This document shows positions 1 to 64,000 of a stretch of 64,000 nucleotides of DNA, piece after piece. Source of the stretch: an uncultured Flavobacteriales bacterium (GTDB taxonomy: Bacteria; Bacteroidota; Bacteroidia; Flavobacteriales_G; Salibacteraceae); assembly GCA_905181855.1 (NCBI GenBank), contig CAJIZE010000003.1, positions 1 to 64,000 of the forward strand, given 5' to 3'. The position numbers were made by a program, and so were the translations under genes. The first letter of the stretch is position 1, and the number at the start of each line of letters is the position of its first letter. The notes beneath the pieces are model-generated. The model saw nothing but the letters and a program-made list of their open reading frames with translations. It was not told where the DNA came from and did no database searches.

Positions 1-1
1 A

Positions 2-52
2 AATGGTAAACCGGAATTATTGAACGGCAGTATTATTATTGATATAATCTAA
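2..52 (+). CDS. C-terminal end of a gldM-like gene (partial)
   Basis: The first codons of the window form an open frame with no start, ending NGSIIIDII and TAA at 50-52. The next gene, gldN, starts six bases later. In Flavobacteriia gldK, gldL, gldM and gldN lie in that order, so this tail is most simply the end of GldM, the inner-membrane/periplasmic motor partner of GldL. Only 16 residues are visible, so the assignment rests on position rather than on sequence. Confidence 0.5.
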   Translation, partial: NGKPELLNGSIIIDII

Positions 53-57
53 ATATT

Positions 58-915
58 ATGAAAAAGTTATTTCTATTATTTTTAGTGTCTCTTATAGTTT
101 TTTCTTTTGAATCTAATGCTCAAGAAAGTACGGTATTAGATGGTATTTACGTAAAAGAAAATTTCACTTCACGACGAGTAATTCCTTACACTTCACTTCG
201 AGAAGCAGATGTAATGTGGAATAAAAGAGTTTGGCGAAGAATTGATATCAGAGAAAAGCAGAATCAGGTTTTGTATTTTCCAGTAAAAGAGTTGTCCCAA
301 GGGAGAAAGAATTTTTTCGAAGTTGTCTATGATGCGGTAATGAACGAAGGTACAATTACGGCATATTCTCCTGGATCCGTTGTAGAAAAAGATGATATGT
401 TTACAACACCATTGACACCAGAAGAAGTACTAGATGCTCTTTCTGAGGAAGTGGTGAATGAACAATACGATGATTTTGGTTCAGTAGTGGGTTATGATAC
501 TTTAAAAAATACTATTGAATCGTCAAAAATTAGATACTATGATATTAAAGAGGAATGGTTTTTTGATAAACAAAGATCTGTAATGGATGTTAGAATAATT
601 GGTATTCATCCAATTGTGGAAAAGCAAAATGCTGAAACTGGTGATATGGAATTGCTACAGACGTTTTGGGTTTATTATCCTGAAGCAAGATTTGTATTTG
701 CTAATAATGAAGTGTTTAACAGAACGAATGATTCAGAAAGAAGAACTTTTGAAGATATATTTTGGAAAAGACAATTTGCAAGTAGAATAGTAAAAGTTTC
801 TAATGTTTATGATAGAGATATAGCAAATTATCGCTCTGGAATAGATGCTTTATTAGAATCAGAAAAATTAAAAGAAGAAATTTTTAATGTAGAACACGAT
901 CTGTGGAGTTATTAA
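58..915 (+). CDS. gldN: GldN, gliding motility / type IX secretion protein
   Basis: GldN (PorN in Porphyromonas) is a periplasmic component of the type IX secretion system. It forms a ring with the lipoprotein GldK under the outer membrane and is needed for export of sorting-domain proteins. The 285-residue product has a signal peptide (residues 1-21, cleavage after SNA), followed by the family's features: a YVKENFTSRR start to the mature chain, the VWRRIDIREKQN segment, and a C-terminal FWKRQFASRI region. The ATG lies six bases after the stop of the preceding gldM-like frame, as expected for the gldKLMN operon. A strong hairpin and T tract follow the stop codon, so much transcription probably ends here. 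Identification is by recognised family sequence and position. Confidence 0.93.
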   Translation: MKKLFLLFLVSLIVFSFESNAQESTVLDGIYVKENFTSRRVIPYTSLREADVMWNKRVWRRIDIREKQNQVLYFPVKELSQGRKNFFEVVYDAVMNEGTITAYSPGSVVEKDDMFTTPLTPEEVLDALSEEVVNEQYDDFGSVVGYDTLKNTIESSKIRYYDIKEEWFFDKQRSVMDVRIIGIHPIVEKQNAETGDMELLQTFWVYYPEARFVFANNEVFNRTNDSERRTFEDIFWKRQFASRIVKVSNVYDRDIANYRSGIDALLESEKLKEEIFNVEHDLWSY

Positions 916-1643
916 AATTTATAATATTTTTAAATAAAAGGCTTTTCGATAGAAAGGCCTTTTTTGTTTTTAGCTTTATTGCTTGTCAATTTCTTTCTGC
1001 CGATGGTCAAGAGTTATATATGTCTTCCGAAGTAATAACGCTTCAAAATAATAAATATGTAAAAGTAGAATCAGTGATGTTGTTCGATATTAATGCGTCA
1101 AACCTTGTAACACATTTTACACACCCAAATGAATATTATACTATAAATGACGAAATAGGGGAATTAAAGTTATACGATCCGGTCTCAAACAAACTCATTA
1201 CTAAATACGACAGATCACTTAGTACAAGTTCATCTTTGGTGTATTTATTTCTGAACGGTAAGTCAAACGATTTAGGCTTTAAAAGGATTGGTTTTACTTT
1301 AGTAAATACTCGATTTGAGGATGATATGATGATTTCGGAATGGATTCCTTCGAATGAGCTATTACATATATATTCTAAAGTTGAGTTAGTTTTAAGAAAT
1401 ACACAACCAATTTATTGTGGATACTATAACTATGAAGGCGTAATAACACAAAAAGTGTATTATTCCAATTATATAAAACTCAAGAATGTTAATTTCCCGC
1501 AGTTGTTGACATCTATAAACTATTCATCTGAATCTGACTCAACAGTGATCAGAACTAAATATTTTGATATTAAGGAAGGATCTAATCTTGCTCCAGAATT
1601 AAAACAATATAAAATTCCAGTAGGTGCGATTCTTATTGATTAA
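903..1643 (+). CDS. Secreted protein of unknown function, first gene of a YidD-containing unit
   Basis: I do not recognise this 246-residue protein. Its only plausible start is GTG at 903, inside the last codons of gldN. This gives an n-region up to DRK, a hydrophobic stretch AFFVFSFIAC and a likely signal-peptidase site before QELYMSS. The first in-frame ATG (1020) would remove the export signal. The mature part has no cysteines before its last third and alternates short polar and aromatic beta-like segments, which suggests a periplasmic or outer-membrane-associated beta protein. Its stop overlaps the start of the YidD-domain gene, so the two are probably translationally coupled. A terminator-like hairpin lies inside its first codons (936-965). 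Function unknown; start moderately uncertain. Confidence 0.65.
   Translation: MELLKFIIFLNKRLFDRKAFFVFSFIACQFLSADGQELYMSSEVITLQNNKYVKVESVMLFDINASNLVTHFTHPNEYYTINDEIGELKLYDPVSNKLITKYDRSLSTSSSLVYLFLNGKSNDLGFKRIGFTLVNTRFEDDMMISEWIPSNELLHIYSKVELVLRNTQPIYCGYYNYEGVITQKVYYSNYIKLKNVNFPQLLTSINYSSESDSTVIRTKYFDIKEGSNLAPELKQYKIPVGAILID
936..965 (+). terminator. Intrinsic terminator after gldN, inside the next frame
   Basis: Bases 936-947 pair with 952-963 around the four-base loop GATA. The stem has twelve base pairs including one G-T, and a T tract overlaps the 3' arm. It sits 21 bases after the gldN stop. It also lies within the only long frame that supplies the downstream gene with a signal peptide, so it may work as a partial terminator or attenuator. 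Confidence 0.7.
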
Positions 1644-2049
1644 TATATTGTTTTGTATCGGTAATATTTGTTGTGCTCAATTATCAAACAGTAATTTAGA
1701 TATTTATTCTGATGGTTTAACTAGAAAAGCTGAATTGCAAGTTCCTGAATATATTTTTAAGAATTCTGGAGTTTTGGTTAAGTACAATCCTCTTAGCTTA
1801 TTGACAGGTGGTGCAATGATGATATATCAGAAAGTGGTTACTAAACAAATATCGTCAGATTGTTTGTATCGTGAATCTTGTTCAAAGTTTGGTGTTTCGG
1901 TAATTAGAGAATATGGTCTATTAAAAGGTGCTTTCCTTTCAAGCGATAGAATAATGAGGTGCAATCGCTTTACTGCACAGGACAGTCATATACATCGATT
2001 CGACGAGGACTCACAAAGATTAATCGACCCTTTAAGATGGTATGAATGA
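1624..2049 (+). CDS. YidD-domain protein with signal peptide
   Basis: This 141-residue protein contains the YidD (haemolytic, PF01809) domain at about residues 62-113: IYQKVVTKQISSDCLYRESC, then SKFGVSVIREYG and RIMRCNR. Ordinary YidD is a cytoplasmic amphipathic protein of about 70-90 residues that helps YidC insert membrane proteins. Here the domain follows an N-terminal hydrophobic segment (LLINILFCIGNICCA) and a 40-residue spacer, so it should be exported or membrane anchored. Conserved cysteines of the family (SDCLYRESCS, MRCNR) are present. The GTG start at 1624 overlaps the end of the preceding gene, and its TGA overlaps the ATG of the next gene. Domain call is firm; the role of an exported copy is unknown. 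Confidence 0.82.
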   Translation: MRFLLINILFCIGNICCAQLSNSNLDIYSDGLTRKAELQVPEYIFKNSGVLVKYNPLSLLTGGAMMIYQKVVTKQISSDCLYRESCSKFGVSVIREYGLLKGAFLSSDRIMRCNRFTAQDSHIHRFDEDSQRLIDPLRWYE

Positions 2050-2867
2050 AGATTATATTAATTGGTCTTTTTTTTCTGGCTTGTCAAGTTAAAGCACAAA
2101 TTGATTATAAGCATGTAGGATTGTTTACCAAACATTTAAATGAAACTGGTTTCGCAACAGATGCAACTAATTATTTAAATGGGTTGAAAATAAATCAATA
2201 CAATCAAACAAAACTTGATTCACATAATTTACAGCTTGCTTATGCCTATTTTTATAAAAAAGATTTTGAAACATCTTCAAGGTTGGTTAGTGAACTAAAA
2301 ATTCAAAATCAAAATACTTATTTATTAAATGGCATTTGCTTACTAAATGCCAAACTTTACAAAGAAGGGATTGATAAATTAGTTAAATGTGAGGAAGGTA
2401 ATCAATTGGGCCAATTAGCACTTTATGGATCTAGAGTTTTGATGAATTCTGAAATTGATTCATTAATGGTAGTAAGCATAAATTATCCCTACCACGTAAA
2501 AGGAATAACTCAAGCTTTGGGTATGTTAAGTTCTAGAAAATCAAAGTCTCCAGTTATAGCTGCGCTGATGTCAGCCTTTATTCCTGGTTCGGGTAAAATA
2601 TATGGAGGCAAGATAGGCGAAGGAGTTGCCGCGTTTGCATCAGTAGGAGTCTTAGCTGGAGCCACATTAGAGCAGTATTTTAAAGGAGGCCTTAAAAACC
2701 CTCAACTGTATTTGATTGGAATACCCGCATTAATTTTTTACGGAGGAAATATCTACGGAAGTTATTTTAGTGTTAAAGTAGCTAATTACGAGTTTAATGA
2801 AACCATACACAATGAGGTATTATTCAATATTAATATTCCTTTTACTAAGTATTTGTCAGGTAAATAG
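2046..2867 (+). CDS. Secreted TPR-like membrane protein with PGxGKIYGG motif
   Basis: The 273-residue product has a signal peptide (MKIILIGLFFLACQVKA) and an alpha-helical middle with TPR-like periodicity (YAYFYKKDFETSSRLVSELK; LNGICLLNAKLYKEGIDKLV). Its C-terminal third has two hydrophobic segments around the motif FIPGSGKIYGGKIGEG. That motif, PGxGxxYxGxxxEG, recurs in the next gene and resembles DUF5683-type small membrane proteins of Bacteroidota. The start codon overlaps the stop of the YidD gene by four bases (ATGA), which indicates translational coupling. A natural guess is an envelope protein working with the YidD-domain protein, but nothing in the sequence shows a reaction. Confidence 0.75.
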   Translation: MKIILIGLFFLACQVKAQIDYKHVGLFTKHLNETGFATDATNYLNGLKINQYNQTKLDSHNLQLAYAYFYKKDFETSSRLVSELKIQNQNTYLLNGICLLNAKLYKEGIDKLVKCEEGNQLGQLALYGSRVLMNSEIDSLMVVSINYPYHVKGITQALGMLSSRKSKSPVIAALMSAFIPGSGKIYGGKIGEGVAAFASVGVLAGATLEQYFKGGLKNPQLYLIGIPALIFYGGNIYGSYFSVKVANYEFNETIHNEVLFNINIPFTKYLSGK

Positions 2868-3615
2868 AAGCTCTGCCAATGATACTTTAAAACTCAATGT
2901 TGAGTATTTGAAGGTTAGGGAGCAGGCATACTTTGAGACAATCAAAATAAAACAGGCTTGCCTTTATATTAAGGCGGCTGGAATCCTTAAAAACATTGGA
3001 GAGTTTGAAAAAGCCGCCTTGCTCTTAAATTCGGAAGTAAATGTAAACTCTTTGCCTGATACCATCAAAGCTGATTATTATTTTGAATTAGCGCTTTTAA
3101 GCCTTTTGATGGATCAACCTCAACAATGTTTATTTAATTTATATTTGATGGGCTCAGAGCGAAGCTATAGAGTGATTGAAGTTAAAATGTTGGCATTAAC
3201 CTCATTAAAAAACCATAAGGATCTTGAAACTATAATTAACTCTAATTATAATGGTAATCAACATGAAATGTTATCTGAATGGTTGAAAAGTTATCAAACT
3301 GAAAAGTTTAAAGATCCCTTAAGAGCAGAATGGTATTCTACTTTTATACCTGGATGGGGGCAAACTTATGCAGGTGAATTCGGAGAAGGCTTAACTAGTT
3401 TTGCGCTGAATGCAGGTTCTTTAGTTTTTATGGGATATAACTTTTGGGTAACCAGATATATCACAACATTTACTTTAGGGTCTGGATTATTAGAGAAATT
3501 CTATAGTGGAGGACGAAGAAGATCAGTGATTTTGGCAACAGAATACAATGAGAACCTTAAAAAAGACTATACAGTGAAGCTGATTAATATATTAAACAAA
3601 AAAAGGGGCGAATAG
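2812..3615 (+). CDS. Paralogous TPR-like membrane protein, last gene of the YidD unit
   Basis: The protein resembles its upstream neighbour. It has a signal peptide (MRYYSILIFLLLSICQVNRSSA), a helical region with TPR-like spacing (LKNIGEFEKAALLLN; ELALLSLLMDQPQQCLFNL), and a C-terminal FIPGWGQTYAGEFGEG motif followed by a hydrophobic segment. I chose the ATG at 2812 over 2797 because it starts directly at a normal signal peptide; either start overlaps the preceding gene by more than 50 bases. Such a long overlap suggests coupled translation and tight co-inheritance. The stop codon forms part of the terminator hairpin that closes the operon. Function unknown; probably acts with the YidD-domain protein. 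Confidence 0.72.
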   Translation: MRYYSILIFLLLSICQVNRSSANDTLKLNVEYLKVREQAYFETIKIKQACLYIKAAGILKNIGEFEKAALLLNSEVNVNSLPDTIKADYYFELALLSLLMDQPQQCLFNLYLMGSERSYRVIEVKMLALTSLKNHKDLETIINSNYNGNQHEMLSEWLKSYQTEKFKDPLRAEWYSTFIPGWGQTYAGEFGEGLTSFALNAGSLVFMGYNFWVTRYITTFTLGSGLLEKFYSGGRRRSVILATEYNENLKKDYTVKLINILNKKRGE

Positions 3616-3626
3616 CCCCTTTTTTA
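3599..3626 (+). terminator. Terminator of the gldN-yidD unit, shared with the convergent TM2 gene
   Basis: GGGGC and GCCCC pair around a five-base loop, flanked by A and T tracts, so the hairpin can act on both strands. It overlaps the stop codon of the upstream gene (3613-3615) and faces the convergent TM2 gene ending at 3646. Confidence 0.85.
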
Positions 3627-3645
3627 TATCTGTTAAAATTGAATA

Positions 3646-4074
3646 TTATTTCCAACCAAAGAACGCATCGTTGCCTCCATAAGAGCCAATGCCTTCATCA
3701 TTTACCATTTTTATTATTAGGGATACCAAATCAATCAAGGTAACAACACCAAATATTCCTCCACATGTTATTATGTAAAACAAAACAAGAATTGGAGAAC
3801 CACCCATATAAACTCTATGAATACCAAGTCCACCGAAAACCAAACAAAGAACAAAAGCAACTAAAACTTCGTCATCAATAGTTGGAGAAAGGTTAAAAGC
3901 TGCTGCAGACATTGCTTCATTTGCTGAAAATGTATTTTTAATTTCAAGAATTGACATTTCTGATGCGTCTTCAATAAGAGCATTAACATTGTCATGGTTT
4001 AAAGTGTAATTCCCTGCAAAAGATACGGAGCAAAAAAGAAAGAAACCGACTAAAAGCGAAAATATTTTTTTCAT
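3646..4074 (-). CDS. TM2 domain protein with signal peptide
   Basis: The 142-residue product begins with a signal peptide (MKKIFSLLVGFFLFCSVSFA). It then has about 50 polar residues and a C-terminal TM2 domain (PF05154) with two membrane helices: VLVAFVLCLVFGGLGIHRVY and a second helix containing FYIITCGGIFGVVTLIDLV. The GGLGIHRVYMG turn and the second-helix aspartate are typical of TM2. These small proteins are common in Bacteroidota and their role is unknown. The gene stands alone, convergent with the YidD unit. Confidence 0.85.
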   Translation of the reverse strand: MKKIFSLLVGFFLFCSVSFAGNYTLNHDNVNALIEDASEMSILEIKNTFSANEAMSAAAFNLSPTIDDEVLVAFVLCLVFGGLGIHRVYMGGSPILVLFYIITCGGIFGVVTLIDLVSLIIKMVNDEGIGSYGGNDAFFGWK

Positions 4075-4233
4075 AGGTTTTTGTTTTTATAATTCAAGTA
4101 ACAATAGTAAATTAACATCCTTTATTCCCGCAAGGTTACTTCAGCCATTTTAATAATACTCGTAATCTAAATATCCATGCAGTAAAATGATTCAATCAGT
4201 TTTATTTTCTAGATACATGGTTTTAGCATGTAT

Positions 4234-4270
4234 AAAAAAGGGCTAATCAATTCGAAAAGCCCCTTTTTTT
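4234..4270 (-). terminator. Terminator downstream of the 4289-4903 barrel gene
   Basis: AAAGGGCT and AAGCCCC arms pair with a small bulge, and A/T tracts flank them on both sides. Read on the minus strand, the hairpin lies about 20 bases after the stop of the barrel gene. Confidence 0.75.
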
Positions 4271-4288
4271 AAAATATAATATCAGTTC

Positions 4289-4903
4289 TTAAAGTGCAAT
4301 AGTTAAACCTCCATTAGCTACGGAACCACCGCCAACACCAATTTCAAGATTCAATCCAACATTTTCTGTAAACATAACTCTCATACCGATAGCTGTTCTA
4401 AAGGCAGGAAATCCTCCACCTGTCCAATCAGCATCAGGTATAAAAAGAGGATCAGTTGAACTAAGGGTCCAGTCGGCAGTTCTGTAACCTATAGAGTTAG
4501 CCCAGTTCATATGAAACTTTTCAGAATCAACAAACTCCCAGCTCGTTCTAATCATAGCTCTTATAATTGTTTGTTGTATAGCATCAGTATAGCTTAAACC
4601 AGTTATACCTCCCACGTAAGTCCTGTCAGCAGTTCTTTTGGTATAGTTCAAATCAAGACCCAACGCAAATTTTGGTTTCACATAATATTGAAACCTTAGG
4701 CCAAGGTTACCCAGAACACTAACGTCAACAGTTTCACCATCAGAAACAGTACTTACTGCTCTAAAAATAATTCCTTGGTGTGGTGGAACTGCATGATATA
4801 AATCAAATTGCATACCACCCTCTTTGTTTTGCGCATCAACTGATGACGTAAAAGAAAATAGAGCACAAATCACTAGTGCTAAGGTTAATAATTGGTTTTT
4901 CAT
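4289..4903 (-). CDS. Small outer-membrane beta-barrel protein
   Basis: The 204-residue protein has a signal peptide (MKNQLLTLALVICALFSFTSSVDA). The rest alternates hydrophobic and polar residues in strand-length blocks ending in aromatics, for example LGLRFQYYVKPKFALGLDLN, and it closes with a beta-signal-like LNLEIGVGGG segment. This matches small eight-strand barrels (OmpA/OmpW-like size) that are frequent in Bacteroidota. No ligand can be inferred. It has its own promoter candidate and terminator, so it is probably separate from the sugar operon that ends just upstream. Confidence 0.72.
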   Translation of the reverse strand: MKNQLLTLALVICALFSFTSSVDAQNKEGGMQFDLYHAVPPHQGIIFRAVSTVSDGETVDVSVLGNLGLRFQYYVKPKFALGLDLNYTKRTADRTYVGGITGLSYTDAIQQTIIRAMIRTSWEFVDSEKFHMNWANSIGYRTADWTLSSTDPLFIPDADWTGGGFPAFRTAIGMRVMFTENVGLNLEIGVGGGSVANGGLTIAL

Positions 4904-4926
4904 AGTTTTTTTTATTGGTTAAGTAA

Positions 4927-4934
4927 CAAAAATA
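4927..4934 (-). promoter_or_regulatory. Candidate -7 element upstream of the barrel gene
   Basis: The minus strand reads TATTTTTG, an exact match to the Bacteroidota TAnnTTTG element, 24 bases before the ATG at 4903. No clear TTG -33 element was found at the usual spacing. Confidence 0.4.
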
Positions 4935-4959
4935 GATTAAAATGCTTTACTCTAGTTGA

Positions 4960-6015
4960 TTAATAGCAATCATTTTTATAATGTTCTTTGTAATAATCTA
5001 AATAACCACCAGAGGTAACATTATTCAACCAGTTTTCATTTTCTAGATACCAGTCAACCGTTTTTGTTAAACCTTCTTCAAATTGCAAGGAAGGCTTCCA
5101 ACCAAGTTCTTTCTCAATTTTAGAAGCATCAATAGCGTAACGTAAATCATGTCCTGCTCGGTCAGTAACGTAAGTGATTAATTTTCCAGAATGACCTGCT
5201 TTACGGCTTAGTTTCTTATCCATCACTTTGCAAAGTAATTTTACTAAATCCATGTTAGTCCATTCGTTATGTCCTCCAATGTTATACGTTTCACCGTTTT
5301 TACCTTCGTTATAAATCAGGTCAATTGCAGAAGCGTGGTCTTCAACAAATAGCCAATCTCTAATATTTTCGCCCTTTCCGTAAATAGGTAAAGGTTTGTT
5401 ATTTTTTATGTTGTTTATACAAAGCGGAAGTAATTTTTCAGGAAACTGAAAAGGACCATAGTTGTTTGAGCAATTTGAAATTACTATTGGCAAGCCATAA
5501 GTATTTTTATATGCTCTTACAAAATGATCCGAACTTGCTTTAGATGCTGAATACGGTGATTTAGGGTCATAAGAGGTATCCTCATAGAAGAAGCCAGTCT
5601 CACCTAAACTTCCATAAACCTCATCAGTAGATATGTGGTAAAAACGTTTGTTTTCAATACTGGCCCAATGTTTCTTACTTGCGTTTAGGAGGTTTACCGT
5701 CCCAAAAATATTTGCCTTAAGAAAAGCCATTGGGTCTTTTATAGATCTGTCAACATGCGATTCAGCAGCAAGATGAATTACACCATCAAATTGATGCTTT
5801 GCAAATAATTCGTCAATAAATTGTTCATTAGTGATGTCTCCCTTAATGAATTCATAATTGTCCTCAGTTTCGATGTCCTCAATATTCTCAAGGTTACCTG
5901 CGTATGTTAAAGCATCGAGATTAAATATTTTTTTGTTCGGATATTTCTTGACAAACAAACGAACAACGTGTGATCCTATAAACCCCGCTCCGCCCGTAAT
6001 CAATATTTTTTCCAT
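4960..6015 (-). CDS. rmlB: dTDP-glucose 4,6-dehydratase
   Basis: RmlB converts dTDP-glucose to dTDP-4-keto-6-deoxyglucose, the branch point to rhamnose and other deoxysugars. The 351 residues show the extended SDR fold: an NAD-binding TGGAGFIGSHVVRLF at residues 7-21, the dehydratase signature HLAAESHVDRS, catalytic STDEVYG (Thr-Asp-Glu), the YSASK Tyr-Lys pair and SNCSNNYGPFQFPEKL. The DE pair after the Thr separates RmlB from simple epimerases. It is the last gene of the minus-strand sugar operon, one base after the TviB-like gene. RmlC, RmlD and RmlA are not in this window, so the end product cannot be fixed. Confidence 0.9.
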   Translation of the reverse strand: MEKILITGGAGFIGSHVVRLFVKKYPNKKIFNLDALTYAGNLENIEDIETEDNYEFIKGDITNEQFIDELFAKHQFDGVIHLAAESHVDRSIKDPMAFLKANIFGTVNLLNASKKHWASIENKRFYHISTDEVYGSLGETGFFYEDTSYDPKSPYSASKASSDHFVRAYKNTYGLPIVISNCSNNYGPFQFPEKLLPLCINNIKNNKPLPIYGKGENIRDWLFVEDHASAIDLIYNEGKNGETYNIGGHNEWTNMDLVKLLCKVMDKKLSRKAGHSGKLITYVTDRAGHDLRYAIDASKIEKELGWKPSLQFEEGLTKTVDWYLENENWLNNVTSGGYLDYYKEHYKNDCY

Positions 6016-6016
6016 A

Positions 6017-7306
6017 CTATAATCCCCAATAAATTAATGATTTAAAAGTATTGCGATATATTCCTTTTACATCTATCAATATCCCCTTTTCGTCCATTAA
6101 ATTGGTGAAGAAACTTTCAGGAAGGTTGGCATATTCTTTATGGTTTACCGCAACAATTACAGCGTCGTAGGTGCCAGTAGCTTCTTGCACCAAGTCAACC
6201 ATATATTCTTCCATCATTTCTTCAGATGAAGCATGAGGGTCAATTACTTCAACATTAGCAGAGAACGATTTTAATTCTTTAATAACATCAACAACTTTTG
6301 AGTTTCTAATGTCACTAACATCTTCTTTAAAGGTAGCGCCCATAACGAGTACTCTCGATCCGGCTATGTTCTTGCCTGTTTTTAATATTAGCTTAACGGT
6401 TTGCTTAGCAACATAAAAACCCATTGAGTCGTTAACATAACGACCAGAGTTAATCACTTTAGCATGGTAACCTAAACCTTCGGCCTTATGAAGCAAATAA
6501 TATGGATCAACACCAATACAGTGACCACCAACAAGTCCAGGTTTAAAAGGTAAAAAATTCCATTTAGTGCCAGCTGCTTCTAAAACTTCATAGGTGTTGA
6601 TTCCCATTCGGTTAAAAATTATTGAAAGCTCATTCATCAAAGAAATATTTAAATCTCTCTGCGTGTTTTCAATAATCTTGGCAGCTTCAGCTACTTTAAT
6701 TGATGATGCTTTATAAACGCCAGGCTCAACAATAATTTCATATACTTTAGAAACTGTTTCAAGTGATTCTTCATCGCTACCAGAAACAACTTTTAATATT
6801 TTAGTTATCGTATGTTCTTTGTCGCCTGGATTAATTCTTTCAGGTGAGTATCCTACCTTGAAGTCATCCATAAATTTTAAACCGGATACTTTTTCAAGGA
6901 TTGGTACACAATCATCCTCGGTGCAACCGGGATAAACAGTTGATTCAAAAACTACGATATCACCTTTTTTAAGTGCTTTCCCAACTGTTGTTGATGCACC
7001 CAATAAAGGTCTTAGGTCTGGCTGATTGTATTCGTCAATAGGAGTAGGGACCGCAACAATGAAAAAAGAAACATCCTGTAAATCGTCAATGCTGGCTGTA
7101 AATTCAATATCACAACCTTCAAAGTCCTTTTTTTCTAATTCTTTTGAAGGATCAATGTTCTGCTTCATTAAATCCACTCTAGGTTCATTAATGTCAAAGC
7201 CTACCACTTTAATTTTTTTAGCAAATTCCAACGCGATAGGCAATCCTACATAGCCCAAACCAATAACTCCTAGTTTGGTTTCTTTATTTAATAATTGGTT
7301 AATCAT
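6017..7306 (-). CDS. Nucleotide-sugar 6-dehydrogenase, TviB/WbpA type
   Basis: The enzyme belongs to the UDP-glucose/GDP-mannose dehydrogenase family and should oxidise C6 of a UDP-N-acetylhexosamine to the uronic acid with two NAD. In its 429 residues the NAD site is [17 protein letters not shown] (residues 12-28). The middle has [15 protein letters not shown], and the catalytic loop is [19 protein letters not shown] with the nucleophilic cysteine near residue 265. The VYPGCTED and [12 protein letters not shown] wording is that of TviB/WbpO/WbpA enzymes (UDP-GlcNAc or UDP-GalNAc) rather than Ugd. Its start overlaps the acetyltransferase gene by eight bases. The exact hexosamine cannot be read from sequence. 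Confidence 0.85.
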
Positions 7307-7880
7307 TCTTCTTAATCTTAAATACTTTATTGTTTTCTAACTTGTAATTCTCATTGCTTTCAGGGCAAGTGGCTATACCATCAGTATTGAAATTCAAACG
7401 ATGACCAAATTCACTCATCCAGCCTAATTGTTTTGCAGGGTTCCCTACAACTAAAGCATATGCATGAACTTCTTTTGTTACCACAGCACCTGCTCCAATA
7501 AACGCAAATTCACCTATATCGTGTCCGCAAACTATTGTTGCGTTTGCTCCTATGCTTGCTCCTTTTCTAACAATGGTTTCAGTATACTGACCTCTTCGAT
7601 TAACTCCGCTTCTTGGATTGGTTACGTTGGTAAACACCATCGATGGACCTAAAAATACGTCATCTTCGCATGTAACACCGGTATATATTGAAACGTTATT
7701 TTGAATTTTAACATTTTTACCCAAAACAACCTCTGGCGAAATAACACAGTTTTGCCCGATATTGCAATTTTCGCCAATGGTACAGTTGGACATGATATGG
7801 CTGAAATGCCAAATTTTTGTTCCTTTACTTATATTACAACCATCATCAATAATGGCGGTTTTATGTACGAAATAATCCAT
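7299..7880 (-). CDS. Left-handed beta-helix sugar N-acetyltransferase (WbpD/WlbB-like)
   Basis: The 194-residue protein has hexapeptide repeats typical of acetyl-CoA-dependent sugar acetyltransferases ([20 protein letters not shown] and onwards). It also has the WbpD-type segments [28 protein letters not shown] and [16 protein letters not shown]. WbpD/WlbB acetylates the 3-amino group of UDP-2-acetamido-3-amino-dideoxyglucuronic acid. I start at ATG 7880 ([14 protein letters not shown]), one base after the stop of the decarboxylase gene, rather than at the upstream in-frame TTG. Substrate is inferred from the neighbours: an amino-transferase and a hexosamine dehydrogenase in the same operon. 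Confidence 0.85.
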
Positions 7881-7881
7881 G

Positions 7882-8865
7882 TTATTTGATGTATTTATCA
7901 AACTCTTTATGCTCTTTTTTATAAAGCTCTTGCTCCGGTAATGACTTAAAATACTCGTATGTTATTTTTAATCCTTCAGCTCTATTTACTTTAGGTTCCC
8001 ATTTAATAATTGATCTAGCTTTATCAATATTTGGTTGACGCTGCATTGGATCGTCAACGGGAAGTGGTTGGTATATTACTTTTTGAGTTGTACCTGTTAA
8101 CTTAATGATTTCTTCAGCAAACTCACCAATTGTAATTTCATCAGGATTACCGATGTTCATTGGTTGAGTATAATCGCTATGCAATAACCTGTAAATGCCT
8201 TCAACCAAATCATCAACATAACAAAAAGATCGGGTTTGTTTACCATTACCAAAAACAGTTAAATCTTCACCTCTTAAAGCTTGACCAATAAATGCAGGTA
8301 AAACCCTGCCGTCATTAAGTCTCATTCTTGGCCCGTAAGTGTTAAAAATTCTAATAATCCGTGTTTCCAATCCATGATATGTATGATAAGCCATGGTCAT
8401 TGCTTCTTGAAACCTTTTGGCTTCGTCATAAACACCTCTTGGTCCAACGGGGTTCACATTACCCCAGTACTCTTCAGTTTGAGGGTGTACGGTAGGGTCT
8501 CCATAAACTTCAGAGGTAGAAGCTATAAGCATCCTTGCATTTTTAGCTTTGGCTAGTCCTAATAAATTATGTGTTCCTAATGACCCAACCTTCAAGGTTT
8601 GAATCGGTATTTTTAAATAATCAATTGGGCTCGCAGGTGATGCAAAATGAAGTATGTAATCTAGTTCATCGGCTACATGCACATAATTACTTACATCGTG
8701 GTTACAGAACTCAAATTGTTCTAAAGGAAACAGATGTTCAATATTCTTTAAGTCACCAGTAATTAAATTATCCATTCCGATAACTTTATAGCCTTCTTTT
8801 ATAAATCTATCGCAGAGATGCGATCCTAAAAATCCGGCTGCACCGGTAATAAGAACTGTTTTCAT
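7882..8865 (-). CDS. UDP-glucuronate decarboxylase (UDP-xylose synthase)
   Basis: This SDR enzyme removes CO2 from UDP-glucuronate to give UDP-xylose. The 327 residues begin with [18 protein letters not shown], then carry [16 protein letters not shown], the STSEVYGDP catalytic segment, the YDEAKR Tyr-Lys motif that marks UXS enzymes, and [19 protein letters not shown]. These are the bacterial and plant UXS signatures. Its substrate would come from the Ugd gene immediately upstream in the same operon (eight-base gap), which makes a complete UDP-glucose to UDP-xylose route. The downstream acetyltransferase begins one base after its stop. Confidence 0.92.
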
Positions 8866-8873
8866 ATTTCTGA

Positions 8874-10172
8874 TTATCTACCGATGCTAAAATAAGTAAA
8901 GCCTACCTCATTCATATGGGATACTTCAAACAAGTTTCTTCCATCAAAAATTACATTATCGTTCATGAGTTCGCTTATTTTTTCAAAATCTGGGTTTCTA
9001 AAAACACTCCATTCTGTGGCAATTAATAGGGCATCTGCATTTTTAACCGCGTCGTATTGGTTTGATGCGTATTTAATTTTTTCACCAATTAAAGCTTTTA
9101 CGTTGTCCATTGCTTCTGGGTCGTATGCCACTATTTCTGCCCCAAGCTTTGTTAACTCATCAATATTGTATAAAGCAGGCGCTTCTCTTATATCGTCTGT
9201 GTTTGGTTTAAAGGCTAATCCCCACAAGGCAATTTTTTTACCTTTTAAATCGCCCTTAAAGTAATTCTTTATTTTAGGAATCATAACAGTTTTTTGCTTT
9301 TGGTTTACTTCCATAACCGAATCAAGAATAGAAAAGGTGTAACCTACTTCTTTGGCAGATTTAACTAGTGCCTGAACATCTTTTGGGAAACAACTTCCTC
9401 CATAACCAATACCAGGAAATAAAAAACGTTTTCCTATTCGAGTATCTGAGCCAATTCCGGTTCTTACTTGGTCAACATCAGCACCTACCAATTCGCATAA
9501 ATTGGCAATCTCATTCATAAATGAAATTTTTGTTGCTAAAAAACTGTTTGCCGCATATTTTGTGAGTTCTGCAGATTTTTCATCCATGAAAATGATTGGA
9601 TTGCCTTGACGAACATAAGGCTTATACAATTCATCCATTACTTTCTGAGCTTTTTTAGATGAGGTTCCAATTACAACCCTATCAGGTTTCATGAAGTCTT
9701 CTACCGCAAATCCCTCTCTTAAAAACTCGGGGTTAGAAACCACATCAAAATCTAGATTAGTGTTTTTAGAAATAGCAGCATTAACTTTTTCAGCAGTTCC
9801 AACCGGAACAGTACTCTTGTCTATAACCACTTTATATTCTGTAATGATTTTACCCAAATCTTCCGCAACTCCCAATATATAAGATAAATCGGCGCTACCA
9901 TCTTCACCCGGTGGAGTAGGTAAAGCTAAAAATATAATTTTAGCCTGATTTACAGCTTCTTTTAAATTAGTAGTAAATGATAGTCTCTTTTGTTCAATGT
10001 TTCTTTTAAACAAAACTTCCAATCCCGGTTCATAGATCGGAATTTGACCATTTTTCATTTTGTTTACTTTCTTCTCATCAATGTCTATACAAATAACTGT
10101 GTTTCCTGTTTCAGCTAAACATGTACCTGTTACAAGGCCTACATAACCTGTTCCTACTACTGCAATTTTCAT
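8874..10172 (-). CDS. ugd: UDP-glucose 6-dehydrogenase
   Basis: Ugd oxidises UDP-glucose to UDP-glucuronate using two NAD. The 432-residue protein shows the N-terminal Rossmann motif [19 protein letters not shown], the [17 protein letters not shown] loop and [11 protein letters not shown]. Its catalytic loop is [20 protein letters not shown], with the cysteine near residue 260, and its C-terminal NAD/UDP domain contains [28 protein letters not shown] is characteristic of true UDP-glucose dehydrogenases. It is second in the operon, four bases from the aminotransferase gene, and feeds the decarboxylase gene that follows. Confidence 0.94.
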
Positions 10173-10176
10173 TCAA

Positions 10177-11307
10177 CTATTTTTTAAAAAATTCTAATAC
10201 TTTTTTTGTGATAAAACTAATTTGATCTTCTTCCATTTCGGTGTGCATTGGCAATGATATTACTCTACTACAAAGATCTTCAGTTAAGGTTAAATCAGTA
10301 TTAATTTCAAATTTACTGAATCCTTTTTGAAGGTGAATTGGAATTGGATAGTATGTATTACATGGGATGCTTTCATTATTTAAAAAAGTCATTAAAGCAT
10401 CCCTTTTGTTTGCGTCTTTCAGTTTTAGCGTATACTGGTGGTAAGTATGATCCGAATATTTTTCAATTTTCGGAGTTTGCAAATCATCAATTGTTTTAAA
10501 TGCTGCGCTATACTTTTCTGCAACTTCTTGTCTAGCAGTAATGTAGTTGCCTAAATATTTTAATTTTACATCTAATACGGCTGCTTGGATAGTATCTAGC
10601 CTAGAGTTACAGCCTATTATATCGTGAACATACTTTCTGCTTTGTCCATGGTTTGCAACCATCGAGGCTTTAGTTGCCAAATCATCATCATTGGTGAATA
10701 TAGCACCAGCATCTCCATAAGCACCCAGGTTCTTTGAAGGAAAAAAGGAAGTTGTTCCAAAATCGCCCATTGTACCAGCTTTTTTTACCGTTCCGTCACT
10801 GAAGGTATAAGAAGTATCAATTGCTTGAGCTGTATCTTCGATTACAACAATTTTGTTTTTTCTACTGAAATTAAGAATTGGCTCCATGTCAGCGCATTGA
10901 CCGTATAGATGAACAGGTATAATGGCTTTTACTTTAGGATTGTACACTTTTTCTAATTGATCAATGTCAATGGTGAAACTATCCGGATTAACCTCGATGA
11001 AGACTGGTTTTAAATTCAGCAATGCAATTACTTCTGCAGTAGCGATGTAAGAGAAACTAGGGGTGATTACTTCATCACCTGGTTTAAGCCCTGCTGCCAT
11101 CAACGCTATCTGTAGGGCATCAGTCCCGTTTGCACAAGGAATAACATGTTTTACATTAAGTTTTTCTTGAAGATGGGTTTTAAAGCTTTTTACTTCAGGA
11201 CCATTAATATATTTGCCAGACCGCACTACATTAATTATTGCGTCGTTTACTTCTGTTTCAATCTTTTTATATTGAGAAAGTAAATCTACTAATTGTATAG
11301 AATTCAT
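10177..11307 (-). CDS. DegT/DnrJ/EryC1 family sugar aminotransferase (WbpE-like)
   Basis: This PLP enzyme is expected to transfer an amino group from glutamate to a keto-sugar nucleotide. The 376 residues carry CANGTDALQIALMAAGLKPG near residues 58-77, the cofactor aspartate/glutamine region IEDTAQAIDTSY, and the PLP-lysine motif FFPSKNLGAYGDAGA with Lys192. They also carry ANHGQSRKYVHDIIGCNSRL, a WbpE/WlbC-style segment. As first gene of the operon, together with an acetyltransferase and a hexosamine 6-dehydrogenase, it fits the 3-amino step of a diacetamido-uronic acid pathway. The 3-dehydrogenase (WbpB) needed before it is not in the window. Confidence 0.87.
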   Translation of the reverse strand: MNSIQLVDLLSQYKKIETEVNDAIINVVRSGKYINGPEVKSFKTHLQEKLNVKHVIPCANGTDALQIALMAAGLKPGDEVITPSFSYIATAEVIALLNLKPVFIEVNPDSFTIDIDQLEKVYNPKVKAIIPVHLYGQCADMEPILNFSRKNKIVVIEDTAQAIDTSYTFSDGTVKKAGTMGDFGTTSFFPSKNLGAYGDAGAIFTNDDDLATKASMVANHGQSRKYVHDIIGCNSRLDTIQAAVLDVKLKYLGNYITARQEVAEKYSAAFKTIDDLQTPKIEKYSDHTYHQYTLKLKDANKRDALMTFLNNESIPCNTYYPIPIHLQKGFSKFEINTDLTLTEDLCSRVISLPMHTEMEEDQISFITKKVLEFFKK

Positions 11308-11375
11308 ATATTGTTTATATGCTAAAAAAAGACTGCGAATGTAATTATTTTTATCCTCAGATATTACGATGTGTT

Positions 11376-12152
11376 ATGCGTAAAATGATTAGAACGATAA
11401 GTTCATTATTTTTAGTGACTTTGCTATTTTTTGCCTTTTTCAAAAATAGCGAAGCTCAAGTTAATGTTCAAGATTCGATTATTAAAGTGCCATTGCTGCA
11501 TATTGGGTCTTCGTTGAATTATTCTACAGGTGATTTAACCTCTAGATTCGGTTTTTTTGCTGAATTTGGCGGTGCAATGTTATTTAAAACGAAGAAGAAT
11601 TGGCTACTTGGTCCTGAAATATATTTTCAGTTTGGTGATCGGGTTAAAGAAACAGAAATGTTTGATTACTTAATCATAGAAAATGGAACAGCATTAAATA
11701 TTGGCGGTCGAAATGAAGGAATATTCTTTTATCAAAGAGGGTTTGAAAGCTCATTTAACTTTGGGAAGATTACAAACCTTTTAGCAGTTAATCCAAATTC
11801 AGGTTTAAGGTTTAATGTTGCATGCGGTTTTTGGCAACATAGAATAAAATCTGTTTCCGAAAACCAAGGTATTTTTTTACTTAGAGATGAATATTTGCCT
11901 GGTTATGATCGATTGGTGTCTGGTTTTATTTTTAAACAATTTATAGGGTATCACTATATGGGTGAGAGCAGGCTTGTGAATTTCACAGTAGGATTTGAAA
12001 TGAGTGAAGGATTTACCAAGGGTAGAAGAAACTATCAGTACGATACCAAATTACCAGCTACTGAAAATAGAGTTGAAGGATATTACGGCATCAAGCTTAA
12101 TTGGGTTCTGCCTTTTTATAAAAGATCAACTAGAGAATTTTATACGTATTGA
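11376..12152 (+). CDS. Outer-membrane protein of unknown function, upstream of waaA
   Basis: The chosen ATG gives MRKMIRTISSLFLVTLLFFAFFKNSEA, a normal signal peptide; the frame extends 19 codons further upstream but without export features. The mature region of about 230 residues has strand-length alternating segments with many aromatics (LLGPEIYFQFGDRVKE, FIFKQFIGYHYMGESRLVNF) and ends with YYGIKLNWVLPFYKR, so it is likely a barrel or barrel-associated protein. Its TGA overlaps the ATG of waaA, which suggests co-transcription with lipid A core assembly. It lies divergently from the sugar operon. No specific family recognised. Confidence 0.62.
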   Translation: MRKMIRTISSLFLVTLLFFAFFKNSEAQVNVQDSIIKVPLLHIGSSLNYSTGDLTSRFGFFAEFGGAMLFKTKKNWLLGPEIYFQFGDRVKETEMFDYLIIENGTALNIGGRNEGIFFYQRGFESSFNFGKITNLLAVNPNSGLRFNVACGFWQHRIKSVSENQGIFLLRDEYLPGYDRLVSGFIFKQFIGYHYMGESRLVNFTVGFEMSEGFTKGRRNYQYDTKLPATENRVEGYYGIKLNWVLPFYKRSTREFYTY

Positions 12153-13387
12153 TGCAGTTTTTTTATTCTTTTTCTTTAAAGTTCTATCATTTTTTGATTT
12201 GGTTGATTAGTTTCAAAAATGAGAAAGCGAAAAAATGGATTAATGGTAGGAAAAATGTTTTTGAAAACATTGAATTAAAGAAAGATGATGAATTTGTAAT
12301 CTGGATGCACTGTGCTTCGTTGGGTGAATTTGAACAAGGAAAACCTGTTATTGAAGAATTACTTAAGAAAGTAAATAATTCGTCTTTGATTTTGAGTTTT
12401 TTTTCACCTTCAGGTTATGAATACAAGAAAGATTATCACCAGGCCAAACGCGTACTTTATTTGCCTTTAGATTCAAAACAAAATGCAAGAAAATGGTTCG
12501 ATGCTTTTGAACCAAATATGTTTTTGAGTATTAAGTATGAGATTTGGCCCTTTTATTTGGCTGAAGCAAGAAAACGTAGCATCCCAAGTTTTTTAATTTC
12601 GGCAACCTTTAGAAAAAGCCAAGTGTACTTTTCAATTTTCGGTTCATTTTTTAGGTCATCACTTAAGTGTTTTGAAAACGTTATGGTTCAGGATCAAAGC
12701 TCACTATTATTATTAGAAAAATTTGGAATTGAAAGTGTTGTTACAGGAGATACACGTTTCGATAGAGTAGCAGAGATTAAAAATGAAAAGTTTGAAGACA
12801 ATACCATTAATGACTTTGTTGCTGAAAATGAAAAGGTCGTAGTATTTGGTTCAACATATTCTCAGGAGCATAAATGGATCCAGGGGCTAATTAATAAAAA
12901 GATATCAACGAATTATAAATTCATTATAGCGCCTCATAATCTAGATGAAAATGCTTTAGAGGAATTGGATGAATTGTTTCCTACTGCTTTGAAATATTCA
13001 AATTACCAACAAGAACAAGTTAAAAGCGAAATATTAATTATTGATACCATTGGTTTATTGTCCAGAATATATCGCTATGCTATGCTAGCATACGTAGGTG
13101 GTGGATTTGGTGGAGGCCTTCATAATTCGTTAGAAGCGGTTGCCTATGGGATTCCTGTTTTGGTTGGCCCAAATCATAGAAAGTTTCATGAGGTACAAAC
13201 TTTAATTGATCAAAATGGCATTTTGGAGCTTAAAAACGAAAATGAATTCAACAATAAAATTATCGAAATTTTAAATAGCTCTAAATTATCCTCATCAATG
13301 GGGAATACCAATCGAGATTATACTCATCAAATGAAAGGGGCAACCGAAAAATCGGTTAGTCAAATATTAAATAAACTAAACGTTTAA
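12152..13387 (+). CDS. waaA: 3-deoxy-D-manno-octulosonic acid transferase
   Basis: WaaA (KdtA) transfers Kdo from CMP-Kdo to lipid IVA at the inner membrane. The 411 residues contain an N-terminal hydrophobic anchor (FYHFLIWLIS) and the family motif WMHCASLGEFEQGKPVIEEL with the catalytic glutamate. They also contain FLSIKYEIWPFYLAEARKR, TGDTRFDRV and the donor-binding AYVGGGFGGGLHNSLEAVAY region. The ATG at 12152 shares bases with the TGA of the previous gene; an in-frame TTG just before it is less likely. The last 40 bases are duplicated, with changes, at 15572, downstream of the mltA insert. Confidence 0.92.
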   Translation: MQFFYSFSLKFYHFLIWLISFKNEKAKKWINGRKNVFENIELKKDDEFVIWMHCASLGEFEQGKPVIEELLKKVNNSSLILSFFSPSGYEYKKDYHQAKRVLYLPLDSKQNARKWFDAFEPNMFLSIKYEIWPFYLAEARKRSIPSFLISATFRKSQVYFSIFGSFFRSSLKCFENVMVQDQSSLLLLEKFGIESVVTGDTRFDRVAEIKNEKFEDNTINDFVAENEKVVVFGSTYSQEHKWIQGLINKKISTNYKFIIAPHNLDENALEELDELFPTALKYSNYQQEQVKSEILIIDTIGLLSRIYRYAMLAYVGGGFGGGLHNSLEAVAYGIPVLVGPNHRKFHEVQTLIDQNGILELKNENEFNNKIIEILNSSKLSSSMGNTNRDYTHQMKGATEKSVSQILNKLNV

Positions 13388-13682
13388 TTCACCACTAATT
13401 TCTCGATAAACATCTGGTTTTCTGAGGATGCTTTAATCCAATACATTCCTTTAGATAGACTGTTTATGTTAATTGTTGGATTATTAAAGGTGGTGATTTC
13501 TTTGATCATTTTACCTGATAAATTGAAAACTTGAATTGACTCTAATGCCATTGACGTATTTAAATTTACTTGGCCATTAGTAGGGTTAGGATAAAACCGT
13601 CTTTTTTGCTCTTCAGCCTCAATATTTTGCAATGATGCTCTGGTAAGAACACATGTCACCTTTTATTGCACCAGAAGATCTG
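13347..13682. repeat. Direct repeat copy A: waaA tail plus sorting-domain end
   Basis: This stretch runs from the last 40 bases of waaA through the remnant of a T9SS sorting-domain gene. It matches 15572-15917 in the same orientation and order, with scattered base changes and a deletion of about ten bases near 13645. At protein level 55 of 71 aligned residues of the sorting domain are identical. Together the two copies bracket the mltA gene. Confidence 0.9.
13384..13659 (-). pseudogene. Remnant of a T9SS sorting-domain protein (3' end only)
   Basis: The 91-codon frame consists almost entirely of a type A T9SS C-terminal sorting domain: RFYPNPTNGQVNLNTS, a central FNLSGKMIKEIT strand pair and the terminal MFIEKLVVN. 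It has no signal peptide, and its first 15 codons run into sequence of the intact kelch gene with a frameshifting deletion. The homologous full gene lies at 15608-16816. It is best read as the left-behind 3' end of a duplicated kelch/T9SS gene rather than as an expressed protein. Confidence 0.85.
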
Positions 13683-13878
13683 CACCATTAGTTGGCACTA
13701 AAACTTCATCTTTAAAAAGCGCTAAGAAGTTATCTTAAGGCTCAGCGGATATCAATGTGGTTAATTTGTAATGTTTTCGCTTAAATCTTCTTTCTTAGGG
13801 CTTCTGCATTCAATAATGCTTCGCTGAATGAGGAATTTCAGTGCATTATCTGGAAGTATCACAAGGTAAGTGACATGC

Positions 13879-15033
13879 TTATTTTGGAAGCAGCAAGTAT
13901 AGTTCGCCGTAATGATGTAAAGCGCTCGCTTTAGTTTTGGCTGAAACGCCTATCCCTGTGTAAATGTCGACATGTCCCGCACCTTTAATCGCTGCTCCGG
14001 TATCATGCGCAAAAAGGATCTTCCATTCATATTTCACTAACTCATTCACAGAATTCAAAATAGGTGTTTTACCCACCATTACAGCTCCAAGGGGAACATA
14101 TCTCGTGTCCACCGCAACGGAGTGTGATTCAATTAGAGGGATGTTTGCTGCACCTGTAACGGGCTTGTTAACCGGCTCAAAAAAGGTGTAGGATGGGTTC
14201 GAATACAAAGTCTTGTGAACCTTCTTTGGGTATTTTTCACACCACCCTACGATTGCATCTAAAGAGATTTCATTCGCAGGGATTTCACCCGTTTCAACGA
14301 GGTGTTTTCCTATACTTTTATAGCCGTGCGAATTTTTTCCACCGTATCGTAAAAGTTGTTTTTTACCGTCTGGATACATAATGTAGCCAGAACCCTGAAT
14401 GTGCATAAAATATACTTCGAGTAAGTCGCTGGCCCAAGCTATCTCAAGGTTAAGTCCTTGTAATTGATGACCAGCATCTATTTGTCTGCGACTAGGCATC
14501 GGACCTTCCCATTTTTTGGGAAGGCGATAGAACGGATATTTATAAACAGAATCACGTTTAGCTCGTACTTTTACAATGGGAGTATAGTAGCCCGTGAAAT
14601 GTACATTGCCTTTTCCATCTTCACCTTTTATTTTGTAAGCCACAATTTTGGCATTGAGTTCTTTGGACGACATTTGAGAGCTTAGTTTAAGCGTTTCAAT
14701 TACCTCTATAAATTGATGTTGACTTATTGTCAAGTTTCCATAATTTATAGCACTATTAGAGCGATTATTTAGATGCCTTTGCTGATCAGTGAGGGATGCT
14801 TCTTTAGAAGGAATAAAGTTCGATACAGAATCCCAAGGCAAGGTAGCAGGAGTATATAATGACTTGAGTACGACAGCATTGTAGTTTTTGCCATTCCCCT
14901 GAAAATTGTAACCCTTACCAATCGCAGATTGCCCATAACCACATGCATGAACGATGAGAGCAAAACAAATTATGCTTATAAGCCGCAAGTGTATCAGAAA
15001 ATGAAAAGGACGTAATGGTTGGGAGCAAGGCAT
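13879..15033 (-). CDS. mltA: Membrane-bound lytic murein transglycosylase A
   Basis: MltA cleaves the MurNAc-GlcNAc bond of peptidoglycan, forming 1,6-anhydroMurNAc, from the outer membrane. The 384-residue protein has a hydrophobic N-terminus with a possible lipobox (VHAC), and the MltA domain around GNVHFTGYYTPIVKV and YFMHIQGSGYIMYPDG. Its C-terminal 3D domain shows VDTRYVPLGAVMV and FAHDTGAAIKGAGHVDIYTG, whose aspartates include the expected catalytic acid. It is single-gene, not in an operon, and sits inside a segment flanked by direct repeats, with base composition unlike its neighbours. Horizontal acquisition is likely. Confidence 0.9.
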   Translation of the reverse strand: MPCSQPLRPFHFLIHLRLISIICFALIVHACGYGQSAIGKGYNFQGNGKNYNAVVLKSLYTPATLPWDSVSNFIPSKEASLTDQQRHLNNRSNSAINYGNLTISQHQFIEVIETLKLSSQMSSKELNAKIVAYKIKGEDGKGNVHFTGYYTPIVKVRAKRDSVYKYPFYRLPKKWEGPMPSRRQIDAGHQLQGLNLEIAWASDLLEVYFMHIQGSGYIMYPDGKKQLLRYGGKNSHGYKSIGKHLVETGEIPANEISLDAIVGWCEKYPKKVHKTLYSNPSYTFFEPVNKPVTGAANIPLIESHSVAVDTRYVPLGAVMVGKTPILNSVNELVKYEWKILFAHDTGAAIKGAGHVDIYTGIGVSAKTKASALHHYGELYLLLPK

Positions 15034-15571
15034 AAGGTAAAATTAGCAACCTTTTAGCTATAAACGCTTATATTCTTTGCATCTGAACATAAAGGAATAT
15101 AATATGTGTATTTAACTGTTGCCATTTGGTCGCAATGCATAGAACATTAATCGAACAGAAAAATCAACATGAAAGTTTGCGCACTTATAAGAATATCAGC
15201 AAATTAGAAAGGGCATTTATGGAAATAAATACTTGTTTTTACCGCTCTTTTTGCTTGTCATATTTTTTGCTTTCGCTTTTCTACTAATGTCCCTAATGCT
15301 TGTTTTGTGAACTAATATTATTAGACCAATGGATACACATATTTTCAATAAATGACTTTCATCTGTGTAAATTTTAACTCACAAAGGTCAGATAATACTG
15401 ACGTTTCATGGCTTCTGCTTTAATAACTTATAAATGCTTTGAGATAGCTCTTTAAGATGGTCTTTAAACCAAATACAGCCTCAACAGACTGAGTTTTTTG
15501 ATGGTGTTTCGATGTGTAGAATTATATTTGGATACAATGAAGTAGAGGGGCGTTATCCCCAGGAGATAATT
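15034..15571. other. Gene-free stretch upstream of mltA
   Basis: No frame here looks like a real gene; the best, a 50-codon ATG frame starting near 15136, has no homology I recognise. A short GGGG/CCCC hairpin around CGTTAT lies at 15547-15560, just before the start of repeat copy B. The mltA promoter should lie near 15050-15100, but I see no exact TAnnTTTG element. Confidence 0.5.
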
Positions 15572-15917
15572 AAAATCGGTTAGTCAAAAATTAAATAAAT
15601 CAAACGTTTAATTCACTACTAATTTTTCGATAAACATCTCGTTTTCCGACGATGCTTTAATCCAATATATTCCTTTAGATAAATTGTTTAGATTAATTTT
15701 TAGCTTATTAAAGCAAGTGATTTCTTCAATCATTTCACCTGATAAGTTGAAAAATTGAATTGACCTTGGTGCTATTGACGTATTTAAATTTAGTTGACCA
15801 TTAGTAGGGTTAGGATAAAAAAAAGCTTTTTTCTCTTCAGCCTGAGTATTTTTCAATGATGCTATTGGGCCTAACTGATAAGACCACATGTCACCTTTTA
15901 TGGCACCAGAAGATCTG
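15572..15917. repeat. Direct repeat copy B: waaA tail plus sorting-domain end
   Basis: This copy begins with AAAATCGGTTAGTCAAA, matching the end of waaA but with no waaA gene in front of it. It continues through the 3' end of the intact kelch/T9SS gene. It pairs with 13347-13682. The orphan waaA tail at 15572-15610 is the clearest sign that the junction itself was duplicated. Confidence 0.9.
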
Positions 15918-16816
15918 TTTTCGCCTCCTAAGAAATACACTGTATTATCCAAGGTAAATGATCCTGGCGCCCATCTGCTAATTCCAGGATGTGAGGGTAA
16001 TTGCTCCCAGTCATCATTAAAAGGATCATATTTCCAAAATTCACCTTCGTTCATAAAATTATGGTTATCTCCATCACCGCTCAAAACATATCCATAACCT
16101 CCAAGTGCAAATTGCGTTCCTGCAACTCTGGCTTCACCGGGAAAGTTATTAAGTTTTGTCCAAGTATCGGTATCAATATCAAACTCATACCAATCACTGT
16201 AAATGTTGTTTCCGCCATGGCCCATTCCTGCGTAAATATGGTCGCCTGCAGCAAACATAAATGGATGGTGTCTTACAGGACCAGGTATGTCATTTTCTTG
16301 AGTCCAAGTATCGGTATCTATTTCATAACTCCACCAGTCTTTTAAATTGCCAGAATTACCATCACCTAAACCCACAAAAATTCTTCCTTCTGTAACGATA
16401 AAGGCTGGATGCCTTCTTCCTTCACAAGGGCAAGAGGATAGTTGAGTCCAACTAGAATTTATTGGGTCAAACTCCCAAAGGTCGTTTAAGAAATTAAATT
16501 GATATCCAAAACCCATGTATGCTTTACCATTATAGGCTTGACCGATAGCAAAACTTCTTGCAGCACCGGGAAAGTCGGTTAATTTAGACCATGAGTCATT
16601 CACAGGGTCATATTTGAAGAAGTCTTTTGAAGTTTGACTTGAAGCAGAAGTTCCAGTTACAGAATATCCAAATCCATCGATACCAAAAGTAACTGGGTGG
16701 TGTTTACCGATATTGTTTGGCAAAGAGGATTTTGAGTCCCAAGTTTGAGCAGATAATTGGATGTACCCCAGGAAAAATGGGATTAAGGTAACAATGGAAT
16801 AAATTTTTATCATCAA
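15608..16816 (-). CDS. Secreted kelch-repeat protein with T9SS sorting domain
   Basis: The 402-residue protein has a signal peptide (FFLGYIQLSA), then about six kelch-like blades of roughly 48 residues. Each blade has a variant of FxYDPxxDxWxxLxxFPGxAR, for example DLWEFDPINSSWTQL and WKYDPFNDDWEQLPSHPG, so residues 25-320 should form a beta-propeller. The last 75 residues are a type A T9SS sorting domain (FYPNPTNGQLNLNTS to FIEKLVVN), so the protein should cross the outer membrane by the T9SS. Ligand unknown. Its 3' end is the parent or partner of the remnant at 13384-13659. Confidence 0.88.
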   Translation of the reverse strand: MMIKIYSIVTLIPFFLGYIQLSAQTWDSKSSLPNNIGKHHPVTFGIDGFGYSVTGTSASSQTSKDFFKYDPVNDSWSKLTDFPGAARSFAIGQAYNGKAYMGFGYQFNFLNDLWEFDPINSSWTQLSSCPCEGRRHPAFIVTEGRIFVGLGDGNSGNLKDWWSYEIDTDTWTQENDIPGPVRHHPFMFAAGDHIYAGMGHGGNNIYSDWYEFDIDTDTWTKLNNFPGEARVAGTQFALGGYGYVLSGDGDNHNFMNEGEFWKYDPFNDDWEQLPSHPGISRWAPGSFTLDNTVYFLGGENRSSGAIKGDMWSYQLGPIASLKNTQAEEKKAFFYPNPTNGQLNLNTSIAPRSIQFFNLSGEMIEEITCFNKLKINLNNLSKGIYWIKASSENEMFIEKLVVN

Positions 16817-16885
16817 TGCAAAATAAAGAAAAAGTGTTAAATTATGTTCACTGAATAAAGTAAATTTTGTTTAATAAAATAAATT

Positions 16886-16960
16886 CCATCATTGGTCATA
16901 ATGTCCTGTGTATGTTTTCGCAGCTGCCCTCAGGGTGTCATGCACTATAAACATTGTTGG
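16886..16960. repeat. Imperfect inverted repeat resembling a degenerate attC site
   Basis: Bases 16886-16903 and the reverse complement of 16943-16960 agree at 13 of 18 positions. On the minus strand the element starts just after the stop of the barrel gene with ATCCAAC, which fits the RYYYAAC end box of integron attC sites. The far box (GATGGAA) is degenerate. No integrase gene is present in the window. Weak evidence; it may be a simple hairpin. Confidence 0.3.
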
Positions 16961-16969
16961 ATGCTGTTT

Positions 16970-17620
16970 TTATAATTTGAGCTTAAATATAATTCCGAGT
17001 GAATTTAGATTTTTCATTTTTTGCTTGTCAGCAATACCTGATATAGGAGTATTTTTTAATCCGAAATTATTATTTTTCTCAAAATCGCTAAGATCAGATT
17101 GTCCATTATAATTAATTCCAACACTAAAATCATTTGATATTTCGAACATAAAACTAAGTCCAATTTGTGCTCCAAAATTCCAACCGTCAAAAACATCTTT
17201 TTGAGAAAAAGTCAGAAATTGATATTCGTCTTTAATGATGTTTTGTCCGTAAAAACCTAAGCTTGTAGACAGAGTAAAATTTTCAGATAATTTAGAATTC
17301 ATAGTAAATAATAATGGAACTTTTAGTAATGTTCTTTCGTGGTAAAAGTTGCCTGTAGAGTTAAATCCATTACCTGACAATTCGTTCATTCCAATTCCAG
17401 TTGCAATTTCGAATTTTTTAGTAAAATTATAGTTCAAAAGTATTTCACCGCTGTTGCTGTTCAGATTATAATTTGGTTCGTTATAATTTTGCACAATTCC
17501 ATTTCCAATTGTTCCATATCCAATTAACTTAAATTTGAATTCTTTTTCTTCGTCTTGAGCTTGGGTAAAATTAAAGGCTAAAAAGAAGATGAATAATATA
17601 ATTAAATTTTGTTTTTTCAT
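16970..17620 (-). CDS. Outer-membrane beta-barrel protein (PorT-like size)
   Basis: The 216-residue product has a signal peptide (MKKQNLIILFIFFLAFNFTQA). The remainder is rich in alternating strands ending in aromatics (FKLIGYGTIGNGIVQNYN, NGFNSTGNFYHERTLLKVPL, FTLSTSLGFYGQNI) and ends with IIFKLKL, a plausible beta-signal. The size and pattern match the generic outer-membrane beta-barrel families (PF13568-like) common in Bacteroidota. The gene is monocistronic, with an exact TAnnTTTG box upstream and an attC-like inverted repeat right behind its stop, so it could once have been a cassette. Ligand unknown. Confidence 0.7.
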   Translation of the reverse strand: MKKQNLIILFIFFLAFNFTQAQDEEKEFKFKLIGYGTIGNGIVQNYNEPNYNLNSNSGEILLNYNFTKKFEIATGIGMNELSGNGFNSTGNFYHERTLLKVPLLFTMNSKLSENFTLSTSLGFYGQNIIKDEYQFLTFSQKDVFDGWNFGAQIGLSFMFEISNDFSVGINYNGQSDLSDFEKNNNFGLKNTPISGIADKQKMKNLNSLGIIFKLKL

Positions 17621-17637
17621 AGATTTTTATTTTTCAC

Positions 17638-17645
17638 AAAATTAT
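17638..17645 (-). promoter_or_regulatory. Candidate -7 element for the barrel gene
   Basis: The minus strand reads TAATTTTG, an exact TAnnTTTG match, 18 bases before the ATG at 17620. No TTG -33 partner at the usual spacing was seen. Confidence 0.4.
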
Positions 17646-18138
17646 TTATATAGTGTTTTAAGGTTATTAAATTGATGTTAACTAATATTAAATAGTGTTA
17701 AAGCAGGTAAAGGCGTTGTAATCAAAATTTACATTTACTATGAGACTAAAAAACAAACCTAATCATGACTATTGGTTTAATATTAAGTGGATTGTTTTCA
17801 TCTTTTTTACATTTAAAAGCAGATAGATATATTGGTATTATTAGTAGTGTTGATTTTATTAATTTCATTGATTTTTTTATGAAGATAGGATTAAAATGTA
17901 AAATCTTTCTCGGTACAGAAATTTTTGTAATTCTCTTCTTTCCTATTTAATCTAATTGAGATTACCTTCAATATCAATGATTTTTTTTCGTTTTTTAAAA
18001 TATCAAACTTAATATTAAAACTATCCTTATTCTAAATTTAGAAATAATTTCCTGCTTGATATTATTTAAGTTTGACTAAATATCTTCAATTAAATGCCAA
18101 AAGCATTAAATTAATTTTCAAATCTAACCTTAATTATT
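17646..18138. other. AT-rich stretch without a supported gene
   Basis: About 490 bases of very AT-rich sequence separate two divergent genes. A 61-codon frame at 17765-17950 is composed mainly of Ile, Phe and Leu, as expected by chance in such DNA. No repeats or clear hairpins stand out. The promoters of the two flanking genes must lie here. Confidence 0.6.
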
Positions 18139-19503
18139 TTGAAATTAAATTATCAAGTAGTTTTCATCTGTATTATGCTTGCTCTTTCAAATTGTCAATC
18201 ATCTAGCCAGAATAGCAGTGATATTTCTGAGGGTAAAGTCAACTCAAAGAATAAAAAAGTAACTATTCAAGATGTTGATCGAGGCATCAGATCAAATATT
18301 GATTCAAAAATCAAAGAAGGTGGCGGTTATTTCACCTTTTGGTATGATAATGCGGAATTAAGGTTAAAACTTGTTAGGGTACATACAGAATACCTATCAA
18401 TCCTGGGGAGTCATGAATTCTTTGCTTGTGTAGATCTTGCAACGGTAAATGGAGATGTATATGACGTAGACTTTTTCCTCAAAGGTACTGCCGATGATAT
18501 GAAAGTCACAAAGACAGATGTTCATAAGCTCAATGGAAAACCATATTATACTTGGAAGCAAGGTGACGATAAAACTTGGTATATGGTTTCTATGGAAAGT
18601 GCAGGTTCAGAGCTCTTAGGTGTCATTGAAGGATCTGATCGCTTTACTTTTACTTATGAAGTGCAATTACCTGAATTAAAAGAATCTGCAGAAATTTGGC
18701 TCCCGATAGCACAAAGTGATTCCTTTCAGGAAATCGAAATTTTATCTATTGATGCTCCTGTCGAATATCAGTTGCTTAGCGAGGATGAAAATAAGAATAG
18801 TATTCTTTATCTTAAGTTGTTGAGTAAGCATGCTCATGATAAAATTATTATACAATATCAAGTGCAGAGAACTGAAAAGTCAGCTTATAATGAGGATGCT
18901 TTCAATCCTAAAAAGTATCTTAAAGCTACCGCTTTAAATCCCATAGGAGATCGATTTGAACTGATTTCTAGCTCCGTAATTGAATCAAAACGAGCCAACA
19001 CTCCCCTTATGAAAGCAAGAGCCTTATATGACTACATTATAGACAATATGCGCTATGCGAAAGAAGGTGTTTATGGTACAGGTGATGCTAATTACGCTTG
19101 CGATTCAAAATCTGGTAATTGCACTGAGTTTCACTCATTTTTCATTTCACTTGCCCGATCCGCGAGAATACCGTCAAGATTTGCAGTAGGCGCATCTATT
19201 CCTTCAGAGCGTAATGAAGGTGATATTGATGGATACCATTGCTGGGCAGAGTTTTATGCTGAGGGAAAATGGTGGCCTGTAGACATCAGTGAAGCTAACA
19301 AGTATACGCCACTAGCCACTTATTATTTTGGACATCACCCTGCTAATCGAATCGAATTTAGTCGTGGTAGAGATCTTAGGCCTGATCCTTTACCTAAATC
19401 AGGTCCTATAAATTTTTTAGCTTACCCAATATTCGAAATTGATGGTAAGCCTGCCTACATTAAAACCACTTTTTCTTTTAAAAGAGCAATGTCCAAAATA
19501 TGA
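18139..19503 (+). CDS. Lipoprotein with transglutaminase-like cysteine protease domain
   Basis: The 454-residue protein starts at a TTG that is needed to give the signal MKLNYQVVFICIMLALSNC, with a lipobox at LSNC. The middle is a beta-rich region, and a transglutaminase-core domain (PF01841 type) fills residues about 285-400. The triad is visible: Cys328 in SGNCTEFH, His367 in DGYHCWAEFY and Asp382 in WWPVDISEA. Members act as peptidases or amide-bond hydrolases; the substrate is not predictable. It should be anchored in the envelope. It is convergent with the EHP-repeat lipoprotein eight bases away, with no shared terminator visible. Confidence 0.85.
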   Translation: MKLNYQVVFICIMLALSNCQSSSQNSSDISEGKVNSKNKKVTIQDVDRGIRSNIDSKIKEGGGYFTFWYDNAELRLKLVRVHTEYLSILGSHEFFACVDLATVNGDVYDVDFFLKGTADDMKVTKTDVHKLNGKPYYTWKQGDDKTWYMVSMESAGSELLGVIEGSDRFTFTYEVQLPELKESAEIWLPIAQSDSFQEIEILSIDAPVEYQLLSEDENKNSILYLKLLSKHAHDKIIIQYQVQRTEKSAYNEDAFNPKKYLKATALNPIGDRFELISSSVIESKRANTPLMKARALYDYIIDNMRYAKEGVYGTGDANYACDSKSGNCTEFHSFFISLARSARIPSRFAVGASIPSERNEGDIDGYHCWAEFYAEGKWWPVDISEANKYTPLATYYFGHHPANRIEFSRGRDLRPDPLPKSGPINFLAYPIFEIDGKPAYIKTTFSFKRAMSKI

Positions 19504-19511
19504 GCACTCAA

Positions 19512-19838
19512 TTATTTAGGATGTTCAGAGTCTGAAGACGCATCAGTTGGGTGCTCATCTTCTGCCCCGTCATCTGATAGATGCTCACTCCCTTTATCGT
19601 TAACTGAGGGATGTTCGCTATCTGAGCTGTCATTATTAGATGGATGCTCACTGTCCTTTATTGCCAAACTATCAGAAGGATGCTCAGCGCTTTCATTCGA
19701 TGTTGTCTCTACTTTATCTGTGCTTTCTATCTCTTTCTTTGAAGATGTGCTGCAACCACTTGCGAAGACAAATGTCAAAATTGAGAGTACCCAAAGTCCG
19801 CTTTTTGCGATTTTTTTCTTTTTAGAATTGATTACCAT
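19512..19838 (-). CDS. Small lipoprotein with EHP repeats
   Basis: The 108-residue protein has a basic start (MVINSKKKK), a hydrophobic segment and a lipobox at FASGC (Cys29). The mature chain has no hydrophobic core. After a Ser/Thr/Lys stretch it carries six copies of a Ser/Asp-Glu-His-Pro motif: AEHPSD, SEHPSN, SEHPSV, SEHLSD, DEHPTD and a terminal SEHPK, spaced 9-14 residues apart. The repeats are acidic and supply one histidine each, which could bind a divalent metal. Such a chain is probably disordered on the cell envelope. I do not know a named family. The periodic motif and lipobox argue that it is a real gene. Confidence 0.75.
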   Translation of the reverse strand: MVINSKKKKIAKSGLWVLSILTFVFASGCSTSSKKEIESTDKVETTSNESAEHPSDSLAIKDSEHPSNNDSSDSEHPSVNDKGSEHLSDDGAEDEHPTDASSDSEHPK

Positions 19839-20324
19839 GGCTTACATAAGGTTAATTTATTATTTAGTAAATATAATAAATTAAATCTTTTATACTGATC
19901 AATCATATGAATAATAATCGGCTTACAATTTTATATCAGGCTAAACCGTTAGTCGATATTAGTATATAGAGATACGGGATAGAAAGAGAGATGTATTTTG
20001 AGGCTTCTGGAATTGATAAAATTTTTTTTCTTTTCATTTTTAGGAATTTCCTCTTTGCCCATTCTTTTGATTATATCGACATATTTAGATTTACCAAAAC
20101 AAGACCTTTAGATTAGGTTACATGCTAATTCTATTAGCCTCATATATCTGAAGCAAGTATTTCATATTGCCTTTATTATGAGCTCAAATGCACAAATAGT
20201 TATTTATAGTTTTCTAGAAATTAGTAACATTATATTAATTCAAAAAGATTGGAATCATTCATGAATTTGTCAATTGATTGAAATTTTGAAACCCTTTTAA
20301 ATACAGATGTAATTGATAAAAATA
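19839..20324. other. Intergenic stretch before the tRNA genes
   Basis: Almost 500 AT-rich bases with no frame resembling a gene and no clear repeat. A minus-strand frame that runs from here into the tRNA-Leu gene is an artefact of the tRNA sequence. The promoter of the EHP-repeat lipoprotein should lie at the left end. Confidence 0.6.
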
Positions 20325-20360
20325 AAAAAGCCTCACAATCTCCTAATTGTGAGGCTTTTT
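20325..20360 (-). terminator. Terminator of the tRNA-Leu gene
   Basis: Two 15-base arms (20325-20339 and 20346-20360) are perfectly complementary around a six-base loop, with A and T runs at the ends. Read on the minus strand it begins four bases after the tRNA 3' end. Confidence 0.9.
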
Positions 20361-20363
20361 GTG

Positions 20364-20448
20364 TACCCCGGGCGGGACTTGAACCCGCACGACCGCAATG
20401 ATCACAGGATTTTAAGTCCTGCGTGTCTACCAATTCCACCACCAGGGC
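20364..20448 (-). tRNA. tRNA-Leu (anticodon TAA)
   Basis: An 85-base class II tRNA: acceptor arm GCCCTGG pairing with CCGGGGT (two G-T pairs), D arm with TGGTAGACACG, anticodon stem CAGGA/TCCTG around loop CTTAAAA (anticodon TAA), a variable arm, and T arm GCGGGTTCAAGTCCCGC. The CCA end is not encoded. It is followed by a perfect terminator hairpin. Confidence 0.95.
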
Positions 20449-20471
20449 TTACCGGTTTTTCAACCTATTAA

Positions 20472-20497
20472 CAAAAAAAGAACTCCCAAAGGGAGCC
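20472..20497 (-). terminator. Terminator of the tRNA-Gly gene
   Basis: On the minus strand CTCCC and GGGAG pair around TTT and are followed by TTCTTTTTTT. It lies 13 bases after the tRNA-Gly 3' end and before tRNA-Leu, so the two tRNAs may be separate transcripts. Confidence 0.75.
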
Positions 20498-20509
20498 CAG
20501 ATTTTATTG

Positions 20510-20582
20510 AGCGGGAGACGAGATTCGAACTCGCGACCCCAACCTTGGCAAGGTTGTGCTCTACCAGCTGAGCTACTCTCGC
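20510..20582 (-). tRNA. tRNA-Gly (anticodon GCC)
   Basis: A 73-base tRNA with D arm GCTCAGCTGGTAGAGC, anticodon stem CAACC/GGTTG around loop TTGCCAA (anticodon GCC), T arm GCGAG/CTCGT around TTCGAAT, and no encoded CCA. The acceptor stem GCGAGAG against CTCCCGC has an A-C mismatch at the fourth pair, where most tRNA-Gly(GCC) genes have G-C. Confidence 0.93.
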
Positions 20583-20660
20583 TTTTCTTAATTTAAGTAT
20601 CTATTGTAAAACCTATGTTAAGGATAACAAAAGTAATGTTTTTTCGATTTTAACAGTAAA

Positions 20661-23273
20661 TTATCCTTTTAAAATATTTTTTATTTCATTTAACTTTAAA
20701 AGTGCTTCAACGGGAGTAAGCTTATTTATATCTAGATTAATGAGTTCTTCTTTAATCTGATTGATAGTAGGGTCATCTAGTTGAAAAAAGCTTAATTGAA
20801 AATCTTCCTGTTGTTGTCGGTTTAGTGACTCTTTGTTTTGGTCACTCATGTGTGAAGATTCAAGTTTAGCTAGAATTTTATTGGCTTTGTTCACCACTTT
20901 GTTTGGAATACCAGCCATTTTTGCAACATGAATTCCAAAACTATGTTCGCTGCCACCGGCTGCCAATTTCCTTAAAAAAATCACTCTATTTTTAAATTCT
21001 TTAATAGTAACATTATAATTTTTAATTCGGTCAAAGCTTTTTGCCATATCATTAAGTTCATGATAGTGAGTAGCAAATAGTGTCTTAGGAGAAGTAGAAT
21101 GATTGTGTAAGTATTCCGCGATGGCCCATGCAATTGAAATCCCATCGTATGTACTCGTGCCTCTACCAATTTCATCAAGCAGAATTAAGCTTCTGTCAGA
21201 GAGGTTATTTAAAATACTGGCAGTCTCGTTCATTTCAACCATAAAAGTAGACTCACCCTGCGATAAATTATCAGATGCTCCAACCCGCGTAAAAATTTTG
21301 TCTACAATTCCAATTTCTGTTTGTTCAGCAGGAACAAAGCAACCTATTTGCGCTAGTAGAACGATAAGTGCGGTTTGTCTTAAAATAGCCGACTTACCGC
21401 TCATATTAGGCCCTGTAATCATAATGATTTGTTGCTTTTCTTTATCTAAAAACAAATCATTTGGAACATAAGATTGGTCAATGGGCAAACATTGTTCAAT
21501 AACTGGATGTCTGCCTTGTAAAATTGACAAGCTATTTGAACCGTCAAGGGTTGGTTTGGAATAATTATATTTAGTAGCAATATCAGCAAATGAACATAAG
21601 CAATCTATTTGCGCTATTACATTAGCATTAACTTGAATGGGCTCTAAATAAAGGATTACTTCGCTTATCAATTCTTGATATAGCCTCAATTCTATTTCAC
21701 CTATTTTTTCTTCGGCTGATAAAATTTTGACTTCATATTCTTTTAATTCAGGTGTGATATATCGTTCGGCATTTACCAAAGTTTGCTTCCTAATCCAATC
21801 TTCAGGAACTCTGTCTTTATGGCGGTTTGTTACTTCAAGGTAATATCCAAAAACATTATTGTAACCTATTTTTAAAGATGGGATTTCTGTTTTTTTACTT
21901 TCACGGTTTTGTATTTGAATTAAGTAGTCCTTGCCTGAATAGGCTAACTTACGGTATTTATCTAACTCTTCATTTACCTGATCAGCAATAACCCCACCTT
22001 TTGAAATTAAAATGGGAGGGTCTTCTGCAATCCATTTATCCAGCTTATCAATTATCAGTTTGCAAGGATTCAATTTGTCCTGCAACTGTTTTATATGATC
22101 GTGATTTGTCTTTTCACAAATATCTTTAATAGGGTTAATTGCCTTTAAACTTCTTTTTAAAAAAAGTAGTTCTTTCGGGTTTACTTTACCAACCGATACT
22201 TTCGAAATCAATCTTTCTACATCACCAATTTTTTTCAATAGTTCAATCAGAGCATTTCTTGTTTCTTGGTTTTTAAACAGATAATCTACAATCTCTAACC
22301 TCCAATTAATTGAAGAAGCTTGCTTTAAAGGAAAAGCAATCCATTTTTTTAACAACCTGGCCCCCATAGATGTGTTTGAGGAGTCTATGATGTCAATTAG
22401 CGAAGTACCATTGGGAGACAAACTGTTAAACAATTCAAGGTTTCTTATTGTGAATTTATCTAGCCACATATAATGGTCTTGCTCTATTCTCGAAATGTGG
22501 TTAATGTGCTTTAGTTTGTCATGTCTAGTGTCTTCTAAATAATATAAGGCTACACCTGCCGAAATGATAGATAGTTTAAAGTCTTCAATTCCAAAGCCTT
22601 TTAATGTTATTGTTCCAAAATGATTTTGTAATATTTCTTTACAATAATCATCCGAAAACACCCAATCATCAATCCCATAGGTATGAACATCGGTTTCTAT
22701 TAGTTCATAAAATTTAGTTCGTTTGCTTTTTTGAAATAAGATTTCAGAGGGTTGATAACTAGAGATTAATTTATTGATGTATTCAATGGAGCCTTGAGCT
22801 GTGAGAAATTCACCAGTACTTATATCTAAAAACGAAACACCAGCTTCATTTTTATCAAAATACAAGGAGCATAAGAAGTTGTTTTTCCGATTGTCTAGGA
22901 TATTATCGTTGTAAGCAACACCGGGTGTTACAAGCTCCGTAATACCTCTTTTTACAATTGTCTTTGTTTTTTTTGGATCTTCAAGCTGATCGCATATTGC
23001 AACTCTGAAACCTGCGCGTACCAACTTAGGTAAATAGGTATCTAACGAGTGATGAGGGAACCCAGCTAATTCAACTGCCCCTGCCGCGCCATTTTTTCGT
23101 TTTGTTAATACAATGCCCAAAACGTGAGATGCTTTTTTTGCATCTTCGCCGAAAGTTTCATAAAAATCACCTACCCGAAACAACAGAATAGCGTCTGGAT
23201 GTTTCGCTTTAATTTGATTGAATTGCTTCATCAAAGGTGTTTCAGCGATTTTTGATGTTACCTTTTTTGACAT
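20661..23273 (-). CDS. mutS: DNA mismatch repair protein MutS
   Basis: MutS binds mismatches and small loops in newly replicated DNA and starts MutL-dependent repair. The 870 residues show the N-terminal mismatch-binding motif FRVGDFYETFGEDA with the Phe-X-Glu pair, the connector and lever domains, and the C-terminal ATPase. Walker A is GPNMSGKSAILRQ near residue 620, Walker B is LILLDEIGRGTST near 690, and ATHYHELNDM lies in the dimer region. The length is normal. It is divergent from a SpoU methyltransferase gene 73 bases away. Bacteroidota MutS commonly has MSGKS where others have MGGKS, so this is not an anomaly. Confidence 0.97.
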   Translation of the reverse strand: MSKKVTSKIAETPLMKQFNQIKAKHPDAILLFRVGDFYETFGEDAKKASHVLGIVLTKRKNGAAGAVELAGFPHHSLDTYLPKLVRAGFRVAICDQLEDPKKTKTIVKRGITELVTPGVAYNDNILDNRKNNFLCSLYFDKNEAGVSFLDISTGEFLTAQGSIEYINKLISSYQPSEILFQKSKRTKFYELIETDVHTYGIDDWVFSDDYCKEILQNHFGTITLKGFGIEDFKLSIISAGVALYYLEDTRHDKLKHINHISRIEQDHYMWLDKFTIRNLELFNSLSPNGTSLIDIIDSSNTSMGARLLKKWIAFPLKQASSINWRLEIVDYLFKNQETRNALIELLKKIGDVERLISKVSVGKVNPKELLFLKRSLKAINPIKDICEKTNHDHIKQLQDKLNPCKLIIDKLDKWIAEDPPILISKGGVIADQVNEELDKYRKLAYSGKDYLIQIQNRESKKTEIPSLKIGYNNVFGYYLEVTNRHKDRVPEDWIRKQTLVNAERYITPELKEYEVKILSAEEKIGEIELRLYQELISEVILYLEPIQVNANVIAQIDCLCSFADIATKYNYSKPTLDGSNSLSILQGRHPVIEQCLPIDQSYVPNDLFLDKEKQQIIMITGPNMSGKSAILRQTALIVLLAQIGCFVPAEQTEIGIVDKIFTRVGASDNLSQGESTFMVEMNETASILNNLSDRSLILLDEIGRGTSTYDGISIAWAIAEYLHNHSTSPKTLFATHYHELNDMAKSFDRIKNYNVTIKEFKNRVIFLRKLAAGGSEHSFGIHVAKMAGIPNKVVNKANKILAKLESSHMSDQNKESLNRQQQEDFQLSFFQLDDPTINQIKEELINLDINKLTPVEALLKLNEIKNILKG

Positions 23274-23346
23274 TTAATTAATTTCAGTAAAAGTAAAAGG
23301 CTCTTTTTTAGAGCTAATTAATATAATCCGAAAATTTTCAGGAGTT

Positions 23347-23889
23347 ATGAACAGAAAATTAAAATTAGAAGAATTAAATCGAATAAATATTGAAGCGTTT
23401 AAATCTTCAATAAAATCGCCAATAATTGTAATTTTAAACGACATCAGAAGTCTTCAGAATATAGGTTCTATTTTCAGAACATCGGATGCTTTCCGTATTC
23501 AAGAAATTTGGTTGCAGGGTATAACAGCTCAGCCTCCACACCGAGAAATAAATAAAACGGCTTTAGGTGCAACAAATTCTGTGAGTTGGAAGTATTTTGA
23601 GACGGAGAAAGAAATTATTGAAGCCGCACAAAAGTTGGGGGTTGATCTTTTTTCAATCGAGCAAACTACTAAGTCAATTATGCTTAATAAATTTAGTCTA
23701 GATAATGATAAAACCTATGGATTGGTTTTTGGTAACGAAGTTAACGGAGTCAGCGATTATATAATAGGTGAGTCAAAGGCATGCATTGAAATCCCTCAAT
23801 TCGGCACCAAGCACTCATTAAATGTGAGTATTTCAGTAGGTATTGCACTATGGGAGATGGTTAGATCTAGAACTTTAAGGACTGAATAG
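23347..23889 (+). CDS. SpoU/TrmH family RNA 2'-O-methyltransferase
   Basis: The 180-residue protein belongs to the SPOUT superfamily, which uses S-adenosylmethionine bound in a C-terminal trefoil knot. Motif 1 is VILNDIRSLQNIGSIFRTSD (asparagine and arginine present), motif 2 is GLVFGNEVNGVS, and motif 3 is IPQFGTKHSLNVSISVGIAL. It lacks an N-terminal RNA-binding extension, so it is the short form. Members methylate tRNA or rRNA riboses, but the target base cannot be told from sequence. It stands alone, divergent from mutS. Confidence 0.9.
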   Translation: MNRKLKLEELNRINIEAFKSSIKSPIIVILNDIRSLQNIGSIFRTSDAFRIQEIWLQGITAQPPHREINKTALGATNSVSWKYFETEKEIIEAAQKLGVDLFSIEQTTKSIMLNKFSLDNDKTYGLVFGNEVNGVSDYIIGESKACIEIPQFGTKHSLNVSISVGIALWEMVRSRTLRTE

Positions 23890-23890
23890 C

Positions 23891-24094
23891 TTATTTTTCG
23901 TTACAGTCCCAGTCTCTTTTTTCATATGATTCAAGCTCATTGTCATAAATATGACCTTTTTCGCAAAATTCAGCAGTTAAAGTATCTCCCACTGTAAAGG
24001 GGTCGGTCGAAACAGAAGTGCATTCAGCACACCTCTCACATGAGATAAAAAAAAGAGCAGTGCTAAGTATACTTAAAGTGAAAAATGCTTTCAT
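23891..24094 (-). CDS. Tiny Cys-rich lipoprotein 1
   Basis: The 67-residue product has a lipoprotein signal ending ALFFISC, followed directly by ERCAEC, then a single mid-chain cysteine (AEFCEKG) and a last one in RDWDCNEK. The mature chain thus has four cysteines besides the lipidated one, an even number that could form two disulfides in the periplasm or on the surface. The same pattern is found in the genes at 24179 and 24544. The stop is two bases from the convergent methyltransferase gene. Function unknown; the signal peptide and shared pattern support a real gene. Confidence 0.65.
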   Translation of the reverse strand: MKAFFTLSILSTALFFISCERCAECTSVSTDPFTVGDTLTAEFCEKGHIYDNELESYEKRDWDCNEK

Positions 24095-24178
24095 GTCTAT
24101 ATTTTGGGTAAATGTATGATTTATGGTTTAAATATAAAAGTTTGATATATAAACTATGGCATCAATTAATTAAACGGG

Positions 24179-24370
24179 CTAAATTTCTTTACAAACCCAG
24201 CCTTGTTCCACATGTGGAGGAATAAATTCCTCCATATTGTTTTTTGAATCGCACCGTTCTTCAGTGTAATCCGGGTCATTAATTTTAAGTCCTTGATAGT
24301 CGCATTTGTAGCATACCTCGCAACTCATTAAAAATGCACTTAAAATAAATAGGAAAGTTAATTTTAGCAT
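24179..24370 (-). CDS. Tiny Cys-rich lipoprotein 2
   Basis: The 63-residue protein has a signal MLKLTFLFILSAFLMSC with lipobox, then EVCYKCDY, a mid-chain ERCDSK and a final GWVCKEI. It follows the spacing of the neighbour at 23891 closely: C-x2-C-x2-C at the start, one cysteine in the middle, and a tryptophan two residues before the last. These look like paralogs from local duplication. Role unknown; small envelope lipoproteins of this kind are common but uncharacterised in Bacteroidota. Confidence 0.65.
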   Translation of the reverse strand: MLKLTFLFILSAFLMSCEVCYKCDYQGLKINDPDYTEERCDSKNNMEEFIPPHVEQGWVCKEI

Positions 24371-24494
24371 TTCAAAAAGCTGAAAATATGGATTGAAATA
24401 GTCTGATGTTTAAAAACAAATTGGTCATCATGGAATTAGATTGTAAAATACAATCTAGTTTGAATATAAGTTAAATTTGGTAGATGGATAAAAA

Positions 24495-24523
24495 AAAAAG
24501 GGTTGAAAAAATCAACCCTTTTT
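24495..24523 (-). terminator. Terminator of the third tiny lipoprotein gene
   Basis: The arms AAAAAGGGTTGA and TCAACCCTTTTT pair around five A residues. On the minus strand the hairpin follows the gene at 24544-24741 and ends in a T run. Confidence 0.85.
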
Positions 24524-24543
24524 TTAATTATAATATCTGTCTA

Positions 24544-24741
24544 CTAGCTATCTGCCCAAGTACAAATACCTCCAGTAGTACAAGCGGTTTTAGCTGCATC
24601 GTACTCATCAGTACTTAAATCTGTATAATCAATAGAAGTTGAAATGCCGAAAATTTCACAGGTACAAGTTCCTGATTTTGTACAAGATGAAATTCCGAAT
24701 GTTAAAAGTGCTGCAGCACCAAAAGCGAATATTTTTTTCAT
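24544..24741 (-). CDS. Tiny Cys-rich lipoprotein 3
   Basis: The 65-residue protein has a signal MKKIFAFGAAALLTFGISSC, then KSGTCTCEIFG, KTACTTGG and ICTWADS. It again has four cysteines besides the lipidated one, in the order close pair, middle, near C-terminus with an adjacent tryptophan. The exact spacing differs from the other two genes, so it is a more distant member or a convergent one. It has its own terminator and so is separately transcribed. Function unknown. Confidence 0.7.
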   Translation of the reverse strand: MKKIFAFGAAALLTFGISSCTKSGTCTCEIFGISTSIDYTDLSTDEYDAAKTACTTGGICTWADS

Positions 24742-24808
24742 AATTTAATCAAATTTTAAAGTTTAGACAAGTATAAGTAAAAAACACATATTGAATTCAG
24801 CAAAGCAA

Positions 24809-24837
24809 AAAAAGCCCACCAATTTGATGGGCTTTTT
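24809..24837 (-). terminator. Terminator of the OmpA-like/TPR lipoprotein gene
   Basis: AAAAAGCCCA and TGGGCTTTTT pair around a nine-base loop, 14 bases after the stop of the gene at 24851-26581 on the minus strand. Confidence 0.85.
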
Positions 24838-24850
24838 AAATTAAAATATT

Positions 24851-26581
24851 TTATAGTAATGACTTGAAGGCTTCATCTTCAGCGAACTGTAAAAATTCAG
24901 CATCTTTATTTGCTTTCTGTTTAAGCGAGCTGTCTTTACTTATCGCAGTTTTCAAATTGTTTATGGTAAGGTCTTTGTTTCCTGCTCTAGCACCTGCAAT
25001 AGCTTTCAAATAATACGACATCGCCATTTCTTTGTCTTCAGATGCATCAAGTATAGCAATTGCGCCATTAGCGTTGCCATTTAATAATGTTGCTAGAGCA
25101 GCATTAAACGTTTTCTCCGAACCCATGTTGGCAACAGCTGAGCTGTACTTACCGCCAATGATATCCAATATACCCAAATTGTAGCTAACCTCTTTACCTG
25201 CTCCTTTAGCTGCGGTGTAAAGCTCTTTTGCTTTCGCAAAATCTCCAGATAATTTATGGCAAATAGCTAAATTGTTAGATGCAATTTTGTTGTTTGCATC
25301 TGCATTAAGGGCCGCTTCAAAATCAGCTTTAGCATCGTTTGCTTTGTTTTGAAGTAACAACACATATCCAGAATTATTATGTCCTCTCCAATCAGACGGG
25401 TAAACTTTTTTAGCCGAAGCGTAAACTGATTGTTTGTCGTCAAGACTTTCTGTCAAAGTAGCTGCGTATAGTATTTCTTCAATTGATAACGAATCAGGAG
25501 CTGATTTAACAAGTCTTTGGATTTCTTCATCTGTTCTTGACATTTCGTCTGCCATAACGCTAATCATCGATCTTCTTAATTCTGGAAGAATTTTGTCAGC
25601 TACTGCAGTATAGGTTGCTGCTAAGTTTTTTATTTCTTTTTCCCTTTGATCAAGGTCCGTGTACATTTTTAAAACTCTTAAAATGAGATCTTTGTCCTCA
25701 ATGTCTGAAGCTACCATTTTAGTTTTGAAACCTTCCCAGTCTTCACCTTTACCTTCTAAGGCATAAAATTCATCTGGATTTTCAATTTCAATTTTAGCTT
25801 TTTTAAGATCACGTGCAAAAGCTTTCTTTGCAGATGCAGCTCGATCGTTTGCTAGATTTTCGTTTTTAGATATTTCACCGTCAGGGGATGCATAGGCAGA
25901 TATTTTAACTCCTTTGAATACAAATTCCTTTTCAGCACCCATTGATAAAAACTCCTTCAATCCTTTGTAATCTTCATCTAATAATTCAGATCCTCTTACT
26001 TGCGAAGAGTTTACTACGTAATTTAATTGAGCTTCAAATTTTCTTGGAGTTACTTTAACAAATTTGTCTGTACCAAGAATTGGTTTTTCGTCAGACATAA
26101 CTAAAGTGGGTGTGATAATGGTTCCGTCACCAACCTTGAAGTTCCCAATATCAACCGATTTAGTTTTAAATCGACCTACAATTTTAACCTCTAAAACAGC
26201 AGACTCCATTGCATCTTTATAAGCAACCTTATCTGTGTAATTGAAACTGCCACCGCTAGCTTGAGTTATTTTTTGTCCTTCTTCAGTAGCTGCTTCGCCA
26301 ACTAATGTTATTGTTTTGAACTCTTTAACTACTTCACCGTTTACACCTTTGGTTTTAAGTAAAGGTGTAACATCAATAATAGCTTTTTTGTGAAAGTATT
26401 CGGCTGGAATTTTCCCGGTAATAGCCATATTAATGCTATCTGCATGTAATTCAAGAGGATCTGGTGCAACAGTATATTTTACGTTTTCTGCATCTGCTGC
26501 CATCTTTTTAAGTGGATTACATGACGCAAGACCTCCTACCAATAGGAAGAATAAAACTTGATTAAATTGATGTTTTTTCAT
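24851..26581 (-). CDS. Lipoprotein with OmpA-like region and TPR repeats
   Basis: The 576-residue protein has a lipoprotein signal (FFLLVGGLASC). Beta-rich domains fill about residues 35-200. A segment resembling an OmpA/MotB-type peptidoglycan-binding fold follows at about 205-290 (LNYVVNSSQVRGSEL, KGVKISAYASPDG, NLANDRAASAKKAF). TPR repeats lie at about 385-540 (GHNNSGYVLLLQNKANDAKA, NNLAICHKLSGDFAKAKELY). The combination suggests an outer-membrane lipoprotein that contacts the cell wall and recruits partners by TPRs, somewhat like PorE-type envelope proteins though in a different domain order. Single gene with promoter candidate and terminator. Function inferred only. Confidence 0.75.
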   Translation of the reverse strand: MKKHQFNQVLFFLLVGGLASCNPLKKMAADAENVKYTVAPDPLELHADSINMAITGKIPAEYFHKKAIIDVTPLLKTKGVNGEVVKEFKTITLVGEAATEEGQKITQASGGSFNYTDKVAYKDAMESAVLEVKIVGRFKTKSVDIGNFKVGDGTIITPTLVMSDEKPILGTDKFVKVTPRKFEAQLNYVVNSSQVRGSELLDEDYKGLKEFLSMGAEKEFVFKGVKISAYASPDGEISKNENLANDRAASAKKAFARDLKKAKIEIENPDEFYALEGKGEDWEGFKTKMVASDIEDKDLILRVLKMYTDLDQREKEIKNLAATYTAVADKILPELRRSMISVMADEMSRTDEEIQRLVKSAPDSLSIEEILYAATLTESLDDKQSVYASAKKVYPSDWRGHNNSGYVLLLQNKANDAKADFEAALNADANNKIASNNLAICHKLSGDFAKAKELYTAAKGAGKEVSYNLGILDIIGGKYSSAVANMGSEKTFNAALATLLNGNANGAIAILDASEDKEMAMSYYLKAIAGARAGNKDLTINNLKTAISKDSSLKQKANKDAEFLQFAEDEAFKSLL

Positions 26582-26621
26582 TATTGTGTTTTTATCGTTA
26601 GCTAGTCGAATTTTATAATTG

Positions 26622-26629
26622 CAAAATTA
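26622..26629 (-). promoter_or_regulatory. Candidate -7 element for the OmpA-like/TPR lipoprotein
   Basis: The minus strand reads TAATTTTG, an exact TAnnTTTG match, 41 bases before the ATG at 26581. No TTG element at standard spacing was found. Confidence 0.4.
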
Positions 26630-26695
26630 CATGCAATACTACTATATGTTTTTAACAATTAAAAGCCTTTGCTGGGATACTTAATTCTTAGAGGA

Positions 26696-27337
26696 TTATA
26701 TTGAAATTCGTGTGATACCAGCCGGATAGTTTCTTTTTATTATTCCAAGTATTTTTATGTAGTCGTTATTAGAATTTACAAAATCTAGATTTTGAACGTC
26801 AATAACCACAACTTTTTGATTCTCGTGTTGCTTGAAATACTGAAAATAGCTTGAATTTATTTTGTTTAAATATTCAGCACTTATGTTTTTTTCATAACTC
26901 CTACCTCTTTTTGATATATTGGAAAGAAGATTTGATGTTGTTTGATGAAGATAAAAAATAATGGTGGGTTTTGGCAGTATAGGCTCTACCATAGTGTATA
27001 GTTTGTTGTATAGGTCAAACTCACTTTCTTTTAGAGTTCTCTGAGCAAAGATTAAACACTTTTGAAACATATAATCTGAAACGGTGTTGGTTGAGAACAA
27101 TTCAGGCGAGCCAAACTCTTTGTTGATATGTGTATAACGTTCTGCTAAAAAGGTTAATTCAACGTGAAGTGCATAATGGTCTTGGTTTTTATAGAAATGT
27201 GGTAAAAAAGGATTGTCGTCGAACCGCTCTAACAAGAGTTTTGCACCATATGAATCAGCAATTTTTTTACTTAAGCTCGTTTTTCCTGAACCTATATTTC
27301 CTTCAATTGTAATAAAAGTATGAGGTAAAGTGCTCAT
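26696..27337 (-). CDS. Deoxynucleoside kinase
   Basis: The 213-residue enzyme belongs to the dNK/dCK/dGK family, which phosphorylates deoxynucleosides for salvage. The P-loop is IEGNIGSGKTSLSKKIA near the N-terminus. The substrate region contains ERFDDNPFLPHFY and DYMFQKCLIFAQRTL, and a lid-like arginine stretch is seen in NISKRGRSYEKNI. The start overlaps the folK stop by four bases (27334-27337), so the pair is translationally coupled, an arrangement common in Bacteroidota. Base specificity cannot be told. Confidence 0.88.
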   Translation of the reverse strand: MSTLPHTFITIEGNIGSGKTSLSKKIADSYGAKLLLERFDDNPFLPHFYKNQDHYALHVELTFLAERYTHINKEFGSPELFSTNTVSDYMFQKCLIFAQRTLKESEFDLYNKLYTMVEPILPKPTIIFYLHQTTSNLLSNISKRGRSYEKNISAEYLNKINSSYFQYFKQHENQKVVVIDVQNLDFVNSNNDYIKILGIIKRNYPAGITRISI

Positions 27338-27798
27338 AATAGTTCGGATATAGTCTTGTTTATAATAGGGTGAACTTTATCCGGACATATTTCTTTTAAA
27401 GATTGAAGTACAAAATCTCGCTCATGAAGAAAAGGATGAGGAATAATTAGTTGGTCAGAATTTAATATTAGTTCATTGTAAAATAAAATGTCAATATCAA
27501 TTATTCTTGGGCCCCAATGAACTTGATTGTCACGTGCTCGGCCTAAATTGGCTTCAATGTTTAAACAAGTTTTAAGGCATTCTGTGGGAGTTAAGTATGT
27601 GTTTACCGTCAAACAGCAATTTATAAAGTTTTCTTGGCTTATATTTCCCCATGGGGCGGTTTCAATTTGTGATGACTTAATTGCAATGTCTCCAATGGTT
27701 GCTGCTATTTCTTTAATAGCGTTTTCGATATTTTCTTTTTTATCGCCAAGGTTTGACCCTAAGCCTAGTGTAACCTCCTGTGATTTTCTGTTTGACAT
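27334..27798 (-). CDS. folK: 2-amino-4-hydroxy-6-hydroxymethyldihydropteridine pyrophosphokinase
   Basis: FolK transfers pyrophosphate from ATP to 6-hydroxymethyl-dihydropterin in folate synthesis. In 154 residues it shows the N-terminal LGLGSNLGDKKENIENAI, the pterin site ETAPWGNISQENFIN, and the ATP/Mg motif WGPRIIDIDILFYNE (two aspartates). The family's IPHPFLHERDFVLQSL follows. The length is typical of a stand-alone enzyme. It is upstream of and overlaps the deoxynucleoside kinase gene, and is divergent from sppA. Confidence 0.95.
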   Translation of the reverse strand: MSNRKSQEVTLGLGSNLGDKKENIENAIKEIAATIGDIAIKSSQIETAPWGNISQENFINCCLTVNTYLTPTECLKTCLNIEANLGRARDNQVHWGPRIIDIDILFYNELILNSDQLIIPHPFLHERDFVLQSLKEICPDKVHPIINKTISELL

Positions 27799-27867
27799 TC
27801 TAATTTTCCTTTTGGCTTGTTAATTAGCCATTCACGTAAATGTGATTTAGGTGGCAAGTTTAAAAAC

Positions 27868-27875
27868 TAATTTTG
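27868..27875 (+). promoter_or_regulatory. Candidate -7 element for sppA
   Basis: TAATTTTG matches TAnnTTTG exactly and lies 18 bases before the ATG at 27894. It overlaps the upstream in-frame TTG (27873), which argues that ATG 27894 is the real start. Confidence 0.45.
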
Positions 27876-27893
27876 GACAATAAATTAAATTTC

Positions 27894-29723
27894 ATGAAAC
27901 AATTTTTCAAATTTACGTTCGCTTCCATAGTAGGATTCTTCGTAGCGGGATTCTTATTAATATTTGTTTTCTTTTCGTTTTTATTCTCTGTGCTCGATGA
28001 AGCAGAAGGATTATTTGGGGAAAAGAATAGCACAAAAATAGAGGAAAACTCAGTACTTCATCTAACCTTATCAACTCCAATCGAGGACTACAAAACAAAT
28101 AATCCGTTTGAAGATTTTAATATTAATACAATGAAGCCTAATAAAAAATTAGGCTTAAAAGGAGTGCTTGATGCTATAACGATAGCTAAGGATGATGATA
28201 ATATCAAAGGTATTTTTCTTGACCTTTCTTATGTCCCAACAAATTTTGCCAATTCAGAAGAGCTTAGAGATAACCTTGTTGAGTTTAAAGAAAGCGGAAA
28301 GTTTATAGTAAGTTATTCTGAGACTTTTAATCAGAAATCTTATTGGATGGCGTCAGTTGCAGATAAAATCTATATCAATCCAGCCGGCGATATGGTTTTT
28401 AAAGGGTTAGCAACAGAATTAATGTTCTTTAAAGGATTGTTAAGTAAGGCTGAAATCGACATGCAAATAATAAGAGGTTCAAACAACAAATTTAAAAGTG
28501 CTGTTGAACCATTTATGTATGACAAAATGAGTGATGCTAATCGTGAACAAATGACATTATTGGTTGGTGGAATTTGGAATAAGATGGTTTCTGAAATAGC
28601 TTCTTCAAGAAACTTGACTGTTGATGAATTAAACAGAATTGCTGATGGATTATTAGCAACCCATCCTGATAAGGCAATTGAACTTGGTTTGATTGACGCA
28701 AAAGGATTTAAAGATGAAGTAATAGCTGATTTGATGGAGAGAGTAGAGGTAGAAGCTGAAGATGATTTAGAGTTTATCTCATTAAAGAAATATGCTAAAA
28801 CGGCTAAGAAAACTAAATCTAGCAAGGATGACGGAGAAGACGATAAAAAGGAAAAACCTTGGATTATTAAAGAAAGAATAGCTGTAATTTACGCCTCAGG
28901 TGAAATTAGAAGTGGAGAAAGTCAACAAGGTATTATGGGGTCTGAAACCATTGCTAAAGCAATTAAAGACGCAAGGCAAGATTCAACAGTGAAAGCTATT
29001 GTTCTTAGAGTAAATTCACCAGGAGGAAGCGCACTAGCTTCAGACGTAATGTGGAGAGAAACTCAATTGGCTAAAGCTGAAAAGCCGCTGATCGTTTCGA
29101 TGGGTGGAGTTGCCGCATCTGGAGGTTATTATATAGCTTGCGGTGCTGATAAAATATACGCTGATGTAGGAACTATAACTGGTTCTATTGGTGTTTTTGG
29201 CGTAATTCCTAACATGAAAAAGATGTTTAACAACAAACTAGGAATCACTTTCGATGGAGTGATGACTAATGAAAACGCAAATGTTGAATCAGTAAGCAAA
29301 GCATTAACAGAGTATCAATATTTACAGATTCAAAAAATGGTTGACAAAATTTATTCCGATTTCACATCGAAGGTTGCTGAAGGAAGAGGTTTAACTCAAG
29401 CGTATGTAGATTCGATAGGTCAAGGTAGAGTTTGGTTAGGTGCCGATGCAAAGAACCTTGGACTCGTTGATGAAATGGGTGGTTTAGAAGACGCAATTGC
29501 ATATGCTGAAGAAAAAGCAGGGTTAGAGAATGCTAAATTGAAAATTTATCCAGAAGCAAAAGACCCTATTAAAGCTTTGTTGGAAGATTTTGATATTGAA
29601 ACCAAAGCTTTTTTAATGGGCGACGAAATGGTTGAAGAAATTCAACTTTACAAGCAAATAAAAAGAGTTAAAGAAATGAGTGGTATTCAAGCCATCATCC
29701 CTTATAGAATTGATTTCTATTAG
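27894..29723 (+). CDS. sppA: Signal peptide peptidase SppA, 67K type
   Basis: SppA degrades cleaved signal peptides in the inner membrane, acting on the periplasmic side. The 609-residue protein has one N-terminal membrane helix (FTFASIVGFFVAGFLLIFVF) and the duplicated peptidase domains of the long form. The Ser-Lys dyad is visible: Lys201 in NKFKSAVEPF in the first half, and Ser409 in GGVAASGGYYIACGADK in the second. NSPGGSALASD and TGSIGVFGVIPN are also present. The linker KTKSSKDDGEDDKKEK between the halves is highly charged. I start at ATG 27894; an earlier TTG lies within the promoter candidate. Confidence 0.95.
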   Translation: MKQFFKFTFASIVGFFVAGFLLIFVFFSFLFSVLDEAEGLFGEKNSTKIEENSVLHLTLSTPIEDYKTNNPFEDFNINTMKPNKKLGLKGVLDAITIAKDDDNIKGIFLDLSYVPTNFANSEELRDNLVEFKESGKFIVSYSETFNQKSYWMASVADKIYINPAGDMVFKGLATELMFFKGLLSKAEIDMQIIRGSNNKFKSAVEPFMYDKMSDANREQMTLLVGGIWNKMVSEIASSRNLTVDELNRIADGLLATHPDKAIELGLIDAKGFKDEVIADLMERVEVEAEDDLEFISLKKYAKTAKKTKSSKDDGEDDKKEKPWIIKERIAVIYASGEIRSGESQQGIMGSETIAKAIKDARQDSTVKAIVLRVNSPGGSALASDVMWRETQLAKAEKPLIVSMGGVAASGGYYIACGADKIYADVGTITGSIGVFGVIPNMKKMFNNKLGITFDGVMTNENANVESVSKALTEYQYLQIQKMVDKIYSDFTSKVAEGRGLTQAYVDSIGQGRVWLGADAKNLGLVDEMGGLEDAIAYAEEKAGLENAKLKIYPEAKDPIKALLEDFDIETKAFLMGDEMVEEIQLYKQIKRVKEMSGIQAIIPYRIDFY

Positions 29724-29752
29724 TATTATTTACAAAACATAAAAGGGTAATC

Positions 29753-29785
29753 AAAGCCTTCTGCAATTGTGGAAGGCTTTTTTTG
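29753..29785 (+). terminator. Terminator of sppA
   Basis: AAAGCCTTC (29753-29761) pairs with GAAGGCTTT (29772-29780), followed by a T run, 30 bases after the sppA stop. Confidence 0.85.
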
Positions 29786-29961
29786 TTTAATATTTTATTA
29801 GAGTTAAGGGAACGCCTTCGAACGAAAAGCTTACAAAGCACGGGCAAAGGAAACCAGACTGAGTTTAAAGAACCACAACTGGCGAGTACACTGAAAATAA
29901 TCTAGTACTTACTATTGAAAAGTTAGAGGCAAAATTAAAATACTGAAAACCAATTTGTTGA
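29786..29961. other. Intergenic stretch with possible gene remnant
   Basis: This 176-base gap between convergent genes is richer in G and C than usual intergenic DNA here, around GGGAACGCCTTCGAACG. On the plus strand it ends in a short frame reading GEYTENNLVLTIEKLEAKLK before TGA, which looks like the helical end of a lost protein. Nothing can be named. Confidence 0.3.
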
Positions 29962-31266
29962 TTACATAAACATTCCAACAATGGTTGCTGAGAGTAATGA
30001 GGCAATTGTTCCTCCAACCAAAGCTTTAAACCCTAACTCTGATAACATTTTTCTTTTCGATGGAGCCAAAGAGCCGATGCCACCAATTTGGATTCCGATA
30101 GAAGCAAAGTTGGCGAACCCGCAAAGAACGTAAGTAGCCATAAAGATTGAGCGTTCTTCAAAAAATGCTCCCGATTGCTTTAAGCTAGCAAGTGACGTAT
30201 ACCCAACAAACTCAGAAGCAATAATTTTTTCTCCTAAGAGTTGACCAACCAAGGTGATGTCAGCTGAATTAACACCTATAATCCACATTAAAGGAGCGAA
30301 AGTATAACCAAGCATAAATTGTAAATTAAGTTCGTTAAAACGCCCATCAGTGCCTGCTGCAATTTGTTCGTTTAAGCCTGTCCAACCACCAATAAGAACA
30401 AACCCGTAGTTTATCATTGCTATAAAGGCAAAAAACACGAGCAACATTGCGCCAACATTTACAGCAAGTTTTAATCCTTCAGTAGTTCCGTTTGATAAAG
30501 CATCAAGAAAATTGGAGCCAACTTGATTCGTTGATATTTCAATATTCGAATCTATTTCCTCTGTTTGAGGAATTAATATTTTCGCTATCACAATGGCGCC
30601 AGGGGCTGCCATAATAGAAGCCGCCAATAAGTGCTTTGCGAATTTTAACCTTTCTACAGGATCATCCCCACCTAAAAAGCTTATGTAAGCTGAAAGAACC
30701 CCGCCAGCAACTGTTGCCATGCCACCAATCATTACCAATAGAATTTCAGATTTATTCATTTTGGGTAAATATTCCTTAATCAATAAAGGAGCTTCTGTTT
30801 GACCAAGAAAAATATTTCCAGCTACTGAAAGGCTTTCTGCACCCGAAATTTTAAGCAACCGGGTGAAAACCCACGCTAAACCGTACACTACTTTTTGAAT
30901 TATCCCTAAATAAAAGAGCACAGAAGTTAAAGCAGAGAAAAATACAATGGTAGGTAGCACTTGGAAAGCGAAAATAAATCCAAAGCTGTCAATCTTCATA
31001 ATATCTCCAAATAGAAAAATGGAGCCTTCTCTAGTGAAATCAAGAATTTTTACAAAAAACTGTCCCAGCCATTCAAAGAGCATTTGAACAAATTCAATTT
31101 TTAAGATTGAAAACCCTAGAACAATCTGAAAGCCTAAACCGAACAAAACAACTTTCCATGGAAACTGTTTGCGGTGAGTACTTAGAAGCCACGCAATGAA
31201 CACCAAAAAGGCTAATCCAATAAAACCTTTGCCAATATTTAAAAGAGAAATAGACGTTAAAACCAT
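29962..31266 (-). CDS. Concentrative nucleoside transporter (CNT/NupC family)
   Basis: CNT proteins import nucleosides with protons or sodium. The 434 residues have eight or more membrane segments. Family signatures visible are QVLPTIVFFSALTSVLFYLG, SVAGNIFLGQTEAPLLIKEY with the conserved GQTEAP of the substrate site, VIGGMATVAGGVLSAYISFL in slightly different wording, and CGFANFASIGIQIGGIGSLA. The gene is the last of a minus-strand run after the bifunctional nuclease gene (29 bases), though the link to Etf genes is probably only positional. Substrate range unknown. Confidence 0.92.
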   Translation of the reverse strand: MVLTSISLLNIGKGFIGLAFLVFIAWLLSTHRKQFPWKVVLFGLGFQIVLGFSILKIEFVQMLFEWLGQFFVKILDFTREGSIFLFGDIMKIDSFGFIFAFQVLPTIVFFSALTSVLFYLGIIQKVVYGLAWVFTRLLKISGAESLSVAGNIFLGQTEAPLLIKEYLPKMNKSEILLVMIGGMATVAGGVLSAYISFLGGDDPVERLKFAKHLLAASIMAAPGAIVIAKILIPQTEEIDSNIEISTNQVGSNFLDALSNGTTEGLKLAVNVGAMLLVFFAFIAMINYGFVLIGGWTGLNEQIAAGTDGRFNELNLQFMLGYTFAPLMWIIGVNSADITLVGQLLGEKIIASEFVGYTSLASLKQSGAFFEERSIFMATYVLCGFANFASIGIQIGGIGSLAPSKRKMLSELGFKALVGGTIASLLSATIVGMFM

Positions 31267-31295
31267 AGTTAATTTTTCACGCCCAAAGTAATGAA

Positions 31296-31907
31296 TTATT
31301 TCCTCTGGTTAAGCTCGTCTCTAATTCTTGTTGCCTTTTCGTAATCTTCATTTTCTATGGCCTCGTTCAACCTATTGTTTAAGTCTTCTTCATTCATCAT
31401 TGAAAACTCATCATATTCAGTGATTTCGTCAATTTCAAGATCCGTGTCCGGAATGTCTATGTTATCGTCAATCTCCAAATTGGGTTCATCTCCAAGCACA
31501 ATTCCCGCATTTGATAGTATAAATTCATAGGTAAAAACAGGGCATTTAAATCTGACAGCAAGAGCAATCGAGTCTGAGGTTCGAGCGTCAATTTCAACCA
31601 AGACTTCAGAGCCTTCTTGCTGGCATATAAGCTTTGCATAGAAAATCCCTTCCACCAAATTATAGATAATAACTTCTGCTACTTTAATCTTGAATGATTT
31701 AGCGAAGGTTTTAAATACATCATGCGTTAAAGGACGACTAGATTTCATGTTTTCAAGCTCAATTGCTATTGCTTGAGCTTCAAAATTTCCAATAATAATT
31801 GGCAGTCTCCTTTTTCCTTTTTCCTCTCCTAGTATAAGCGCGTACGCTCCACTTTGGGTTTGACTATATGAAAGTCCAATAATTTTGAGTTTAATCTTGT
31901 CGGCCAT
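31296..31907 (-). CDS. Bifunctional nuclease-family protein (DUF151) with UVR motif
   Basis: The 203-residue protein starts with a BFN domain (PF02577): LKIIGLSYSQTQSGAYALIL, the central IIIGNFEAQAIAIELE, RPLTHDVFK and VEIDARTSDSIALAVRFKCP. In plants and Thermotoga this domain has RNase and DNase activity. After an acidic linker comes a C-terminal UvrB/UvrC-type motif, LNEAIENEDYEKATRIRDEL, a helical hairpin used for protein contact. This two-part build is standard in Bacteroidota. The gene starts four bases after etfA, so it is part of the etf operon. Confidence 0.9.
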   Translation of the reverse strand: MADKIKLKIIGLSYSQTQSGAYALILGEEKGKRRLPIIIGNFEAQAIAIELENMKSSRPLTHDVFKTFAKSFKIKVAEVIIYNLVEGIFYAKLICQQEGSEVLVEIDARTSDSIALAVRFKCPVFTYEFILSNAGIVLGDEPNLEIDDNIDIPDTDLEIDEITEYDEFSMMNEEDLNNRLNEAIENEDYEKATRIRDELNQRK

Positions 31908-31911
31908 AGGG

Positions 31912-32874
31912 TTAGGCAGCTTTTAATTTTCTGACAGCTTCTACTAATTTTGGTAAAACATCAAAAGCATCTCCTACAATACCATAATCTGCAGCTTTAA
32001 AGAAAGGAGCTTCAGGGTCTTTATTTATAACAACAATTATCTTACTTCCATTAACACCGGCAAGATGTTGAATTGCACCCGAAATTCCAATGGCTATATA
32101 TAAATTAGGTCTAATAGCAACTCCAGTTTGCCCTACGTGCTCGTGATGAGGCCTCCATCCAATATCTGCAACAGGTCTCGAACAGGCTGTAGCAGCACCT
32201 AAAAGTATAGCTAATTCTTCAACATCTCCCCAATTCTCTGGGCCTTTCATTCCTCTGCCCGCTGAAACCACTATTTCAGCTTCAGTTAAGGTAACGCCTT
32301 CTCCACCTTTCAATTTAGTTTCAAGTGTTTTTATTTTCGATCCTGGTAATGTTGCCTTAAATAACTCAATGCTTGCTGAAGCATCCGTAGTAGTAATTTT
32401 AACTGAATTTGGTAAAACTGCAACAACACCAACTGGGGTGTTTATTTGAACATTTGCAAACGCTTTTCCTGAAAATACATTCTTTTTCACAGTTATAGGT
32501 TGATAGCTGGAAGGGTAATCAATTGCTCCTGAAATATAACCTGCTTTTAATGCTGCTGCTGCCATAGGCGCTACTGATTTGCCTGTAAAGTCTAACCCAA
32601 AAACAACTACCTTTGAGCTTTCTTTTTCGCAAGCTTGTTTTACCAACAGGTGCAGGTTTTGGATGTCTCCCGATGCAATAGAAGTATCGTGTAAAACTTT
32701 TAAAGCACCATATTTACCTAAAGCAGATAATGAAGATTCAGTAACATCTCCATAACTAACCGCAATACAACTTGTACCTATATCTGAAGCAACTTTAGCT
32801 CCGTAAACTACCGCCTCAAAAGACGATTTTGTAATTTCTTTGTTTAAACTATCCGTAAAAACTAATACACTCAT
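31912..32874 (-). CDS. etfA: Electron transfer flavoprotein, alpha subunit
   Basis: EtfA pairs with EtfB to move electrons from acyl-CoA dehydrogenases to the quinone pool. The 320 residues show the N-terminal ETF domain and the C-terminal FAD-binding domain: VVSAGRGMKGPENWGDVEEL, ACSRPVADIGWRPHHEHVGQ, GVAIRPNLYIAIGISGAIQH and VINKDPEAPFFKAADYGIVG. The last of these is a near-exact match to the family consensus for FAD contacts. It is one base from etfB and upstream of the nuclease gene. The organism therefore probably oxidises fatty acids or branched amino acids. Confidence 0.96.
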   Translation of the reverse strand: MSVLVFTDSLNKEITKSSFEAVVYGAKVASDIGTSCIAVSYGDVTESSLSALGKYGALKVLHDTSIASGDIQNLHLLVKQACEKESSKVVVFGLDFTGKSVAPMAAAALKAGYISGAIDYPSSYQPITVKKNVFSGKAFANVQINTPVGVVAVLPNSVKITTTDASASIELFKATLPGSKIKTLETKLKGGEGVTLTEAEIVVSAGRGMKGPENWGDVEELAILLGAATACSRPVADIGWRPHHEHVGQTGVAIRPNLYIAIGISGAIQHLAGVNGSKIIVVINKDPEAPFFKAADYGIVGDAFDVLPKLVEAVRKLKAA

Positions 32875-32875
32875 C

Positions 32876-33616
32876 TTAAATTGCTTTAGCCTCGTTTCTT
32901 AATAATTCGATTAATTCTTCTGGGTTGTTAGGGTCAACCAATTTAACATCTCCTTTTGCAGCAGGTAGTTCATAATCCACCACTTCAGTTAAGTTATCAC
33001 AATCAGTCGCGGCAACAACAGTTAAAGGTTTTGTTCTTGCCTGCATAATCCCTCGCATGTTTGGAATGCGCTGCTCCGCCATTCCCTTAGCAGCACTTAA
33101 TACAAAAGGTGTATTAACTTCAACGATTTCAACCCCGCCTTGTACATCTTTTTCGATGATTGCTTTGCTGCCTTCAAATTCTAATTTTGTTGCTAATGAA
33201 ACAAATGGATATTCTGCCAGTGTGGCAATCATTCCACCCATCTGAGAACCATTGTAATCTATAGTTTCTTTACCTGTTAGAACAACATCAAAACCATTTT
33301 CGGTAGCATATTTACTTATTTGAGATGCAACAAAATAGGCATCTGTTGCAGGAGCATCAATTCTTACTGCATTATCAGCACCAATTGCTAAAGCTTTTCT
33401 TATAATCGGATCATTTTCAGCTCCCCCAACTGTAATTGTAGTAACAGTGCCTCCGTTTTTTTCTTTTAATTCGATTGCTCTAACTAAAGCATACCACTCA
33501 TCATAAGGATTCACAATAAACTGAACTCCTGATTCTGCAAATTTAGTGTTGTTATCAGTAAATGTAATTTTGGTAGTGGTATCAGGAGCTTTACTAATAC
33601 AAACTAAATACTTCAT
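32876..33616 (-). CDS. etfB: Electron transfer flavoprotein, beta subunit
   Basis: EtfB holds AMP and shapes the FAD pocket of the ETF dimer. I start at ATG 33616 (MKYLVCISKAPDTTTKI), because the frame's upstream 21 codons lie across a promoter-like TAATTTTG and are not part of the family. The 246 residues match the usual length and show NPYDEWYALVRAIELKEK, KALAIGADNAVRID, GKETIDYNGSQMGGMIA, the ETF-beta signature, and AAKGMAEQRIPNMRGIMQAR. It is the first gene of an etfB-etfA-bfn run. Confidence 0.96.
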   Translation of the reverse strand: MKYLVCISKAPDTTTKITFTDNNTKFAESGVQFIVNPYDEWYALVRAIELKEKNGGTVTTITVGGAENDPIIRKALAIGADNAVRIDAPATDAYFVASQISKYATENGFDVVLTGKETIDYNGSQMGGMIATLAEYPFVSLATKLEFEGSKAIIEKDVQGGVEIVEVNTPFVLSAAKGMAEQRIPNMRGIMQARTKPLTVVAATDCDNLTEVVDYELPAAKGDVKLVDPNNPEELIELLRNEAKAI

Positions 33617-33636
33617 GTGCCTTATTTTTGAAGTTG

Positions 33637-33644
33637 CAAAATTA
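33637..33644 (-). promoter_or_regulatory. Candidate -7 element for the etf operon
   Basis: The minus strand reads TAATTTTG, an exact TAnnTTTG match, 20 bases before the etfB ATG at 33616. Confidence 0.45.
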
Positions 33645-33706
33645 GGTAATAATCTAGTTAAAAAAGGCACGAACATCAACTGGATTTTTATCTTATGTTT
33701 TAATAT

Positions 33707-33736
33707 TTGCTGATATACTTGTGTTCATTAATTTTG
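33707..33736 (+). promoter_or_regulatory. Promoter for pdhB
   Basis: TTG at 33707-33709 and TAATTTTG at 33729-33736 are separated by 19 bases, the standard Bacteroidota -33/-7 arrangement. The pdhB ATG follows 24 bases after the -7 box. This is the best promoter match I found in the window. Confidence 0.6.
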
Positions 33737-33759
33737 CAGGCTATTAATAATTTGAAAAC

Positions 33760-34737
33760 ATGAGAGTAATACAATATAGAGACGCTTTAAATGAAGCAAT
33801 GAGCGAAGAAATGAGAAGGGATAAAAGTGTTCTCATTATGGGTGAAGAAGTTGCCGAATACAATGGTGCTTATAAAGTTACTCAAGGTATGTTGGCTGAA
33901 TTTGGCGAAAAAAGAGTGATTGATACTCCTATTGCTGAATTGGGTTTTACTGGCATTGGTGTTGGAGCCGCAATGAATGGCTTACGACCTATTATAGAAT
34001 TCATGACTTGGAATTTTGCTATCCTAGCAGCAGATCAAATAATCAATTCTGCAGCTAAAATGTTGCAAATGAGCGGTGGTCAATATAATGTCCCGATTGT
34101 GTTTAGAGGAGGTAATGGACAAGCAGGACAATTAGCTGCTACACATTCACAAAGTTTTGAAGCTTTTTATGCACATGTTCCTGGATTAAAAGTAATAACT
34201 CCTGCAACTCCTTACGATGCCAAAGGGTTGCTTAAGGCTGCAATTCGCGACAACGATCCAGTTGTTTTTCTTGAGTCTGAAAAAATTTACGGCGATAAAG
34301 GCGAAGTTCCAGAAGGCGAGTATGTCTTACCGATTGGAAAAGCAGATATTAAAAGAGAAGGTAAGGATGTTACCTTAGTTACCTTCGGGAAAATATTAAA
34401 GATTGCTCTTGAGGCCGCTATCGAATTGGGAAAAGAAAATATTTCAGTAGAAGTTATTGACTTAAGAACAATCAGACCATGGGACGTTGATACTGTTATA
34501 AACTCAGTAAAGAAAACCAACCGATGTATGGTATTGGAAGAATCTTGGCCAGTAGCGTCTATCTCTAGTGAAATAGCGTATCAAATTCAAAGGGAAGCAT
34601 TTGACTATTTAGATGCACCGGTAATGAGGTTAACTCAAAGCGATACTCCTTTCGCGTTTTCACCTTCATTAATTGAAGCTGCCTTACCAAATGTTGGTGA
34701 TGTTATTAAGATGTGTAAAGGGTTAATGTATAAGTAA
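33760..34737 (+). CDS. pdhB: Pyruvate dehydrogenase E1 component, beta subunit
   Basis: With the alpha subunit, this protein decarboxylates pyruvate using thiamine diphosphate. The 325 residues match the alpha2beta2-type E1 beta. The N-terminal ALNEAMSEEMRRDKSVLIMGEEVAEYNGAY contains the ThDP-activating glutamate. RVIDTPIAELGFTGIGVGAA, MTWNFAILAADQIINSAAKM and the C-terminal VEVIDLRTIRPWDVDTV follow, then RCMVLEESWPVASI. The lysine of LESEKIYG supports pyruvate rather than branched-chain specificity only loosely. The alpha subunit and lipoylated E2 are not next to it, which is normal in Flavobacteriia. Confidence 0.93.
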   Translation: MRVIQYRDALNEAMSEEMRRDKSVLIMGEEVAEYNGAYKVTQGMLAEFGEKRVIDTPIAELGFTGIGVGAAMNGLRPIIEFMTWNFAILAADQIINSAAKMLQMSGGQYNVPIVFRGGNGQAGQLAATHSQSFEAFYAHVPGLKVITPATPYDAKGLLKAAIRDNDPVVFLESEKIYGDKGEVPEGEYVLPIGKADIKREGKDVTLVTFGKILKIALEAAIELGKENISVEVIDLRTIRPWDVDTVINSVKKTNRCMVLEESWPVASISSEIAYQIQREAFDYLDAPVMRLTQSDTPFAFSPSLIEAALPNVGDVIKMCKGLMYK

Positions 34738-34869
34738 ACGAAGTAGATAGTCACTTTATTTTCAGTCTTAATTTTCTGATATTCATTTTGTTAAGTGGTG
34801 ATGTTTGCGTATTTGATTTGATGCGTCTATCTTTAAAGTGAAATGATTTTTATCTTATCCTTTAAAATA

Positions 34870-34877
34870 TATCTTTG
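34870..34877 (+). promoter_or_regulatory. Candidate -7 element for hppA
   Basis: TATCTTTG matches TAnnTTTG exactly and lies 26 bases before the hppA ATG. A clear TTG at -33 is missing. Confidence 0.45.
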
Positions 34878-34902
34878 CCGCCCTATTTTTTAAATTATAA
34901 TT

Positions 34903-37629
34903 ATGGAATTAATCGTAAAATTTTTGCCTCTTTTCGGGGTAGTAGCCCTTCTTTTTGTGGCTTGGAAGAATGCATGGGTAACCAAACAAGAGGTCGGTAG
35001 CGACAAAATGGCTCGGATTGCCAAAAGTATTGCAGATGGTGCTATGTCCTTTCTAAAAGCAGAGTATAAAATTCTTGCAATTTTTGTTGTAGCCGTAGCC
35101 ATTCTTTTGTTTTTCAAAGGAAGTAATGAACAAGGCTCGCACGGCATGGTTGCTCTTTCCTTTGTGGTTGGTGCAATTTGTTCAGCCTTAGCTGGATTCA
35201 TAGGAATGAAGGTTGCTACAAAAGCAAATGTTAGAACAACTCAAGCTGCAAAAACTTCTTTGGGAAAAGCTTTGGAAGTTGCTTTTGCAGGTGGAGCTGT
35301 AATGGGATTAGGTGTTGTTGGTTTGGGTGTTATAGGTCTTAGTGTTTTATTCATGCTTTACCAATCAATGTGGCCTGGTGCTGAAAATTTAAGCTTAGTA
35401 TTGAATGTATTGTCTGGTTTTTCATTAGGAGCATCTTCTATTGCCCTTTTTGCTAGAGTTGGTGGTGGTATTTATACAAAAGCTGCCGATGTTGGTGCTG
35501 ATTTAGTTGGAAAAGTTGAAGCAGGGATTCCTGAAGATCATCCATTAAACCCTGCAACTATTGCAGATAACGTTGGTGACAATGTTGGTGATGTTGCCGG
35601 TATGGGTGCTGATCTATTTGAATCTTATGTAGGGTCTATTATTGGTACTATGGTTTTAGGAGCATTTATCATCACTCCTGATTTTGACGGTTTAGGTGCT
35701 GTGTACCTTCCTTTAGTTTTAGCGGCTGTAGGTATTTTGATGTCGATCATCGGTACTTTCTTTGTTAAAGTTAAGGATGGAGGAAACCCACAAACGGCTT
35801 TAAATGTTGGTGAATTTGGTTCTGCAGGTTTAATGGTTCTAGCTTCTTACTTTATTATTCACGCTCTTATTCCTGGTGAAGTTGTTGGTCTTCCAAGTGG
35901 AGCAAACGGTATTTTCTTTGCAACCTTAGCAGGTCTTGTTGCTGGTTTGGGTGTTGGAAAGATTACAGAATACTACACAGGTACAGGTTCAAAACCTGTA
36001 AACGATATCGTTAAGCAGTCAGAAACAGGCGCTGCTACAAATATAATAGCTGGTTTGGGTGTTGGAATGATGTCTACCATGATTCCTATTCTATTAATTG
36101 CTGCGGCGATTATGATATCGCATCATTTTGCAGGTCTTTACGGAATAGCAATTGCTGCGGTAGGGATGTTAGCAAATACAGGTATTCAACTTGCGGTTGA
36201 TGCATACGGGCCAATTTCTGATAATGCCGGTGGTATCGCTGAAATGGCTGAGTTAGATCCTGAAGTACGTGAACGCACTGATAAATTAGATGCTGTTGGT
36301 AATACAACTGCAGCTATTGGTAAAGGCTTTGCAATTGCTTCAGCCGCTTTAACAGCTTTAGCTTTGTTTGCTGCTTTTATGAAGGTTGCTAATGTAACTT
36401 CTATTGATGTTTCTAAACCAAGTATTATGGCGGGGCTCCTAGTAGGAGGTATGCTTCCTTTTGTTTTCTCTGCATTATCTATGAATGCTGTAGGTCGTGC
36501 TGCAATGGCGATGATTGAAGAGGTTCGCCGTCAGTTTAAAGATATTCCACAGTTAAAAGCTGCACTTGTAGTTATGAGAGCTGTTGATTCAGATATGTCT
36601 AAAGCGACTCCAGAACAACGTGCTATTTTTGATGCAGCTGACGGATATGCTGAATACGATAAATGTGTAGATATTTCAACAAAAGCCTCTATTAAAGAAA
36701 TGGTATTACCAGGTTTATTGGCTATTGTTGTTCCTGTTGCAGTCGGTTTTATTGGCGGTGCAGAGATGTTAGGCGGTCTTTTGGCAGGTGTAACTACATG
36801 TGGTGTTTTGATGGCAATTTTTCAATCAAACGCTGGTGGTGCTTGGGATAATGCAAAAAAGATGATTGAATCTGATGGACGTAAAGGTTCTGATGCTCAC
36901 AAAGCAGCTGTTGTTGGTGATACCGTGGGTGATCCATTTAAAGATACTTCAGGGCCTTCACTTAATATTTTATTAAAGTTAATGAGTGTTGTTGCCTTGG
37001 TAATTGCTCCATCAATCGCTTTAGATGTTGATAAAGCTTTAATGGAACAAGCTGAAGTGAAAACTGAAGTTGTTGCTGAAGCTAGCTCAACTTCTATACT
37101 TACTGGGAATATTGCTGTATCTCAAGAAAGCGCAAAAGTTATTTGGGAAGGTAAGAAGTTTCCTTCAGGTGGTCACAATGGTTTTGTAACGCTTAAAAAT
37201 GGTGAATTATTTTTAGAAAACGGTAAATTGGCCGGTGGTTCATTTGTTGTTGATATGAGTTCAATAACTGTTGAAGACATAAAAGATGCAGACGATAATA
37301 AAGATTTAACAGACCACTTAAAAGACGACGATTTTTTTGGTGTTGAGGCTTTTTCTGAAGCTCAACTTGAAATAGTAACAGTTGATTTAGTTGAAGGACA
37401 AAACTACCAAGTAACGGCTGATTTAACCATCAAAGGAACAACTAAAAAAGTTTCTTTTACAACTCTTTTTACTATCATTGATGGTATGTTAATCGCTGAT
37501 GCTAAAGTTACTTTCGACAGAACAAAATTTGGAATCTCTTACAAATCAAAATCATTGATGGGTGATTTAGCTGATAAATTTATTGAAGACGAAGTTACTT
37601 TGAATATTAAAATTAAAATGGAGGCTTAA
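34903..37629 (+). CDS. hppA: Membrane pyrophosphatase fused to a YceI-like domain
   Basis: Residues 1 to about 705 form an ion-pumping inorganic pyrophosphatase with many membrane helices. The PPi/Mg site motifs are present: [56 protein letters not shown] and [20 protein letters not shown]. Alanine in [10 protein letters not shown], where potassium-independent enzymes have lysine, points to the K-dependent class, which pumps sodium, protons or both. After an acidic linker (about 707-730), residues 734-908 form a YceI domain: [73 protein letters not shown]. YceI proteins are usually secreted lipocalin-like lipid binders. No stop or frameshift separates the two, so this is a true fusion in the frame. 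Confidence 0.93.
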
Positions 37630-37647
37630 CAATGCTCTAAATTTTTC

Positions 37648-37678
37648 AAAAGCGACTCAATTGAGTCGCTTTTTTTTT
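37648..37678 (+). terminator. Terminator of hppA
   Basis: A perfect palindrome at 37650-37671 (core GCGACTCAATTGAGTCGC) is followed by a run of T, 20 bases after the hppA stop. Confidence 0.92.
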
Positions 37679-37771
37679 GCCCTAAACTTTAAAAGGAATT
37701 TAACTTTTACTTAAACTAAAAAATAATACTACTCAATGCAAATTGAAACATTAGTATAGTTTAAGCAATAG

Positions 37772-38545
37772 TTATGCGAATTTCAAATGCTTAACTGTTG
37801 TTTTGTTCTCAATGAGTTGATGTAAAGCTGCTATGCCAATTTCAATGTGTTTAGATGAAAAATTCTTACTTATTTTTTGATCAGATTCTTCGGTTTTAAC
37901 TCCTTCAGGAATCATTGGTTGATCTGACACCAGTAATATGGCTCCGCTGGGAATTTCATTTATGAATCCCACAGTAAATACGGTTGCTGTTTCCATATCG
38001 ATAGCCATACTTCTAGTTTTGCGTAAGTATTTTTTGAATTTCTCATCATATTCCCAAACACGTCGGTTGGTAGTAAAAACAGTACCAGTGTAGTAGTCAA
38101 GTTCCATTTCCCTTATTGCTGTTGATACTGCTTTTTGTAAACTAAACGCCGGTAAAGCAGGTACTTTTGGAGGTAAATAATCATCAGATGTCCCTTCACC
38201 TCTAATTGCGGCAATTGGCAGAATAAAATCACCTAAATTGTTCTTCTTCTTTAAACCTCCACACTTTCCTAAAAAGAGCACAGCTTTTGGGGAAATACTG
38301 CTTAATAAATCCATTATTGTAGCAGCATTTGCACTGCCCATTCCAAAATTAATCATGGTAATTTTGCCACTTGTTGCCATTGGCATCGCAGCTTCTTTAT
38401 CGATAACTTCAGCATTGTTTAATTCACAAAACAGCTCTAGATACTTTTTAAAGTTGGTTAACAAAATGTAGTCACCAAAATCTTCTCGTTTGGCACCGGT
38501 ATATCTTGGTAGCCAATTCTTTGTTATCTCTTCTTTCGTTTTCAT
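37772..38545 (-). CDS. amn: AMP nucleosidase
   Basis: The 257-residue enzyme belongs to the purine phosphorylase/nucleosidase fold, in the short AMP nucleosidase form found in Bacteroidota, which splits AMP into adenine and ribose 5-phosphate. Visible features are ITMINFGMGSANAATIMDLL, a glycine-rich FLGKCGGLKKKNNLGDFILP, and the acid pair region SMAIDMETATVFTVGF, with the conserved Met-Glu of ribose binding. LLVSDQPMIPEGVKTEES follows. It lacks the extra N-terminal domain of E. coli Amn. It is the downstream partner of the E2-like gene by 12 bases. Confidence 0.85.
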   Translation of the reverse strand: MKTKEEITKNWLPRYTGAKREDFGDYILLTNFKKYLELFCELNNAEVIDKEAAMPMATSGKITMINFGMGSANAATIMDLLSSISPKAVLFLGKCGGLKKKNNLGDFILPIAAIRGEGTSDDYLPPKVPALPAFSLQKAVSTAIREMELDYYTGTVFTTNRRVWEYDEKFKKYLRKTRSMAIDMETATVFTVGFINEIPSGAILLVSDQPMIPEGVKTEESDQKISKNFSSKHIEIGIAALHQLIENKTTVKHLKFA

Positions 38546-38557
38546 GTATTTTTTTAT

Positions 38558-39343
38558 TTAAAGCTCTGCTAAGCTGTTCAATCTTCGGTTTAAGCCTCTG
38601 AATAACATTCCTCCATGCTTTCCATCAACTATTCTATGATCAAGAGTAACCGACACGGTAAGCATTTTTCTAATGACCACCTCATCTTTAATTACAACTG
38701 GTTTTTTTTTTGCTGAGCCTATAAACATCGCCATGGCAACAGAAGAGCCTGGCATCAAAGCTCCAAAACCTAAATCAAGGCCTAAAGTACCAATATTTGA
38801 TAATATAAAAGACCCAAATCCACTAGGTGACAGTCCTAAACCTTTAATCGATATAGCTTGATCTACAGCAATAAATTTTAGCAATGTAAATACCCATCGT
38901 CTGAACGGCCAAGGAATTTTAGCTAATAAGTGTTTGTTCGACGTGGCTTTGGTTTCTTCACCTTGCTTAACATCTGCCACTTTTTGGTTAATGTAGTTGC
39001 TTACTTCTTGGAGACTCATTTTATCGACCCCCTTTACTATCACTGAACCCATTTCACCGCTTTTCATTAGTACTGAAATAGACGCATCCACCGAATTGCG
39101 TTGGACTATTTTTCCGCGTTTTACATAGCAATTAAGCTCAGGTATATCCTTACCAATAATCTTACCTACCGCAGAAGCCAAAACATGGGTTAGCGTAATT
39201 TTTAACCCTTTTTTTCTTTTTTGTGCAATAAATAGTTCAACATCTGTAATGTCAATTTCTACCGAGCCATAAAGTTTTGAGTCTTTAGGAGCGCCATATA
39301 TAGCTGCCGCGGTTTTCCGCCAAGGAGAATTTAAGGTTTTCAT
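38558..39343 (-). CDS. Lipoyl-less 2-oxoacid dehydrogenase acyltransferase (E2 catalytic domain)
   Basis: The 261 residues consist only of the chloramphenicol-acetyltransferase-like catalytic domain of E2 enzymes (PF00198). KKGLKITLTHVLASAVGKII and the terminal active-site motif VTLDHRIVDGKHGG, with the catalytic histidine and aspartate, are present. There is no lipoyl domain, no linker and no E1/E3-binding domain. Thus it cannot swing acyl groups as a normal E2 does, and probably acylates another molecule or is structural. A basic/aromatic stretch (IPWPFRRWVFTLLKFI) in the middle could touch membranes. It precedes the AMP nucleosidase gene, likely as one transcript. Confidence 0.85.
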   Translation of the reverse strand: MKTLNSPWRKTAAAIYGAPKDSKLYGSVEIDITDVELFIAQKRKKGLKITLTHVLASAVGKIIGKDIPELNCYVKRGKIVQRNSVDASISVLMKSGEMGSVIVKGVDKMSLQEVSNYINQKVADVKQGEETKATSNKHLLAKIPWPFRRWVFTLLKFIAVDQAISIKGLGLSPSGFGSFILSNIGTLGLDLGFGALMPGSSVAMAMFIGSAKKKPVVIKDEVVIRKMLTVSVTLDHRIVDGKHGGMLFRGLNRRLNSLAEL

Positions 39344-39436
39344 GAATTTATCAAGTAGTTCAAATGGTAATTAAGTTTCTGATATTCATCATTGTATATT
39401 GGTTGAGAATAGCCGATTTTATAAAAAATTAAAACT

Positions 39437-39916
39437 ATGAAAAAAATCATAGCACTTCTAGCATTAATCTTAACATCAACCATCAATAACTGCCAAACAT
39501 ACAAACCATATGTGTTGGGAGCAACATCAACAAAAAGTTTTGTTGAACTTAAAAACGACTTCCAATTAAGTTTGAACCTTGTAAATGGAAAGTCAAAACC
39601 TTTATCATTTGGAAGTTATAAGTTAGCCTACATGGAGTCAGGAAAAGTATTATCCCAGGACAGCTTCATTTTGGTGAAAGTGCCGAGTTTATACGATTCA
39701 ATATCTAAAATAGCTGTTGGTTCAACAATGAACCAACATAAGGCGGCACCTGTTCTTGAATCATTAATTGATGTATGTCATGTCGATTTGGTGCTTTACA
39801 ACGGCAATAACGTAGACGTAGATTCATATGAGAAAACTGATATTCGTAAAGCATACAATGAGCTAAAGGAGCAGCGGCCAGAGTTTCAAAAACAAGAACC
39901 GAAATTCCAATTATAG
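39437..39916 (+). CDS. Secreted protein of unknown function
   Basis: The 159-residue protein has a signal peptide (MKKIIALLALILTSTINNC), whose INNC could also be a weak lipobox. The mature part shows a mixed beta pattern (FQLSLNLVNGKSKPLSFGSY, HVDLVLYNGNNVDVDSY) and ends in a Gln/Glu/Lys-rich tail. I recognise no family. It stands alone between the divergent E2-like gene and the convergent psd gene. The start and export signal are convincing. Confidence 0.68.
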   Translation: MKKIIALLALILTSTINNCQTYKPYVLGATSTKSFVELKNDFQLSLNLVNGKSKPLSFGSYKLAYMESGKVLSQDSFILVKVPSLYDSISKIAVGSTMNQHKAAPVLESLIDVCHVDLVLYNGNNVDVDSYEKTDIRKAYNELKEQRPEFQKQEPKFQL

Positions 39917-39962
39917 CAACTTGGAACGACCATGACTTCAGAGAAAATGTAGGCTTTTAATG

Positions 39963-40619
39963 CTAAGCTAATTTTGCTAAAACCGTTTTTCGGCCAGTTA
40001 CTTTTTGATCAAGAGCAACATTTATTTTAGTCCCTAAAGGCAAGAAAATGTCTACTCTAGAGCCAAACTTAATGAACCCCACTTCATCACCTTGCTTTAC
40101 TGATTGACCCTCTTGAGGGTAATAAACAATTCTACGAGCAACGGCTCCAGCAATTTGCCTGATTAAAACTTCATGGTTGTCATTAGCAAAAACCATTGTT
40201 GTGCGTTCGTTTTCAGTGGATGACTTTGGATGCCATGCAACCAAATATTTACCAGCATGGTACTTTATAAATTTGGCTATACCTGCAATAGGAGACCATT
40301 GTGCATGGACATTTAGAGGAGACATAAATACAGAAATTTGAATTCTTTTGTCTTTAAAATATTCGGTTTCTTCAACCTCTTCAATAACTACTACTTTGCC
40401 ATCTGCAGGGCACAACACTTCATTTGGTTTACCGATAACTTCTCTTTCAGGCACTCTAAAAAATTGTATAACCAAGCCCAGCAAAACCAATGAAGCTATA
40501 CCAAAGCAAAGTTGAATCATTCCATAATTAGCCAAAAATGGTTTAATTGCTAAATTAAATACCAACAGACCAACAAACGTTGAAATCATAATGGTGTTGC
40601 CTTCTCTGTGTAGTGTCAT
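39963..40619 (-). CDS. psd: Phosphatidylserine decarboxylase
   Basis: Psd converts phosphatidylserine to phosphatidylethanolamine in the inner membrane. The 218 residues fit the short, archaeal-type proenzyme: two N-terminal hydrophobic segments, VLCPADGKVVVIEEVEETEY, RIQISVFMSPLNVHAQWSPI, and the processing site FIKFGSRVDIFLPLG. There cleavage before the serine of GSR makes the pyruvoyl cofactor. In related genomes psd commonly follows cdsA; here the two are separated by a TonB receptor and an esterase on the opposite strand. Confidence 0.94.
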   Translation of the reverse strand: MTLHREGNTIMISTFVGLLVFNLAIKPFLANYGMIQLCFGIASLVLLGLVIQFFRVPEREVIGKPNEVLCPADGKVVVIEEVEETEYFKDKRIQISVFMSPLNVHAQWSPIAGIAKFIKYHAGKYLVAWHPKSSTENERTTMVFANDNHEVLIRQIAGAVARRIVYYPQEGQSVKQGDEVGFIKFGSRVDIFLPLGTKINVALDQKVTGRKTVLAKLA

Positions 40620-40623
40620 GCCG

Positions 40624-40631
40624 CAAATGTA
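40624..40631 (-). promoter_or_regulatory. Candidate -7 element for psd
   Basis: The minus strand reads TACATTTG, an exact TAnnTTTG match, only five bases before the psd ATG. If used, the mRNA would be almost leaderless. Confidence 0.35.
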
Positions 40632-40783
40632 TAGTTATGTTTTTATCTGAAATCAAATCAATTAGTTAAGTTTTAACAGCGTCATTTTAAATTAAGCAAA
40701 AGGTGTTGATGAAATAATTTAAATCAAGTTCTGCTCTGTAACTTAAAATTAATTACATTCGAGTCAACTTAAAATCAAAAAAT

Positions 40784-42223
40784 ATGAAAAAAACATTACT
40801 ATTTATGCTTTGTTTAGGAATGCTAAATTCTTACGCGCAAGAACGATACTATGACAAAGTATTTACGGATTTAACCATTACACAGGATGTTAAATATGCT
40901 GAAAACTACACAGTTATAACAGGAGCTCCTGTTCTTGAAGATCTTTTGATGGACGTTTACGAACCGGCGAATGATACGGCTTCACAACGACCATTAATTA
41001 TCTTAATGCATGCAGGTAGTTTTTTACCTAAAGGCTTAAATACTCTTCCTTTTGGGAACAAGCACGATTCTAGTTTGGTTGAAATGTGCAAGCAATTTGC
41101 TCAACGAGGGTATGTTGCTGCTGCAGTAAATTATCGTTTGGGGTGGAATCCACTTGGAACACAAGAAGAAAAAGCAAATACAATTATCAATGCTGTTTAC
41201 AAATCTATGCAAGATGGGAAATCAGCGATTCGCTTTTTCAGAAAGGATGCTGCAACTACCGATACCTATAAAATTGACCCAAATATGGTTGTTTTAGGCG
41301 GTTCAAATTCTGGTGGGTATGCTGCACTAGCGTCAGGAGCTCTGGATAAAGCCTCTGAATTGAATCTATTTAAATTTTTAGGAACCAATGGTCAACCTTA
41401 TGTTAATATCGGCATATGGGGAGATTTTGAAGGTGACAACGGTACAGCTGGTTTTTCAAATTTCAATCATCCTGGTTATGATTCTGATCCACAAATGGTA
41501 TTGAACATGGGTGGTGCAATGGGCGATAGTTCTTGGATTGAAGCAGGTGAAGTACCAATGGTTTCTTTTCATGGTGTTGCTGATCCTTTAACTCCATATG
41601 CTACTGCAATTGTAATTGTTGCATCAACCGGAGATCCAATTGTTGAAGTTAGTGGTAGCTTGGATTTATCTCTAAGAGCAACAAGATTAGGTAATCAAAA
41701 TTGGAATGAAACAGCAATGACGGATGCTATTTCAGTTAAAGCACGTTCTCGTTCGGCAGCAATCGGTTTGTATCCTTTTCCTGGCCCTGCAAATGGTTTT
41801 GAGCCATGGGGATGGTACGATGCTAATGATCCAAACATTGCAACTGGAATGGCTATTAATCCTTATGCTTCTAAGCCAAGAGCTTTAATGTATATTGATA
41901 CTATAATGGGTTATTTTTGTCCAAGAGCAGCAGATGTTCTTGGTTTATCAGTTACAACACCTGTAAGCGTAGATGCTCCTTTGGCTATAGACAACAACAT
42001 TAATCTGGCTCCAAACCCGGCTAATGAATTTGTTAAAGTTAGTTCCAACTTTGAAATTAAAGAAGTTGTGTTGTTTAACATCACTGGAAAAAAAGTGTTA
42101 TCTGTTAGCGGAAACGGTAATAAAACTATGGTTATCAACAGAGATGAATTACCAGGAGGTTTTTACCTAATGAATGTGAGCGTTGGTGAAGCCATCGTTA
42201 CAAAAAAATTAGTTTTAAAATAG
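40784..42223 (+). CDS. Secreted alpha/beta-hydrolase (esterase-like) with T9SS sorting domain
   Basis: The 479-residue protein has a signal peptide (MKKTLLFMLCLGMLNSYA) and an alpha/beta-hydrolase body: LIILMHAGSFLPKG as oxyanion-hole strand, RGYVAAAVNYRLGW, the nucleophile-elbow region VVLGGSNSGGYAAL near residue 173, and VSFHGVADPLTPY with the likely acid. The elbow is unusual (GGSNSGG rather than GxSAGG), so the exact nucleophile is uncertain. Residues about 405-479 are a T9SS type A sorting domain (NLAPNPANEFVKVSSNFEIK to ATVTKKLVLK-like ending). It lies just upstream of a TonB receptor gene, so the pair may degrade and import one substrate. Confidence 0.87.
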   Translation: MKKTLLFMLCLGMLNSYAQERYYDKVFTDLTITQDVKYAENYTVITGAPVLEDLLMDVYEPANDTASQRPLIILMHAGSFLPKGLNTLPFGNKHDSSLVEMCKQFAQRGYVAAAVNYRLGWNPLGTQEEKANTIINAVYKSMQDGKSAIRFFRKDAATTDTYKIDPNMVVLGGSNSGGYAALASGALDKASELNLFKFLGTNGQPYVNIGIWGDFEGDNGTAGFSNFNHPGYDSDPQMVLNMGGAMGDSSWIEAGEVPMVSFHGVADPLTPYATAIVIVASTGDPIVEVSGSLDLSLRATRLGNQNWNETAMTDAISVKARSRSAAIGLYPFPGPANGFEPWGWYDANDPNIATGMAINPYASKPRALMYIDTIMGYFCPRAADVLGLSVTTPVSVDAPLAIDNNINLAPNPANEFVKVSSNFEIKEVVLFNITGKKVLSVSGNGNKTMVINRDELPGGFYLMNVSVGEAIVTKKLVLK

Positions 42224-42242
42224 ACCTTTAATATTTCATTTG

Positions 42243-42273
42243 CGGCGAACCAATTGGTTCGCCGTTTTTTTTT
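42243..42273 (+). terminator. Terminator between the esterase and TonB-receptor genes
   Basis: A perfect inverted repeat at 42243-42264 (core GCGAACCAATTGGTTCGC) is followed by nine T, 20 bases after the esterase stop and eight before the receptor ATG. The receptor must use read-through or a promoter inside the esterase gene. Confidence 0.9.
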
Positions 42274-42280
42274 GCTCTGT

Positions 42281-45112
42281 ATGAAGAAAGTACTTTTCCT
42301 TCTTTGTTTCTTTATTTCTTTTGTTGGTTTAATGGCTCAAGGAACTTTAAAAGGCAAGGTTTTGGACCAATCATCTGGTGAAACGATAATTGGTGCTACA
42401 GTAGCCATAAAAGGAACAACCGTAGGGGGGATTACAGATATTTACGGGGTTTTTAATTTTAACATTAAACAAAACCCACCGTTTACGTTAATAATAAATT
42501 TTTTAGGGTTTAAACCAAAAGAGATTCAGGTAGGTAGTTTTGCTGATAAGATAAATGTAAAGCTAGAACCAAGCACAGTTCAACTAGATGCTGTAGAAAT
42601 TAAGGGTAGTCGCTTAACGGAAAAACAAAAGGAATCTCCGCTAACTGTGGAATCCATGGATATTTTGGGTATCAGAGAAACACCTGCAGCAAATTTCTAT
42701 GAAGGACTTGGCAACCTTAAAGGAGTTGATTTAACTTCGGCCAGTTTGGGGTTTAAAATAATAAATACTCGTGGTTTTAATAGTACAAGCCCAGTTAGAT
42801 CGTTGCAATTAATAGATGGAGTTGACAACCAAGCGCCAGGTCTGAACTTTTCATTGGGTAACTTTTTAGGCGCATCGGAATTAGATATAAAAAGAGTAGA
42901 ACTTATAGTTGGTGCCAGTAGTGGCATTTATGGGCCTAATGCTTTCAATGGAGTTATTGATATGGAAACAAAAAGTCCTTTTGATTTTAAAGGAGTTTCT
43001 GTTCAAACTAGGGTTGGCGAAAGAAATTTAAAAGAAGTTATGCTTCGTGTTGCAGATGGAATAGAAGATGAAAACGGAAGAGGAATTGCATTTAAAGTTA
43101 ATCTTGCATACTTAACAGCTGATGATTGGGAAGCTGACAACTACGAGCCTACGGAACAATCACAAGCGGGTATACTCAATGCCGGAGGTTATGATGCTAT
43201 TAATGTTTATGGTGATGAAAATATTTCTGACGGCGCAAATAATTTTAGTGGAGATTATGGACAAAGAAATTTTCCTGGATTAGGAATTTATCACCGATCT
43301 GGTTACAAAGAATCTGATTTGGTTGATTACAATACTGAAAATTTAAAATTTAGCTCCGCTCTTCATTACAAATTCAATAAAAAAGTTGAAGCCATTTACG
43401 CCTTTAATTTTGGAACCGGTACTACTGTTTATCAAGGCGATAATAGATACAGTTTGAAAGATATTCGTTTTCAGCAGCACCGTTTTGAGATTAGACAAAA
43501 AGATAAATTCTTCATCAGGGCTTATCGCACATCTGAAGATGCTGGAGGCTCATATGATGCTGTTTTTACAGCTTTACTTTTGCAGGATTCATCACAATCC
43601 AACTCTAGTTGGTCGAATAACTACAATACTTATTGGATTCAACAAGTAAGACCTAAAGTTTGGAATTTACCTGGCTTCCCTAACCCGCAAGTAAATCCTT
43701 CTGTTTGGTTTGGAGATAGTAAAGATTCAACTTATGGTGTGGCAAATAACGTTTATGCAACTTTCTCTGATTCGATTAATTCTTGGCATTCTGAAGCAAG
43801 AAGTTACGCAGATTCACTGGCTAATAAACCCGGCAATTTACCGTACTTCATTCCTGGTACTGCAAAGTTTGATTCTGCATTTGCTCACATCACAACACAA
43901 AATACTTTTCAGCAAGGAGGTTCGAGGTTTTACGATAAATCATCGTTAAGCCATTTTCAAGCTGAATACAAATTCGAACCATCGTTTATGGATATTTTAG
44001 TGGGAGGCAGCTACCGTGTGTATAATCCGAGTTCGCAAGGAACCATATTTTCTGATACAGGTGGAGTAGTAATCAGTAATTACGAATATGGTGGATACCT
44101 TAATTTGAAAAGAAAATTTTTAGATGAAAAGTTGATTTTAACTGCAACTGCGAGGGTTGATAAAAATCAAAATTTTAATTATGTCACTTCACCTGCCGCA
44201 TCAGCAGTTTACTTTTTAAATTCAGACAATGTTGCAAGATTATCGTTTTCATCAGCTATAAGAAACCCTACATTACAAGATCAGTTTCTATATTACAATG
44301 TAGGTAGAGCTATTCTTGTTGGTAACGTAAATGGATTTGATAGCCTTGTTACAATTGAGTCATTAAGAAGCTACATAAGTACCCTAAACCAAGATACGCT
44401 GGACTTTTATAACGTTGCTCCTGTAAAACCTGAACAAGTTAAAACACTTGAGTTAGGTTACAAAGGCACTGTGTTCGAAAAGGTTTTTATCGACGCTAGC
44501 TATTATTTTAGTTGGTACAAGGATTTTCTCGGTTTTAATTTAGGAGCAGCCACCGTTTTCGATTCTACAACTGGTCTTTTAACAAGCAATCAAGTCTACC
44601 GAGTTGCAGCTAACTCAACTGATATTGTTACAACCCAAGGTTTTAGTATTGGCTTAAATTATTTTTTTAAAAAATACTATGCTCTATCAGGGAATTATTC
44701 TTGGAATGCCATTGATCGACGTGACTCTGAAGACCCAATAATACCTGCGTTTAACACGCCAGAACACAAATACAACCTTGGAATATCTGGAAGAAAAATA
44801 ACGTATAGAATCGGTTTACTTGAACGACTAAATGAGAATTGGCCTACTATTTATTTGAAAAATTTAGGCTTTAACGTAAATTACAAATGGATACAAGGTT
44901 TTGTGTTTGAGGGCTCACCTCAGTTTACTGGCTTTATACCTACTTATGGTTTGGTCGATGCTCAAATAAATGTATTTATACCCAAAATTAGATCAACCTT
45001 TAAAATAGGTGCTAGCAATTTGCTGAACAATAAAGTTTATCAAGTTTATGGAGGTCCAAGAATAGGTCGTATGGCTTACTTTAGTTTGCTTATTGAGTTG
45101 AACGATCTTTAA
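42281..45112 (+). CDS. TonB-dependent receptor with carboxypeptidase-like N-domain
   Basis: The 943-residue outer-membrane transporter has a signal peptide (MKKVLFLLCFFISFVGLMA) and a CarboxypepD_reg-like domain at about 22-110 (TLKGKVLDQSSGETIIGATV). The plug follows (about 115-235: NLKGVDLTSASLGFKIINTR, VELIVGASSGIYGPNAFNGV), then a 22-strand barrel ending in FSLLIELNDL. No SusD gene follows, so it is not a standard polysaccharide-utilisation SusC pair. I start at ATG 42281; an earlier TTG lies inside the terminator. It overlaps the convergent cdsA stop by four bases. The substrate may relate to the neighbouring secreted esterase. Confidence 0.92.
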   Translation: MKKVLFLLCFFISFVGLMAQGTLKGKVLDQSSGETIIGATVAIKGTTVGGITDIYGVFNFNIKQNPPFTLIINFLGFKPKEIQVGSFADKINVKLEPSTVQLDAVEIKGSRLTEKQKESPLTVESMDILGIRETPAANFYEGLGNLKGVDLTSASLGFKIINTRGFNSTSPVRSLQLIDGVDNQAPGLNFSLGNFLGASELDIKRVELIVGASSGIYGPNAFNGVIDMETKSPFDFKGVSVQTRVGERNLKEVMLRVADGIEDENGRGIAFKVNLAYLTADDWEADNYEPTEQSQAGILNAGGYDAINVYGDENISDGANNFSGDYGQRNFPGLGIYHRSGYKESDLVDYNTENLKFSSALHYKFNKKVEAIYAFNFGTGTTVYQGDNRYSLKDIRFQQHRFEIRQKDKFFIRAYRTSEDAGGSYDAVFTALLLQDSSQSNSSWSNNYNTYWIQQVRPKVWNLPGFPNPQVNPSVWFGDSKDSTYGVANNVYATFSDSINSWHSEARSYADSLANKPGNLPYFIPGTAKFDSAFAHITTQNTFQQGGSRFYDKSSLSHFQAEYKFEPSFMDILVGGSYRVYNPSSQGTIFSDTGGVVISNYEYGGYLNLKRKFLDEKLILTATARVDKNQNFNYVTSPAASAVYFLNSDNVARLSFSSAIRNPTLQDQFLYYNVGRAILVGNVNGFDSLVTIESLRSYISTLNQDTLDFYNVAPVKPEQVKTLELGYKGTVFEKVFIDASYYFSWYKDFLGFNLGAATVFDSTTGLLTSNQVYRVAANSTDIVTTQGFSIGLNYFFKKYYALSGNYSWNAIDRRDSEDPIIPAFNTPEHKYNLGISGRKITYRIGLLERLNENWPTIYLKNLGFNVNYKWIQGFVFEGSPQFTGFIPTYGLVDAQINVFIPKIRSTFKIGASNLLNNKVYQVYGGPRIGRMAYFSLLIELNDL

Positions 45113-45909
45113 AAGAATACCTCAACAACAAACACAAACGGAATTGCGAATAAAAGCGCATCAAAACGATCTAAAACGCCACCATGTCCAGGTAAGATAG
45201 TTCCTGAATCTTTCGCGCCTGCTAGTCTTTTCATTTGCGATTCTACTAAATCGCCAATAGTTCCAAAAACAGAAATACAGAAACCAAATAATACCCATTT
45301 CGTGGTGTCTTCAAAATAAATTCCTATGCCATAGCCCATAGCTAATGTAAACACCAATCCACCAAAAAATCCTTCCCAACTTTTACCTGGAGATATTCTT
45401 TCAAATAGTTTTTTCTTTCCGAAGAAGGAACCTGTGAAATAGGCAAAAGAATCATTTGTCCAAATCAGCCAAATAAGTCCAAGAACTTGGTAAGGCTTAA
45501 AGGCGTAGTTATCAAACACCAAATAGCTTAGTAGCCCCATTGGAATGGCAACATAAAGAGCACCAAGGATATTAATGAAGGGCGCGTATTTTTTTCTATT
45601 TGTATCTGCATAAAGATTGAAGAAAAACATCAAGAAAAAGAGAGGAATTAGTAACGTAAAAACCTTAGGCTGTAGCCCATTCATGGCATCAAGAAAAAAC
45701 ATAGAATAAATTATTATTCCGAGTATTATGCCGAATGCTTTGGTGCTTTTGTGGCTAGGGTTTTCAAACAATTGGTAAAACTCCCAAATGCCAACAATAA
45801 GAATTGTTAAAAAGACAATGAAGAATGATACCGGTGAGTAAATAATACCGAAAATCATTGCGGAGCCAAATAAAAGGGCCGTTGGAAGTCTCTCCTTAAA
45901 GCTGCTCAC
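45109..45909 (-). CDS. cdsA: Phosphatidate cytidylyltransferase
   Basis: CdsA makes CDP-diacylglycerol from phosphatidate and CTP, the precursor of bacterial phospholipids. The 266 residues have about seven membrane helices. The C-terminal signature starts at SPGKSWEGFFGGLVF and continues QMKRLAGAKDSGTILPGHGG and VLDRFDALLFAIP. This is the classic S-x(8)-KR pattern ending in GHGGxxDRxD. Its start overlaps the end of the DUF2007 gene by 14 bases, and it is downstream of ftsH in one minus-strand run. Confidence 0.95.
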   Translation of the reverse strand: MSSFKERLPTALLFGSAMIFGIIYSPVSFFIVFLTILIVGIWEFYQLFENPSHKSTKAFGIILGIIIYSMFFLDAMNGLQPKVFTLLIPLFFLMFFFNLYADTNRKKYAPFINILGALYVAIPMGLLSYLVFDNYAFKPYQVLGLIWLIWTNDSFAYFTGSFFGKKKLFERISPGKSWEGFFGGLVFTLAMGYGIGIYFEDTTKWVLFGFCISVFGTIGDLVESQMKRLAGAKDSGTILPGHGGVLDRFDALLFAIPFVFVVEVFF

Positions 45910-46114
45910 TATTCTTTATTAATTGAACCGCTTGTAGAGCAAAATTATCAGGTACTAACAACTCAACGTAAGTGTTGCTGTTTAGGGATAGATATACGGA
46001 ATCTTGCTTATTTAGTACTTCAGAGGGGATTTTGTTTTCGTCGAGTAACGCCTTAAAAAGCGCTACTTGGTGCATGTTAGTCGACTCAAATATATTAACC
46101 CACTTTGCTTTCAT
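45896..46114 (-). CDS. DUF2007 family small protein
   Basis: The 72-residue protein matches the DUF2007 'putative signal transducing protein' family: KWVNIFESTNMHQVALFKAL at the start, DENKIPSEVLNKQDS in the middle, and YVELLVPDNFALQAVQLI at the end, a small ferredoxin-like alpha/beta fold. It has no signal peptide and is cytoplasmic. It sits between ftsH and cdsA, overlapping cdsA by 14 bases, so it is co-expressed with phospholipid synthesis and membrane quality control. Molecular role unknown. Confidence 0.85.
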   Translation of the reverse strand: MKAKWVNIFESTNMHQVALFKALLDENKIPSEVLNKQDSVYLSLNSNTYVELLVPDNFALQAVQLIKNSEQL

Positions 46115-46166
46115 AACAATAAAGTTGAAGACGATTTTATTAAATCATCACATTACAAATCTAATG

Positions 46167-48314
46167 TTACTCCTTTGATGCAGCCTCATTTGTTTCAGAA
46201 ACTACTTCAACTTCTTTATTCTCATCATTAGTGGTTTCATTATTGGCCGCTTCAGCTTCCGCTTTTTCAGTAGCTTCTTTTTCAGCTTTTTCTTTTTCGA
46301 CTAATTTTTTTGCAGCTTTATTCTCTTCATCAACTCTATCTTCTTCCTCACGTTGAATATCAAGAGCGAAAGTTCTTTTGCCAAAAATTTCAATTAAGTT
46401 GTCTCTAAAAATAACTTCTTTTTCAAGCAATAAATTCGCTAATGTGTCAAGTTTATCCCTATTGGCAATTAGCAGGTCTTTAGTTTCTTTATAAGCAACT
46501 TCAATCATTCTATGAGCTTCCTCGTCAATTAATTGAGCTGTTTTTTCGCTGTATGGGTTTTTAAATCCATAATCCTCCTGCCCTGAAGAATCGTAGAAAC
46601 TAATGTTACCAATTTTTTCATTTAACCCATACACTTTAATCATAGCGTACACCTGTTTTGTTACTTTTTCTAAATCGCTTAAAGCGCCGGTAGAGATTTC
46701 ACCAAAAACAATTTCTTCTGCAGCTCTACCACCAAGTGCAGATTTTATTTCATCCATCATTTGACCCGTAGTGGTAATAGATCTTTCTTCTGGCAAATAC
46801 CAAGCAGCTCCAAGACTTTGACCTCTAGGAACTATTGTAACTTTAACTAATGGTGAAGCATGCTCCAACAACCAACTTACAGTTGCATGCCCTGACTCAT
46901 GGAAGGCGATTTTTTTCTTTTCAGAAGGTGTGATTATTTTACTCTTTTTTTCTAACCCTGCTATTACACGATCTACTGCATCAAGAAAATCTTGTTTTTG
47001 CACAAATTTCTTTTTTTTACGAGCAGCAATTAATGCCGCTTCATTACAAATGTTCGCAATATCGGCACCTGAAAAACCTGGAGTCTGTTTTGCTAAAAAC
47101 TGAATATCCATATCTTTTTCAAGCTTTAATGGCTTAAGGTGAACTTTAAATATTGCTTCTCTGCCTTTAATGTCTGGCATGTCAACATAAATCTGACGAT
47201 CAAAACGACCTGGACGCAATAGCGCTTTATCAAGTACATCTGCTCTGTTGGTTGCAGCTAATATAATTACTCCGCTATTTGTACCAAAACCATCCATTTC
47301 GGTAAGTAATTGATTCAGCGTGTTTTCTCTTTCGTCGTTAGCACCTTGCTGCATGCTTTTACCACGGGCTCTACCAATGGCATCAATCTCATCAATAAAA
47401 ACAATTGAAGGTGATTTTTCTTTGGCTTGCTTAAATAAATCACGAACTCTTGAAGCTCCAACTCCAACAAACATCTCTACAAAATCAGAACCTGATAAAG
47501 AGTAGAAAGGTACTTTTGCTTCGCCGGCAACAGCTTTTGCAAGAAGCGTTTTGCCAGTACCAGGGTTACCAACCAACAAGGCTCCTTTTGGTATTTTTGC
47601 ACCTAATTCAGTGTATTTTTTAGGATTTTTTAGAAAGTCTACAATTTCAAGAATTTCTTCTTTAGCTTCATCCAGTCCTGCTACATCATTAAATGTAGTT
47701 TTTACTGCACTATTTTGATCGAACAATTGCGCTTTTGATTTTCCGATGTTGAATATTTGACCTCCTGCGCCGCCACCGCCGCCCATTCGTTTCATTAAAA
47801 ATACCCACAAACCAATCATGATGGCTAAGGGTAATATCCAGCTTAGTACATCACGTCCCCAGTTTTCTCGAGTTTTAAATACATAAGTAAATTCATACTC
47901 TTTTTGCCATTCTTTTAAATCCTTGGTGAATTCTTCAGATGGTCCAATTTCGAGTCTATAATGAGGTCCTACATTTGAATTTCCACCAGAAAAAGAGGGT
48001 TTTTTAACCTTTTTGTCGTGTGGAGATTTTTTTAAAGCATCGGCGGTAAGGTAAATTTCAGCAATTTTTTCGTTGTAAACGATTACTTTTTTTACCTCCT
48101 TGTTTTTTACAAACTCCTCAAAGTCTATTAAATTGATGTCGTTCATTGCTGTATTGAACGAGAATAAATTCATCGAGATAATAATAACGCCGATGATTGC
48201 GTAAATCCAATAAAGATTAAAACCTTTTTTTGGATCCTTCGATGGATTACCACCTAATTTGTTTTTCATTCTGTCAAACTGTGATTTGTTGTCAGTTGAA
48301 CTTTTATCACTCAT
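46167..48314 (-). CDS. ftsH: ATP-dependent zinc metalloprotease FtsH
   Basis: FtsH is the membrane-anchored AAA+ protease that removes misfolded membrane proteins and regulates lipid A synthesis. The 715 residues show two membrane helices (about 30-52 and 158-175), Walker [20 protein letters not shown] near 247, Walker [15 protein letters not shown], the second region of homology [20 protein letters not shown], and the zinc site [13 protein letters not shown] near 472. The C-terminal 60 residues are a charged Ala/Glu/Lys tail. Walker A has N where most FtsH have P. It is in an rsfS-ftsH-DUF2007-cdsA run. Confidence 0.97.
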
Positions 48315-48326
48315 AATTCTTCGCTT

Positions 48327-48692
48327 CTATTCAAATTTAACTACTTCTGCGTCGGCCCATAAACCATCCAGATTGTAAAATTCTCTGGCTTCCGGTTTAA
48401 AAATATGAACCACTACATTGAAGTAGTCGATTAATACCCACTCGAGATTTTCTTTTCCTTCAATATGAGATGTTTTTTCTTTAAGTTTTAGTCTAACATG
48501 ATCTACAACAGCATCACTAATTGCGTTAACTTGCCTTTCAGTGCTACCAGTTGCAATTACAAAGTACTCTGATACAGCATGTGGTAAACCTTGTAATTTA
48601 TAGCAAATAATATCAATACCTTTTTTGTCATCAATGGCCTCAACCGCCGCTTTGGCTAGTTGTAGCGCATCATCAATTTTTTTCTTTGTCAT
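48327..48692 (-). CDS. rsfS: Ribosomal silencing factor RsfS
   Basis: RsfS binds L14 of the large ribosomal subunit and blocks subunit joining under starvation. The 121-residue protein shows the family's IDIICYKLQGLPHAVSEYFV, IATGSTERQVNAISDAVVDH, HIEGKENLEWVLIDYFNVVV and HIFKPEAREFYNLDGLWADA. These match the nucleotidyltransferase-like fold of the family. It is the first gene of the ftsH run (12-base gap), divergent from birA, the usual arrangement in Flavobacteriia. Confidence 0.95.
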   Translation of the reverse strand: MTKKKIDDALQLAKAAVEAIDDKKGIDIICYKLQGLPHAVSEYFVIATGSTERQVNAISDAVVDHVRLKLKEKTSHIEGKENLEWVLIDYFNVVVHIFKPEAREFYNLDGLWADAEVVKFE

Positions 48693-48767
48693 TCATTTGT
48701 AATGGGATGCGAAACTAGGTAAATTTCAAGTACTTTTCGGATATTAAAATATAGAACAACAATTGAA

Positions 48768-49511
48768 ATGATCAGCGATATTATAGGAAAAAATCAATTT
48801 TATTTTTCATCGATTTATTCAACCAACAATTGGCTGTTGGATATGCTTAAAACCGATGAATTACCTAATGGTTTAATTGTTTCTGCTGGTTTTCAAGAAT
48901 CGGGTAGAGGTATGGTAAATACGGTTTGGGAGAGCGAAAGAAATCAAAATGTCCTTCTTTCGCTATTATTAAAAAATTTGCCTATTGATGTTTCTGACCA
49001 ATTTGTATTGAACAAAGCGGTTGCAATTGGCGTTTTGAATTATTTAAAGTCGGTAGGAATTGCCGCAGAAATTAAATGGCCTAATGATATTGTGGTAAAT
49101 CATAATAAAATTGCGGGTACATTAATTCAAAACACGCTGATTGGGAAAAGAATTAAAAATACAGTTGTAGGTATTGGACTAAATGTTAATCAAACCTTTT
49201 TTTCTGATTTCAAGAGAAAAGCGACTTCAATTGGATTGGAAAAAGAGAACACATCCAATTTACAACTGACCATAAATAATATGTTGCCTTTTATAGCGTA
49301 CCAATTTGATCATTTAAGAGTCGGAAGGAAGAATCTTGATAAAAATTACCTAGATAATTTATATTTAAGTAACCTGAAAAGGCCTTATTTATTTAATGGA
49401 GAAAAGATTGAAGCTGTAATTAAAGGAGTAACACCAGAAGGTAAGTTGAAATTACTTAGCAATTCCAATCGTTTAATACTTGCTGATCTAAAGGCAGTAG
49501 AATTTTTATAA
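48768..49511 (+). CDS. birA: Biotin-[acetyl-CoA-carboxylase] ligase
   Basis: BirA adenylates biotin and attaches it to the carboxyl carrier protein of acetyl-CoA carboxylase. The 247 residues consist of the catalytic and C-terminal domains: GFQESGRGMVNTVWESERNQ at the biotin-binding loop, EIKWPNDIVVNHNKIAGTLI with the catalytic lysine, and GIGLNVNQ. There is no N-terminal helix-turn-helix, so this is the non-regulatory class I form. The loop reads GRGMVNTVW where the common form is GRGRxGRxW. It is divergent from rsfS and converges on the SRPBCC gene with a six-base overlap. Confidence 0.93.
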   Translation: MISDIIGKNQFYFSSIYSTNNWLLDMLKTDELPNGLIVSAGFQESGRGMVNTVWESERNQNVLLSLLLKNLPIDVSDQFVLNKAVAIGVLNYLKSVGIAAEIKWPNDIVVNHNKIAGTLIQNTLIGKRIKNTVVGIGLNVNQTFFSDFKRKATSIGLEKENTSNLQLTINNMLPFIAYQFDHLRVGRKNLDKNYLDNLYLSNLKRPYLFNGEKIEAVIKGVTPEGKLKLLSNSNRLILADLKAVEFL

Positions 49512-49910
49512 AGCTTGTTTTTCCAACTCGGAAACTAAAGAATTGAAAAAATTGGTTAAAGGCGTTTCTACCATCATTTTTAGAAATGAATTTACCTCGC
49601 CATCAAACTCTAAATAAGCTTCTGAACCTAAATCAGTTTCCGTTACAAATATTGAAAGTTTAAAAGGAAACGGATTTTTGCCAGAAGATTCGGCTACAAC
49701 TAATTTGTCGTTTTGTCTTTCAATTACGGTCATGCCAATGGTTGCCATTCCTTTGATTTCAAAAACAATATTTTCTGAAGAAATATCTTTTACAATAACC
49801 CTTTCTTTAGGAAGCAGTTTTTCGAAATTGGAAAAATTGCTGATAAAAGAGTAGGTGTTTGATTGCTTAGCGGTTAAAGTTGCCTTATTGCTTGTAATTA
49901 TCATATTCAA
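49506..49910 (-). CDS. SRPBCC (START-like) family protein
   Basis: The 134-residue cytoplasmic protein has the pattern of a small START/SRPBCC fold: an N-terminal strand (NKATLTAKQSNTYSFISNFSN), strands including VFEIKGMATIGMTVIERQND and AYLEFDGEVNSFLKMM, and the long C-terminal helix (PLTNFFNSLVSELEKQ). These proteins bind lipids or other hydrophobic molecules. It lies four bases behind pyrE on the same strand and overlaps birA in convergence, a conserved flavobacterial neighbourhood. Either of two nearby starts (49910 or 49904) is possible. Ligand unknown. Confidence 0.8.
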   Translation of the reverse strand: MNMIITSNKATLTAKQSNTYSFISNFSNFEKLLPKERVIVKDISSENIVFEIKGMATIGMTVIERQNDKLVVAESSGKNPFPFKLSIFVTETDLGSEAYLEFDGEVNSFLKMMVETPLTNFFNSLVSELEKQAL

Positions 49911-49913
49911 TGG

Positions 49914-50555
49914 TTATGCTTTCCAGCCTTCAGGGTTATTTTTCCATTCTTTCAAGCTTTTAATGTCTGATTTGGAAATATAATGAGTGTCAGCTGCCTT
50001 TTGTATTAATATATCGTAATCAGTTAAAGTAACCAATTGACATTTTGACTCCTTAAAATTGTCGGAAGCTTCTTTTAAATTATAAGTAAAAACAGCGATC
50101 ATACCTTTTACAGTGCAGCCAGCAGCGCGTAAAGCTTGTACTGCATTTAGGCTGCTTTTACCGGTTGACACCAAATCTTCAATAACTAAAACCGATTGGC
50201 CTGATTCTATTGATCCTTCAATTTTGTTTTCAAGACCATGCCCTTTGGAACTTGGTCGAACATACACTAAAGGAACGCCAAGTTCTTGAGCCACCAAAGC
50301 TCCTAAAGCAATGCCACCAGTTGCTACACCAGCAATAACATCAGGTTTCCCGAAATTATTTGAAAGAGCTTTTGTTAATTCTTGACGAATGAAAGTTCTG
50401 ATTTTTGGGAAGGACAGTATTTTTCTATTATCACAATAAATAGGAGATTTAATGCCCGATGCCCATGTGAAAGGGTCGTTTGGTTGAAGTTTAATTGCCT
50501 TAATTTGTAGAAGGAAATCAGTTACTTGTAAAGCTGAATCGTTTAAAGGATACAT
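49914..50555 (-). CDS. pyrE: Orotate phosphoribosyltransferase
   Basis: PyrE joins orotate and PRPP to give orotidine 5'-phosphate in pyrimidine synthesis. The 213 residues show TWASGIKSPIYCDNRKILSF for orotate binding, VIAGVATGGIALGALVAQEL, VYVRPSSKGHGLENKIEGSI in the flexible loop, and the PRPP motif VLVIEDLVSTGKSSLNAVQA. It is the first gene of a two-gene unit with the SRPBCC gene and is divergent from the Nudix gene. Length and motifs are normal. Confidence 0.96.
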   Translation of the reverse strand: MYPLNDSALQVTDFLLQIKAIKLQPNDPFTWASGIKSPIYCDNRKILSFPKIRTFIRQELTKALSNNFGKPDVIAGVATGGIALGALVAQELGVPLVYVRPSSKGHGLENKIEGSIESGQSVLVIEDLVSTGKSSLNAVQALRAAGCTVKGMIAVFTYNLKEASDNFKESKCQLVTLTDYDILIQKAADTHYISKSDIKSLKEWKNNPEGWKA

Positions 50556-50575
50556 AAATTAACGGCTAAAAATTA

Positions 50576-51163
50576 ATGGTACAAAAGTATAAAGTTTTCA
50601 ATAACGATAGGGAATTTACTCTTCTTGAAAAGAACAAAGAAACATCTGATGAAACCGTTTTAAACTGGACAGCAATTTTTGAGAAATTTAAGTCTGAATC
50701 AGAGCAATCAGATTTCTCGATTGAAGTTTATGGGTTAGAAGAAGCATGGAAAAATTTTACAGCAAAATTTAAACTAATTGATGCGGCTGGAGGTATCGTT
50801 AGAAATGAGTTTAATGAAACCCTATTAATTAAAAGACATGGTAAGTGGGATTTGCCAAAAGGTAAGGTTGAGGTAGGAGAATCGATAGAGTCTGCAGCAG
50901 TGCGTGAAGTTGAAGAAGAGTGTGGTATTTCAGATATAAAACGTGGTAAACTTGTTTTGAAAACATATCATATTTACAAGGGTAAAAAAAAATGGATTTT
51001 AAAAACTACCTATTGGTATGAGATGGTTGCACCAAAACAAGACGTTAAGCCTCAAGTTGAAGAGGGGATTACCAAAGTTATTTGGTACTCAAAACATGCA
51101 AGTAAAAAAGTAGACTTAAAAAACACCTACAGATCACTGACAGAAGCACTAAGTCGAATATAG
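50576..51163 (+). CDS. Nudix hydrolase
   Basis: The 195-residue protein has a canonical Nudix box, GKVEVGESIESAAVREVEEE followed by CGI, matching GX5EX7REUXEEXGU with all metal-binding glutamates. An N-terminal extension of about 70 residues precedes the domain. In Flavobacteriia a Nudix gene of this kind is commonly found divergent from pyrE, as here. Substrates of such enzymes are nucleoside diphosphates linked to other groups, or oxidised nucleotides; the specific one cannot be told. No signal peptide. Confidence 0.92.
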   Translation: MVQKYKVFNNDREFTLLEKNKETSDETVLNWTAIFEKFKSESEQSDFSIEVYGLEEAWKNFTAKFKLIDAAGGIVRNEFNETLLIKRHGKWDLPKGKVEVGESIESAAVREVEEECGISDIKRGKLVLKTYHIYKGKKKWILKTTYWYEMVAPKQDVKPQVEEGITKVIWYSKHASKKVDLKNTYRSLTEALSRI

Positions 51164-51280
51164 AGTAAATTGGTGTGATTTGGGGTGAAAAATAATTCGC
51201 TTTCCGGTTTTTTATTTGGTTTTTAATCCTAATTTTACCAGTTATTAGAAAATAAAAAAATCATTAAAGACAACCGCAAT

Positions 51281-54200
51281 TTGAGTAGAGTGTTTAGTGT
51301 TTTCATTTTAGCAATGGCGTTACTTCTAATGCCTAATGCTAGCGTGGCCCAAAGTGGTAATACTTCATTGGTTTTTACAAATGCAAGTGCAACAGGAAGA
51401 ACGGGGCCAACCCAATCGCAACTGAATACAGCCTATTCAGGAACCGATTTATCAGGAAACGTAACTATTATTACTCAGGGTTTCCAGGAATGGACAGTAC
51501 CTTATACCGGCACTTATTCTATTCAAGCCTTTGGAGCACAAGGAGGAAATGCAGCTTATTCTGGAGGGAAAGGAGCTTCCATTTCAGGTGAGTTTAAATT
51601 GGAATCTGGTGATGTGTTGAAAATAGTTGTTGGTCAAAAGGGAGTCATTTCTAGTAATTCATCTACCAGAGGTTATGCAGCTGGAGGTGGTGGAGGTACT
51701 TATGTTGTTCAATCCCCTTATACTAGTAACTCATCCATACTTGTTATTGCTGGAGGTGGAGGCGGGGGCGGTTCAGGCCCATTAGGTAATAGTACTGATC
51801 AAAATGGACTTGATGGTTCTATTTCAACAAACGGTAATAATGGACTTGGGCCCAATGGATCAACAGGAGGTGTTAATGGGAATGGTGGTTCCGCGGGTTC
51901 CAATTCTGGTAGTTCAAGTGGTGCAGGTTTTATTGGAAACTCCCCGTCTTTTATCGGCTGGGCAGATGGTGCTATATCTTTTGTAAATGGCGCTAATGGT
52001 TCACTCAACAATCAAACGAATAGATCTGATGGAGGTTTTGGTGGTGGTGGTGGTGCAGGTTATGGCGGTGGCGGTGGTGGTGGCTATTCTGGCGGTGGCG
52101 CAGGTCATTTTAACGCTACATATGATTATGGCGGTGGTGGCGGTGGTTCCTATAATTCAGGAACTAACCAAAACAACATTGCTGGTTTTAATATTGGTCA
52201 TGGGAAAGTAGTAATAACACCTGTGATTAATTTAAATAGAATTCAAAATGATACTACTATTAGTTGTGGTGAGTTAGTAACTATTGGTTATAGTTCCATA
52301 AGTGTTACCGATCAATTAAAACTGCATTACCCTATGAATGGAAACGCTGTCGACTACTCATCAAACAAAGTAGATGGTGTAATTACAGGTAGTATTAGTG
52401 GGGTTTTAGATAGGTTTGGTAATACCGCTGGGGCTTTAAATTTTCCAAATAGTACTACCTCTAGAACTTTAATAATAGATAGTGTTGCTCTCTTTAACGG
52501 CACACAAGATTTTACATACTCTTTTTGGATAAGACCAGCTACTTTCACAAGGTATCCAATGTGGTTTCGAAATGGAAAATGGGGCTCTGGTCATAATTTT
52601 GGGGTTAGAAATAACACCACTCTAACGATGAATGGCAATACAGTTGGTTCAGGAACTGTAAGCTTTGTGCCTACTTTAAATAACTGGTCCCATATGGTTA
52701 TAATAAGAAAAGGAGATTCAATTTCTCAATGGTCTAATGGGTTGTTTAGAGGTAATTATACAGCAAACAATAGTAATTGGGGAAATCCATTTTCGCCATC
52801 TAAGCCGATGTATATTGGTTCGGGCGACGCCACATCTGATACTTATTTTAGGGGAGATATGGATGAGTTTGCTTATTACGACAAGGCATTAAATCAAGCA
52901 GAAATAATAGCGCTGTATCAATCTCCTGACCTTACAAAAAACAACTATTTATGGTCTACAGGCGAAACAACACTTACCATTGATGTTTCACCAATTGTTA
53001 CAACTACTTATTACGTAACAATTACTGATGGTATAGCAAGTCGTGCTGATAGTGTTACGATTAGCATTGCGGGCCCTGTTAAGCAAAATATAACAGCAAC
53101 AAATACAGCTATTTGCGATGGTGCTGCAACAACTATTACCACTGCTTCTTCTGAAAGTGGAATGAATTATTCTTTATATGAAACTGCTGGTAACACCTTA
53201 GTTGACGGCCCAACCGCGGGAACAGGTGCTCCACTATCTTTTGTTACAGGCAATTTAACTTCTACCACTAATTTTTATGTTGATGGAGCAACTTCTCAAA
53301 ACTTATCTCCAACTGGAGGAACAGCCTTAGATTTTGATGGAAGTAATGATTATGTAGTATTACCAAGCTCTATAAACAGTCAAATTGCTAATACTATTAC
53401 AATTGAAGGGTGGTTTAACATATCTTCATTGGGCGAAGCTGCAATGCTTGTTGGTGAATCATACTTAGGTGATGGAAATATCGAGTTTATGATATACAAA
53501 CATAATGGGAATCTTAATGCAGGGTTTTTTAATGGGGGGTTCCAAAATAATTCAGCAGCTATGCCAACATTAAATACTTGGGTACATATAGCTGCTACTT
53601 ACAATCAACAAAATATAATAACATATTACAATGGAATTGAGGTGGCGAACACAGCAAAAACACTTTCGCTTCCTGTTGGAACTGAAGAGTGGAGATTAGG
53701 TAGAAGGTGGGATCACAACGAACGACTAGATGGCAAAATGGACGAAGTCCGTATTTGGAATATTGCAAGAACTCAGGCTGAAATTTCGGCTAGCATGTAT
53801 TCTGCTCTAACGGGTTCAGAAGCAGGTTTGGTTGCATACTTCAATTTTGAGGATGGCACAGGAAGCGCAACACTTACCGATAAAACATCAAATAACTATA
53901 ACGGTACCTTATTTGGTATGGATGTGAATTCAGATTGGGTTACAGGTTATGGGCCCTCTGGCTTAGGAACATGTTCAGTTAATTCTGAGACTGTTACGGT
54001 TAGCATTTCGGCTCTTGTTAACCAAAATATAACAGCAACAAATGCATCTGTTTGTTCTGACTCTTCAACAACGGTTACAACAGCTTCTTCAGAAACTGGA
54101 GTAAATTACTCACTATACAATGCTTCTGCAACATTAATAGATGGCCCAACTTCGGGTAATGGTTCAAGCTTATCTTTTAATACAGGGAGCTTAATTGCTG

Positions 54201-57200
54201 CGACTGATTTTTATGTTGCGGGAGCGACTCCTCAAAACTTATCTCCAACAGGAGGAACTGCTTTAGATTTTGATGGGGTAAATGATCATATTATTACTCC
54301 TTTAGATGCTGACTTAGATGTTATGCCAGTTACTACTTGGGAAGCTTGGATTTATCCGACAATTGACGATGCATCTTATAATATGATCATGTCACAAGAA
54401 GATGGAGGTTGGGATCGATTTATTGCAATTAATAGCGGGAAATTTGCGCTTGGGCGTACTATTAATGGATGGGTCCCTCCTGCGCCAATTATTTTGAATA
54501 CATGGCAACATATAGCTGTAGTTTATAGTGGTGCAAATATTAAATTTTACCTAAATGGTGTTGAATTTGTATCAGGAACAACAGAAGGCTCTCATTCATC
54601 ACTCGGTAAATTTACTATAGGCTCCAACCAAGCTGGTACGCAAAATTTTAAAGGAAAAATGGATGAAGTTCGAGTTTGGAATGTAGCAAGAACTCAGGCC
54701 GAGATTTCGGCTAATATGTCTACCTCTCTCACAGGTTCAGAAGCAGGTTTGGTTGCATACTTCAATTTTGAGGATGGCACAGGAAGCGCTACACTTAACG
54801 ATAAAACATCAAATAACTATAACGGTACCTTATTTGGTATGGATGTTAATGCAGATTGGGTGCAAGGATTTGGGGCTTATGGCTCAGGATCCTGTTCAGT
54901 TAATTCGGATACAGTTTCGGTCAGCGTAGACCATATAACTGCCCCGAGTACTACCGGAGCAAATATTTGTGAGGGAACATCAGCACTTATTAACGCTTTC
55001 GGCGGAACTGGATCTCAGGTTTATAAATGGTACGGTGATGCTTACGGTAATAATATCATAGGTATTGGGTCAGGATTTACCTCTCCACCTTTAACAACCA
55101 ATACCACTTACTACGCTGGTTTATCTAATTCGGGGGGAGTCGATACTGTAACCCCGGTTCCACACATTACAGGTTATTCAGGTAATGCAAGAGGGTATTA
55201 TTTTGTAGCGCCTACAGATTTCACCATTACCAGTTTATATGTACCTACTGACGCGGGAGGTATAAATCAAAATATTGCAGTAGTAAGACTTAATGCTGCA
55301 CCTCCTAGTTATTCATCGACTACCAATAATTTCAGTACATTATTTCTGGCTCAAAACAATGCGACAACTGGTTATATTCCTGTTAGCATTAAAATATACG
55401 CAGGAGACATTATAGGTGTCTTGGGGGGAAGGTCTGCGGCAAACAATGCTTCTTACGGTGTGTTTTCGAATATAGCTATTAACGGAATTTCGGCAACTAC
55501 CTATCGATTGGGCATGCAGTTTAATTTATCAACAACTGCACCTCAAAATTTATGGACTGAATCATCTTCATCTAAATCAAGAGTTAACTTTACCTATACT
55601 TCATCATTTAAAACCAACAATTGCAATTCTTCTTTGACAGCAACTTTGGTAACTGTAAACTCACCATCATTCAGCTTTGCGCAAGATACAATTACTGCAT
55701 GCGGTGCTGACTCTGTAAATGTTGACGCAGGTGCAGGATGGGCAAGCTACGCTTGGAGTAATGGTGATGTTACTCAAATTTCTACGATAACATCTTCAGG
55801 AACATATAATGTTACCGTAACAGATGCGAATGGATGTACTGCTGAAGATAGTTTAGTGGTAGGTGTGATTGGTGCAGCCATCATTCAAGGAGATACTACG
55901 ATTTGTAGTAGGGAGTTAGTAACTATTGGTTATAGCTCTATAAGTGTTACCAATCAATTAAAACTGCATTACCCTATGAATGGAAATGCAGACGATTACT
56001 CCCCAAGCAAAGTTGATGGTTTAATTTCAGGAGGTATTAGCGGGGTACCAGATAGATTTGGTAATACTGCGGGGGCTTTAAATTTCCCAAATAGCACTGC
56101 CACTCGAACTTTAATAATAGATAGTGTAGCTCTCTTTAGTGGCACACAAGATTTTACTTACTCCTTTTGGATTAGACCGGTAACTTTTGGCGGATATCCA
56201 AAATGGTTCCAAAATGGAGAGTGGAACAATGGTAATAATTTTGGTATTAGAAATAATAAGCTTCTAATGATGAATAATGTCACGGTAGGTTCTGGTTCGG
56301 TGTCTTTTATCCCTACTTTAAACCAATGGACACATATTGTAATCAGAAGGTCTGGGAGTACTGTTTCTGAATGGGCAAATGGTGGATATCAAGGAGATTT
56401 CACCAACTCTAAAGGTAATGTGTTTTCTCCGTCTCAACCCCTTTTTATCGGGTCTGCTAATATTGGTTCAGGCACATATTACAAAGGTGATATGGATGAT
56501 TTTGCATATTACAATAAAGCATTATCACAAGCAGAAATTACGGCACTTTATCAAAGTCCTGACTATATGAGCTATACTTATTCTTGGTCAACAGGAGAGA
56601 CGACCGCAACCATCAATGTAATTCCTGCCCAAACGACTACTTATTATGTAACAACTACTGATGGGATTAGCTCTTGTACCAATTCTATTAATATAAGAGT
56701 GCTAGATACGCTAGGATTAGACGCAATTGCACAGAATGTTTCGGCATATGCAGACTCAACAGGCCGAGTTTATGTAAATCCTACTGATGTAAACAATGGT
56801 TCAAGTGCAGTTTGTGGAATTGACAATATGTGGATTGGAGACACCGCCATTTATTGTGTAGATGCAGGTGATTTTTGGTTTTTTGCTGAAGATGTAAACG
56901 GAAATATTGACAGCGCTCAATTTACCCTTACCATATTAGATTCAATTAAACCAACTTTAGCATCTGTAAGCGACACAATAATTTACCTTGATGCTAATGG
57001 CGAGGCAGCTGTTTCAATCAACTCAATTGTTGCTTCATCAAACGATAATTGCACCTCAATGTTGACTTTTACAGCTAGCGATACAACGTTCGATTGTACT
57101 GATGATACAGTATTGGTTACATTATCTGCAAGAGATGAAAGTGGAAACGTAAGTTACGATTCACTACTTATTACTATTTTAGATACAATTGCCCCAACGC

Positions 57201-60200
57201 CTTCTGTTCAAGGGGCTATAGTCTATTTAGATGCTTCGGGATATGGAAACTTCAGCGCATTAAATCTTATCTCTGATACAGGTGAAGTTTGCGGCGATGT
57301 AACGATGAGTTTTTCGGATACTTCAATTTCTTGTAGTAATACGATTACAATAGCAAACTGTCCAGCAACTGTTATAAGCACAAATCAGGTATCTAATGGT
57401 ACTTCTGGTACTAATAAAGGTCAAAGTTTTACGTCTATTGAATTTGGTGCAATAGATAAGATTGAATTGCAAGTTTGGCCAACAGGTGCTCCATACCTAG
57501 TTATCCGCGAGTGGGTTTCAGATACGTATGTAAGCGCTTTCAATGGAGCTGTTTTGGCCACTTCAAACACAGCGACCAATATGCCTGCAAACACAAATTG
57601 GTCAGATATGTCAACATTTATATTCGATATACCGGTAATTATAGATTCGAATAAAAAATATGTGATTCAAGTTATGAATGGATCTCCATACGTAAAAATA
57701 CCAGGTACATATGCTGGCGGAGAAGCTTACGAAACAGCAAATCCTTCTTTCGTTAGGGATATGAAATTCAAGGTCTATTCCTGTGGAGTAGGAACCAAAT
57801 CAGTAACAATAACTGATGCCTCTGGAAACAGTGTTACTCAAAAATTTGGATTGGCCGTTCTCGATACAATAGTTCCAATAATATTTGCGGGTAACCAAAC
57901 TGTTTATCTTGACAATTCAGGATTTGCCTACCTAGATGTTTTAAATGTTGATAGCGCTTCTTTTGATAATTGTACTCTTGATTCAATTTGGCTTTCTGCC
58001 GATACCTTTACTTGTGGTACATCAGGGAATTACACACTGTTCGGAACTGATGGCGCAGGCAATCAATCATCAGATCAATTCTACGTTGCTGTTTTGGATA
58101 CAATATCGCCAACATTGATTGTTCGAGATACTACAATTTATTTAAATATGGCAACAGGAACTGCCTCTTTAGCTTGGAAGGGCTTAGTGTTAGATACTTT
58201 AGATAATTGCTCAATTGATTCAGTAATTTCTTTACAGCTGAGCTCAAGTGTTAATCTAAAATATGCTTGTGCTGATACCGGAATACATCAAGTATCATTT
58301 AGAACTGTTGATAATTCCGGTAATTCTACTACTGTGGTTTCAAACGTTACTGTTTTAAATACAACTTGTACACCGCCGGTTGCAATTGCTGATACTTTTA
58401 GTTTCGATGAAACAACAACTTTAATTTCACTAACTGCAATCGGTTATGATGTTGATTCCGTAAATGGAGATTCAATTTATTTCAATGCGTATTCAGGAAA
58501 CGGATTATCCATTTTAGATTTTAATGCTGAAACAGGTCACATTGAGTTTAGTGCAAACAACCGTTTTGATTTTGAGGTTGATTCACAATTGGTAATTAAA
58601 TATGAGGTTGTTGACCGAATGGGGAACGTAGATTCAGCAAATGTTGTTATCAACGTAATTAACCTAGTAGAACAAGTTTACGCAGGTTATGGTAACGCTT
58701 TATCGTTTGATAATATTGATGATCAAGTTACCTTACCAATTGATTTATCATTCAATACTACTGAATTTTCAATAGAGGCATGGGTATATTGGACGGGATC
58801 AACAAATGATATTGATTACATTTCAGGAAAAGGTTTTGGCCAATATGAACTTCATACCGGAGGTACTTCAGGGAGCAACAGCATAAGGTTTATTCCTACA
58901 GATCAGGTTTGGATTGATGCTCCTACAGGAAGCTTTTTGCCAAACAAATGGAACCATTTAGTTGGAGTATACAATCCTTCAGTTTCTTTAGGCAAGGTTT
59001 ATATAAATGGATTAGATGTTGGAGCTATTAGTAATGGCGTTAATGGACTTTCAACCGCAGTTGTAAATACAACTAGTGATGTAATTATTGGTAGAAGGGC
59101 GAATGGCGACTTTCCTTTTAATGGGAACATTGATGAGTTTAAACTGTGGAATAAGGCATTAACAGCAAAAGAAGTTTCTCAATCCTATTTATTAAGATCA
59201 AATCAAAACGAAATCAATTTAGTTGCTTATTTGAATTTTGACAACCAGTGGGAAGATTTTGATAACATTGCTTCATTAGATTATGGGCAAGGCATATTCT
59301 CTCAAGGATCAACAACTTTTGTTGAATCTTACAATCCATTTAATTATGAAATTGGCGAAAGATTACCAATCGGCGATACGGTTTCATTTGGTTTGGCTTG
59401 GGATGCAGATTCGAACAACATTACGTTTAGCAAATTTGCTGGAGACACAAGTCAGTTTGATATTGATTCACAAACAGGTGCAATTACAGTAGGTATTAAT
59501 TCTAATCTTGATTACGAAAATGACCCCTTGTTAATTTTTACCTATCAGGTTCATGAGGATGGCGATAATCAAACCGATACTGCTTCAATAAAAGTTAGCT
59601 TGTTAGATGAAAATGACCGACCAGTCTTTAGCGATGTTACAAACATTATAAGTCAAATAATTTGTGCTTCAGATTTTAACCCAACCTTTAATTTCGAAGT
59701 TCATGATGACGATCCAGGTGATACAAGTTTTTTGTCAGTCTGGGCTATAACAAGCAACCAATTATTAATAGATTCGAATACCATTTTCATTCAAGGTTCG
59801 AACACAGCAAGAAGCATTTCATTTAATCCAACATATGTTGACTCAGGATTAGTTGATATTAAAATATATGTTCAAGATCCATCTGGTGCAATAGACAGTA
59901 CAGTCTTTATTGTTTACGTTCAACCAACTTATTATACCTACGACACGGTAAGCGTTTGTTTATGGGACAACATTACTGTAAACGGAAACAGTTATTCTTA
60001 TTCTACCGGCACTGTAGTTGATTCTTTAAACACAAACTTTGGTTGCGATAGCGTTGTTCAAACGTTTATTCACATTGATAGTTTATTGAATCCTTCGGTA
60101 ACTGCCAATGTATTTATGTGTGAAGATTCAGTTGCAACTTTAACCATTGCTTCTGCTGAGTTTGGAGTGAGGTATCAATTGATTGATGTTAATACATCTG

Positions 60201-63200
60201 CAAACATTGATACTGCTTACCTTGGAACCGGGGCAGACATTAATATACTTATTCCAATTACCGATACAACTACCATAGCAGTTTCCGCGACAGGTAGTTA
60301 TTCAGCAGGTGTTTGTGGAAGAATATTATCAGATACAGTTACCATTAATTACGTACCGAATGTGTTGCCAACAATTACATTGTTATCTTCAGATACCATT
60401 TGTTTTTATGATTCTTTGGTATTGAGTAGTAATTATTATAGTAATAATTTATGGTCTAATGGAGCAACAGCTCAATCAATTACAGTAAGCGATTCAGGGA
60501 TTTATTCACTTTCCGTAACGACTGATGGAATTTGTCCGGTCACCATTTACGATACTATCTATCATCATGTATTACCAGTCGATGCAACAGCAACCGCACC
60601 AACCGAAGTTTGTTGGGGAGACACTTCAAATATTTCAATTGCAAACTCTGAAATAGGCACTGATTATTACTTGTATTTTGAACAAGGCAGCACAGTAATA
60701 GATGGCCCAATTTCAGGAAATGGTTCAACCATTGATTTTAGTTTTGGACCATTTACTCAAGACACAACATTCCAACTTCATGCGCAAAACAGAAACTGTG
60801 AAATTATTTTAACCGACAAACCTACGGTTCAAGTTAATCCTTTACCTGTGGTTACAGTTCACAACGATACCAACATGAGTCCGGTTGATACCATCCAAAT
60901 TTGGGCTGATGGAGGTTCCACTTATTTATGGAGTGATGGCCAAACAGGCGATACAATTTCAATAACTCCTGATACAAACATTACGTATTACGTAACTGTA
61001 ACAAGTGCCAAAGGGTGTAATCAATACGACTCGGTTTATATTCTATTAAATACGTTCCCAACCTTAAATGATACCTTAATTTCAATTAATGAAAACCCGG
61101 TTAATGGTTCTTTTATTGGAAACTTATTAGGGTTTGACAGTGACGCAAACGATACGCTTAGTTATCAAATTATTAGTGGAAATGTTGCGAATTACACTTT
61201 ATTAGATGGCGGAAAACTTTACGTTGCTACTCCGTTGGCTATTGATGTAGAAACCAATCCATTTGATACTATTTATGTTCGAGTAACAGACGATGGTGAT
61301 CCTATGTTATCTGATTCAGGAAGAGTGGTAATCAGAATACTTGACCTTAACGAGAAGCCGGTCATTGTAACTGATACCTTCTTAATTGATGAAAATTCGG
61401 TTAATGGATTATTCGTAGGAACTGCAAATAGCATCGATGTAGATACGTTGACTAGTTTTAGTTACACAGTAATTGGTGGAGCAAATACAACGTTTGAAAT
61501 AAATCCAACAACCGGAGCTATCACAGTAAAAGATTCAACTTACTTGGATTTAGAAACAACGGAAACATTTGAATTAGTAGTAGAAGTATCAGATGGCGGA
61601 TTGGTTGCAGATTTATATGACACAACTGCCTATGTAATCAACTTAAACGATATCAACGAAAAACCAATTATAGGCGATTCTACATTCGTAATAAATGAAA
61701 ATGCTCCTCAATCAGACACTATTGGAACCATGTATGCTGTTGATGTTGACGTAAATACGTCATTCAGATATGTATTGTATGGAGGCGATGTATCAGCAAT
61801 AGGCATTTCAACCAATGGTATATTAACCATAAAAGATTCAGCTCAATTTAGTTATGAGAATAGGGCATTCTTTGAAGTCGATATGGTTGTTTTTGATGGT
61901 GGCTTATCGCCTGAAATGTCTGATTCTGCCAAAATTAGAGTTAACATAATCGATCTTAATGAAAAACCAATTCTAAACGATAGTTTATTTACAATAATTG
62001 AAAACAGTCCAAATGGTGATTATCTTGGAACTGTATTAGCTACCGATGTTGACTCAACCAAATCGTTTAATTATACCTTAATTGGAGGAGATACTTCTGC
62101 AATCGAAATGGATCTTAACGGAGTGTTGACCATAAAAGATTCTGTGCAGTTTAGTTATGAGAACAGAGCTTACTTTGAGGTAGATATTGAAGTAACTGAT
62201 GGCGGAATTGCTCCTGAAATGATAGATACATCAACAGTAAGAATAAACGTTATCGATGTTAACGAAAAACCTGTTTTAATTGTAGATTTATTCACTATTG
62301 ATGAAAACTTAAGTAACACTACAATAATAAATACCATTGTTGCCACCGATGTTGATTCAACTCAAACATTAACCTATGCAATTCTTGAAGGTGCAGATAC
62401 GGCATTTGCAATATCAACAAATGGAGTTGTTTCTGTTTTGAATGAAAACTATTTAGATTTCGAAAAAACGACTTCTTTCAACATAAATGTTCAAGTTGCT
62501 GATGGCGGAATAGATTCAATTAAGTACGACACTTTAGTTTACACGATTAACCTTAATGATATAAACGAAAAACCTGAAGTAATCAGCGTTATTTCCTTTT
62601 TAGTTAACGAAAACCAACCAAATGGCAATGTACTAGGAACTATAACTGCTCAAGATCAAGACATTATAACCAACTTTAAATATACTTTATACAGTGGAGA
62701 TATTAATGCTGTTTCGATTGACTCTATCACAGGTATTCTATCAATTAAAGATGTTACTCAATTTGATTTTGAAACAAATACTTCATTTGTGGTGAACTTG
62801 GTAGTTGAAGATGGAGGTTTAATTCCTGAAATGAAGGATTCTTCGATTATTACAATTAACGTTCTTGATATTAATGAAAAACCAATTGTTTACGATTCGA
62901 TTTTCTCAATTAACGAGAATATACCAAACGGAACATCATTAGGTTTTGTGGCTTCTTCTGATGTGGATGCTGTTCAGAATATTCAATATTCATTAATTGC
63001 AGGTAATGTTAATTTAATGAACATTGACGCATCTACAGGCGAGCTTACCGTTTCGAATAGTTCAGCATTTAATGTTGAAGCAGATACGGCATTTGTGGTA
63101 GATGTTAGAGTAACTGATGGTGGTCTAACTCCAACAATGAACGACACGGCTACAATTAAGGTGAAAATTAAAGATTTGAATGAACACCCTGTAATTAGTT

Positions 63201-64000
63201 TTATAAGTGGTGAAACCATCTGCTCAATTGATTCAACATTAATTCAAGCAATTCAAGTTTATGATGTTGATAGTGGCGACTCAGCAGGCAGTCTGTCGCT
63301 AGTTGCATTTAGTTCTTCTTCAGTGGTCCCTGTTGATAGTATTTTCTTGTCAGGAACAGATAGCAATAGGTTTATTCATGTTCATCCGGTAATGCAGGCC
63401 TTTGGTACAGTGCAAATTGGAGTATATGTATTTGATAATGAAAATTTCGCTGATACTTCATATTTCACTTTGAGAGTGAATAGGTTACCAAATACATCAG
63501 CAGGAATTGATAAAGTGATCTGTATTGAAGATACATCATTTTTAGTGGCAAGTGGAGGTATTAGCTACAGCTGGTCAAATGGTTTCAACGGTAAAACAGC
63601 TAAAGTTTATCCAGTTAATACAACTACTTATGTAGTTACCGCAACAAATTCTTTTGGGTGTCAAAGAGCAGATTCAGTTACGGTTGCGGTAAATCCATTA
63701 CCTCAAATTAATATAGGAGTGCTAAGTAGTATTTGTCTTAATGATTCGCCAGATACACTTAATTCGGCAGTACCAATTGGTGGAACTTACTATGGTGTTG
63801 GTGTTGTAAATGGTGTGTTTAATCCAACACTTGCAGGTATTGGAACCAAATCAATTTACTATTTATATACTGACTCAAACGGTTGCTTTGGAATAGATAC
63901 TAGCAGCATTATAGTTCGTATTGTACCTTCACCTGTGTTAAGTAGCTTTGGGTTTTCCTGTACAGGTGATACACCATTCGTATTAAATCATGGTTCTCCT
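51281..64000 (+). CDS. Giant secreted multidomain adhesin-like protein (3' end outside the window)
   Basis: One frame stays open for 4240 codons to the window edge. TTG 51281 (or GTG 51290) gives the signal peptide SRVFSVFILAMALLLMPNASVA. In order follow: a glycine-rich domain (residues about 69-311; EWTVPYTGTYSIQAFGAQGG, ILVIAGGGGGGG) of the type next to ALK/LTK kinases; LamG-like domains at about 346-550, 682-875, 994-1183, 1559-1765 and 2471-2660; Ig/HYR-like modules with cysteine-containing DNCT turns (about 1800-2360); two cadherin-like modules (about 2370-2780); SprB-like Ig strings ending in GCxxxDSV (about 2880-3260); seven cadherin-like repeats (about 3260-3970); then more Ig modules. 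It should be a surface or matrix protein exported by the T9SS; a C-terminal sorting domain would lie beyond the window. Ligands unknown. Confidence 0.9.
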   Translation, partial: MSRVFSVFILAMALLLMPNASVAQSGNTSLVFTNASATGRTGPTQSQLNTAYSGTDLSGNVTIITQGFQEWTVPYTGTYSIQAFGAQGGNAAYSGGKGASISGEFKLESGDVLKIVVGQKGVISSNSSTRGYAAGGGGGTYVVQSPYTSNSSILVIAGGGGGGGSGPLGNSTDQNGLDGSISTNGNNGLGPNGSTGGVNGNGGSAGSNSGSSSGAGFIGNSPSFIGWADGAISFVNGANGSLNNQTNRSDGGFGGGGGAGYGGGGGGGYSGGGAGHFNATYDYGGGGGGSYNSGTNQNNIAGFNIGHGKVVITPVINLNRIQNDTTISCGELVTIGYSSISVTDQLKLHYPMNGNAVDYSSNKVDGVITGSISGVLDRFGNTAGALNFPNSTTSRTLIIDSVALFNGTQDFTYSFWIRPATFTRYPMWFRNGKWGSGHNFGVRNNTTLTMNGNTVGSGTVSFVPTLNNWSHMVIIRKGDSISQWSNGLFRGNYTANNSNWGNPFSPSKPMYIGSGDATSDTYFRGDMDEFAYYDKALNQAEIIALYQSPDLTKNNYLWSTGETTLTIDVSPIVTTTYYVTITDGIASRADSVTISIAGPVKQNITATNTAICDGAATTITTASSESGMNYSLYETAGNTLVDGPTAGTGAPLSFVTGNLTSTTNFYVDGATSQNLSPTGGTALDFDGSNDYVVLPSSINSQIANTITIEGWFNISSLGEAAMLVGESYLGDGNIEFMIYKHNGNLNAGFFNGGFQNNSAAMPTLNTWVHIAATYNQQNIITYYNGIEVANTAKTLSLPVGTEEWRLGRRWDHNERLDGKMDEVRIWNIARTQAEISASMYSALTGSEAGLVAYFNFEDGTGSATLTDKTSNNYNGTLFGMDVNSDWVTGYGPSGLGTCSVNSETVTVSISALVNQNITATNASVCSDSSTTVTTASSETGVNYSLYNASATLIDGPTSGNGSSLSFNTGSLIAATDFYVAGATPQNLSPTGGTALDFDGVNDHIITPLDADLDVMPVTTWEAWIYPTIDDASYNMIMSQEDGGWDRFIAINSGKFALGRTINGWVPPAPIILNTWQHIAVVYSGANIKFYLNGVEFVSGTTEGSHSSLGKFTIGSNQAGTQNFKGKMDEVRVWNVARTQAEISANMSTSLTGSEAGLVAYFNFEDGTGSATLNDKTSNNYNGTLFGMDVNADWVQGFGAYGSGSCSVNSDTVSVSVDHITAPSTTGANICEGTSALINAFGGTGSQVYKWYGDAYGNNIIGIGSGFTSPPLTTNTTYYAGLSNSGGVDTVTPVPHITGYSGNARGYYFVAPTDFTITSLYVPTDAGGINQNIAVVRLNAAPPSYSSTTNNFSTLFLAQNNATTGYIPVSIKIYAGDIIGVLGGRSAANNASYGVFSNIAINGISATTYRLGMQFNLSTTAPQNLWTESSSSKSRVNFTYTSSFKTNNCNSSLTATLVTVNSPSFSFAQDTITACGADSVNVDAGAGWASYAWSNGDVTQISTITSSGTYNVTVTDANGCTAEDSLVVGVIGAAIIQGDTTICSRELVTIGYSSISVTNQLKLHYPMNGNADDYSPSKVDGLISGGISGVPDRFGNTAGALNFPNSTATRTLIIDSVALFSGTQDFTYSFWIRPVTFGGYPKWFQNGEWNNGNNFGIRNNKLLMMNNVTVGSGSVSFIPTLNQWTHIVIRRSGSTVSEWANGGYQGDFTNSKGNVFSPSQPLFIGSANIGSGTYYKGDMDDFAYYNKALSQAEITALYQSPDYMSYTYSWSTGETTATINVIPAQTTTYYVTTTDGISSCTNSINIRVLDTLGLDAIAQNVSAYADSTGRVYVNPTDVNNGSSAVCGIDNMWIGDTAIYCVDAGDFWFFAEDVNGNIDSAQFTLTILDSIKPTLASVSDTIIYLDANGEAAVSINSIVASSNDNCTSMLTFTASDTTFDCTDDTVLVTLSARDESGNVSYDSLLITILDTIAPTPSVQGAIVYLDASGYGNFSALNLISDTGEVCGDVTMSFSDTSISCSNTITIANCPATVISTNQVSNGTSGTNKGQSFTSIEFGAIDKIELQVWPTGAPYLVIREWVSDTYVSAFNGAVLATSNTATNMPANTNWSDMSTFIFDIPVIIDSNKKYVIQVMNGSPYVKIPGTYAGGEAYETANPSFVRDMKFKVYSCGVGTKSVTITDASGNSVTQKFGLAVLDTIVPIIFAGNQTVYLDNSGFAYLDVLNVDSASFDNCTLDSIWLSADTFTCGTSGNYTLFGTDGAGNQSSDQFYVAVLDTISPTLIVRDTTIYLNMATGTASLAWKGLVLDTLDNCSIDSVISLQLSSSVNLKYACADTGIHQVSFRTVDNSGNSTTVVSNVTVLNTTCTPPVAIADTFSFDETTTLISLTAIGYDVDSVNGDSIYFNAYSGNGLSILDFNAETGHIEFSANNRFDFEVDSQLVIKYEVVDRMGNVDSANVVINVINLVEQVYAGYGNALSFDNIDDQVTLPIDLSFNTTEFSIEAWVYWTGSTNDIDYISGKGFGQYELHTGGTSGSNSIRFIPTDQVWIDAPTGSFLPNKWNHLVGVYNPSVSLGKVYINGLDVGAISNGVNGLSTAVVNTTSDVIIGRRANGDFPFNGNIDEFKLWNKALTAKEVSQSYLLRSNQNEINLVAYLNFDNQWEDFDNIASLDYGQGIFSQGSTTFVESYNPFNYEIGERLPIGDTVSFGLAWDADSNNITFSKFAGDTSQFDIDSQTGAITVGINSNLDYENDPLLIFTYQVHEDGDNQTDTASIKVSLLDENDRPVFSDVTNIISQIICASDFNPTFNFEVHDDDPGDTSFLSVWAITSNQLLIDSNTIFIQGSNTARSISFNPTYVDSGLVDIKIYVQDPSGAIDSTVFIVYVQPTYYTYDTVSVCLWDNITVNGNSYSYSTGTVVDSLNTNFGCDSVVQTFIHIDSLLNPSVTANVFMCEDSVATLTIASAEFGVRYQLIDVNTSANIDTAYLGTGADINILIPITDTTTIAVSATGSYSAGVCGRILSDTVTINYVPNVLPTITLLSSDTICFYDSLVLSSNYYSNNLWSNGATAQSITVSDSGIYSLSVTTDGICPVTIYDTIYHHVLPVDATATAPTEVCWGDTSNISIANSEIGTDYYLYFEQGSTVIDGPISGNGSTIDFSFGPFTQDTTFQLHAQNRNCEIILTDKPTVQVNPLPVVTVHNDTNMSPVDTIQIWADGGSTYLWSDGQTGDTISITPDTNITYYVTVTSAKGCNQYDSVYILLNTFPTLNDTLISINENPVNGSFIGNLLGFDSDANDTLSYQIISGNVANYTLLDGGKLYVATPLAIDVETNPFDTIYVRVTDDGDPMLSDSGRVVIRILDLNEKPVIVTDTFLIDENSVNGLFVGTANSIDVDTLTSFSYTVIGGANTTFEINPTTGAITVKDSTYLDLETTETFELVVEVSDGGLVADLYDTTAYVINLNDINEKPIIGDSTFVINENAPQSDTIGTMYAVDVDVNTSFRYVLYGGDVSAIGISTNGILTIKDSAQFSYENRAFFEVDMVVFDGGLSPEMSDSAKIRVNIIDLNEKPILNDSLFTIIENSPNGDYLGTVLATDVDSTKSFNYTLIGGDTSAIEMDLNGVLTIKDSVQFSYENRAYFEVDIEVTDGGIAPEMIDTSTVRINVIDVNEKPVLIVDLFTIDENLSNTTIINTIVATDVDSTQTLTYAILEGADTAFAISTNGVVSVLNENYLDFEKTTSFNINVQVADGGIDSIKYDTLVYTINLNDINEKPEVISVISFLVNENQPNGNVLGTITAQDQDIITNFKYTLYSGDINAVSIDSITGILSIKDVTQFDFETNTSFVVNLVVEDGGLIPEMKDSSIITINVLDINEKPIVYDSIFSINENIPNGTSLGFVASSDVDAVQNIQYSLIAGNVNLMNIDASTGELTVSNSSAFNVEADTAFVVDVRVTDGGLTPTMNDTATIKVKIKDLNEHPVISFISGETICSIDSTLIQAIQVYDVDSGDSAGSLSLVAFSSSSVVPVDSIFLSGTDSNRFIHVHPVMQAFGTVQIGVYVFDNENFADTSYFTLRVNRLPNTSAGIDKVICIEDTSFLVASGGISYSWSNGFNGKTAKVYPVNTTTYVVTATNSFGCQRADSVTVAVNPLPQINIGVLSSICLNDSPDTLNSAVPIGGTYYGVGVVNGVFNPTLAGIGTKSIYYLYTDSNGCFGIDTSSIIVRIVPSPVLSSFGFSCTGDTPFVLNHGSP
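51485..52215 (+). other. ALK-type glycine-rich domain coding region
   Basis: Encodes strands alternating with GGG runs: GGKGASISGEFKLESGDVLK, VVGQKG, then AAGGGGGTYVV and glycine tracts such as GGGGGAGYGGGGGGGYSGGG near 52050-52110. The pattern (W-x-VP-xxGxY, GGKGA, LxxGDxLxIxVGQxG, GGGGGT) matches PF12810-like glycine-rich domains, which fold as polyglycine-II helix bundles in human ALK/LTK. The GGT/GGC-rich DNA stands out from the AT-rich surroundings. Confidence 0.7.
52258..52930 (+). repeat. LamG module, copy 1 of a duplicated pair
   Basis: This LamG-like module, starting after the ISCGELVTIGYSS lead-in, recurs at 55900-56575 with an offset of about 3642 bases. Both copies share LKLHYPMNGNA, RFGNTAGALNFPNST and RTLIIDSVALF, and most changes are silent or conservative. 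The second copy is embedded after an Ig-like module. Confidence 0.85.
53813..53925 (+). repeat. 113-base near-identical repeat, copy 1
   Basis: This stretch ends the second LamG module (GSEAGLVAYFNFEDGTGSAT and onward). It matches 54734-54846 at 111 of 113 bases (offset 921), far closer than the rest of these two modules, pointing to recent duplication or gene conversion. Confidence 0.9.
54734..54846 (+). repeat. 113-base near-identical repeat, copy 2
   Basis: Partner of 53813-53925, in the third LamG module. The two differences are A/T after GGAAGCGC and C/A in CTTA(C/A)CGAT. Confidence 0.9.
55900..56575 (+). repeat. LamG module, copy 2 of a duplicated pair
   Basis: Partner of 52258-52930. 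It keeps the lead-in (RELVTIGYSSISVTNQLK), the LamG body and the closing GDMDDFAYYNKALSQAEI segment. Divergence is greatest in the middle loops. Confidence 0.85.
61060..63190 (+). repeat. Seven tandem cadherin-like repeats
   Basis: Repeats of 303-306 bases (about 101 residues) each contain a start like INENxPNGxxLG, a central DVD calcium-type motif, a YxLxGG strand, ITVKDS/LTIKDS, an FxYEN/LDFE segment and an end D-x-NEKP. The NEKP (or NEHP) ends fall near 61350, 61657, 61958, 62261, 62564, 62872 and 63178. These are CA-type (cadherin) modules, which usually bind calcium at the joints. Confidence 0.88.

Follow-up and report, generated by a model that had tools for sequence, protein, structure and literature searches.

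The window, that is, the whole 64,000-nucleotide stretch of DNA that was analyzed, belongs to a 131.8-kb contig (C3) of a metagenome-derived genome assembly that is 55% complete and comprises 1.43 Mb in 33 contigs. Its gene content and its relatives place the genome in the class Bacteroidia. The locus described here lies between two intact convergent genes, one for a KDO transferase and the other for a kelch-repeat protein, and has the following features.

12149 to 13387, plus strand: waaA (KDO transferase), intact (Pfam Glycos_transf_N, 3e-39); its final 40 bp make up the left portion of R1
13348 to 13682: R1, the first copy of the waaA/kelch junction, joined to the intact waaA; direct repeat with 15572 to 15917
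13384 to 13638, minus strand: Por_Secre_tail remnant in an open frame, N-terminal cargo missing (Pfam, 62.8 bits)
13683 to 15571: unique insert separating the R copies, 1,889 bp long, with a single match in its own genome
13683 to 13878: non-coding stretch downstream of mltA, all six frames broken
13879 to 15033, minus strand: mltA, lytic murein transglycosylase A, with a lipoprotein-type signal (VHAC) (Pfam MltA, 2.8e-39; 3D, 1.3e-14)
15034 to 15571: 538-bp AT-rich non-coding stretch upstream of mltA (GC 0.318), all frames broken
15572 to 15611, plus strand: orphan waaA tail (KSVSQKLNKSNV and a stop), differing from R1 at 3 of 40 bp, each time by a replacement change
15572 to 15917: R2, the second copy of the junction, joined to the intact kelch gene; direct repeat with R1
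15608 to 16816, minus strand: kelch-repeat protein with a C-terminal T9SS sorting domain, intact, ending in R2 (Pfam Kelch, Por_Secre_tail)

R1 and R2 have the same orientation and are offset by 2,224 bp. Over a repeat length of about 340 bp, 291 of 335 aligned bases are identical, with 44 mismatches and one 11-bp gap, a divergence of about 14%. Each copy contains the final 36 to 40 bp of waaA and the 3' end of the convergent kelch/T9SS gene, and the stop codons of the two genes overlap inside the repeat. A preliminary description of this DNA had reported such a junction twice, directly repeated about 2.2 kb apart with many differences between the copies, and this was confirmed, with coordinates that proved correct to within one base. 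Self-BLAST of the contig (E ≤ 1e-6, the adhesin repeat region at 51281 to 72000 being excluded from the listing) gave only one other pair outside the adhesin, a 71% match, and thus the R1/R2 repeat is not a chance similarity. That other pair (4067 to 4216 and 4896 to 5050) is a direct repeat with copies 680 bp apart, located near the starts of two adjoining minus-strand genes. The adhesin is a giant repetitive T9SS protein encoded by one open frame of about 5,331 amino acids, which runs from 51281 to 64000 and continues to approximately 67.2 kb on the contig; it has several internal direct repeats (72 to 86%). A third copy of R was not found in the assembled genome, nor at length in 34 family genomes.

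Both genes that meet at the junction are represented twice, once as a whole gene and once as a detached end. The waaA gene itself has homologs in 58 of 60 relatives. Its orphan tail in R2 is 12 codons long and reads KSVSQKLNKSNV before the stop, the same part of waaA being KSVSQILNKLNV and a stop, with two amino acid replacements, I to K and L to S. In R1, the sorting-domain remnant spans 85 codons and is cut at 13682, and an 11-bp deletion causes a frameshift upstream of the domain. The orphan tail and broken remnant that had been put forward as direct evidence of duplication are therefore both present.

The insert contains a single gene, mltA, which is intact. Its product scores 259.7 bits against the NCBIfam model PRK11162.1 (murein transglycosylase A; cut-off, 242) and matches the structure of E. 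coli MltA (2gae) with an E value of 7.5e-56. As in the E. coli enzyme (PDB 2gae and 2ae0), MltA and 3D domains are found, here over residues 81 to 381, and a catalytic-site Asp is retained, which we take to be catalytic from its correspondence to D308 of E. coli MltA; unlike that enzyme, the protein has its closest relatives among Bacteroidia sequences, at about 44% identity. Based on the family score above the cut-off, the structural match, and the retained Asp, the protein is probably active, and we infer that the gene is expressed. A Bacteroidota-type promoter (TAnnTTTG) was sought upstream of mltA and was not found.

The mltA gene is foreign, as shown by its odd composition and patchy distribution. 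As the preliminary description had indicated from base composition, the gene stands apart from its surroundings, ranking first for both GC content and codon oddness among the 80 genes of the contig, and first for codon oddness among 553 genes in the 839 kb of the genome examined. The tetranucleotide composition of the whole insert is ordinary (66th percentile), the oddness being confined to the coding part. MltA was not found in the genus-mate (G001, 97% complete), and it occurs in only 2 of the 35 genomes from the family and, in a search that succeeded on control genomes, in only 3 of 395 from the class. The conclusion that mltA is foreign rests on its codon oddness, its absence from the genus-mate, and its rarity in the class. 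Among the relatives of another genome, G179, 27 of 120 have MltA, nearly all of them in one family of the same class (f65). About a quarter of the genomes of that family encode the protein, and it is nearly absent elsewhere in the class. In a tree of MltA sequences, the window protein fell near the base of the f65 sequences, with 42 to 44% identity to the nearest of them and its placement unresolved. The tree did not point to a particular donor, which was probably a member of the class that carries MltA of this type. The three genes that follow mltA in codon atypicality all lie within 19 kb on another contig (C2, 53310 to 72107), perhaps as a small island.

The preliminary description had also noted that mobile-element genes are lacking, and indeed no recombinase gene or remnant was found in the insert by Pfam searching and six-frame reading. 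It had proposed looking for the same mltA segment elsewhere; there is no second mltA in the assembled genome and no DNA match to it in phage and plasmid records. A protein search of those records returned only ordinary, distant MltA genes, with none from viral contigs, and the R-insert-R DNA had no match there. These results bear on whether the locus is the remnant of a site-specific element that inserts where these genes end and brings replacement 3' ends with it, as some phages and islands do. Such an element would explain why both target genes have complete 3' ends despite the insert between them. However, neither a recombinase gene nor a phage or plasmid match accompanies the insert, R is absent elsewhere in the assembled genome and the family, and no other occupied site is seen, and we regard this origin as very improbable. 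Even less credence is given to a chimeric assembly of two co-occurring strains. The genome is metagenome derived, incomplete, and fragmented, and the two R copies could represent alleles of the strains, but the joins at either end of the insert (13682/13683 and 15571/15572) fall beyond the repeat, which makes an assembly chimera unlikely; the shared words that it would need were not seen, and there is no run of N.

The genus-mate provides the closest comparison for the junction itself. It keeps the waaA neighborhood, consisting of ugd, a DegT aminotransferase, an outer-membrane protein, and waaA, and its WaaA is about 45% identical to that of the window. There, the gene convergent with waaA is deoxyhypusine-synthase-like, and the ortholog of the kelch gene (51%) is on another contig, such that waaA and kelch are not adjacent. 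The waaA/kelch junction thus appears to be young relative to the genus, and from the absence of the adjacency in the genus-mate it follows that both R copies descend from an adjacency that the only genus-mate compared does not have. If one R copy is external, it came from a relative closer than all of the genomes compared. The preliminary description had proposed that an old in-place tandem duplication would be the likelier history if the two copies were far closer to each other than to any other sequence. They are, but this does not discriminate between the histories when the nearest genome is only about 45% identical in waaA.

The locus is most likely a horizontal insertion scar, probably produced by one insertion event; the scar is real and of a kind already known. 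For its origin, we give an even chance to the possibility that the foreign mltA arrived on DNA with its own diverged copy of the junction and that recombination with the resident junction gave the order waaA-R1-mltA-R2-kelch. The junction on the incoming DNA would already have been diverged when it met the resident copy. Exactly this product would result in one step from a single (Campbell-type) crossover with a circular molecule, or from the equivalent event with a linear one, and both flanking genes would stay whole because their convergent stop codons overlap inside R. Single crossover is a known recombination process and fits the arrangement; that the two copies have their origin in different genomes, and that such a crossover joined them, we infer. 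As in Campbell-type insertion-duplication, a direct repeat of the target stands on both sides of the insert and the flanking genes are whole; unlike it, the copies here are about 14% diverged, and there are no vector or replicon genes. Several observations count against incoming DNA, namely, a dN/dS value of 0.51 between the copies together with a decay-like orphan waaA tail, the mere 340 bp of chromosomal junction that a circle would carry, and the presence in the same genome of a truncated, 87%-identical near-duplicate without a foreign insert. A further-reaching version would have small, non-replicating circles of one junction plus cargo moving between strains by host recombination alone, with no recombinase, the unit still being able to loop out between R1 and R2; we consider this unlikely.

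The truncated near-duplicate is located on another contig (C2, 89991 to 100160), where two large secreted genes of 1,506 and 1,680 amino acids (L212 and L213) stand in tandem. They are followed by a 608-bp remnant that shares 87% identity with the beginning of the second gene, with three indels and a dN/dS value of 0.19. The remnant is a third copy that seems to have been functional for a long time and to have died recently, and no foreign insert is associated with it.

The main alternative is that the junction, or the waaA tail with the whole kelch gene, was duplicated in tandem in place, that mltA entered between the copies, either simultaneously or afterwards, and truncated the first kelch copy, and that the copies diverged where they are. 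We consider this possible but doubtful. It accords with the R copies being mutually nearest among known relatives, with the near-duplicate just described, and with replacement changes in the orphan waaA tail, which look like decay in place. It also accords with the sorting-domain dN/dS, since a value of 0.51 is about that of one free and one constrained copy. The differences between the R1 and R2 domains are distributed 15/9/14 by codon position. In functional orthologous sorting domains (26 pairs from two close species pairs), the pooled dN/dS is 0.18 to 0.30 and about 54% of the differences are at third codon positions. Only 2 of the 26 pairs exceed 0.51, both with few synonymous changes, and the excess of the R1/R2 value against the first 14 pairs has a P of approximately 0.014. 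A good part of the divergence thus looks relaxed, as expected after truncation.

The domain scores point in the opposite direction, and the use of either dN/dS alone or domain score alone as proof of one history was dropped for that reason. The R1 remnant is the top-scoring Por_Secre_tail among all those found in the two genus genomes, with 62.6 bits versus 57.7 for the R2 domain of the intact gene; with a model built from 25 other sorting domains, the scores were 66.4 for R1 versus 60.7 for R2, and replacement differences between the copies split 12 to 9 in favor of R1. When R1 was simulated as dead since duplication, it was expected to fall 11 to 22 bits below R2, but it was observed 5.7 bits above (P, 0.003 to 0.05). 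Joint simulation of score and dN/dS gave 0.001 to 0.012 for a remnant that was neutral from the start, 0.02 to 0.03 for partial relaxation, and 0.01 to 0.12 for symmetric constraint at w values of 0.3 to 0.7, with near zero at a w of 0.15. The joint fit is about ten-fold better for roughly symmetric divergence than for a remnant neutral from the start, a ratio to be taken only as a guide, given that the domain profile behind the simulations is small and their ancestor unknown.

In-place duplication with immediate decay of the remnant is therefore disfavored. Duplication of a whole kelch gene that worked for a time would also explain the good domain score of R1, but no longer duplicated unit was traced, and the flanks of the insert resemble nothing in the rest of the contig. 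On the best reading, both sorting domains were in use, either in different genomes or in two full-length genes, while much of the divergence arose, and some drift followed, as a dN/dS of 0.51 is above nearly all functional orthologous domains. Domain scores and simulations moderately favor the single-crossover integration put forward in the preliminary description, which stands in part: the diverged copies and the R-insert-R geometry are as it expected, and the dead-remnant alternative fits less well; the crossover step itself is our interpretation.

A similar product could come from linear DNA by homology-facilitated illegitimate recombination, in which one end pairs within R, the other is joined in the absence of homology, and R is duplicated via exchange with a sister chromosome. 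This is a known result of transformation with partly homologous DNA, and it has been proposed for the effector modules of V. cholerae, in which cut-off 3' ends of old genes lie beside new inserts (PMC5361080). The type VI secretion system (T6SS) immunity arrays of that organism (PMC5361080) resemble the present locus in having a foreign gene next to a cut-off resident 3' end, on the chromosome and without mobile-element genes; they differ in that the 5' part of the old gene is displaced there, whereas both resident genes are whole here. Merodiploids, likewise, arise when short fragments that bear a repeat undergo interchromatid integration (PMC3784515). In such transformation-generated merodiploids (PMC3784515), incoming repeat-bearing DNA also causes a duplication, but there it is 100 to 900 kb of resident DNA between existing repeats that is duplicated, and here a 340-bp repeat encloses a foreign middle. 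Homology-facilitated illegitimate recombination is an improbable source of this locus, as the illegitimate join must occur on the anchor's wrong side, such that a second chromosome is needed, and no microhomology is evident at either edge. The linear-DNA and circle routes are indistinguishable by sequence alone.

The locus is thus a well-preserved but ordinary insertion scar, a foreign gene between two copies of the target sequence. What sets it apart is how well both orphan ends are preserved and where it lies, at the overlapping ends of convergent genes, a place where an insertion carries no cost. Foreign genes without mobile-element signatures mostly leave no record of their arrival, and the diverged flanking copies here keep one. 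Should R1 and R2 prove to stem from separate lineages, the locus would be a natural example of homologous recombination capturing a single gene where convergent genes end, and if the small circles described above do exist, single genes may spread as "repeat plus cargo" units.
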